Origin: Opisthocomus hoazin
Lineage: Eukaryota; Chordata; Aves; Opisthocomiformes; Opisthocomidae
NCBI RefSeq assembly: GCF_030867145.1
Contig: NC_134418.1
Coordinates: 7,064,802-7,128,801, forward strand
DNA length: 64,000 nt
Direction: 5' to 3'
Shown: in pieces, positions 1 through 64,000 of the stretch
Position numbering within the stretch: the first letter of the stretch is position 1
How the letters are laid out: each line of letters begins with the position of its first letter
Program-made: the position numbers and the translations under genes
Notes under the pieces: generated by a model
What the model was told of the DNA's origin: nothing
The model's input: the letters and a program-made list of their open reading frames with translations, nothing else
Database searches by the model: none

Positions 1-2645
1 CTACAGCAGACAACGCAAATTTTTAATTTCATAATTATGTTCTTCACCAGGACAAATGATGATCAGCTTTTATGGGGCTCCTCTGTTTCTGAAGAGCAAC
101 ACCTCCCATCTCTTGACAGCTTTGTGCCCGGGCACAGACACAAGCTGCTTTCCATCCTGTAGTACAGCCACACCACAAAAACTGTTGTATCCCTGAAGAG
201 CTGCTCCTACCAATCTGAAAAAGAGATCTTCGCTTCACCTGCTGTGCTCCCACATCACGTGTAGTCACACAGAAGACTGCAGTGTGGCCACTGAAGTGTG
301 ATGGACATCTGTACAGGAGTTGGTTTCAACAGCAAAATCAGGGGCAGGATTTCAGGGGCTCAGTGTCCACACAGGGACCAGGCTTCCCAAAGAACTCAGC
401 TCCTCAAACTGCTGCAAAGTACGGACCAACTTTTCCAAGTACTCTGCACTTCTGTGTGCTTCCATGGTGGCCTTTATACACGAAGAAAGCAGAGCCATCT
501 GGCCATCTAGTTGGTAGGACCTGAACTGAAAAATTAAACCTCCTAATCACTGATATTGGAATCCCCTTTCCATAGCACTCATGTACATCGCTTTCAGCAA
601 GAGGTGAAGATGCTGACTGGAATTAGGATGATAGGATGATGGACTCTGGGCTTTGGGTTTCCCAATGCAGGGTGAGATCTCTTTTAATACTGTAGGCTCA
701 ACACCAGTTTTAGGACCTATAGATGCTTGTTTGTGGGCATGGAAAAACGCATTGGACTCTTCATCCATGCAGAGGCAACAGCGGAACTTTCAGGGCAAAA
801 CCAGGCACCATGGCCTAGCGTTAATTTATTCTTGCAGGTCCTTCAAAGCTCCAAGCTACCCTTCTTTGATAGCAATCAGTCCAGTGAGGGTTATCTGCAA
901 TCTAATACCCAGGGATAGCAGTAGAAGGTATTTTCAAAACCAAAGCTCTGTGTGTGTGTATAAGAGACAAACACCAGAGCAGTTTTCACAAGAAAAATGC
1001 CTGTTTCTGTTCTATCTCAGGCCCAGGATAATCCCTGCTGAGAACCACCGAAGCAGCATTTAGCTGGCACTGCCTGCTTCGGAGATTTTTGGAATGCATT
1101 TCACCACTGGCGTATATATAAAGCGCTTTGAGATGACGTGTGCCACGAGAGGGTAAGAGACCGTTACTGCGCAGCAGCATGAAGAAGAAGCAGAGACAGG
1201 AATGACGGAAGCCGTCCCCATCCTCCGCGGTCACAGAGAAGGGATGTGTGCACCTCACCCCCTCGCTGCTCCGTGGCTGGGCCTGCCCTCTGCGAGCGAA
1301 ACAAACACAGCCTGGGCAGGGAGCGAAGCACCTCTCTCCCCGCCCGAGGTTTTCTGTCGGAAACCTAAGCCCAGGACACCGTCTGCAGCTTAAGAGCTGA
1401 TGTGGAGATCGCTTCTCCCCTTATCTCACGTTACACGAGTGACATTTTCAAATGCAGTGAAGCTCTTCAGCATGGGCTGATCTACTCTCTGCATGATGCT
1501 CGCAACTTTTCACGTAGAAGAAAAAAAATTCTTAACCAGCAATCAAAATGCAAAATGTTTTCAATGGTTTAAAGGATAATTAGTATTTTTAATCAGGCAT
1601 ATGGGAGAAATCATTGTCCACAGGCACTTCCGAAGCAGACGTGGTATCACAGCAAGATTCCAGCTCGTGACACAAGTGAAACTAAAGCACAAGAGCTAAA
1701 AGGACACGTCAAGGAGAGACAGATTAGTCACTAATGACTGTAATTGAACTCAGGGTTAAGAATTCAAGAACTTTACATTTTATAATAAAAAATGATATTT
1801 TTAATGTGAGCTCTTGCAATGACATATTAAAATAAAAAGTAAAAAGTGTCATTGCTGCTATTGTAAAGATTTATAAACATGCTCACCCACTGACAGTATA
1901 AGGGCAAGGAAAAAGTGAATTAAAGACCCAAAAAACCTCATTTCCTGCTCTGTCCTTTTTATCCTCAATGTTCTGCTATTGCCAGATCATAGCAACACAA
2001 ATCAGCTCCTGCTACAAGATGACCGGGACTAAAACAGCAGCATGAGCACTGCTCGCGTCCCAGACTTTGTCAGCGGAGTTGATTCAGTCAGGGAAAGCTC
2101 AGCCAGGCAGAATCACTCACCGCCCTATTCAGCATGCAGAACATTCACTGAACTCACTGGCAGTCTGGGGCAAAAAAATCAGTCTCAGGACTCACCACGA
2201 CACCCTTGAAGAATGCTCACCAATTTCCTAAGCCCAGAAAGAAACCTCCAGCTGACACCTAGCTCCACGATTAAAAAGTCTGGGCCTAATTCTGTTCTCA
2301 GCATATCATAAGGCTGAACAAACTCCATTCATGCCTGAGGCTTTATTCTAGATTTATCCCGTCGGAGATTAATATAGAAGTTGATTCTGTCTTTCAGCTT
2401 TTAGGGTATTTAAGTGAATATTCCACTGACTTGAAGAGAAGAGGTGGGCGCCTACTAGCCACACCAGCAGCGCAGGTTGATCGAATGCTGTTTGTCCTTT
2501 AAACAAGCAGCAGAAAATAAAAATGCATTTGCACCAGAATTCAGTTTCTGGCTACATCAGTGTGAACAAAAATTTAAAACCAGTCTCGTGCAAAAGTGAA
2601 AGCAGAAACTTGTCTCCAGTTCACTCAGCCAGCTATAAATAAATA
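1..2645. other. SMYD1 intron 1, distal part inside the window
   Basis: No SMYD1 exon 2 is found here: none of the minus-strand reading frames carries the MYND zinc-finger cysteines expected next. The stretch is therefore read as part of a long intron 1. It holds a degraded coding-like relic near its left end (listed separately) and otherwise AT-rich sequence without recognised features. Confidence 0.6.
20..920 (-). pseudogene. Frame-broken coding-like relic, unrecognised
   Basis: On the minus strand several short open stretches follow one another in different frames with intervening stops. One lies at 547-768 (73 codons), another around 370-500 in another frame (containing EKLVRTLQQFEEL), and a third around 40-260, where one frame reads LQDGKQLVSVPGHKAVKRWE. 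The residue composition looks like real protein rather than random translation, and the frames shift, as in a processed or decayed pseudogene. I do not recognise the parent gene. It could also be chance in unconstrained intron sequence. Confidence 0.25.
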
Positions 2646-2820
2646 GAACAGGCTGCCCAGGGCGGTTGTGGAGTCTCCTTCTCTGGAGATATTCAAGACC
2701 CACCTGGATGCGGTTCTGTGCAGCCTGCTCTGGGTGACCCTGCTTCGGCAGGGGGTTGGACTAGATGACCCACAGAGGTCCCTTCCAACCCCTACCGTTC
2801 TGTGATTCTGTGATTCTGTA
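2646..2820 (+). mobile_element. CR1 retrotransposon 3' end fragment
   Basis: The segment carries the typical avian CR1 3' terminus: a GGCTGCCCAGGG-like start, then GTTGTGGAGTCTCC, GGACTAGATGACC and GGTCCCTTCCAACCC. It ends in two copies of the ATTCTGTG-type octamer (TCTGTGATTCTGTGATTCTGT). It is 5'-truncated, as most CR1 copies are, and lies in SMYD1 intron 1 on the strand opposite to that gene. Confidence 0.92.
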
Positions 2821-3366
2821 AATCTGAAATCACTTTACAGAAACCACACCACTTGCAGATCCCCACTAGCTTCTAGTTTGCAGGCAGCGGGCGACGAAGC
2901 TGCGTGTGCAGCTGGGAGGTGGCACACGTGAGCAGAGCACCGTGCAGCTCACTTGTATCGTGCGTTCTACACCAGAGGCTTCCACAAAGTCAGTCCGAGA
3001 CGGCTGTACTGGAATGACACGCGCCCCTGGCAGCTCACCGGAGCACAGCCCGGGTGCGGATTTGCGAGGCACTGAACGCACGCAACTTTCACCGCATTCG
3101 GTAAAAGCCGACGGCACCGAGCACCTTGCAAGGTCACATCCTGGAAACAGGATTGCACCACATTCAGAGTAACAAAAGCTGTTCTGAGCCTCGGGAAGCG
3201 CATTCACTGTGCGCTGTGAACGCATCTGTACCGAAGCGCTCCTGACTTCCCTTCGCGCCCTTCTCCGATGCTGTCCAGACACTTTCAAACTCTTACCCGC
3301 CCGGCCAGAAGAAATTTTGCGTCGAGATGACTTTCAGTCTGTGTTGTACAAGTGCTTTTCTCTTAC
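2821..3366. other. SMYD1 intron 1, promoter-proximal part
   Basis: Moderately GC-rich sequence with scattered CpGs between the CR1 fragment and the splice donor of SMYD1 exon 1. Open frames here (for example 2866-3288 minus) show no recognisable protein signature. Nothing further can be supported. Confidence 0.5.
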
Positions 3367-3503
3367 CTATCAAAAACCACGGCCGCGTAGGCTGGCTCCG
3401 CAAAGATGACATCCCCGGGCAAGAATTCCTTCTGCGCTTTCAAGCCCCTGCCTTTGCCTTCAGTCGTGAACACTTCGACTGACTCCATTCCCCCTTTCGT
3501 CAT
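3367..3503 (-). CDS. SMYD1: SMYD1 coding exon 1 (SET and MYND domain protein 1), N-terminal part
   Basis: SMYD1 is a striated-muscle SET/MYND protein methyltransferase that acts in sarcomere assembly and heart development. The minus strand encodes 45 codons plus two bases. The protein starts MTKGGMESVEVFTTEGKG, continues with RGLKAQKEF and ends VVFDR at the donor AG|GTAAGA (3366-3361). This matches the vertebrate SMYD1 N-terminus, including the start of the split SET domain with its GKGRGL motif. The ATG at 3503 was chosen because family members start at the same place; the open frame runs upstream to 3572 but that extension has no family counterpart. Later exons (MYND, SET, post-SET, TPR) lie past the left edge, so the gene is partial here. 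It is divergent from the KRCC1-type gene, as in mammals. Confidence 0.93.
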
Positions 3504-3596
3504 CCCAAGGGACCCCGAGGCTTGGGAGATGGGTGTCTCGGAGTCAGCCAAATCTCCCGTCACTCCCGTCAACTTCGACTCGCCGCAAGCCCAGGC

Positions 3597-3605
3597 TTAT
3601 AAAAG
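3597..3605 (-). promoter_or_regulatory. TATA-like box of SMYD1
   Basis: The minus strand reads CTTTTATAAG about 95-100 bases upstream of the SMYD1 start codon. The distance fits a TATA box with a short 5' leader. Tissue-restricted muscle genes often have TATA promoters. The transcription start itself is inferred. Confidence 0.5.
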
Positions 3606-3840
3606 GGCTGGCCTCCCCCCTCCCAGCCCCCGGCCACACCGTTTGCCATAGGAGGGCGAGGGGGTGGGAGTGGGAGAGGCAGGAGCCGAAGATCCCCCGC
3701 GCAGGATCGCCGACCTATGCAGGGAAGGCACAGGGCTGCGCCTGCTGCTTCATTAGGAAACCCGAAAAACCACGTTTGGAATTGTTCCTCGCGGCCACAA
3801 GCGGTTGTATATGTTACGACTTGGGTTAATTTATACTCAC

Positions 3841-3892
3841 CCATTGGAGAGAGAATGTATTCTCTTTGCAGGGTATTTTTAGCAACCACATG
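3841..3892 (-). promoter_or_regulatory. Candidate MEF2 site, E-box and CCAAT box upstream of SMYD1
   Basis: About 340-390 bases upstream of the SMYD1 ATG the minus strand reads CTAAAAATA (3882-3874), one base short of the full MEF2 consensus. A CACATG E-box (3887-3892) lies five bases away and an inverted CCAAT box (3841-3847, CCATTGG on plus) is nearby. SMYD1 (BOP) is a known direct target of MEF2C in heart and of myogenic bHLH factors, so the pairing is plausible. Binding is inferred from motifs only. Confidence 0.4.
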
Positions 3893-5385
3893 CTTCTGTC
3901 TCTCAGGAAGCAACAGCTGAGACAGTGGGACAGGGAGGGCTGGTATGCAGATTTCTGACCCCTTCCACTGTCATCTGGCTTTTTCCAGAAATTAAACAAT
4001 GCTGCTTTATTTTTACCCTCTGGGAGATGGATGGCATGTTTGGAGCCAGGGACAGACACACGCCCTGAAATTCTCCGCATCCTCCATCGCTACCAGAGCC
4101 TGGAAAAGCGGAGTCGCTTCCCAAATGCCGGTGGCGGCAGGCGGACGGAGCAGCGGGGAAGGAGCTGGAAGGACAGCAGCGGTTTGGCACGGGCTGCAGG
4201 AGCAAGCGGGACATCTTCGATACCCACAAAAATCTGGATGCACTAAACTTCTGCGAAACGGCAGTGCGTTTGAGGGCTCTCGCCAGCTCCAGTGCTCAGC
4301 TGTGGAAGAGATCTGGGGGAATTTGAGCGACGTGAGCGGAAAAGAAGGGTGCACCGGTGAGACCAAAGCCGTCAGAAGCCGGGCCCTGGCTTTGCTCTCT
4401 GCCCGCAGCACCCAGTGCAAGTTCGGGGTGACGCAAGGGGAGTGTAAGAGTGAGCTCCGTGTGTAAGAGTGAACCTCGCCGTGGAAACTGAACCCAGCTC
4501 AGATTGTTGTTCAGCACGTTTTTATCAATTAAGAGCACTTCGCGGGGCTGGCTCCTGCTAATCTCACCCTCTCACCCCGAGGAAACCTGATGCTATTTCC
4601 TCCTTGATCCCTAAACCCTGCACAGATATCAACGTCTGCAAACCTCTTCCCACACCTCCTTGCAGCACAGAAAAAGCTGCCTGATTTAACAGGGAAAGTG
4701 ACGTGTAGAGAAGAGGGCAATTCCCGTGCATCCCTAGTGTAAGAGAAACGCTTTACCTTGCCAAGGCAGTGGGAAGTATCGTTGTGCTCTTCAAGACAGT
4801 CACAGAACTGCTCAGCATCTTCTGCTCAAAGCTTCTGGCAGTTTTCCTTGCCTGTGAATGACGTCTGGCATCACCCTTCCGCAAAGATACCCGGGGTTGC
4901 AGTTTGCCTGCGTGTGCCAGGCACAAACGGTATCAATCCACAGCCCCATAAATTCAGGGTGATCCGGGTGTTCGTGCGATTACGAGCAACGTTCCCCAAA
5001 CAACCCGACTCCTCCACTCGTACTCCGAAGGGCCGGAGCCGTCGCAGAGCCATCGGCACAAACCTCCCAGCGCTTACACCATGCAGCGTAGGAAAGTCAT
5101 TACAGGCAATCAGCCCCTACAAGCAACTACAATTTTAATTGCAATGCTCTGCTTTGCGATACGTGATGTCAGGATGCTCTGGTCTCACCTGCTACCTGTG
5201 TGTAATTCCTCTGGGTGGAAGCGCCTTTGAGGTACACATCTTTGCCAGCAACACTTTGGCACGTCAAAATTAGGTGCTGGAGTTTTTCTCCTCCAAAAAA
5301 AGCCCTGATTTGGAGCGTGGATATATTGAATTCAGTCGTTAATCACACTAAACACTGTTTCTGACTCCCAGATAACAAAGAATAC
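3893..5385. other. Intergenic spacer between SMYD1 and KRCC1 promoters, first part
   Basis: Mixed-composition sequence with several CpGs at 4000-4450 and 4900-5060. Open frames such as 3999-4466 and 4758-5138 have no recognisable domains, and I see no gene. It may hold SMYD1 enhancer sequence, but no site is clear enough to call. Confidence 0.45.
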
Positions 5386-5561
5386 GGAAAGGAAAGGAAA
5401 GGAAAGGAAAGGAAAGGAAAGGAAAGGAAAGGAAAGGAAAGGAAAGGAAAGGAAAGGAAAGGAAAGGAAAGGAAAGGAAAGGAAAGGAAAGGAAAGGAAA
5501 GGAAAGGAAAGGAAAGGAAAGGAAAGGAAAGGAAAGGAAAGGAAAGGAAAAAGGAAAGGAA
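5386..5561 (+). repeat. GGAAA pentanucleotide microsatellite
   Basis: About 33 nearly perfect tandem GGAAA units with one interruption near the 3' end. The long opposite-strand open frame here (repeating LSFPF) is a by-product of the repeat. The array is all-purine on one strand, so triplex-type structure and length polymorphism are likely. Confidence 0.98.
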
Positions 5562-6535
5562 TAACAAAACGTAAATTATAACAAAAAAATATATCTTATC
5601 AAAGTAGCCAATTAAAACCAAGAGATCAAAGTCCTCCTAGGACGGAGTTACAACAGGGCAGGTCTCTCGTGGGCAGACATCTGTGGTGCACCCAGCACAA
5701 CTCACCCCTCACTCCTTCAGATCACAAAAATAAAAAGAAATTCGGCTGAGGCAGAGCGTAACAAAAGTCTCATTTCTCCCCTTCCAGCCCGGTGAATGCC
5801 GCAGTGGTGTGTGCTCAGCTGGGAGGAGCTCAGCCATCCAGCTGCGCATCACACGCTCCGTACCACCGGGCCATGGCTGCGTGCAAAAATACGGTGGTAA
5901 AACTGTCAATCCGAAGAGAAAACACTAAGAAAAATGGAAAGGGCCAAGAGAGGCTGGATAACAGGGATTCCCACTTAAATACCTATTTGGAGCAGCAACC
6001 CTATTTCAACCCTGTGGGAATATACGGAATTTCAAAACCAGCCGGAGAGGGACGCCAATGTCCGAGCATCCAGCAAGGCCAACCCTTCAGCTGAGGGTTA
6101 TTCTGCATTTCATGTCCACCCGGACATTGGGCTGGAGGGATGAGTGGCCCCGTCCTGCGAACAGGAGAATGAACAGCACCCTCTGCTGCCATCCGAAAAC
6201 TGGCCCAAAGCACAGCGTTATCGAATTCAACTGCGGGACCGTGGCGAGCAGTACTCGGACACGTCGTGAATTACAGAGAAAAAGGGAAAAAAGAGGCGGG
6301 GGAAACCCTGTCCTAGGCAGACGCTCCTCGGACTCGTCCTGTGACTGTAATCCAGCCTTACAGGTTACAGGCAGCCACGGCGCTGCAGGGCGAGGGGAGG
6401 GTGGGCCCCGCGTCCCGATGAACCCCCGGTTTGGGGCGACAGCAGGGAGAACTGGGGGGCAAGCAGGCTGCCGGCTCTCGCGGGGCGAGGGTCAGAGGGG
6501 CTGGGGGGATTCTGCCCCGAAGAGGGAGTGAGGGA
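5562..6535. other. Intergenic sequence between two simple-repeat arrays
   Basis: Unique-looking sequence without a gene signature. It becomes GC-rich from about 6360 towards the ATGG-type array. Nothing else is recognised. Confidence 0.4.
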
Positions 6536-6753
6536 CCGAGAGATGGACGGACGGATGGACGGGCAGATGGATGGACAGATGGAGGGATGGATGGATGGAC
6601 GGACAGAGGGATGGATGGACAGATGGACAGACAGATGGAGGGATGGATGGATGAATGGATGGATGGACAGAGGGATGGATAGATGGACGGATGGATGGAT
6701 GGATGGATGCACTATGGATGCATGCATGGATGGATGGATGGACAGTTGAACAG

Positions 6754-6786
<33 letters not shown>

Positions 6787-6795
6787 CAGATGGGG
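6536..6795 (+). repeat. ATGG/ACGG/AGATGG tetranucleotide-derived array
   Basis: A run of imperfect GATGGATGGAC-type units. Open frames on both strands are artefacts of a repeat without stops (MDGWMDG on plus, HPSIHPS on minus). Variant units (ACAG, ACGG, AGGG) interrupt the run, so it is an old, degenerate microsatellite. Confidence 0.96.
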
Positions 6796-6899
6796 TGATC
6801 AAGGTGAGGGCCAGCTGGGGGATAGGCAGCAATTTGGGGGATTTTAGGGGTGTTTTGGGTGCCGGTGGCAGAGAGGAGCCACCCAAGGTGCGGAGAGAA

Positions 6900-8105
6900 G
6901 CCTGCAGTTACTAGTTGTAATTAGGCAAATACTAGGCAGGCACTAGTAGTTGCTAGGCAGCTAGAAGGCAGTTACTAGTAGTTACTAGGCAGAAACTAAG
7001 CTGTTACTAGTAGCTACTACTAGTTACCAGGCAGTTATTACAATATTACTAGATTCTCATTAGTAGTTATTGAGCAGTTATTACACAATTACTAGGCTCT
7101 TACTAGTAGCTACCGAGCAGTCATGAGACAGGTTCTAGTAGTTCTGTGGCAGTTTCCAGGCAGCTATTTGTAGTTGTGAGGCAGATACTAGGCTGATAGT
7201 GGTGCTTACTAGTAGTTATTGGGCAGTTATGAGGCAGTTACCTGTAGCTATTAGTAGCTACCAGGCAGTTACTAATGGTTATTCGGCAATTATGAGGCAG
7301 CTACTAGTAGTTATTAGTAGCTACTAGGCAGTTCCTAGTAGTTATGGGGGAAATTATGAGGCAGTTATCAGTAGTTATTAGTAGCCACCAGGCAGTTAGT
7401 AGTGGTTATTGGGCAGTTACAAGTAGTTACTGGGACATTATGAGGCAGTTACTGGTAGTGATTAGTAGCTACTAGGCAGTTACTAGTAGTTATGGGGCAA
7501 TTATGATGTAGTCATCCATAGTTATTGGTAGCCACCAGGCAGTTACTAGTGGCTATTGGGCAGTTATGAGGCAGCTACCTGTAGCTATTAGTAGCGACCA
7601 GACAGTTACTGGTGGTTATTAGTAGCCACCAGGCCGTTACTAGTAGTTATGGGGCAATTATGAGGCAGTTACCAGTAGTTATTAGCAGCTACCAGGCAGT
7701 TACTAATGGTTATTGGGCAGTTAAGAGTAGTTATTGGGCCATTATGAGGCAGTTACCTGTAGTTATTAGGAGCTACCAGTAATTATTAGTAACTGCTACC
7801 AGTCAATTCCTAATGGTTATTTGGCAGTTATGAGGCAGTTACCAGTAGTTATTAGTAGCTACCAGGAAGTTACTAGTGGTTATTGGGCAGTTATGAAGCA
7901 GTTACTGGTAGTTATTAGTAGTCACCAGGCAGTTACTAGTAGTTATGGGGCAATTATGAGGCAGTTACCAGTGGTTATTAGTAGCTACCAGGCAGTTACT
8001 GGTGGTTATTGGCCAGTTATGAGGCAGTTACTGCTAGTTATTAGTTACTGGTGGTTATGGGGTAACTACGAGGCAGTCACCAGCAGCTATTAGCAGCCAC
8101 CAGGC
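6900..8105 (+). repeat. Degenerate minisatellite, about 63-bp higher-order unit
   Basis: About 1.2 kb built from variants of GGCAGTTACTAGTAGTTATT blocks (AGTTATTAGTAGCTACCAGG, GGGCAGTTATGAGGCAG). In the right half the register settles to a unit of about 63 bp. Because 63 is 21 codons, a frame at 7821-8093 stays open with a 21-residue period, but the unit looks like DNA-level duplication and no protein is claimed. The left half is more diverged. The array ends directly at the CpG island of the downstream gene. Confidence 0.93.
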
Positions 8106-8388
8106 AGCTCCGAGCACGCCTCGCCGGGCGGGCAGGCGGGCTCCCCCCTGAGGCGGGGCCCGCGGGGGCGGGCGGCACTGAGGGCGGGCTGGGGAGCGGC
8201 GGGACCCGCCGGGCTGGCGGGGTGTTGTTATGGCGGGCCCGGGGGGGGCGGTGAGGGTGGAGGGGTCAGGCAGGAGGAGCTCGTTACGGGAGGGGCGGCG
8301 GCCCGGCCCTGAAGGCCCCGCAGGCCCCGCCGAGGCGCGGCTCCCCCTGAGGGCGGTGGCTCCCCCTGAGGGCGGCTCCCTGCCGGCC

Positions 8389-28116
<19,728 letters not shown>

Positions 28117-29690
28117 TAAAGGTTCTGCTTAGCTTGAAGAAGTTGATTCTGTTTGAAGACTCAGTTAACCATTTGGTACTATACTATGAATTTTTTGGTT
28201 TTTCTTTAAGCAAAGTGTTTGTTCAATCTGGAAGCTTGTCTTCTGAAATTTTTGGGCAGTAGGTAGACATCAATTTTTTTATCTTACACATACAGCAGCC
28301 ACTGCAGTGATGCGAGTTCGTAATCTCTTCTGGAATATAGCACGAATAAGCATCAGTAGCTTACAGAATACTGTTGGAATTTCACCAAAATGTATAGCTT
28401 CTTTCTGATATTAATGGTGCCAACTATTGAGGTCTCTGTTGTTCTTCTAGGAAAGTACAGAAACTTGTGAGATAAATAAGTGCACTACAATGTTCCCAGC
28501 CATGTCTGAAAATCATTTCTCAGGCAGATTTAAAAGGAGAATGTGAAAGGCTTTTGCCAGATCTTGTTTGCTGTTGGGAATTTTTGGTTTGGGTTGGGTT
28601 TTTTGTCACCCAGTTCTGAGTGGAAAATTAGTCTATTAAACATGCTTTGTTGTCAGACGTACCTTGTCTAGAAGATTTTTCTCATTGTAATCCTGATTTT
28701 TAGTTTAATTTAGGAAACACAAGAAAGGTGCAATTTGCAAACTTAATTGCTAACATGAGGCTACTTTCTGCTCCATTCACTCAAAATAAGGTACAGAAGG
28801 AAAGTTAGAATGAAGTCAGGTTTGTGATCCAAACAATACCCTGAAACATCAGTAACAGCTTTGTATTTCCATAGTAAACGTCAAGTCACCAGACCTTCAT
28901 TCACAATATGGATTTACGTTATTGTGGCATGAGCACTGATGTCCTACATACAGCAATTAGTTGATAAACTTAGATGATGGGGTTCAAGCTCTTGTGTTGC
29001 TCCCAGGGCTCTCAGATAAGACCTTCAGTGAGCTGTGGACACTGGAAACACATCAGTCTGTGCGAGGCCTGGGGCAGGGAGGCTGCCCAGGGCGAAGAGA
29101 GGGATTGCCATGTCTGCCTGCGCTGGGCAGAGCTGGGGCTCTGCGGAGGACTTGAAGGCTGTCTGGTGTCTTACTGAAAGCCGCTGGACTGAGTAAATAC
29201 AATTAAACTGTAAAATGTGATCATTTAAAAACAAAGTCATAAGACAACATTTAGTATCTCTCTTACTGCCTTCAGGTTGCAAGAAAGCTTTTTCTGAGCC
29301 TTGATGTGGGATCTGAAAGCCCATCACCCTGTTGAGTCGCACCATGTAGGCTGCACTTTGCACTGGGTTGGTCTGTTTGTAGAGGCACCTGTGCGGAGCT
29401 GCTGCTCTCGGTAAATCTGCCCAACTGAAACTTTCTGGTTTGGGTGGGATGGAGTAGAGACCAGGCCCCTCAAACCTTGAGTTCTGTCTGATTTGTCTTA
29501 GTTTTAGTTTTGCGGGTAGAAGAAGTAGGTTGAAAAGCCCTGAAAATAACGTAGCCCGTTTTATTATTTAAGGAATTATGTTTTGTGGTTGATTTCAATC
29601 TTGGATTATAAATCTGAGTAGTTATCATATGAGCTGTCAAGTAACTTAGTCCATCCTCTGACAGACAAGCTGAACTAGATACATGTAAAA
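28117..29690. other. KRCC1-type 3' UTR and following intergenic sequence
   Basis: An ATTAAA at 28635-28640, about 520 bases after the stop and followed by a T/G-rich stretch, is the best candidate polyadenylation signal; an AATAAG occurs earlier. The remaining sequence has no gene signature. Confidence 0.4.
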
Positions 29691-29699
29691 CTGAACAAA

Positions 29700-30060
29700 G
29701 TTGAGCAGGAACACACAGGTGCCAGTAACAGTTGGTCAGGAGTCTCGGGAGCATGAACTCTGAGGTTCGTGGGGATTCAGTTTTACGTTCAAAGTGTGCA
29801 TAGGGTCCTTGCTCTGGTCCGCTTTCCTAATCTCCCCTGGTCTTTCTTTGAGGCTGATGATGCCTCTGCTTTCTTCAGTGGCTCTTTTTCCTTGCTCAGG
29901 AGTTACATGCCTTTCTGTATCTTTCTGATGACTCTTTCCCTGGCTTTCCTTAGCCCTTGCTCGTCTGATGAGGAATTCTGAAGTCACACATTAATAACTG
30001 CTTTTCTCATTATTTACTTGGGCAGAGAGTGGGTTCAATCATAATTATTCTAACTGCTGA
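29700..30060 (-). mobile_element. Solo LTR related to the provirus LTRs
   Basis: The segment shares ordered blocks with the two LTRs of the provirus: GGAGTCTCGGGA, GTGGATTCAG/GGGGATTCAG, a CTTCAGTGGxTxTTTTCC block, GCTCAGGxGTTACAT, CTTTCCTTA and AxxTCACAC. All are in the same order and orientation. No internal sequence adjoins it, so it is a solo or broken LTR of the same family. Divergence from both other copies is high. Confidence 0.65.
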
Positions 30061-33000
30061 TGACAGTTGTGAGCTGTTGTAAGCTGCCAGCTGCAGGCTG
30101 CCTGTATTGTCCTACAGTGTAACTGGGGTGGTTTTCAAGCGCTCTCTGCTGTAGATACTCCTCACTGTGAGAATGACATGGGCAACGCTGCAGCTTGTTT
30201 CCCATGTAAGACAAATAATGACTTTCTCTTCGCTCACAACACCTAGTTTGGCAAACCTTGGGGCATTGTAAGATCTCTTTGATATTTCTGCCACTCTGAA
30301 ATAGGGCTGTACAAATGTGACCAGTGTCTTTCACAATTATTGGTAGGGAACCCTTGCTCCATATGGTCACATACGCCTCCTTTCCTTAGGAAGTCAGTCT
30401 AAGAAAACAGTTAGACCTCCAGCAGACAGAAAGGCCACGATGTAGTACTCTGCACACAAGGAGCAGACGAGTTCAAAGGAAAGAAGTGCCAGTTTACTTG
30501 CTTTTGAAGTAAGAGTTGCACTTTTAGAAGTCAGGAGAAGGAGATTAGCGGCTCTGAAAATATCATAAAGGCATGAATTGGCAGAACAAGGAGATGTTTC
30601 TGTTTTTTTCAGAGATCGTTCCCAGATCTGTACTCGAACTCCATACCCTCCTCCCCCACCCAATGGAAAGTGATTGCACAAACTACTTAGAATAGCTCTA
30701 AACAAAGTTTCTTAGTATCAGACATGAAAGATAAGATCCCGAAAGATGCGTTCTTGCCACATTTTAATTAAAAAATGATTAATCTGTGATGTAAATGCTA
30801 CCAGTGCGACATAGCAGATTCTCATCTAGCAGAAGTGGCTTACAGCTCTGATTCAGGTAAGGGATATCCAATTTTCTAGGGTCATAAATAATGATTATTG
30901 TTCATGTGTTTCCTGATTGCCTTGTTCCTAGCCTTTCGCATTTGTGTTGATAGTTATCTACATGCTAGACATTTTTAAAACCTAGGCACAGAGATTGATG
31001 ATTTTGTTTACCCCTTACTGTAAATATGTCTTTTTTTTTTTTTACTTCTTAGTAGCAAAGGAATTCACACTGTCTGTAGTGAAAGCTAATTCTGCTCATC
31101 TGTTCCTCCTATTAAAACTACCAAAGCATTACAATTCTGGTTTGAGAAACAAATTAAGTCACAGATCTTTCTGACACATCTGAGCAGAAGGACTTGCAGA
31201 TCGGCCTGGAGACCCCTTGGAGCCAGTGGTGTTTTCTGCAGGTATGAGGGTTCCTCTGTGAAGGCCCAACAGCACTAAGTTTCATCTGTCTCCTCTTTCA
31301 GTAAACTTTTATGCTGCCTGGCTTTCAAAAACTGCTGTATATCAAAAAGGCAAGTTAAAACTGCGTACATGTAGCAGAGCACAAAAAATAATGTTAAAAT
31401 TGCTGTTTAAAACTGAGCTTAAATGAAGACTCCTGCATTTCAGTTTGAGCTCTGTCCGTGGTTCACCAGGTCACCTGGCTCAAGTACTCAATTCTTCTAA
31501 GGCCTTTTTTCATCTACAGTTGGTGCAGAAGGGGACTCTGGCAGACTTATCCTGCCTGTGCTGTGCCCTGAAGCAGACTGCTGCTGCCGGTTCCCCCTAC
31601 TTTCTGCTGAAGGTTACTGTCCCTGGGACGTCCTTGTGTCCCTCTGTCTGCTGTTCTCATCCGCAGGCCAACAGATCAGCTTAAACTCTCCTCGTAAGGA
31701 CAGCTGATGTTGGAGGGAGGCAAGGCCACCCTTCAGCTGGAGCAGGAATAACAAGAAATGCCTGAAAGCATTGGAGTTGCTTCTGCAGTGAAAGCGTAAT
31801 AGAGCCTAGGTGCTCACCTCTGAAGGCAGCTGTCATCTTCAGGGTCCTGTGCAGAGTGCGAATGTGCTGTGTGAATGAGCAGCGTGAATGTGCTGTTCTG
31901 CAAAATACTGTCACTTTTTTGTAGCTTCTTTTCCTTTTTATGACATTTTATACTTTGGTTTCATGACTGGCTGCAGTATGTGAAAAATCTGTAGCGAGAT
32001 CCTAGTCCGAGGTCTGTCTGAAAAAGGCCACAACTGAAACAGAACATCCCTTTCTGCGTCCTGTGAGGTGAGCAAAAAGGTTTTTTGGTGGTGAAAGGTT
32101 CTCATCTGAAATCTGGTGATAGAAGGGAGAGCCCCTGAAGTTGCCTTGCATGCTCTGAGCTCAGGCTGTGGTTTCAGCGAGGCACATGGAACGCTAGCAC
32201 CTGGCAAGTTAACCCTGCCGTTGGCCTGTGAGACATATCCTCGTCATATCTAATCTGCTAACTTGTCCAGGCATCTTTCTGGGAAGATTGAGAGGCATTC
32301 AGCTGAAAGCGGTGTAAATCACCTGAATGCAGCGCCTCGAGCCGCATCTCAAATTTACCGTGTATCTGTGGAATCAGATTGCAGTGTAGAGCAGTTGTTT
32401 GAGTAGTCAGAGGACTATTACAGGTTAATTAAATTAAGGTATTTTTTTCAGCACAGAGCTCTCAGCCAGCACTGCTGTCTGACAGCACAGAAGCTGACAG
32501 TGTCCTTAACAGCTGTATTTATCAGCCAGAACACCAAGATGAAAGGACCAGGGTGAGGACTGGGAGAGCTGAATTCCCTTTCCAGCCTTTCCATGAGCTT
32601 CTCCCGTGATATACAGCTTGCCAGGGACATGGTGTCAGATGCACTCGTCCAGCTGCAGCATTTTTAACCTTAATATGTTATACCTGCTGGTGCTTCTTCA
32701 CATCCACTGGTGGGAATGACTTGAGGGAGAAGGTTACAGCCCTGTCAGATTTGCTGCTGTCTTCCCAGCTGTACCTGTTTCCAATCCTGCTTGTGTTTTC
32801 GGAGTGAGGTGGTGAGCAGCTGGGCACAGTAGCTTTATCACCCTGACCAGCTGTAGCTGACTATACCCTTACACTGGTGATGAATGCAGGTATCGCAAAA
32901 ATGGGTCATAAAAAATGAAGTAAGTACAGTGCCATAAATCTTTCTATGGGAAAGCTCTGGAAAAAGAGCAATGGGGCTCCTCACCCCCCAGTAGGCTACT

Positions 33001-34647
33001 GTCCTTTATTTCAAAGAGCTCAATTTGCAGTTGAAAGCAATGAAGTGCTATTTCAACCGGTTATTTCTGGCAGAGCAAAGGTTTAGGCATCGATTCCTGT
33101 TGAACTTCAAAAAAATTCTGTTTTGATTTCAGAGAGCTGAAGCACAGCGCCTGCCCAGCTTTGCTCCTCGGTGTGCGCTGGCAATCTCTCCTGCTCCAGG
33201 GTGGAAGGCTTAGGTCCAGGTGTAAATCTCAATTTCCCCAAGTCCTGAAGACCTGCAGGAGCCTGCCTTGCACAGTGAGCTGAGTACCGCTTGTCTCCAG
33301 CCGGGCTTCATCATAGCGTCGATTCTCAGCACTACAGGCAAAAACACAGCCCCTGAGGTCACAGACCTTCTCTTCCTGCATTGATAGGCTCAGGTCTTTG
33401 CTATTTCTCTACTTGAGACATGGAAGTTTGAAATAAAACCAGAATCTCAATGGGGGGAGTGTGAAAGAAGTGGTACGTTGTATTTCCCCCCCCCCCCCCC
33501 CCCCCCCCCAAGATCTGTGGGGAAAGCTGAAAATCTTTGTGTGTGGGAGGGAGGGGAGATTTGAAAGAAACCTTTAAAATGAAGTAGGATTTCTTAGAAT
33601 TAACAGTGAAACTGTTTGCAGCATTGTTCTGAGCACTAAGCTGACAAACCATTGAAATAAAGTTATTTTCCCGAAGCTAAGTGCTAGGTGTTTCCGGACG
33701 GACTGCGTTATAAACTCAAGCTCCGCAGGCTGAACCGCAGTATCGATGATCTCGTGCTGTGTGAGAAATCTATTGATGATGATACCTCTTGCTCATAGCT
33801 AAGCTTCTTCCCTCAAAGTGTGGCTTTTGGAACTGCATTAATTCTGTTGATGCTGCTTCTGAGCTACAGTGGCAAAACCTTCTCTTTTACAGTCAGCAGA
33901 AATGGTGATTTCTATTTCTCTTCACTTGCCCGTGTCAGTGATATGTTAATGGTAAATAATAAGTTGGAGTGCCGTGATATACAGGCAGGTTCTCCTCAGT
34001 GTTCATCAAACCTCTGAAGCCTGTATCCTTACATTCATGTGACTTCTTGTTCAAAGGGAAGTCCGTGCCTCGAGAGCATGGTGGGAGAAGCTGTGGGGGC
34101 TTTCTGCGTCAGCTCGGTTCTTTCCTGCTCTGCCTTCAGCCTGTCTCAAAACCATATCTTGTGCTTAAAAATAATTTTAAAAAAAAACCACTTTGCCTTG
34201 CTTAGCTTCCCCCTAGTAGTGCTCCCTCTCTTGGTTTGCTCTCCCCGTGTTGCTGCAGCACCAGATCATTTGCGTCGCTGTCTGGTCAAGTGAGTCACCC
34301 AGGCAAGGTAGTGTGTGACTGCTGAAATATGAAACTTCTCAGCAGCTTGCAGGATTTGGCTCTTTTGCTCAATTCTTAGAGGTCAAAAGAAGTTCTGGTG
34401 CTGTAGCTGCATGCAAGTCCAGATCAAGGGACCATGCAGGATGCACTCAGCTCACATGGGTTTCTCTCAGGCAGCACCTGGACTTGCCTTCAGCAGCAAG
34501 ATCTGTACATGCACCAAGGTTCCTTGGCCAGGTAGCTCATGTCAGTGGTGCCCGTGACGCAGAGGCCTCGGGGCCCGTTGGGAAGGCACCTTTTGTACCT
34601 GTATTTGGTGTAGTGTTCCAGCTTGAGCATCAGCAGTTCCTGCATGT
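30061..34647. other. Intergenic DNA between KRCC1 and CD8B, part 1
   Basis: AT-rich to mixed sequence without a supported gene. It holds a 24-C run (33486-33509). Short open frames here show no family motifs. Regulatory elements of the CD8 locus could lie here but none can be named. Confidence 0.45.
33486..33509 (+). repeat. Poly-C tract (24 C)
   Basis: An uninterrupted run of 24 cytosines flanked by TATTT and AAGATC. It could form i-motif/G4-type structure, and is also a likely place for sequencing length error. Confidence 0.98.
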
Positions 34648-35719
34648 ATCATAGAATCGGAGAATAGTTGGGGTTGGAAGGGACCTCTAGAGGGCTAGAG
34701 CCCAACCCCTCTGCAGTGAGCAGGGACATCTTCAACCGGATCTGGTTGCTCAGAGCCCAGTCCAGCCTGGCCTTGAATGTTTCCAGGGATAGGGCATCAA
34801 CCACCTCTCTGGGCAAACTGTGCTGGTGTTTCACCACCCTCAGTGTGAAGAATTTCTTCCTTATAGCCAGTCTAAATCTACCTTTTTTGGTTAAAACCCA
34901 TTACCCCTTGTCCTGTGGTAACAGGCCCTGCTAGAAAGATTTTCCCAATCATTCCTATAGGCCCACTTTAAGTACTGGAAGACCACATTAAGGTCTCCAC
35001 AGAGCCTGGCCTTCTCCAGGCTGACCAGCCCCAGCTCTCCCGGCCTTTCCTCACAGCAGAGGGGTTCCAGCCCTTGGATCATTGCTGGGGCCTCCTCTGG
35101 CCCCTCTCCAACAGGTCCAGGTCTGTCCTGTGCTGAGGGCTCCAGAGCTGGACGCAGGACTCCCAGGGGGCTCTCACCAGAGCGGAGCAGAGGGGCAGAA
35201 CCCACTCCCTTGCCCGCTGCCCACACCACTGCCCAGGGTGTGGTTGGTCTTCTGGGCTGTGAGCGCACATTGGTGGCTCACGTCCAGCTTTTCATCCCCC
35301 AGTACTCCCAAGTCCTTCTCGGCAGGGCGGCTCTCAATCCCTTCATCCCCCAGCCTGTACGGATACTGGAGATTGCCCAGACCCAGGTGCACGATCCTGT
35401 ATTTGGCCTTGTTGAACCGCATGAGGTTCACACAGGCCCACCTCTCCAGCTTGTCCAGGTCCTGTCATCCTGTCCTTTGGGCATGTCAACTGCACCACTC
35501 AGCTTGGTGTCATCTGGACACTTGCTGAAGGTGCATTTAACCCTGTGTCTAGGTCACTGACAAAGCTCTTAAACAATATTGGTCCCAGTAAGGGCCCCCG
35601 AGGGACACTACTTGTCACCAAGCCATTGACCCTCTGGATGCAACCATCTAACCAATTCCTCATCTGTCAAACAGTCCACCCATCAAATCCATATCTCTCC
35701 AATTTAGAGAGAAGGATGT
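34648..35719 (-). mobile_element. CR1 retrotransposon, 5'-truncated, about 1.1 kb
   Basis: The plus strand starts with the complement of the CR1 3' tail (ATCATAGAATCGGAGAATAG), passes through the conserved 3' end (GGTTGGAAGGGACCTC) and continues into the end of ORF2. The minus-strand frame at 35174-35431 reads [15 protein letters not shown] and [20 protein letters not shown], typical of the CR1 ORF2 C-terminus. The reading frame is broken elsewhere. This is the longest CR1 copy in the window. Confidence 0.95.
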
Positions 35720-38700
35720 AAATATGTGTGATATGTATGAGCCCTTTCCCTGCTCCACGCTGTCATGCGCAGGGTGGAAGAGGATACCTGGGAAGCCAAT
35801 ATGAAATCAAGACCATGACAGCAGAGTTGTGTCCTACAAAGCAGCATGAGACACAAAACCTATCCCGTCAGGTTTGTATAAAGTCTGGAGTTTGGGACCC
35901 TCTGTGAATGGTCATCAGTTGGCGTTGCTGGCATTTGTGTCTGTTCAAGCACTGAGAAATCTGTGATAATTTTTGAAAACTCAGGATGAGTGTCCCTTCC
36001 CTGCCAAGTTATTTCACGTCCGCCTGTGAGGATACCTGTACTCACCGCCTAAGCAAGCAGAGGTACTCGTTTCCTTAGCATTGCCCTCAGATGAGAGGGT
36101 TGTATGGAAAGGGCTTTGGTTTAAGAAAAACTCTTCTCAAATCTGATGGAGGAGGTGATGCCATCTGCTCCACTGCCTGCCTTCTGGTTTGTTTACATCT
36201 CTTTTTATTCTTCTTGTTTTCTAGCCCAGCAAATGAAGAAGTCAGACCGCACACCCCAGGAGCGCCGGTGTGCCGACCCCGGCGCCGTGCCTGCGGTGAA
36301 GGTGTTGCGTCGCCCACCCTGAGCAGAGCCAGCGCGCTGCCTGCCGCGCAGCTGCAAGCAGGGGGGCTCGCCAGGCACGGGGTACTTGCGCCGGTGCACA
36401 GCCTGCCTTTCATCTTCCCGCTCCACGCTCGAAACAGCGAGAAGCTCCAGCTGGTGAAGAAAAGGAGGTTGAGACAACATCCGTGAGCTGGTGTCCATCT
36501 CTACCTCCGCTGTGTAGCCTTATCCGCCCTCCAATGCTCACCTCATAGCTACGTCACCTTTCGTTATGGTTGTACTGCCCCGCGTTAGCCCTGCCAGCTA
36601 ACCAGGTTAAGGTTATCGGTGAGGTTTATGAACAAGCACGAAGGAAGCGAGGACAGACGTACCACCGCTGTTGCCGCAGTGCTTTCTTGTTCATCGGCGG
36701 ATGCACTGTTGAGGCAAATAAGTCTTTGGGGTTTTTCTGGTTTTTAGCGATGTTTTATAGGGTATTCTGACGCTGTTTGCTTGGGCAAACATAGGCAAGC
36801 AGGCGTCTTCGTAGCGTTACTGCAACATTTGCCAACAGCGGGGATCATGCGGTGGGAGCCCCCCAGTGAGACGCGTTTGTGGTGTTTATGCTTCGGAATG
36901 TGCTCGTGTGGCATTTGACAAATACAAGAAACTTCAGAGATCAGCAAATGGAAAGCTAGGCCGGTGTTGTCCAAGCAGTCTTGAAACTTAATAAATAAGC
37001 ATCTATAACCCTTTGTGGGCACCTCAGAAAGGGATTTAATTTTGAGACTAGCCGGTTGCCTGCTGCTCGGTAGCACTAAACATCAAAGACGGTCCGATGA
37101 ACTGTCGAAAAGGAGGTTTGGGTGCCTTGTGTTGGGCCTTCAGGTTTGAAACTTCTGCTCTTTAACCAGTTGAAGGGTGGCTGTGGAAAAGTGCAGTCAT
37201 TAAACTATCTGATGGCACTCACTGGTTGTTGACTTCCTCGGGAAGCTGTGAAGGTCGGCGCCTGCCCTCTCTCCCTTGGGAGTGCTTGCTCACAAGCCGT
37301 GGGGGCTCGTCTCCCTCCCCGGTGAGCAGCACTTGGCTCTGACAGCGAGCTGAGTCTGTCTCTGCTGCTTTCGTCTGTCCTCAGTAATGCCTGATCATGC
37401 CTGGGTTTCTGTGTTTGTGTCAGTCCTGTATCCTCAGCCTAAACACATTTGTCTTACAGAAAGTACACGGAGTGCAGAGGATATTGCCATGCAAGGCTGG
37501 CTGTGTCCTCTGAATGCGTTTGGAAGGAGGATACTAGAATAATTTGCTGGAATTGCATGAAAAAGGATTATATTAAAGTACTGAATGTATATTGCCAACG
37601 ATGGGGAACTTTTACTCCCATTTTCCTTTCTTACTGTGCTGGTATCAGCCAGGACATTCATCATCATGCTGGACAAGCCTTCATCTGCTGGGAGGAGTGG
37701 AAAGGGGGATGTACATGCCATGCAGATGGCCCCAGCCATGACTTAGCCCTGCACTGTTGGTGACCGTGCATGGACCAGTGCGGCGTCCACGGGCATCCAG
37801 GGGACAGAGCCCATCTGGGCAGGTGAGGTGGGAGGGACAGGCCTGTAAATCTGTGTCCAGCTGCATAATCAAGTGATCAGGAGACAAAATAGGGCATGGG
37901 TTTGCTGGCCAAATGTGTACGCTGGTCCCAGGACCAGTATGGGTAGCGTACCTCAGTCTGATGGAGGGAGAAGTCACTCTGTGCACACCCTGCAGCACAA
38001 GGTGGGAGAGAGCAGTTTCCACGGAGCAGCCGATGTGCTGTGAGTCCCCACCAGCCCTCACCTCGTAGAGCCGAGCCCTGCAGCTGCTGCGTGCTCTCCG
38101 ATGAGGTCGAATGGCACATCCACCGTCACCCGTGCAGATGCCGCCACCTTCCCTTGCTTCCCGATGGAATAAAGCCTTGTGTTACTTCTAGAGATGGTGG
38201 GGAGAAGGGGAAATGTAGTTGAAAATTTAAGGGGGAGGTTTCCCCCCATGTCTTCTAGCCTGCACTATTCCAAGTAACCTTGCGTCTTTCGTTCTCTCTC
38301 CGGTACCTGTGACTCTCGTCCACTGGTGAAAATGCTGAGAGCAACTGGAGGAACAAGGGCATTTTGATTGCCCCATGCTGTAGAAGGCCTAATTCTTAAT
38401 TACACTGTCTTGTGCTAGCTTTGCCAAACCCAACCATTGTGCCAATGATAGGTCTCTCTCAAAACTGGAAATTGTTTCTATTGTGTTTTATTTTTCAAGA
38501 ATGAGTGAACCCATAAGAATTCCCCACGTTTCTCTCTGCAGGATACAACTTCAGTCATTTCACCACTCCTAAGAGTAAACTAACTCCCTACTGAGTTATT
38601 CATGACCCCTTCTCAGCCAGGCTGATGTATATCTGATCGCTTCCTGAGGCTGCTGTGAGGAATAAATCAAGCATCTCCCTTCACGCTGAGTGCTGGCACA

Positions 38701-39455
38701 TCACAGAATTTCTCTGTGACTCTACAACGCAGAAAAAAATCAACACAAGCCGGAATCTGTCCCACATCCCAGATGAGCTACCCAGCTTTTTAGCTCTCAA
38801 ACCAATTCTCCTCATTGTGCCGCTGAGCTCTGATGCTGTTCTTTATTCCACCTCCTAAAACTCATTTCTTCCATCCTGCACATACTTAATAAATTGTGAT
38901 GAGTGGGGATACAGCACGCTGCGCTACATCACCGGCTGATTCTGTCACTCTGTCCCTGGGGCTTTCTCACTCTTCCATTACTGCTCTACTTACACGGTGT
39001 CATGTCTAAAGTAAATTTAGCGATTGCAGATAGCTGGGGCTAGTATCGAGCTTCTCTGTGAATTGCCTGGGGTGCTCTGGGGTGGAGTAACACACTTGGG
39101 AGCAAAAGCAACTGGGGAAGAGCTTGCCTAGCCACTGAGAAGGACTGATAGGAGTAAAAAGTTTGGTCTCAGCCATAAAGGTACCTTATGGAAGGGTCAC
39201 AACTGGAGCACTGCAGCAGACAGCTCAGTGCTGCATCGAGATTTAAGCCCTCCAGGGTGTCAGTCTGCCTGTTGCTACTTCTGCTTTTGTAGGATTCCTT
39301 TGATGGGCAGTCGCTTACGAAGTGCATGAGTTATGAAGGACATCAGCATCGAGAGGATCTAAGCCAGATGAATCCCCTCTCCATGAACGCGCAGGCACCT
39401 TCTAGGTGCTGGGTGAAGGAAGAGAGCTTTGCAAGGTCCTGCTCAAAGCAGGGAG
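35720..39455. other. Intergenic DNA between KRCC1 and CD8B, part 2
   Basis: No gene recognised. A CpG-bearing segment at 36230-36400 contains an open frame (36091-36486) preceded by an acceptor-like TTTTCTAG, but no homology is apparent. The rest is unremarkable. Confidence 0.4.
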
Positions 39456-39742
39456 TCATAGAATCACAGAATGGTTTGGGTTGGAAGGGATCTTTGAAGG
39501 CCATCTACCCCAACCCCCCTGCAGTGAGCAAGGACATCTTCAACTAGACCAGGTTGCTCAGAGCCCTGTCCAACCTGGCCTTGAATGTTTCGAAGGATGG
39601 GGCATCGACCACCTCTCTGGGCAACCTGTGCCAGGGTTTCACCAGCCTCATCATAAAACGTTTCTTCCTTATATCCAGTCTAAATCGACCCTCTTTTAGT
39701 TTAAACCCGTTACCCTTTGTCCTATCGCAACAGGCCCTGCTA
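39456..39742 (-). mobile_element. CR1 retrotransposon 3' fragment
   Basis: Starts with TCATAGAATCACAGAATGG (complement of the CR1 tail), then GGTTGGAAGGGATC, TCTGGGCAACCTGTGCCAGG and TTTCTTCCTTATATCCAGTC. It is the same 3' region as the longer copy at 34648-35719 and closely similar to it. Confidence 0.95.
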
Positions 39743-42449
39743 GTGCTGAAGGAAGATGTTGAGTGACAGTCGTACTCAAGGAGCGGAAAAGCTGGTGTGG
39801 AGGGAGGTGGAAAGCACTTGGTTGAGGAAGGGGAGAAAAGTCAGAGGTGGGAAACAGGGGAGAGGCAGGGAAAGAGTAGAAAAAAGAGAGTCATGTTGAA
39901 GCTGTGGGTCTGAAGGACGAAGTTCATGCACTAGAGTGACCCTGGTCAAAATGCTGATGGTGGGTTTGGGGAGGCAGCTCCGACAGAGAGCTCTGACAGA
40001 CAGACAGAAGTCTGCCAGCTTCTGCCTGGGCCTGCCTGAGGAGCTACGAAATGAACCTTGGCAGTCTTCAGGGCTTCAGAGGCAGAACCCCCCCAAAAAA
40101 TTCCAATCTCTTTTGAATGTTTTAGTGAAAATACAATGGTGTTAACCTGTCTGGGGCTGCGAAATCAAAGTCTGAGAGTTTTCTGAGGAACATGCTCAAG
40201 TACAAGCGTACGTGGGGGAAAACCACTGGCTCAAATTCCTTCTGAATTTGATTTGAGCCAGTGCGGGATGTCTAGGTTCATGGCAGCTGTCAGGTCTTTA
40301 CCTGAGGACTGGCTCTGGAGGTGGCCCCATCCTGATCTCTCCACATAGCCCCTCACCTTAGCTGCGGAGGAGGTGGAGACTCTCTGTGTCCACTCACATG
40401 GAGCGAGGACTTGCTGTGGCTCCTCCACGGACCTCCACATGGCTGCAGGGCACGTCCCAAAGCTGGCAGGATGCTCTACAGCAGCAGGAAAGTTCCGTCT
40501 CAGAAGCACACCAGGTTCCCAAGAGAAACAGTGAGAGTATCCCTGCAGTCCCATGAGACGTAGCCAGAGACAAGCAGATGCCCTGCGTGGGGTTGGGTTA
40601 AATTATGTGTTTGGTGCCTTCCTTGTGGGGTCTTTTTAGACTCTCCAGAGGACCCCAACATGTGTGGAGTTCCACCAAGGCTTATTTTCACTTGTTCCAC
40701 TTGAGTCAAAATTCCACGTCTTAGCCCCTAGTTTTTCTGAATTACTGCCTTCAGGATTAGTCCAGTGGGACCAGTGAGCTGCCTGCATCGACCTTAGCAG
40801 CCTGAAGCAGAGGCAGCCAGGCTGGGCTTGCTCTGAAAACTGCTTCTTCCCTTGATCGAGTTGGAACCGAGGGGAGCCGGTGCACTGCAGATGGGTTGGG
40901 GGTTTCTGTGGGCCACAGCTTGCACGCTCTGCACCGGCCAGCTTCCCTCCGCTCCAGAGCACAGAGGTCAGGGGCGAAAACACCAGGGAATAAATACGAT
41001 TGTGTCACCCGTTTGGCTCCGAAAAGCAGGCAGGTTTGTGTAATATCTTTTGTGGGATCTACCGAAACCACTGGAAAAGCAGCAAAAGCCTCTGCCTCAA
41101 GGTCCTTCCCCCAGGCTGCACCCGGAGTCTATCGCAGCCGCAGCGATACTGCTGCTGCCGTGAAAACAGCCCTCCTCGGTTTGTGGTGATAAACAAATGA
41201 CACTAAAAAGGCGGGAAACTTCAGAGTTTTGCAGACTTTCCAAGCCTACATGCACCGTGTGCCGGCTGTGCAGAGGGCAGCAGCTCGCTGCCGCTGCGGA
41301 GGACGCTGCTGCCGCGTCCCGCAGCCGGGCAGGGGTCTGCATCCAGCTGAAACCTGCGTGTGGATGTAGGAACCCCTTTCCCTACGGCTATCCCGTCTTC
41401 CCGGGGCTACCCCTGCTGTGCCACACTGTCCTGGTGCAGCTTGGGACTGAAGAGTGGACAATGTGAATTTTTGGTGGTTCCTTTTTCCCCTGCAGGCTCC
41501 GAAAACAGGTTGGAGGGGTAAAGGCTTTGTATAAAAAGGGTAATTATTCACAAGGAAATGAATTCTCATGAAACATGTAGCGTGTTAGCAAGTATGAAAG
41601 GTGCTTTAACCAAAATAACCGTGTGTTTTCTGTGAGGCTTTGTTGTGAGCAAAAGGAAGGGAGCAGCAGAGCGTAGGGGGGACCAGGCACCGGCCCTTTC
41701 CCAGGCTGGGGCGGGGGGGGAGTTCAACCTCCCATCCCAAGGGTGAAGGGAGTGTTTTCGTGGTGCTTGGAGGGGGAAAAGGGATTTCTGTGTTTTAGAC
41801 AGTGATTGATTTATTCATTTTTTCATGAGCTCAGTTATAATGTGTGCTTCTTAAAGAGAAGTGTCTTTTATCGAATCCGTGTACCAAAGTTTCACTTTTC
41901 TTTAAATTATTCTGCGGCAATGCACTGCTTCTTTGCGCTTCCCAGCCTGGTGATTGTGAAAAGTGGGGGGTTTAACTCATTTCTGGAGCTGGCCCAGCAG
42001 TTGCCTGTTGGGTTAAAGGCCAGCTCTTTAACCTTTTAATTTCAGCCTGGATTGCAAAGGGCTTTTTGTCTGCATAAACCCCCCGTTCTCTGCGCGAGCA
42101 GCGCCTCTGAGATGAGGTCAGACACATGGGCTGGAAATGGGGTGGCTAATCTAGTTTTGAAATTGATGATGGTTTTAAACTGTTTGAGACCCCCTATGTA
42201 TATTTTAAGGCTCCTTCAGGGTTCAGAGGCAGGGGGGTGACACAGGTCGGAGCGGCAGAATGGAGGAGAGGAGCAGGTTTGTGCACCAGGTCAGAGCCCC
42301 ACTCTTCAGCCCAAGGCAGAAATCTTTATGTTTCAGTGAACATTCTGCAGACAGAAAGCAAGTGAGGGATTTTGGCCTATAAAAGGGAAAAAAAAAAACC
42401 AACCCACGTCTTTTCACCAGATTTTCTCTTTCCTAGTGTAGCCAAAGTT
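39743..42449. other. Intergenic DNA left of the provirus
   Basis: No gene recognised. It contains a perfect 13-bp inverted repeat (40224-40263) and a GC-rich patch at 41100-41420 (frames 41197-41466 plus and 41097-41342 minus, rich in Ala/Cys, without recognised domains). Confidence 0.4.
40224..40263. repeat. Perfect 13-bp inverted repeat with 14-nt spacer
   Basis: CACTGGCTCAAAT at 40224-40236 pairs perfectly with ATTTGAGCCAGTG at 40251-40263. An alternative inner stem (CAAATTC with GAATTTG) is also possible, so two exclusive hairpins can be drawn. Confidence 0.85.
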
Positions 42450-42956
42450 ACAAGCCTGGGTAGTGAGCAGCTGAGCAGGCGGCGATCGAACAGGCAGGCC
42501 ATCCTCTAACAGAACAATTTTATTGAGTACATGCACTAGGCAAACTAGGCAAAGCAAAGCGGTGATGTCCAGGCTCCGAAAACAAGATCTCACCAATCCG
42601 TTGGCCAGACGTCCTGGGAGTCTCGGGATCCCAGAGGTAGTTGCTGCAAAGGTCCATGTGGATTCAGCTCCGTTAAGTCCGAGGTGATTACAGGGCCTTT
42701 CGTTCTGCTCATCTTTTATCGTCTTTCCAAGTCTTTGAGGCTGGTAACACCACTGCAATCTTCAGTGGGTTGTTTTCCGCGCTCAGGCGTTACATTCCCT
42801 TCGCTTTCCTTCCAAAGACATTGTCCTTGGCTTTCCTTATCCCCTTCTCCTCTGCTTAAGGAGTCTTAAATCACACAAGAGCAGCTTCTTCACATTAGCA
42901 TTTGGGGATGGGAGGTTCCAAGACAAGTTACTTATGCTAACTCTTGCTTTTTTACT
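42450..42956 (-). repeat. 3' LTR of the provirus
   Basis: Shares ordered blocks with the right-hand LTR, for example AAGATCTCACCAATCC (42582-42597), GTGGATTC, CTTTCCTTATCC and AAATCACAC (plus-strand reading). On the minus strand it contains an AATAAA signal (42524-42519). The left limit is approximate. Pairing with the right LTR is supported by position, but it could be an unrelated solo LTR of the same family next to a 3'-truncated provirus. Confidence 0.75.
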
Positions 42957-43143
42957 GTGAGGGTTATAAAACACTGGAACAGGTTCGCCCAGAGAGGTTG
43001 TGGAGTCTCCATCTGTGGAGATAGTCAAAACCCAGCTGGACGCAGTCCTGGGCAATCTGCTCTAGGTGACCCTGCTTGAGCAGGGGGTGTTGGACTAGAT
43101 CATCTCAAGAGGTCCCTTCCAACCTCAACCATTCTGTGATTCA
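42957..43143 (+). mobile_element. CR1 3' fragment between env and the 3' LTR
   Basis: Contains CACTGGAACAGGTTCGCCCA, GAGAGGTTGTGGAGTCTCC, GGACTAGATCATC and GGTCCCTTCCAACCTC, and ends ATTCTGTGATTC. It is in the opposite orientation to the provirus and directly abuts the LTR. It either inserted into the provirus 3' region or marks a break between provirus and LTR. Confidence 0.93.
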
Positions 43144-43336
43144 TGCCAACCGCAGGCTGCTTGGCCTGCCCTCCCCTCCTGGATGGCCCTCTTATAGCAG
43201 AGGAGGCCATCCCTCACATCAAGGTCTGGTATGGCGTGTGTCCCCACCGCTCAACGCCTACTGGGTTGCAGCCAACAGCGGAGCTAGAAGTTCTTCTTGG
43301 TGGCAAACACAGAGGCCAACCCAGTCTTGCCCTTGA

Positions 43337-45961
43337 CTATGGTAGGAGGCGCTTGGCCAGCCCCAGTCCTTTCATCTGGTTGTCAATGCAGAGTTTCACC
43401 TGCCTCATCCAGTAACAAGTCGCTACCATGGCGAAGCACACACAGACTTGCATTAGCAATATAACTACAACGGGATGCAGCAGCGTATTGAAGAGGCCGG
43501 TGGCCGTGGGGGACCAGCCGAAGAAAATTTCCCACCAGTGGTGTTCTCCCACCCTCTTAATTCGTTCTATTACCTGCTTTATAACATTGCCATCATGATG
43601 CACAGTTATTAGGATCTTTTTAGCTTCTGCCTTGGCATTTTCTAACAGCTGCTGTAAATTCGCATGCTCTAACATTTCTTTTACAAGGGACAAATCCATA
43701 CCAATGGGGGTTGGGGTTATACTATGATACAAGGTGTAGTTTCTGATTAGCAACTGGCTAGTAAACACAGGCGGTTTATACACAAAATCGCAGCCTCTAA
43801 TAATAGCTACATTGCAAGCACACATATTGGAGTCATTAAACACGGTCTGATTATACACGTCATTAATTTGCACATGTTGACACATGGTTCTAAAACACAC
43901 GCACCCTTTCCCTACGTACACTAACACGGTTTTATTACTGCTCTGGGGATTGATCTCAAAATGGCACACCCCTTCTTTGGTGTCAAAGCAAACATCGCTC
44001 GCCTTAAGGGCGTCATCTTCGCATATGAATCCCAGCCCCCTTTCCAAAATGCAGGCTTCCAGATCTACTGATTGCCATTTCCCATCAGACACCCTCGCCC
44101 ACATGCGATGGTCCAGGGGGTAGACCACCGACCCGTTTGTGTTAACCCCCAGGGCCACGATGGGGTAGACCTTTTCGATGCGAGCCTCTGCCACGGTCAG
44201 GACGTAGGCGATGACTGCGTTGAGGACCTGGTCATGGGTGAAGTTGACGAGCCTCCACCAGGCTTGGAGCTGCCGCTCCTTCTCTGTGGCTGCGTCCCAC
44301 ACGATCTTTCGGATCTCGGTGGGGAGGACGCCGTTGTCACCATCTCTCAGGATACCTGCAATGACACTCTGCACCCACATCTGGGCCTGGATGCAACTGA
44401 GAGCAAGGGAGACATTATTTTGTTCGATGCCCAGTGCTCGTAACAGCAGCTGGTGGTCTTTCTCACTTATTTGTTCCCAGGTGGGCAACACCTCGGACAC
44501 GAGCCACTGCCCCATCCCAAGGCTGGCCAAGGATGAATTCAAGGGGTTGAGGAGGCCCTGCACGCCCGAGGTGACAGTCTCCAGCTTGTTAGCCAAGACC
44601 TCAACGTTCATACTGTTGAGGACTCCCAGCCCGGCACCTCCTCCTCCCAGCGCCGTGGCCAGCAGGTCTCTTCTGGCCCGGATCCCCTGGATGGAGCGGC
44701 TGTGGAGCCAGGCCAGCCAGCCATTGTGCAGGGTGGACAGGAAGGGGGTACAGTGGGGTCTGACGGATGAAATATTGACGGTGGACAGAGACAACACCAC
44801 CTTCTTCAGTGACCGGACAGGCCCGGTCAACAGCTCTTGGATGTGATTTTGCTTGACTACATAAGGGCCTATTTTGGAAACAAAAGGGCGTAAGACAGCA
44901 ATGATGGTAAACTCCTTTTTAAATCCTTCAGGGCCTCCTATCCACCACTTCCCTCCAAGCTCTGGGGACATTTCTACGTTCAGGTTTCCTTGACACCACA
45001 CCTGGAGGTTTATGACCAGGTGTGGGCAGGGTCCGTAATCCTGATTATACCATGCAGCCTCTGTGCCTAGTTCAGATCTATTGAGCATTTTGCTCTCGCG
45101 GAGGCAGTTTACTGGCACGACCCACTTGCGGCTGTCAGGGGCAGAGACGGTGACGGTGGTGCCATCGATTTGCATCGGGTCGGTTATACTTTCTTGGGAG
45201 TAATTAATTTTCAATTTTACTCGGTTGCCAACTTCAGCGTACTGGGCCGCATGCCAGGCCAAAAAATGGCACTTTGAGATCTTCACGGCAGCAAAGGAGT
45301 GCGTCATGGTGCTAATCTGGAATTTAAAGGACAGCCCCACGCTGTTGCGTGCCCAGAGGCAGACCACAAACACTGGCTGGACCAAAGTAAAATTGTACCA
45401 ACAGTCCAATTTTTCCACAGCACAGTTTTTTTTCTGATTCTTCTTAGTTTTTACTTCGGTGACGGAGATTTGAGTTACTGGCTGGTGAGTGGATCCGTTA
45501 ATTACCCTGCACCCTACCTTTATTTCTTGTCCCACCTTCCCCAGCAGCTGTGGAAATCTGTTTGTGCTATCCCAGCCCCACTCGTTTTCCAAGTACACCT
45601 CCGTCCCGTGCATAACCACCGTTGACAAATTTAAGCCTTTGTTAGAACTTAATCCCATGCTTCCTGTATATTTTATGTGAGCTTGAGACCAGGGCCAATC
45701 GGTCCCAATTTTCATGTACCTCCTAACCCTGTGCTGGGCTGTGGGCCATGTTTCAGGGTGCCTTTCTAAGTGGGAACGCCTGACTTTTTGTCTGAGGTGC
45801 TGATGAGTTGGTTGGGCATGCTGGGTGCTCAGCGCTATGCACATACCAGAAAGCAAAGCAAATCCTGCAACCACAAATTTGAAAGCATTTTCCCCGCAGC
45901 GCAAACAGGGCTGGTGATGCCACGAAGTTCGCCCTTCCCGCCGGTCACAATCGCCTTCCAT
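43337..45961 (-). CDS. env: Endogenous retroviral Env polyprotein, 874 codons, intact frame
   Basis: A full-length envelope frame with no stop or frameshift. Features in order: a hydrophobic signal segment near residues 28-45, a large N-glycosylation-rich surface part, and a furin-type RARR site at about residues 428-431. A Gly/Ala/Leu-rich segment follows at once and fits a fusion peptide. Then comes a long ectodomain with several Cys pairs, a tryptophan-rich membrane-proximal region, one transmembrane helix near residues 830-855, and a short basic tail. The gammaretroviral CX6CC motif was not found, so this is not a standard gamma-type Env. It starts 47 bases after the pol stop, so it is presumably made from a spliced RNA. 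Retention of cleavage site, fusion segment and membrane anchor would allow membrane function, which is inference. Confidence 0.9.
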   Translation of the reverse strand: MEGDCDRREGRTSWHHQPCLRCGENAFKFVVAGFALLSGMCIALSTQHAQPTHQHLRQKVRRSHLERHPETWPTAQHRVRRYMKIGTDWPWSQAHIKYTGSMGLSSNKGLNLSTVVMHGTEVYLENEWGWDSTNRFPQLLGKVGQEIKVGCRVINGSTHQPVTQISVTEVKTKKNQKKNCAVEKLDCWYNFTLVQPVFVVCLWARNSVGLSFKFQISTMTHSFAAVKISKCHFLAWHAAQYAEVGNRVKLKINYSQESITDPMQIDGTTVTVSAPDSRKWVVPVNCLRESKMLNRSELGTEAAWYNQDYGPCPHLVINLQVWCQGNLNVEMSPELGGKWWIGGPEGFKKEFTIIAVLRPFVSKIGPYVVKQNHIQELLTGPVRSLKKVVLSLSTVNISSVRPHCTPFLSTLHNGWLAWLHSRSIQGIRARRDLLATALGGGGAGLGVLNSMNVEVLANKLETVTSGVQGLLNPLNSSLASLGMGQWLVSEVLPTWEQISEKDHQLLLRALGIEQNNVSLALSCIQAQMWVQSVIAGILRDGDNGVLPTEIRKIVWDAATEKERQLQAWWRLVNFTHDQVLNAVIAYVLTVAEARIEKVYPIVALGVNTNGSVVYPLDHRMWARVSDGKWQSVDLEACILERGLGFICEDDALKASDVCFDTKEGVCHFEINPQSSNKTVLVYVGKGCVCFRTMCQHVQINDVYNQTVFNDSNMCACNVAIIRGCDFVYKPPVFTSQLLIRNYTLYHSITPTPIGMDLSLVKEMLEHANLQQLLENAKAEAKKILITVHHDGNVIKQVIERIKRVGEHHWWEIFFGWSPTATGLFNTLLHPVVVILLMQVCVCFAMVATCYWMRQVKLCIDNQMKGLGLAKRLLP

Positions 45962-46007
45962 TTTCCTTTATCTGCAAAACATAAGCAAGACGGGCTCTCC
46001 AGCCCCG

Positions 46008-49000
46008 TTAATTTCCCTTCCATGCTTTTAACTGCGAAGAATGGAGCCATTTTTCCTGCCTTTTCGCCCCCTTTCTGATTTCTACCTGGTACATGGAGGG
46101 GCTGGCCTTGTTCACAACCCTCACGGGCCCCATCCATTGGGGTGCCAGCACCTGGTTCTTCTCTCTAACCCCCCGATATGTTACCAGGTCCCCCGTGTTC
46201 CACTCCACGGGGCGCAGCAGCGCTCCCAGCTGCTTATCCATCTTGGGGATGTTGGTCTCCTGCACCGAGGCAAGCTGGTGGTATGTAGCCAACACAGTCC
46301 TCAGGATGTCCTGGACCCACCTGTCCATCAGCACGCGGGGCTGCAGTTCATCTGGTGGCTCCCCTCTTTGCCACCAGCGTCCTGGCAACTTCGGATCTCT
46401 TGGAGGAGGCAGCTTTTGTGGAGAAGGTGCATGAGATGCCACGGCCCCCCGTAACGCCAGCAGGACCACTGGGAGCTTCTGATCCCAGTCTTTCCTTTGT
46501 TGGTTCACAAGCTTCCTCAGCGCCATCTTCAGTGGTTGGTTGGGCCCCTCCGCCGAAACGGGCTTCTGGAAATGCCCTGTGATGTGAAGCTTTTGCTTGA
46601 TGCCCAGGGCTTGGCACACCGCTTTCGTGAGTTCTGTGACGAAGCGTTGGCCATGGTCCGAGTCGATCTCCTTTGGGACGCCCCACCGTGAGAAGACATG
46701 CTCTACCAGGATCTTTGCACTTGCACTGGCTGTGTTGTTTCGAGCTGGAAATGCTTCCACCCACTTGGTGAAGTGATCGCTGACCACCAGGCAATACCTG
46801 TTCCCTTGGGCTGTTTGGGGCAAAGGGCCAATGAACTCCATCTGCAACTTGCTCCATGGCCCAGAAATCCTCTGGTGGCCCAGGAGGGCTTTTGTTGTTT
46901 TGACATCGGGATTGTTGGCCGCGCACGTCAGGCAGTTGCTGACATACCTCTCCACATCCTCTCTCATTTCAGGCCACCACCCAGCACCCTGCAGCCTCAC
47001 CATGGTCTTGTCTGTCCCCAAATGCCCCTGCTCATGAGCTAGGGCCACCAGCTCTGTCCGGACGAGTTCAGGCACCACCCAGACCGGGAAATCCGCACCC
47101 TCCCTCCGTGCCAGGACCAGCCCCGAGACGTCCTTCCACACCTTGCACCCTTTATACTCCCTGCCCTGCGCTAACTCCCAGATGCTGGGGTCTTGTGCCT
47201 GCAAGCCCAGCAGATCCACGGTCTCCCAGTGTCTGCTGGGAGCCACCGACACAGGGCCATTCTCCCAGGACTTGCTGGCCTTCCACATCAGCCCTTTCTT
47301 GGCGCCTTGCTTGGCTTTGGCGTCTGCCTCCTTGGTCCACTTCGCCTCCTCCGTCCCCTTCTTGTGGGCCTTGACCTTGACGATCTGGGCCGGGTGTGCC
47401 CTCTGCTCCGCCAGCCTTGCGAGGTACAGCAGCTTTTTGGCGTAAGTGACGGGCTTGCCGTCGGCGGACTGCATGTCCCTCTCCCTCCAGAGAGGCAGCC
47501 ACTCCAGGGCCACCCGCACCACCCAACCTGAATCCGAAAATATGGCCAGCGGCTGGTCTGCCGGCGTGTTTTCCAGGGCGACCGTCACGGCCACCAGCTC
47601 GGCAGCCTGGATGGAGTGCGGCAGGCACTTCCCCTGCACCACCTCCCCGGTGCCCCAGTTGATGGCGGCGTAGCCCGTGTAGGGCACTCCTTCCACGTGG
47701 TAGTTGGACCCGTCTACGAACCACACGACATAGCCCCTCTCCTTGGCCACCTCCAGGCTGAGGCTGCTCTCAAACAGGGGTGCCCGGCATGGCTTGGGCT
47801 CGGCCAGGGGACCCCCCACCTCCTCCTCGTCCCTCTCTCCGCTGATTACCACCCTGTAAGCGCCGGATGAGGGCTCCACTGTCTCCATTGGGCCCTCCTT
47901 GTTGGTCAACGCCAACGCCCAGTTGGCCATCCTGGGGCAGCGCAGGGGACCGCCATCCCCCTTCCCTGACAAGAGGTATCTCACTGGGTCGTGGGAGGTC
48001 CTCAGCAGCACCGGGGCTGACCCCAGCAGGTACTCCCAGTGCTGCAGGGCCCAGGTCAAAGCTAAAACCTCCCTCTCGTAGTCGGTGAACTGCTGCTCGG
48101 CCGGTATCAGGAGCCGTGAAGCATGGGCAACGGGGAGGAGGCGGGCACCGTGCTGCTGGCCCAGGGTGGCCCGCAGCCCCCTCCCCGTGCTGGCCAGCTG
48201 TAGGATGTACAGTCTGTCCCCCCGGGGATGCACCAGCATGGGGGCTTGCACCACGCTCTCCTTTAAGGTCTTCACCGCCTCGTCCTGCTCTGGCCCCCAT
48301 TCCCATGAGGTGTCCTTCTTCAGGAGGTGGCAGAGGGGGGCAGTTTTCTCCGCATAGCCCTCAACGAACTCTCGGGAGAACCTCAGGAGAGCTAGGAAGG
48401 ACCTCAGGGTAGTGGCATCGACTGGCGCCGACACCTTCTGTATTAGCTCAACCCTCTGCTTCTCAAGTAAGCGCCCTTCCTCCCTCAGGGTCATCCCTAG
48501 GTAGGAGACCTCCTTCCAGCACAGCTGGGCCTTTGTGGGGCTGACCCTGAAGCCTGTCTTCTGGACAGCCTCCAGCACCTCTGCCAGCACCTCCAGGTTC
48601 TCCTCCTTCGTCCGGGTGTGGATGAGGATGTCACCGGCGCAGGACAGCACACTCTCCCGGTGGCCGAGCTTCTCCCACATCCTCGTGACGTACGCGTGGC
48701 AAATGGCAGTGGCATTGTGGAAACCCGGGGGGACTCTGGCGAAGGCAAATTGCCGTCCTTGAAGGGTGAAGGCAAACTTGTGCCAGGATTCAGGGTGCAA
48801 GGGGATGGCAAAGGATGGGCTGGTCAGGCTGAGCACTGAGAACCACTCGGATCCCCGGGAGATGGCCGCCATGACATCGGGGTACTTGACCACCGCAGTG
48901 GTCCGCAGTGGGGTGACACGGTTCAGGGCACTGAAGTCAACCGTCAGCCTCCATGTTTTCCCATCAGCTTTCCGCAGGGGCCACACCGGGGCATTGCTGG

Positions 49001-49652
49001 TGCTCTGCTGCTCCACCAGCACCCCCTGCTCCAGCAAGGTTTTGACTGTGTCCCACAAGCCAGCCTCAGCCTCAGCCGGGTACTGGGGCTGCAGCTGAGG
49101 AGGGGGGTCTGGCCCTTTGACTGTCACCACAGCGTCAATCTGCCCGCAGTCCAGCTTGCTCCTTGCCCAGACCTGGGGGAACCGCTCTGTGACCTGTTTC
49201 ACTCGGGGCTCCCACTCGGGGTGGAGCAGGAGCTCGGGGGCTTTCACTGACATCACCCTGTGGCTCGCCGGGATGATGGGCGCGTCGCTTTGAGGGCAAT
49301 GTAACAGCGCCTGGTTTGCCAGGTCCACCACCACCCCCATCTTTGTCAGTGCAGAGATGGCTAAAATTCCCGGCTTTCCCTTCATTTCCATTTTCCCAAA
49401 TTTTTCAGACCCTTTGGCAGCCCCAATTTCAAAGGGTACAGGCCCTGTGAACGGCACTGAGGATTTTTGGCCGTTCGGCCCTGTCAATTCAATAATTTCA
49501 CAAGTTTGGAAGAGCCCGGCTTTGCCAGGGGCCATATTCAGAATCGAATAAGAGGCACCGGTATCAATTAACATCACTTGTCCAAGCACCCCCCCTCCAA
49601 TAGTTATATCAACTATCAGGTGCCCCCACGAATCGGTCTTAATCGGTGCCAC
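46008..49652 (-). CDS. pol: Endogenous retroviral Pro-Pol, about 1214 codons, open but with altered RT active site
   Basis: Same frame as gag, ten codons after its UAG; the first listed codon is GTG, so expression should be by stop readthrough rather than a separate start. Domains in order: aspartic protease with DTGA (Asp30), reverse transcriptase (about 170-420), RNase H with FVDGS, an AAEL glutamate and FSDS, then integrase with an HEQGH/CLTC zinc motif and SDHG. Oddities: RT motif A has Ser at residue 275 where the catalytic Asp belongs, and the YxDD box reads CAGD (338-341), so Tyr and the first Asp are lost. The first integrase Asp is Glu (about 939). Reverse transcription by this protein is therefore very unlikely, yet the frame has no stop or shift. 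Confidence 0.92.
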   Translation of the reverse strand: MAPIKTDSWGHLIVDITIGGGVLGQVMLIDTGASYSILNMAPGKAGLFQTCEIIELTGPNGQKSSVPFTGPVPFEIGAAKGSEKFGKMEMKGKPGILAISALTKMGVVVDLANQALLHCPQSDAPIIPASHRVMSVKAPELLLHPEWEPRVKQVTERFPQVWARSKLDCGQIDAVVTVKGPDPPPQLQPQYPAEAEAGLWDTVKTLLEQGVLVEQQSTSNAPVWPLRKADGKTWRLTVDFSALNRVTPLRTTAVVKYPDVMAAISRGSEWFSVLSLTSPSFAIPLHPESWHKFAFTLQGRQFAFARVPPGFHNATAICHAYVTRMWEKLGHRESVLSCAGDILIHTRTKEENLEVLAEVLEAVQKTGFRVSPTKAQLCWKEVSYLGMTLREEGRLLEKQRVELIQKVSAPVDATTLRSFLALLRFSREFVEGYAEKTAPLCHLLKKDTSWEWGPEQDEAVKTLKESVVQAPMLVHPRGDRLYILQLASTGRGLRATLGQQHGARLLPVAHASRLLIPAEQQFTDYEREVLALTWALQHWEYLLGSAPVLLRTSHDPVRYLLSGKGDGGPLRCPRMANWALALTNKEGPMETVEPSSGAYRVVISGERDEEEVGGPLAEPKPCRAPLFESSLSLEVAKERGYVVWFVDGSNYHVEGVPYTGYAAINWGTGEVVQGKCLPHSIQAAELVAVTVALENTPADQPLAIFSDSGWVVRVALEWLPLWRERDMQSADGKPVTYAKKLLYLARLAEQRAHPAQIVKVKAHKKGTEEAKWTKEADAKAKQGAKKGLMWKASKSWENGPVSVAPSRHWETVDLLGLQAQDPSIWELAQGREYKGCKVWKDVSGLVLARREGADFPVWVVPELVRTELVALAHEQGHLGTDKTMVRLQGAGWWPEMREDVERYVSNCLTCAANNPDVKTTKALLGHQRISGPWSKLQMEFIGPLPQTAQGNRYCLVVSDHFTKWVEAFPARNNTASASAKILVEHVFSRWGVPKEIDSDHGQRFVTELTKAVCQALGIKQKLHITGHFQKPVSAEGPNQPLKMALRKLVNQQRKDWDQKLPVVLLALRGAVASHAPSPQKLPPPRDPKLPGRWWQRGEPPDELQPRVLMDRWVQDILRTVLATYHQLASVQETNIPKMDKQLGALLRPVEWNTGDLVTYRGVREKNQVLAPQWMGPVRVVNKASPSMYQVEIRKGAKRQEKWLHSSQLKAWKGN

Positions 49653-49685
49653 AAAAAGGGGCGGTGCGGGTGCCTGGCAGCCCTA
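49653..49685 (-). promoter_or_regulatory. Gag-Pol junction with in-frame amber stop
   Basis: Gag ends in UAG followed by GGC, and the frame then stays open without another stop into protease. Gammaretroviruses use UAG-G readthrough at this position. A downstream pseudoknot was not checked. Confidence 0.6.
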
Positions 49686-51380
49686 TTGCTGAGCCTTAGA
49701 CCCCGGGTCGATTGGGTTGGAGCTGCTGTGCTTTTTGGCCTCGTGCAGGGCCAATTTTCGGAAGAGCTCCGTGTCCGGCAAGCCATCGATATCCTCCTGC
49801 TTCTCGTATTTTATCAAGCGCTTCCTCAGCTCAGCCCGCCAAGGGTTGGACTTCTGAAATCTCATCCCTTGCTGGTTCTCCTTCCCCGGACCACCCTTGC
49901 CATCGGAATCTTTACGGTTATCTCCTTGCATTTTTCTCACCCCTGAATTTTGGAAGGGAATGGCCGAGCTTTTCCCTTTCTTCCCCCCGAGAATGTACCC
50001 CGGGAACACTTGCTTTTGCAGCTCAAAATTCTGGGTCAGGATCTGCTCCAGCTCAGACAGTGGCTTTCTGGCCGCGTCCCCACCAGCGATCACCCGCAAT
50101 GGGGGTGTGAGCCCCACCACCAGCGGCTCCTTGAATTCGGGCCTGTCAAAATTGAGGGGGGAGTCCTTCGAGCCGGGCAGCCCAGCCATCTGGTAGAGCA
50201 TCTTCTTACGGTTAACATAGGCATCTGGACGCTCCTCGGGGTTTTGCTTCTCCTGGTGGAAGAGCACTAAGGGGTTAACCTCGGGGAAGAACACCTTCAG
50301 CACGGCCAGCTGGACGTCCCCGATGTCCGGGACGTTGCCCATCTGCACGTCCCCCGGCAGCGCTGCAAAATCGTCTGGTTTCATGCACTTTCTCACCACG
50401 TCTATCAGGTCACTCACTGAGCTGCCGCTCTGGCACCTGGGCAGCCGCTGCGCCCTGGACAGCCAGTTGACCGCCGTCTCCTTCGTCAACGGCCCCAGCA
50501 TCTTCCCCACCGTTTTGAGCTGCTCGGGGGTAAACCAGATCACAGGCCTGTTGGTGTCTATGGCCTGGAGCGGGCTGTGGCTGGCCAGCTCGTCAGGGGG
50601 GCTCTTTTTAATTTTGGAAGCCTCCGCCTCCCCTCCTTGGAGCTGGCACACCTCCTCCCGCAGAGGAGCGTAGGGGGATGGCCTGGTGGGGCCGTTGGCA
50701 CCCCACACGTCATCCTCGTAGTCGTAGTGGAGCGGGTGCGGCTCCGAGGAGTCCTCCCCTTCGTCGTTCCCCACCCGGCTCCTCTTGCCTTGGATAGCGG
50801 CCATGATGCCCCTGGAGACCCCCAGCTCCGCCTGCAGCTCCTGGATCTTGGCATGGCACACCTTGTGGTCAGGGCCGGTGCCCCGGTCCCGCTGGACGTC
50901 CTGCAGGACTGCCCGCACCGCGCTCTGCGCATCTTGGGTCTCTCCGATCCATTTGCCAACCTCCTTCTCCAGCTCCTCCGTTTTCAGCTTCTCATAGCCC
51001 AGCTTGTTCTCCAGCCGGGTGATCTCCACCGCGCTCCGCAGAGAGTCCCCGCACAAGCCCTGCACCTCTGCCCGCAGGTTGTCCACCTGCATTTTCAGCT
51101 CACCCTTGGCCTGCTCCAGCGTCTGCACATTCTCAAGAGCCTCCTTCAGCAATTTGGACAACTCCCTGCCCACCATCAACAAGCCCTGCAAAGCCGCACG
51201 CTTCTTGCACTTATTTGTGGGTTTGGGCTTTTTGCTCTCCTCCGACCAGCTCTCCCACTGCTGGCACAGCTGCTGGTACGCCTCCGGGCCCTGGAAAGCC
51301 CCTGGGGACCAGATTGGGGGGAGACACTTCTGGAGCACAAACTGCTCCAGCTTCCAATTGCTAACAATATCGGTCATCAT
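49683..51380 (-). CDS. gag: Endogenous retroviral Gag, 565 codons, coiled-coil N-terminal half, no zinc knuckle
   Basis: Begins MMTDIVSNWKLEQFVLQK and runs open to a TAG (49685-49683). Residues about 70-175 are a heptad-rich, Leu/Glu/Lys stretch that fits a coiled coil. A Pro/Asp-rich linker leads to a capsid-like region (about 285-440), with PEERPDAYVNRK weakly resembling the major homology region. The C-terminal part is basic and Gln/Lys-rich, but no C-x2-C-x4-H-x4-C zinc knuckle is visible. A coiled-coil Gag recalls proteins of the chicken ENS-1/ERNI group; this is a family-level suggestion only. The in-frame amber stop points to Gag-Pol readthrough. Confidence 0.88.
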   Translation of the reverse strand: MMTDIVSNWKLEQFVLQKCLPPIWSPGAFQGPEAYQQLCQQWESWSEESKKPKPTNKCKKRAALQGLLMVGRELSKLLKEALENVQTLEQAKGELKMQVDNLRAEVQGLCGDSLRSAVEITRLENKLGYEKLKTEELEKEVGKWIGETQDAQSAVRAVLQDVQRDRGTGPDHKVCHAKIQELQAELGVSRGIMAAIQGKRSRVGNDEGEDSSEPHPLHYDYEDDVWGANGPTRPSPYAPLREEVCQLQGGEAEASKIKKSPPDELASHSPLQAIDTNRPVIWFTPEQLKTVGKMLGPLTKETAVNWLSRAQRLPRCQSGSSVSDLIDVVRKCMKPDDFAALPGDVQMGNVPDIGDVQLAVLKVFFPEVNPLVLFHQEKQNPEERPDAYVNRKKMLYQMAGLPGSKDSPLNFDRPEFKEPLVVGLTPPLRVIAGGDAARKPLSELEQILTQNFELQKQVFPGYILGGKKGKSSAIPFQNSGVRKMQGDNRKDSDGKGGPGKENQQGMRFQKSNPWRAELRKRLIKYEKQEDIDGLPDTELFRKLALHEAKKHSSSNPIDPGSKAQQ

Positions 51381-51619
51381 GGTGAGGGGAACGAGATCCG
51401 AGACGGCTCCGTCTCAGGGCAAAGCTACCATAACACCAGCACCACCGACCCACCCGCAGAGGAAGGCTGCGACCCTCCCTGCTCCGAAAAGCCGCCCCGG
51501 GGGGGAAACGCCAACCCTGGTAGCAAGGGAAGGGGAAGGTGGGGACGGGTGGCCGCAGCCGAGCGGGCAGCCGCTGCGACCCGCCGGCTCCCGGGGAGGG
51601 GAAAGGGAAGGGTTGCAGG

Positions 51620-52037
51620 AAGGGATGAAGCAAAGCAGAGGCGTAGGACCCCAATAATAAGATCTCACCAATCCTTGGCTGGATGTCCTGGCAGTCCTGG
51701 GGATCTGGAGATGATTCTGCAGAGTTCCGGTGGATTCGGCAGCTTTAAGGTCAAGCTGGTTGCGGGGTCTCACTCCAGTGGGTTTTTATAGCCATGGCAG
51801 GTTGTTGTTCAGGGCTGGTATCACCTCTGTTTACTTTCTCGGTGGCTTTTCCTCCTGCAGGTGTTGCTTCCCTCCCCTTGTCTTCCCAAGGACGCTTTCC
51901 TTGTCTTTCCTTATCCTCTCGGTGCTGATTAGAAAAGCTGAAATCACACGGGGAGCAGCTGCTCTGCCCCTTATCTGTTTTTGGGAGGGGGGCCTGGGTT
52001 AGTCACCGCTTTCTCATGTTAACTTCTGCTTTCACCA
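51620..52037 (-). repeat. 5' LTR of the provirus
   Basis: Aligns in order with the left LTR and with the solo LTR at 29700-30060. Shared blocks include AAGATCTCACCAATCC (51659-51674), GTGGATTC, CTTTCCTTATCCTCTC and AAATCACAC. On the minus strand it starts TGGTGAAAGCAGAAGTTAAC. By eye about two thirds of positions match the left LTR, with several indels. A primer-binding site could not be assigned. Confidence 0.78.
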
Positions 52038-55000
52038 GGTGCCCTGAAGAGGGAGAGCTGGAGCCTGTCCCCACAGCACCCATCTGCTCGAAGGCCCTCG
52101 ATGGCCTCCTCACTTGCTGCACAGCCCATTAGCACCGGGGTTTTGGGGGGAGATCACTCATGGGGCTCACGTCTGACACCTGTCACACACACGGACCCCC
52201 AAGCCCCCACCACTGAGAAGACCTCTGCTTGCTGGCGGGGGAGATGGCAGGAGAATTCACACAGTTTGTAGTTTAGATCCATCTTGACTTCTGGACTTCA
52301 AAAGCAGCATTTTTGCATGCCACCAACCAGCCCGCCGCATGCTGGCGTGTGCCTTGGGGCTACTCCACGATGTGCCAGGAGCCTCGGCCATGGTGTGGCA
52401 TCAGCTGTAAATCTGCACCTGCAAAGGCAGGCGGACCGCCCCCCGACCTCACCCGACAAACCACATCTTAGCCTGGAGCAGTTCAGAAAAGAAAACTTGG
52501 CCCGCTTGATTTTTTTTTCTGCTATTACACTAAGAAATAAGGTCATACTCATCTTACCCCGTGAAAATGCTAGCATTTTCAGTGCTACTTTTAACCCTAA
52601 CGAAGCTACAACCTTCCACGGACTAAAATCATTTAAAAAAATTTGAAGAGCAAAAAATGTTCACCCATGGCATCTTGAGCCCTGGGGAGTTTCCGTCCCG
52701 CAGCCTGTTATCCCCAACAGGCCCTTATTCCAGGTGCTGCAGTACTGGCCATGCTGGACCAAGCTGGATGCTAAGCAGCCTTCCCCGATCCCAAAAGTCA
52801 GCCCTTGTAGCCCCAAAAGGCACAGCGGGAATGGATTTTTTTCCTTATTTTTGTGGCAACTGTTCCTCCAGCCTGGCATTTACAGCCCAGCTGCAGTTAC
52901 TTCTGCTGCAACGCGGGAGTTAACAGAGACGAAACCCAGCCAAGTCCTGCTTCTTGTCTGTAGACCCCTTTCTTCTGCTCTGATGCTTTGCTCCAGCCCC
53001 CCAAAAACAAACACTTTGCCGTAAGAAACCCGTCATAGGGGGAAAATAAAAAGTTGAAAATGTAACAAAGCTGGTGAAAGCGCAGGGCATTAGCATCAGC
53101 GTGGTGAGTTGTGTGGGGTGCGGGCTGAGGAAGAGGGGTGGGCAAGGAGGAGACCCGCAGGGCGAGCACCAAGATGGGGCAGGGAGGTGGCTGGGCTGGG
53201 GACGGGGATCATTGTCTTTCATTTCAGAAAAAGGATAAATCCCCTCTAGAAACTGCAGCTGAATAACACAAATGCACCTAAATTCAGCGATCCCCCCCAC
53301 CTTGCCCCGGCCGTGAGCCAAACACTGGTGATTAGGAGCCGCTGTACCCTAGCAAGGTCACCAGCAGATCTTCCTTGTGTTGACAGATCAGTTCAGCTTA
53401 CACCCTTTTGTCCTCCCCTACTTTCTTCCCAGGACAGCAGCCCCAAACAACGTGGGGATGTTGTAAACAGCAGCTGCTCTCCTGCACATTCCCACAGTGC
53501 TTTTATTTTTGTCGGCGATGGGCTGCCAGATAAAGGCATCCCACCTCCAAAATGTTTTCTTCTAGGAGCAACACCCAGTCCCGAGAACAGCTTGGCCTCT
53601 GGTAAACAGGTGAGCTGCAGATAAACAGCAGCTGCAAAAAAATTGAAAATTAACCCCCGTTCCAGCTCACACACTATGCTTTTACACTGCAAATATTCCT
53701 TTTTCTTTCCACAGGAGACATCCTACAGGTAAAAGCGCTGCAGGGAAACATCTCTAAAGCTGCTGTAATCTCCTGGGGAATCTTCCCAAGCCAAAATATC
53801 TGCTTAGACAACCCAATGTCACCGGCCATGCAGCAGCGTTTGGTGCCCAGTGTACCATGCCCTGTATCTGAAGTGGTAATGGTGACAAAAGCCACCTCTG
53901 GGAGCACTTTGGTCCTGGCCAGGAGGACAGAAGATGCTCCAGGTGACCACAGCAGTGAGGAGAGGGGGATGCCACTGCAGCAGCCGGGGATGTTGGGCTG
54001 AGCTCACCGACAGCACCATGGGGATAGAGGGAAAATTCACCGGCGGTGGCATTTCTCGTATTAAGCAAACCCCCCGAAAATCCGAGGTGCCCACACCCTG
54101 TTCTGGGGAGGTCCCAATCCGGGAGTGATGTGAAACAAAAGGGGAAAGGCGAGCGGGAGGTGAGGAGGGGAGAGGCAATGGTGGCTGCACCCTGCCTCAG
54201 GGGCTCAGCTCTGAAAATGAGCCCTTAAAAGTGCTGAAATGCATTTGAAAGCACCAAAATTACTTTCTCCTGCCAGGAAAGAGTTAAGGAGCGAGTCAGC
54301 CCACCCTAAATTTTAGCAGCCGAGCCCTTCATGGCAAGGCTGCTGGTGGTTAGAAACCCGCTTCGAGCAGGAAATTATTTCAAACAGAAATGGGGAGGGG
54401 ACATGTTACAGCAGCATGGAAAAATCTGGTGCAAAAATGGACCAAAACAATGACACCGTATAAGATGCAATATTATTTTTCCTATTCCTTCGCCAACTGA
54501 AACCCCGGGGGAGGTTTCTTGGTGCCCCTATGTGAGACCCCCCTGGGAAATCCCCCCTCGCTGGAGACCCAGCCCAGCGGAGACGCTGAGGCTTTGTAAG
54601 CACCACGAGCATCTGCATGACATGGGCAGAAAAGAAAACCAAACCTTGCTCAGCAGCCAAAGTGGCAGTCAATAAATAAAATTAATAAATAATTTAATTT
54701 TTTTTTCCCAACCATGGAAATGTTGATGGCTTGCTGACACCAGTTCACCCCTGTAATTTTGCATCACGTATTTCACTCTTCAAATCCTAAATCCCAAGTG
54801 CTTCAAATCTCTCCCTCCCTAAGACATTTCAAAGCCACTCTGATATTTTGTCCATCATTTCAATATTTCTGCATATGAGCCATGCAGTGTCGCAGCCACC
54901 AAAGCAGCGCCCGCTGCGAGCTGGGGAGCCCCAGCAGAGTTTCCTTATTTTTGCGGTTTTTCAGCCACTGAATTTGTTTGAGGTTTCTTGCTTCTGGCTT

Positions 55001-55617
55001 CAAATTTTTCTGCGATGCCTCATGCCTCATGCTCTGTGGCAAGTGAGTTTGGCATTCAGCATTTTCCAGGCCCATAGAAAAACACCTCCCGCTAAAGATT
55101 CTGCTGAAGAAAACAACCCCACAGCTCAAATTGCATCTTCTCCTTATTTTGAATGCTTTTTAATTTCACTGGAGGAGAAACCAGCAAAAATCCATCTTTC
55201 CTGCTTTTATTTTTAATGCCAAGCTCCAACATTTGTCATTTTTTATTGCATGGAGCTAGATTAAAAGGAAGAGGAAAAGCTAGGTGATGAAATAGGAAAA
55301 GAACATAATTAAAAATCAACGAGTTTTCTCTTTTTTTCATCCTAAAGGGGATTTTGGGAGATCCCGTGCGGTGCCGGAGAAGCGCGTGGGGCTGCTGCCC
55401 TGATGCACACCTGGATTTGGGGCTGGGCACAGGGGCAGCCGCCGGGCTGAGGCTCCGGGCGCTGCCGCAGCAGATGCTCTTTGGCAGCCGTCGGCGAGAC
55501 ATCTGCGCCGAGACGGGGAAGAACCTCCCGGGGTGAAGCCAGCCCTACCACCAAGAGGCGACCGTATGTGGAGAGGGGGAGCTGGCACAAAACCCCTCTG
55601 TCGTTGACTCCACCGCC
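52038..55617. other. Intergenic DNA between the provirus and CD8B
   Basis: No gene recognised. Open frames are short and without domains. The last few hundred bases should hold the CD8B promoter and 5' UTR, GC-rich at 55360-55620, but no TATA box or specific lymphoid site is clear enough to call. Confidence 0.45.
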
Positions 55618-55663
55618 ATGGCTCCGCTGTGGCTCTGTCTCTGCGTCTGCCTCCAGATCCCAG
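55618..55663 (+). CDS. CD8B: CD8B exon 1 (signal peptide)
   Basis: ATG in a strong CCGCCATGG context; 15 codons plus one base before CAG|GTAAGA. Encodes the hydrophobic core of the leader. Confidence 0.9.
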
Positions 55664-58600
55664 GTAAGAGGGACACATCTCTGAAGGGTTGAGGGCAACT
55701 AAAGTGGTGCTGGAGCCTCTCCTCCACCCCGCTCCAGCACGTGGAGTGCGTTGCACAGCATCTGGATGGTGGAAGTTTGAGTATACAGGCGTAGTATAGA
55801 TCTACAGGACATTATCAGCTATCACTGCATAATTTTGGACAATGCCCTTAACCACATGCTGTAGCTTTTGGTCAGCCCTGAAGCGGTCAGGCAGCTGGAC
55901 TAGATGATTGTTGTAGGTCCCTTCCAACTGAAATAGTCTACTCTGTTCTGTTCTATTCTATTCTGTTCTATTCTGTTCTATTCTATTCTATTCTATTCTA
56001 TTCTATTCTATTCATGTTCCGACCCAAATTCCCCGTGGTCCTCTGTGGGAAAATACACCAGGAAAGGGAACAGGGAGGTTTTGGGGGATGAAGGTGTGGC
56101 AGAGGATGAGATTCTCTGCTCTGTCTCCGTCCCAGCTCACCCCGCTAGGGCTTGATCTCTGGCTCAGAGCAGAGCTGACCGTCTCCCAGGATCCATTCTC
56201 GTCCTTTCTGATCCATCTAATACCTCCCCAGCAGCTCGAGGAAAAGGTTTTCAAGCGGGGTTAAGTTTCCCATGCCCAGCAGAGCCACATCTCAGGGCAG
56301 CCAAGGGCACCCTGAAGCCACCATGCGCCACGGCCACAAACATTTCCTCCCCTAAAGCACCACGCAGATGTTTGCCAAAGTAAAGTTTGGGAAGACTGCA
56401 CTCTAAAACCTGAAAATGATGTATTTTAGTAATGAGGAGACATTTATACTGTCACAGCACCAGAGGATGCGGTGAAATGCTGTGGCTGCTGTGCAACCCT
56501 TGAATTTCGGCGTTGCAAGATTAGGGCTGAAGCCTGCTCGTCTCTGCAGCATGCTGGCAGCGGTGGGGTCATCATCACGGGGACGAAGCAGGGCTCTGGC
56601 CCTGTGTCAGTCAGCAGAGCCCTCTCCTCTGCTCGTCTCCATCGGGGACGTGGGGGACAGCGGGGCCATGGGTCGAGGGAATGGCTTCAGGTGTTCTTGT
56701 GGTCACGCAAACCCATTCCTGCACCACTGGGTTTGCAGGGCTGCACGAGGCTGTTCGCAACAATCACTGTAGGCAGCTTTGGGATTTTGAAGGAATAGGG
56801 ACTTTTTAATGTAAAAAAGGCCAAAAGATGTGGTTTGCTGAGCTTTTTGCACAGCTTTAAAACACGCCTGGGAAACGGATGGGGGAAGCGAGAGCATCCT
56901 TATCTTCAGAGGGCTGTTTTTCTCTCGGTCTTGGAGCATCTGCAACTTCGTAGGACTGTTTGCTGAACAGAAAGGATCACAAGGCACCCCTTGTCCTTTT
57001 CACAAGGACACATCCTGCTCACACACAGATACCGCTCACATCTGCCCAGGCCAAACAACGACTCAGATAATTTCCACAAAAGCTTTTGCCCAAACACAGC
57101 GATGCGATGCCAAACTGAAGCTTTCAACCCTGCCGCTACCGCTCACTCCCTCTTGTTCCCTAGGTCTCGAAATTCATACAAAAATAATTTTGTGAGAAAA
57201 CTAATAGCAAATTGGCTGATTTTTGAGATGTTTTGCAGTTTTTTTTATCTTTTTCTGGTCCTTTTCTGCATCTGAGATGCGATCTGAAGTGTATTGGCAT
57301 TGCTTCTGTTAGAACAAAAATCTGGCAAAGAAGAGGCTCGAAAAAAATTTGTTGAAAGAGAGGTGAAGCATTTCCAAAAAATGAGAGAGAAAAGGAGGGC
57401 AGGAGAGGGGCATCCACAGGAGCAGGCGGAGATGCCCTTCCCTGCACATACAGACCCGAGGACACCCTCCAAATCATCCCTCTATCCCTCTTCCGCCACT
57501 AAGCCTTCTCCCTAGATGGGTGTTTACGGAGCAAAAATCTACCTTTACAACTAAGCTTGAGGAAGAAGTAGCTGGGAACCCAACAAGGCCTCTGAGGGAA
57601 TATGGGCTGAGGTTCCTGGTAAAGATGCCTCTGCTTCTTGCTTGCATGATCCCCCTGGTCTGTAGCTACTTGACCTTGTCAAGCTCAGAGAGAAAATCTG
57701 TACTTAGAATGGAAGAAAAGTAATGAGAAGAAAATAATAACTATGCATTTCTGTCTTTTTTCTTAGGCTTCTGTACAAATCTACTTTTATCCCAGACTCC
57801 AGGGCGTATTTTAGCCCAAACCAACAATGAAACAGCAATCTTCTGTGAGCTGAAGGAAGAGCACGCTGGCGTGTACTGGTACCGCTGGATCCAGGAGATG
57901 CAAAATTTCCAGTTCTTGGTATATTCCAGCCCGTTGGGCAAAGCCATCTATGGTGCAAACATCAGCCAGGACAAGTTTAGTGTCCAGAGGGCGAGTTCCC
58001 GCACCTCCTACAGCCTGCACATCGGCCGCCTCCATGCCTCGGACAACGGCACCTATTACTGCTCTGTCTCCCAGTCCTCCCAGCTCCTCCTAGGCAGTGG
58101 GACATGGCTCGGTGTGGGTAAGCATCACCTCCGGGGCTCCAAAATGTGCCACCAGCAGGCTGGGATGAGGTCCCTTAGGTAAGGGGTGATGCGTGTTGGT
58201 AGACCCTTCCCAATTTTGAGATGCAAGGTTGGGGCTCTGGGGTTTTCCTGAAGAGACCTGTGAGACCAGATAAGTCAGAAAATACAGGAACCAGCTCTGT
58301 TTTATCTCAGCTGCATGTGACAGTGCCTTTGCCACCAGCAGTTGCTTTGCTGTGGTCATGCCTTGAGCGCCGTGTTGGTCCTAGTTTTAGGATTTCCACT
58401 GGAAGGTGCTCAGCCCCCATACTGACGTGCCCTATGTTTTTCTCGTCTCTTGTGGTACTTTGGATGGGAGGCTGGATGTGTGCCCTGCTCAGCTCCCAGG
58501 CCTCCCCGCACTCCGGTTCTTCCTTACCCTTCCTCCAAGGGACAGGAGCAGCAGCTTCAAGGCCAGAGGACATCACCCCTCACACCTCTGGGGTGGCTCT

Positions 58601-60735
58601 GACTGCAGGTTTCAAACCTGTCCTTCACATAAAGGGCTGGATTGGGATTTATTCCTCAAAGCTCAAAACCCACCGTCACTGGGGAGCTCCAACCCAAAAG
58701 CAGAGCTGTCTGCGGGTGGCATGGGAGAGGGATGATTCTTTACAGACCCTGGGCCATACAACAGCTCATATCAGCCCTTTTTCCCCTTGATCATCAAGCA
58801 GGAGGTGGTGTAGAAAAACTAATGCATTTGAAGTAGGATTCAGCCCTTTCTTTGCAGGATTTTAGGAAAACAAATAACTTATTTAACCGAGATGCAGCTA
58901 CAGCCTCTGGCTCTGAATCATCCTCAGTGTCCCAGCCTTTCTGGTTTTGTTGCAAATAAGCCCTGCACCTCGAGCTGGCTGAGAAATCCATCCTGGATCC
59001 TTGCCCACTTGAAGAAAAGCTGATTTAAGATAAAGGAGAACTGTTTTTCATCAACTGGGCACATATCTATGTGCAAAGCAAAGCATGAAAAGCAGGGCTG
59101 AAATTCAGTGCGATCAAGGACACTTCAATTTAAAACCAAACACCTGCAGGTGCTCTGGGAGGGCTCAGGCTTTACTGGATATTTTCTTTTTTTCCTTTTT
59201 GTACACATGATAAAACAAATTGGCTTTGAGTTCCTTTTCTTGAAGGCCATTATAATGTAAGGGAGAAATTGTCCAGATATATCCCAGGCACCTGATGTCT
59301 CACATTTCCATGTAAAAAAACGGTGGTTTCTGTAGGAATTTCAGCCCGGGATAGAAGCAGAAAAAAATAGTGCTCCATTGTAACTCAGAGGCACCATAAT
59401 AAATCCTGCTCTCATTTTATCAGAAAGAAAAAAAAAGTACCCAATTCTGAGCAAAGCTCAGAGCAATCTGAATACAGCAAAGATCCAGGGATCCCTTCAA
59501 ACCTCCCCGTGCTCCTGACATCTCCTGCTACCTGCGATTTCACACAGCACTGATGAGGTGGTTCCTGGCAGTAAATGTAGCTCGAGGAAGTTTCCTCTTC
59601 CCTTTCGTTAGCCTTCTGCCCTTGTTTGCCTGGTACGCTGTTTTATTAACACTTTTGCAAGCTCTTGGTAACTTCTGTGGCCACCGAGAGGTTCAGGCCA
59701 AGCTCCCGGCCCCTCCAGGTGACCCAGCCCTTTGTGGGGGTCCCTGGATGAGGCTAGCTTTAAAAGCCAGAATTTCCAGCCCTTCCTGCCTGCTGTTTGA
59801 GACCTCTGCTGCACTCGGTGCCGTATTGACCACCCTCTTCTCCTCCTTACCCACCAGTTGATGTTTTGCCTCTGCCTCCGAAGACCACGCAGTCACCGCC
59901 CCCTAAAAAGCCTGCGCGGTGCGTAACCAAAGGCAAAGCTATCAGCAAGAAAGGTACGGCTCTGGGCTGGCTTGCATTGAACATTGAGCTCCTGGGGGTC
60001 TCCAAGGTTCAGCTGGAGTTTTTTCGGGGAGGGGGGGCAACCACAACGTGACTCTGCAGGGGTGGGCACCACCGCTCTGGATGGAGCTGAGCTCTGCCTT
60101 CAGGAGCGGTCCCCTGCGATATAGGAGGATTTGGGGGCCAGGATGCATCTCCATTTATCTCTGCCTAAGCTTTGGTGTCCCTGGGGTGCGCAGCCCCTGT
60201 GGGCGCAGCGTCAGTCCTGCAGCCATGCTGCATTCCCCTGCCAGAGAGGACACCACGAACAAGGTCATCGTGACTCATAGCTAAGTTCCCTGCAAAGCCT
60301 TCTGGGTGTAATGCATCCCCCAAGGGATACGCCAGGGTGATGGCCATGTCCTCCACCCCTCCTGAGGGCCTGCCTTGCTTTTCTCCCCTCCCCACCCCAT
60401 CCTTCATCCTGGAGAGCTGATGGGGGAGGATGATGCCGGGTGCTGAGCTGAGGGCGCAGCTCCACGCCACGTCCCCTCTTGCTTCCCAGGTGCCTGCAGC
60501 CCCCTGGTCTGGGTCCCGCTGGCCGCTGGTGTCCTGCTCCTCCTGCTGAGCCTGGTCCCCACCGCCCACCGCCTCCACCGTAAGCATCCTGCCGGCCACG
60601 GGGACGGCGAGGGGGGTCAGTCCCGGGACAGCCTGGCAGCGGGACGGGGAGCTGGGAGGGGGTCCCCGGGCTGACAGACACCGTCTCTCCCCAGGTCTGC
60701 GGCGGAGGCTGTGGCTTCGTGTCCACAGGCAGTAA
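55618..60735 (+). CDS. CD8B: CD8B, T-cell surface glycoprotein CD8 beta chain (5 exons, 207 aa)
   Basis: CD8 beta pairs with CD8 alpha on T cells as co-receptor for MHC class I. Exons 55618-55663, 57767-58117, 59858-59953, 60490-60579 and 60695-60735 join in frame (624 nt), all introns GT-AG in phase 1. The protein has a signal peptide (MAPLWLCLCVCLQIPG) and one V-type Ig domain with disulfide cysteines at 42 and 114 (YYC), a core WYRW and a J-like GSGTWLGV. A short Pro/Lys stalk (Cys154) and a single transmembrane helix (about 170-188) follow. The cytoplasmic tail is short and basic, with no CxCP Lck motif. That short tail and the VVDVLP...CSP pattern identify beta rather than alpha. N-glycosylation sequons are at Asn36, 80 and 109. 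Length is normal (about 210 in mammals). Confidence 0.95.
55664..57766. other. CD8B intron 1
   Basis: Contains a CR1 fragment with a TTCTA-repeat tail (55815-56012). The remainder has no recognised feature. Confidence 0.6.
55815..56012 (+). mobile_element. CR1-type 3' end with TTCTA microsatellite tail
   Basis: GGTCAGCCCTGAAGCGGTCA, GGACTAGATGATTGTTGTAG and GTCCCTTCCAACTGAAATAG are typical of a common avian CR1 3' end. The tail is an expanded run of TTCTA/TTCTG units (about 55937-56012). Confidence 0.8.
57767..58117 (+). CDS. CD8B: CD8B exon 2 (Ig V domain)
   Basis: Acceptor TTCTTAG| and donor TGG|GTAAGC. Encodes the whole V-type domain from LLLSQTPGRILAQ to the J-like GSGTWLGV, with both disulfide cysteines and three N-glycosylation sequons. 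Confidence 0.95.
58118..59857. other. CD8B intron 2
   Basis: 1.7 kb without recognised exons or mobile elements. Open frames such as 58221-58790 lack domain signatures. Confidence 0.6.
59858..59953 (+). CDS. CD8B: CD8B exon 3 (stalk)
   Basis: Acceptor CCACCAG| and donor AAAG|GTACGG. Encodes VDVLPLPPKTTQSPPPKK and a Cys-containing basic end. This is the short membrane-proximal stalk typical of the beta chain. Confidence 0.92.
60490..60579 (+). CDS. CD8B: CD8B exon 4 (transmembrane)
   Basis: Acceptor TTCCCAG| and donor CACC|GTAAGC. Encodes GACSPLVWVPLAAGV, then a poly-Leu helix and HRLH. Cys167 lies just outside the membrane. Confidence 0.93.
60695..60735 (+). CDS. CD8B: CD8B exon 5 (short cytoplasmic tail)
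   Basis: Acceptor CCCCAG| then LRRRLWLRVHRQ and TAA. The basic, short tail matches the mammalian beta-chain pattern. It is too short to be seen as an open frame on its own. Confidence 0.9.
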
Positions 60736-63700
60736 ATCCCACCGGCTCCCCCACCTCGAGCCAGTGGGGAGAAGCCATGGACCCTCCCCTGCAGGGTGCT
60801 GAGCCCTGTCTGACGTGACCCAGGAAGGACATTGCAGAGGGCAAATGCGGGCTCGCGCTGCAAGACAGACGCCTCCATCCTGCGACAGCCCGTGACTTGA
60901 ATATTTGTCCTGGACACAACGGCTGGCGAAAGGACCGGGTCAAATCCTGCAGCGTGCTGAGCACTTCTGAAAGGGTGCTGAGCAGGGCAATCACCGCAGC
61001 TGGCTCTGCACCGGGGGCAGCGGGGCTGGTGAACCGCGGGGATTCGGGTGGGCTGGGAAGATGCTCTGAGAGCTGCTTGGCTCTCCTCTGCTCCCCCACG
61101 GGACAGCACGCGGGTGCTTTTGGTTCGCTCCTGCTGACGCTGGTTGGTGAGACTTTGCTAACGAACACTCCGAGAGCAACCAGCAGGCAGCAGGAGCAGG
61201 TCCCTGCACAGCTTGTAAAAGCCCCTGTACAGGCACGTTCGTTAGAAACAGTGAATCCATCGCTCAGCTGTGTCGGTCTGCAGGCTGGCGTCTCATGGCT
61301 GCGCTTCGGTGCGGGACGTGGCTGCCCAGCGAGCGGGGAGCTACGGCCTCTGCCGAGCAAGAGGTAAAGCAGAAGAACAGCTGAGGGGGGAGCAGGTCTG
61401 GGAGGGCGGCTTCGCCCACGGGAGACTGAAAACAGCCAGGAGCAGGAGAGGGAAGCCAGACAAAGCAAGGTACCCAAGGCCAAACACTTGCCGCAGCCCG
61501 AATGCCGACACCGCCTCTGCGAGCAAACAGCGGCGGCCGAGGGCTGGTCCTGAGCCCAGCAGCACAGCCCAAGTGAGAATTGCCCCGAGCATCGCCCGTA
61601 CGTGCCGAGACCTGAGCCATGCCGGTGTGTGCTGAGCCCCAAGAAACACCCACATGTGCTGAGCCCCAAGCGATGCCGGTGCGTGCTGAGCCCAGAGCAT
61701 GCTGAGCCCCGAGGGATGCGGGTGTGTGCTGAGCACCAGGCGATGCCCACGTGTGCCGAGCCCTGGGCCATGCCAGAAGCAGGGTAGGTCTCCCCAGGGA
61801 TGTTAACCCGGCTCAGCCGCTGCCCGGAGCTGCAAGGCCAACGTGGGGATGGAAACTCGGCGTCTTGCGGAGCGCAGGCAGCGGGTGCTCGCTCTCGGGC
61901 GCATCTCCAGCCCTGCGTCTCTGCTGAAGGGCAGGCAGACACGCAAGGCTGTATCAGCTGCAGTGAGTGCAAGAGGAAGGTGGCCCAGACACCTCCGGTC
62001 CCCAGCGTGGGTGGGAAGGCCAGCAGCTATTTTTACTGCAGGGATCTCCTGTCCCGCACATTGAGTGTGTCCTTAGAGCTGCCCCAAGCTGATGTGGCTC
62101 CAGAGTCCCCAGGGCCGGGGGAAACGCAGGCATGGGAAGAGCTTGTGTGGCTGTAAAGCATCGCAGCATCCCTCTGGCTTCACCCTCCCTCCCCTCCCAG
62201 CCACAGGGAGCTGCCACTCTCCACTTTAATATAGATTTTTCCGGAGGGCTTGGTCTCAAACCTGGCCATTGGGTGCTCCTTGCAATGGAGATTTCCCCTA
62301 AACGATGCAGTAATAAGGCTGGCAGCAGACCACGCCGAGCCGGCTTTCCCAGGCTGCCGTGGTCACCCAGGGTCTCAGGCCACCCAGCTGATGGCCGCAA
62401 GGGACACCGACCCCACACCCCGTCCCAGCAGGGATGCTGCAGGGAGGGCTCCCCGAGCATCGCTGCCTCCGGCGCATCATACACAAGCACATTTCAGCTT
62501 CTGTGAAAGCTCAGATGAACTAAACCCATCGTTTTTCTGCCCTGCAAGCATTCAGTGTGCAGAGCTTCACCCCAGGAGCAGAGGATTTTTATGGTATGTA
62601 TGTTTTACAGGACAGTTATAAGGAAACCCCTCTGAAACTTCCCAAAGGTTTATTCTTTCAAAAACAGGGGTTTTCCCTCTGCCTGCAGCTGCTTTTGAAA
62701 TCCCAGCTCCATTTCCCATGCCTGAGGCATCCTGACCTCACCGTCCATCCCTGCTTCACCTCTCCCACCTCTCGCCCAGCACAGGAGATGGCTTCCCACG
62801 GCCACGCAGCCAGGGCTGGCTCTGGGCAGCGAAAACCAGGCAGCGACAGCCCAATCCTCTCCCACGGGAGGGTGAGCAGCCTCAGGGATAACCCTGCCCA
62901 GTCCGCTCCTCCTCCCCCTGTTCCACGCTCATCGCGTCCTGGCAGCGTCTGACCCTCACTGAAACCCCCCTGGAACGGCACCATCTTGCCTTGATAAGAC
63001 TTCAGCGGCCGTATTATCCCTCCTCTAATAATACCCCTTCGAAGGATGGGGATTTACCCACAACTGTAACAGGCAGCAAAGGATTTGCTCAGCTCCTGAC
63101 TTCCCCAATCTGGCTTTGTTGTTCCTTTGTAAATTGAAATAAATCAACAACAACAACAAAAAAAAAAAACAAAAAACCCCACCACAAACCCCAACCCAAT
63201 CAGCTGCATAAAGTGGAAACAGGAGAGGACAGCAGCAGCCGAGGATGCCACGTGTCCTGTTGAAACAGAGGTTTGGGCAGTTTAGCAATGGAAAAAATGA
63301 AAAAAATGTAGTAATTCCTGTCGTCATCAGTGGGGTTTTTTAAGACAACCTCAGAGAGATTTTAGTGGCAGTTTCACAAACGCAAGATCCAGTGGAAAAA
63401 AAAATCACCTCCCGTTTTGTAGACTTTTTTCCCAAAGTGTATCTAAGAAAAAAAATTGAAGCACAAATAAAAAGGATGTTTTTATGTCTGAGAAAATGAG
63501 CCCAGTGCCCTGATATCTGCAGCTTCTTTGATTTTCTTTCCAATCTCATCACTGTGCTGAAAGCACGGTGACGATACCAGCCAGGGGCCAGGGGTGCCGT
63601 GTTGCAGCACGTGAGGGAAAAAGAGATGCTTCTGGCACAGAAACTAATGGGAAAATATTCCTGTGCATCTCTGCTAATGGCACAGTGCCCGGATCCACGG

Positions 63701-64000
63701 AGGGAGAAATACGGGAAGCGGCATCACCCACCCCAGTGTCCCCCCTGCCGCGAAGTCCCAGCAAGTGAGAGCGCCCAGTTTATTCCTCATTCCCTTCCGA
63801 GGATGGCCCAGCCTTCTCCCATCTCGCGCTGGCACCCTCCCCCCCGCAGCAAGGAGCATCCATACCTAGCAGGGGAAAAAAAAGGGATTTTATATATAAC
63901 CCCAAACCCTCAGGTCACCATTTATAAATGTTATCGTCTTAAATGACAAAAGGAGACGCCGCAAAAAATTGGACAATGACAAAAGGCTTCTGAATAGGAC
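60736..64000. other. CD8B 3' UTR/downstream flank
   Basis: The first AATAAA after the CD8B stop is at 63138-63143, inside an A-rich stretch, so a long 3' UTR or an unlisted variant signal is possible. A short minisatellite lies at 61600-61790. No CD8A exon was recognised before the window end. Confidence 0.4.
61600..61790 (+). repeat. Minisatellite with GTGCTGAGCCCC units
   Basis: About six to seven imperfect units of roughly 27-30 bases (GTGTGCTGAGCCCCAAG, then GATGCCGGTG). On the minus strand the repeat makes part of a long open frame (STHRHGLGLSTC-like), which is not taken as a gene. Confidence 0.8.

Follow-up and report, generated by a model that had tools for sequence, protein, structure and literature searches.

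A hoatzin ortholog of the avian endogenous retrovirus Ovex1 with three open frames, diverged terminal repeats and an apparently dead polymerase

The window, a stretch of 64,000 nucleotides of the hoatzin (Opisthocomus hoazin) genome, was found to carry three long retroviral reading frames, all of them, like the accompanying signals, on the minus strand. The gag frame (49683..51380) consists of 565 codons (51380-49686) closed by a UAG stop (TAG 49685-49683), and its product has a polybasic stretch, predicted coiled coils and an MHR identical to that of chicken Ovex1. The pro-pol frame (46008..49682) continues in the frame of gag for 1224 codons (49682-46011), presumably by read-through of the UAG, and its protease, reverse transcriptase (RT), RNase H and integrase were assigned from Pfam, PDB matches and catalytic residues. 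The env frame, or ORF3 (43337..45961), has 874 codons (45961-43340). A candidate splice donor, TTG/GTGAGA (51661..51670, GT 51668-51667), is placed like the chicken donor, which lies at +96/97 (PMC2717909). The candidate acceptor, ending in GCAG/ (45959..45975, AG 45973-45972), puts the env ATG at exon base 11, and chicken ORF3 begins 11 bp past its own acceptor (PMC2717909). No significant RNA structure was predicted after the gag UAG (z 0.33; pseudoknots outside the model) and no Rfam match was obtained in 42000-53000.

The frames are flanked by terminal repeats. The 5' LTR-like promoter region (U3 and R, 51628..52032) was delimited by its match to the 3' copy and has a TATA box at 51784-51790; no AATAAA was seen by eye in its R. 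The 3' LTR (42480..42950, end uncertain) contains a polyadenylation signal, AATAAA, at 42524-42519. In the 3' UTR, past the env stop and ahead of the 3' LTR, lies a repeat fragment (42958..43142) which matches three other places in the window at 82%, 71% and 70%. A CR1 copy had been noticed here from the letters alone; the repeat is there, and its CR1 name comes from the literature rather than from a repeat library, an antisense CR1-Y4 piece being described in the 3' UTR of chicken Ovex1 and CR1-Y4 also in that of the finch (PMC2717909).

Ovex1 was described in 2009 in chicken (LOC422926) and zebra finch by Carre-Eusebe et al. (PMC2717909, cited throughout from parts of its text), and the present locus is almost certainly its ortholog: a retrovirus inherited through the germ line since before the living birds split up, and retained by the host for the sake of its proteins. 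This identification rests on motifs, frames and splice sites. The Gag MHR, the polybasic stretch, the protease active site, the E(X)59D(X)35E integrase triad and WMGPVRV of the published chicken element were recovered letter for letter in the window frames, and the UAG separating gag from pol and the placement of donor and acceptor also agree. The sites for a single leader-to-ORF3 splice, the putative TATA box and the final AATAAA likewise fall at positions matching Ovex1. The order of the frames is the same, with 565, 1220 and 873 codons in chicken against 565, 1224 and 874 here, and the 3' UTR repeat fragment and the degenerate terminal repeats are shared; as far as tested, it is the same locus. 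The two elements differ in that the LTR match in the hoatzin runs about 260 bp upstream through U3, where none was found in chicken (PMC2717909), in the presence of a third LTR nearby, and in an env that is 86% identical, as expected of another bird. Counted against this identification, Ovex1-like LTRs are present elsewhere in Gallus, according to an excerpt of PMC10164170. The sequence-only reading had introduced chicken Ovex1, an ancient provirus with retained frames, as a comparison; the locus is Ovex1 itself and not an analogue. Both the transcripts of Ovex1, with RNA shown in chicken (PMC2717909), and its co-option by the host, the latter with dN/dS values of 0.08, 0.18 and 0.16, were already published. 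Since the element was described in 2009, the window provides anatomical detail and no new kind of thing.

Gag, pro-pol and env together comprise 2663 codons, close to the 2650 or so that had been estimated, without a single stop. When drift was simulated at half the LTR distance, 43-44 stops were expected on average and the minimum in 300 simulations was 23; even at 0.05 substitutions per site the minimum was 5. The expectation that a neutral provirus would by now have lost its frames is thus borne out at the LTR clock.

This clock is itself a poor one. The LTR pair (52032-51628 against 42950-42552) is 72.7% identical over 385 columns (K2P 0.342, 21 gap events, score 232), and a wider alignment scores 234 against a maximum of 47 among 200 dinucleotide-shuffled controls; BLASTN gives 68% over 347 columns, in line with the two thirds judged earlier by eye. 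A further LTR of the same family, apparently solo, lies at 29652..30082 on the minus strand, about 12.5 kb beyond the 3' LTR, and no relics of gag, pol or env were found elsewhere in the window by tblastn. It matches the 3' LTR at 73.1% over 416 columns (BLASTN E 1.8e-22) and the 5' LTR at 69.3% over 303 columns (E 3.6e-6). The match through U3 and the presence of this third copy make the LTR divergence unreliable for dating. The third copy also shows that the family had other members here, and the 3' LTR is no nearer to its 5' counterpart than to this copy, which would suit a composite made by rearrangement, with LTRs from two different insertions, in place of one clean provirus. The unique differences (62 for the 5' copy, 35 for the 3' and 57 for the third, of 336 columns) may be read in the same sense, and the env and 3' UTR of Ovex1 have been taken as evidence of a composite origin (PMC2717909). 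However, a slowly evolving 3' copy within the conserved 3' UTR fits the LTR pattern equally well, the 5' and 3' copies, which lie on either side of the frames, share one orientation, and a 5' and a 3' repeat are also known from both chicken and finch (PMC2717909). We therefore regard a composite as rather unlikely. By eye, neither the target-site duplication suggested as a check nor a primer binding site was recognised at the LTR boundaries. The question of a foreign left LTR, raised beforehand as the alternative, has little bearing on age, for which the occurrence of the element in distant birds is a better guide than its LTRs.

Orthologs were identified across palaeognaths, fowl and Neoaves in homology searches that scored the 7992-7998 candidates sharing most words. 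For env these include Gallus (P0016, 86% over the full length), Balearica (94%) and kiwi (85%), and for pol Grus, Ciconia, Heliangelus, Willisornis, Melanerpes and ostrich, kiwi and ostrich being members of the Palaeognathae. The full-length kiwi Env and the long ostrich Pol are added here to the known element; they are unreported in the available passages of the Ovex1 literature, a 2016 paper used ostrich and tinamou genomes, and no priority is claimed. The env tree rooted on distant ERVs placed the root among passerines (weak support, 63-74) and not between palaeognaths and neognaths, with several weak nodes, and for the pol tree ostrich was chosen as the root; the rooting therefore does not show vertical descent. 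Scans for gag, env and pol relatives in viral contigs found none. Three full frames would also be seen in a young, near-intact provirus, open from recency alone, but the LTR K2P of 0.34 and the single copy of gag speak against it, and the orthologs, in which the same residues are lost from palaeognaths to fowl and Neoaves, refute it unless they are separate insertions; the chance left to this explanation is negligible.

The lost residues are those of Pol: in each of the 17 Pol rows the same two aspartates of RT, and also the first aspartate of integrase, are missing, and for this reason Pol was probably dead before crown birds. Ovex1 can hardly copy itself, since none of the ortholog rows examined has an undamaged RT or integrase triad. 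Other pol matches in the hoatzin genome reach 28-35% identity (38 of 8305 candidates scored). The remaining catalytic residues are largely kept: RNase H D, E, D and D in 17, 17, 16 and 17 of the 17 rows (one row without one aspartate), the protease DTG in 13 of the 14 rows reaching it (DIG in the other), and the zinc residues of integrase nearly completely. It may be that only Env, perhaps with Gag, is selected, and that pol stays open because the transcript suffers when it is disrupted, unspliced RNA or read-through from Gag being required. The lost aspartates would agree with this, as would the thumb/connection, which is the least conserved part of Pol (mean identity 0.81), and the published dN/dS, which is higher for pol (0.18) than for gag (0.08), the third value being 0.16 (PMC2717909). 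On the other hand, conservation persists in RNase H (0.90), in the protease (0.88) and in the zinc part of integrase (0.93), with near-complete key residues, and constraint at the RNA level alone would not single these out; selection confined to Env, perhaps with Gag, appears somewhat unlikely.

Gag is present as a single copy in the hoatzin genome (1 match, 12 of 12 candidates scored), as expected of an Ovex1 ortholog, for which a single-copy Gag-Pol is characteristic. Pfam at relaxed thresholds and PDB by sequence returned chance-level matches only. Its structure model is of low confidence (mean pLDDT 44) and matched mainly long-helix proteins; these matches were dropped as evidence of fold.

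From N to C terminus, Env shows an anchored leader, an RXRR site, an Ig-like domain 1, a domain 2 found only in Ovex1, an R-x-R/K-R site, a fusion-peptide-like stretch, the TM subunit and a membrane anchor. The leader has a hydrophobic segment at 28-46 (topology predicted) and ends in RXRR, a furin-type site present in 26 of the 26 Env rows reaching it. The SU/TM site R-[AT]-[RK]-R is present in 28 of 28 rows, and the C-terminal anchor is a helix at 832-867 with a KD maximum of 2.7; both the SU/TM furin site and the predicted anchor are features of a retroviral envelope. The alignment has 28 rows, of which 14 are displayed and 11 were used for conservation, and the cleavage sites were counted in all 28; the 14 rows outside the display (P0020-P0033) are, with P0019, mutually 97.7-99.9% identical. 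Domain 2 is possibly Ig-like, and no sequence similarity was detected between domains 1 and 2 (score 24, shuffle mean 28.7). The gammaretroviral-type CWLC and CX6CC are both missing from this Env, as they are from chicken and finch Ovex1 (PMC2717909). An epsilon/spuma-like, paramyxovirus-F-like fusion protein fold is a proposal for its TM subunit. Pfam at relaxed thresholds gave chance-level matches only, PDB by single sequence or profile gave none, and the structure model is of low confidence (mean pLDDT 51). In 2009 ORF3 was already seen to have a hydrophobic region near its N terminus and potential cleavage sites that are conserved, and it was also doubted whether ORF3 is an envelope (PMC2717909); the details added here bear on that doubt.

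The relatives of Ovex1 Env are multi-copy avian ERV envelopes (such as P0038 of kiwi and P0040 of Mycteria), probably the GGLTR11 type of PMC2717909. They share SU domain 1, the SU/TM junction and the TM subunit at about 38-54% identity, but neither the anchored leader with its furin-type site nor domain 2 was found by BLASTP in any of the 31, and those with a complete start mostly begin with a signal-peptide-like stretch. Structure alignment A1 covered 38 of 59 Env proteins and thus 25 of the 31 relatives, the later BLASTP covering all; four of the 25 (P0045, P0051, P0061 and P0068) have other N-terminal sequence at the position of the leader. Within the hoatzin genome most such copies carry stops (41 of 49 long matches broken).

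Co-option of Ovex1 by the host is, on sequence grounds, well supported, because the frames appear open over crown-bird time, the polymerase is dead in every ortholog row, the proteins are strongly conserved and paralogous envs in the same genome are mostly broken. The earlier proposal that host selection keeps one or more of these proteins is sustained on this evidence. As the RNA shown in chicken would lead one to expect, two mRNAs would start from the LTR-derived TATA promoter: an unspliced one, translated into Gag and, where the UAG is read through, into Gag-Pro-Pol, and one spliced once, for Env. Gag is retained, as are nearly all catalytic residues of protease and RNase H, and so is an Env that has two furin-type sites, a leader predicted to be anchored in the membrane and an anchor at its C terminus. 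As the likeliest mechanism, we tentatively suggest that Env sits as a glycoprotein on the surface of gonadal supporting cells and other cells, binding a partner or receptor in adhesion or fusion or in receptor interference, and that Gag may work with it at membranes. Syncytins and receptor-interference Envs such as Fv4 (PMC5006616, in part) are likewise captured env genes under selective retention; Ovex1, whose fusion or restriction activity would be putative, differs in keeping gag and pol open too. It is a rare locus at which gag, pol and env of one retrovirus are all open over crown-bird time. The added details should ease functional testing: Env has two modules not seen in its relatives and two furin-type sites that are conserved, and the polymerase, apparently dead already before the divergence of living birds, stands beside almost completely kept catalytic residues of protease and RNase H.

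In foamy viruses pol is not in frame with gag behind a UAG, whereas Ovex1 Pol continues the gag frame in this way. The foamy Env leader nevertheless offers the same N-terminal tail, membrane helix and furin site (topology predicted in Ovex1), and foamy Gag the same N-terminal coiled coils without a zinc finger (PMC3667135, from the portion available); the Gag-binding paired tryptophans of the foamy leader are absent, Ovex1 having a single Trp which is not in every row (Gln in Pithys), and the likeness may be one of analogy. By this analogy a whole assembly module might have been kept: a capsid-forming Gag, the protease, and an Env whose furin-released anchored leader would meet the coiled-coil N-terminus of Gag at the membrane. 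Since RT is dead, the product would then be a host-encoded enveloped particle or a Gag-Env membrane lattice between gonadal supporting and germ cells. We consider this improbable; if true, birds would keep more than one captured gene, as a module passing material or signals and older than the living birds.

The neighbours named by the sequence-only reading, KRCC1 and CD8B, are confirmed only in part; an Ovex1 ortholog would be expected to lie between CD8 and SMYD1. The region 27289-28113, presumably KRCC1 by resemblance, has no Pfam match. A V-set exon is present at 57727-58179, 5.7 kb from the element, and CD8 beta chains match it (E 1.1e-9), though less well than antibody V domains do.

The locus comprises, on the minus strand of the window, an open gag frame (51380-49686), a UAG codon (49685-49683), an open pro-pol frame in the same frame as gag (49682-46011) and an open env frame (45961-43340). 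Together these hold 2663 codons with no internal stop, which confirmed the three full-length open frames claimed by the sequence-only reading. Among the window proteins, Pfam assigned domains to pol (RT, RNase H and integrase) and gave no match for gag or env. Chicken Ovex1, a retroviral locus domesticated in birds, is reported to encode a 565-residue Gag, a UAG codon, a 1786-residue Gag-Pro-Pol and an 873-residue ORF3, its env (PMC2717909), and the same frame order and sizes are found in the window. In Gag, both the major homology region and the polybasic stretch agree with that description, and so do the protease active site and WMGPVRV. The integrase residues E, D and E are spaced by 59 and 35, as in the chicken triad E(X)59D(X)35E (PMC2717909). 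In both loci ORF3 starts 11 bp past the splice acceptor, and the placement of the TATA box, splice donor and final AATAAA agrees (PMC2717909). At env, identity is 94% with crane (Balearica) and 86% with chicken. Judged from its sequence, the window locus is the Ovex1 ortholog; the locus is already published. In both chicken and zebra finch, Ovex1 is reported to be flanked by CD8 and SMYD1 (PMC2717909). A V-set exon (57727-58179, Pfam match) has CD8 beta chains among its PDB matches (E 1.1e-9); because antibody V domains outscore them, synteny with the CD8 side of the published locus is suggestive only.

The polymerase was compared in 17 aligned Ovex1-type Pol sequences (the window protein, a JGI protein 99.6% identical to it and 15 others), with the RT residue register taken from the RT alignment to a PDB match. 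In all 17, the first catalytic RT aspartate is replaced by Ser or Cys, the first aspartate of YxDD by Gly or Ser, and the first integrase aspartate by Glu; such losses were already reported for chicken and finch (PMC2717909). On the other hand, the RNase H residues D, E, D and D are retained in 17, 17, 16 and 17 of the sequences and the integrase HHCC in every one, and protease DTG is present in 13 of the 14 that reach it, the remaining one having DIG. By mean identity, the best conserved parts are the integrase zinc part (0.93), RNase H (0.90) and protease (0.88), and the thumb/connection is the least conserved (0.81). The presence of the RT and integrase losses in ostrich Pol as well suggests that they predate living birds.

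Palaeognaths were named as still to be examined in the 2009 Ovex1 paper (PMC2717909). The matches of the protein searches include, from Palaeognathae, an Ovex1-type kiwi (Apteryx mantelli) Env of 874 aa with 85% identity over its whole length and an ostrich Pol of 1109 aa with 84% identity over 91%. The aligned kiwi Env carries both modules found only in Ovex1 Env, an anchored leader ending in a furin-type site and a second, possibly Ig-like, surface domain, and by these modules is the Ovex1 gene and more than a related ERV. Among the matches listed for Gag there are seven relatives, and the two named are both birds.

Imposing half of the LTR K2P of 0.342 neutrally on the three frames produced a mean of 43-44 stops and a minimum of 23 in 300 runs, against 0 observed. 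Renewed copying of Ovex1 is unlikely to have maintained the open frames. In the hoatzin genome Gag matched only itself, and the other Pol matches had 28-35% identity (38 of 8305 candidates scored). For Env, scoring 52 of 502 candidates yielded at least 78 further matches; 41 of the 49 spanning at least 301 residues contain one or more stops within the matched stretch, and the 8 open ones are mostly partial. Some of these places resemble duplicates of one another. Since Ovex1 is single-copy and has lost RT and integrase residues, host selection is the natural reading of its open frames, and the published dN/dS values of 0.08 for gag, 0.18 for pol and 0.16 for ORF3 (PMC2717909) agree with it. 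Ovex1 is almost certainly kept by selection, and the earlier reading of co-option by the host was right in view of the residue losses and the deficit of stops. As a separate observation, a single contig, possibly a repeat-rich sex chromosome, holds 34 of these 49 long env matches.

The 5' LTR (51628-52032) and 3' LTR (about 42480-42950), both on the minus strand, align across U3 and R, so that the match reaches beyond the terminal repeat of 120-122 bp described for chicken Ovex1 (PMC2717909). Their ends differ, and no AATAAA was seen by eye in the 5' LTR. A third, apparently solo LTR of this family (29652-30082, minus strand) sits some 12.5 kb past the 3' LTR. Its identity is 73.1% in 416 columns aligned with the 3' LTR and 69.3% in 303 columns aligned with the 5' LTR. 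In 336 shared columns, unique differences number 62 in the 5', 35 in the 3' and 57 in the third LTR (binomial p 0.008 for 5' against 3', 0.028 for 3' against third, 0.71 for 5' against third). Either the 3' LTR, lying in a conserved 3' UTR, changes slowly, or the 5' and 3' LTRs stem from different insertions; LTR divergence should not serve as a date for the Ovex1 insertion. An Ovex1-like LTR locus is reported on junglefowl chromosome 3 (PMC10164170), and the LTR family thus extends beyond the Ovex1 locus.

In foamy virus budding, the Env leader contacts the N-terminal part of Gag through its own N-terminal tail, and foamy Gag is described as having no membrane signal (PMC3667135). For Ovex1 Gag, a coiled coil at the N terminus, the lack of a zinc finger and a presumed absence of myristylation are reported (PMC2717909), and owing to these features a foamy-like Gag-Env pair is possible in Ovex1. 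Helices are predicted over 67-214 of the window Gag in a low-confidence structure model. Foamy Env leaders have paired tryptophans whereas the Ovex1 leader lacks them, and the likeness is at the level of architecture. We tentatively propose, as a rather doubtful mechanism, that Ovex1 Env would be a host-selected surface protein with Gag as its membrane partner. Chicken Ovex1 expression is reported as highest in ovary and broad elsewhere, and receptor interference is the role favoured by the authors of that study (PMC5006616).

Our study takes the published Ovex1 deeper into birds (kiwi and ostrich). It further adds that the loss of RT residues is shared and probably ancient, a control within the hoatzin genome, two Env modules specific to Ovex1, the LTR match through U3 and the third LTR. 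Elsewhere in the window, zf-met/C2H2-jaz zinc-finger frames are present at 23555-23890 and 24366-24761 (plus strand). Tandem arrays of GGAAA (35 copies, 5386-5561) and GATG (61 copies, 6542-6786) are accompanied by a complex minisatellite at 7206-8045 whose nested periods range from 21 to 157 bases. Two long GC-rich open frames, of 330 and 469 codons, lie within 60168-62026 (minus strand); the latter appears repetitive by eye and is probably not a gene. A putative tRNA-Thr (agt) was predicted at 11874-11965 (plus strand) by ARAGORN, run in bacterial mode.
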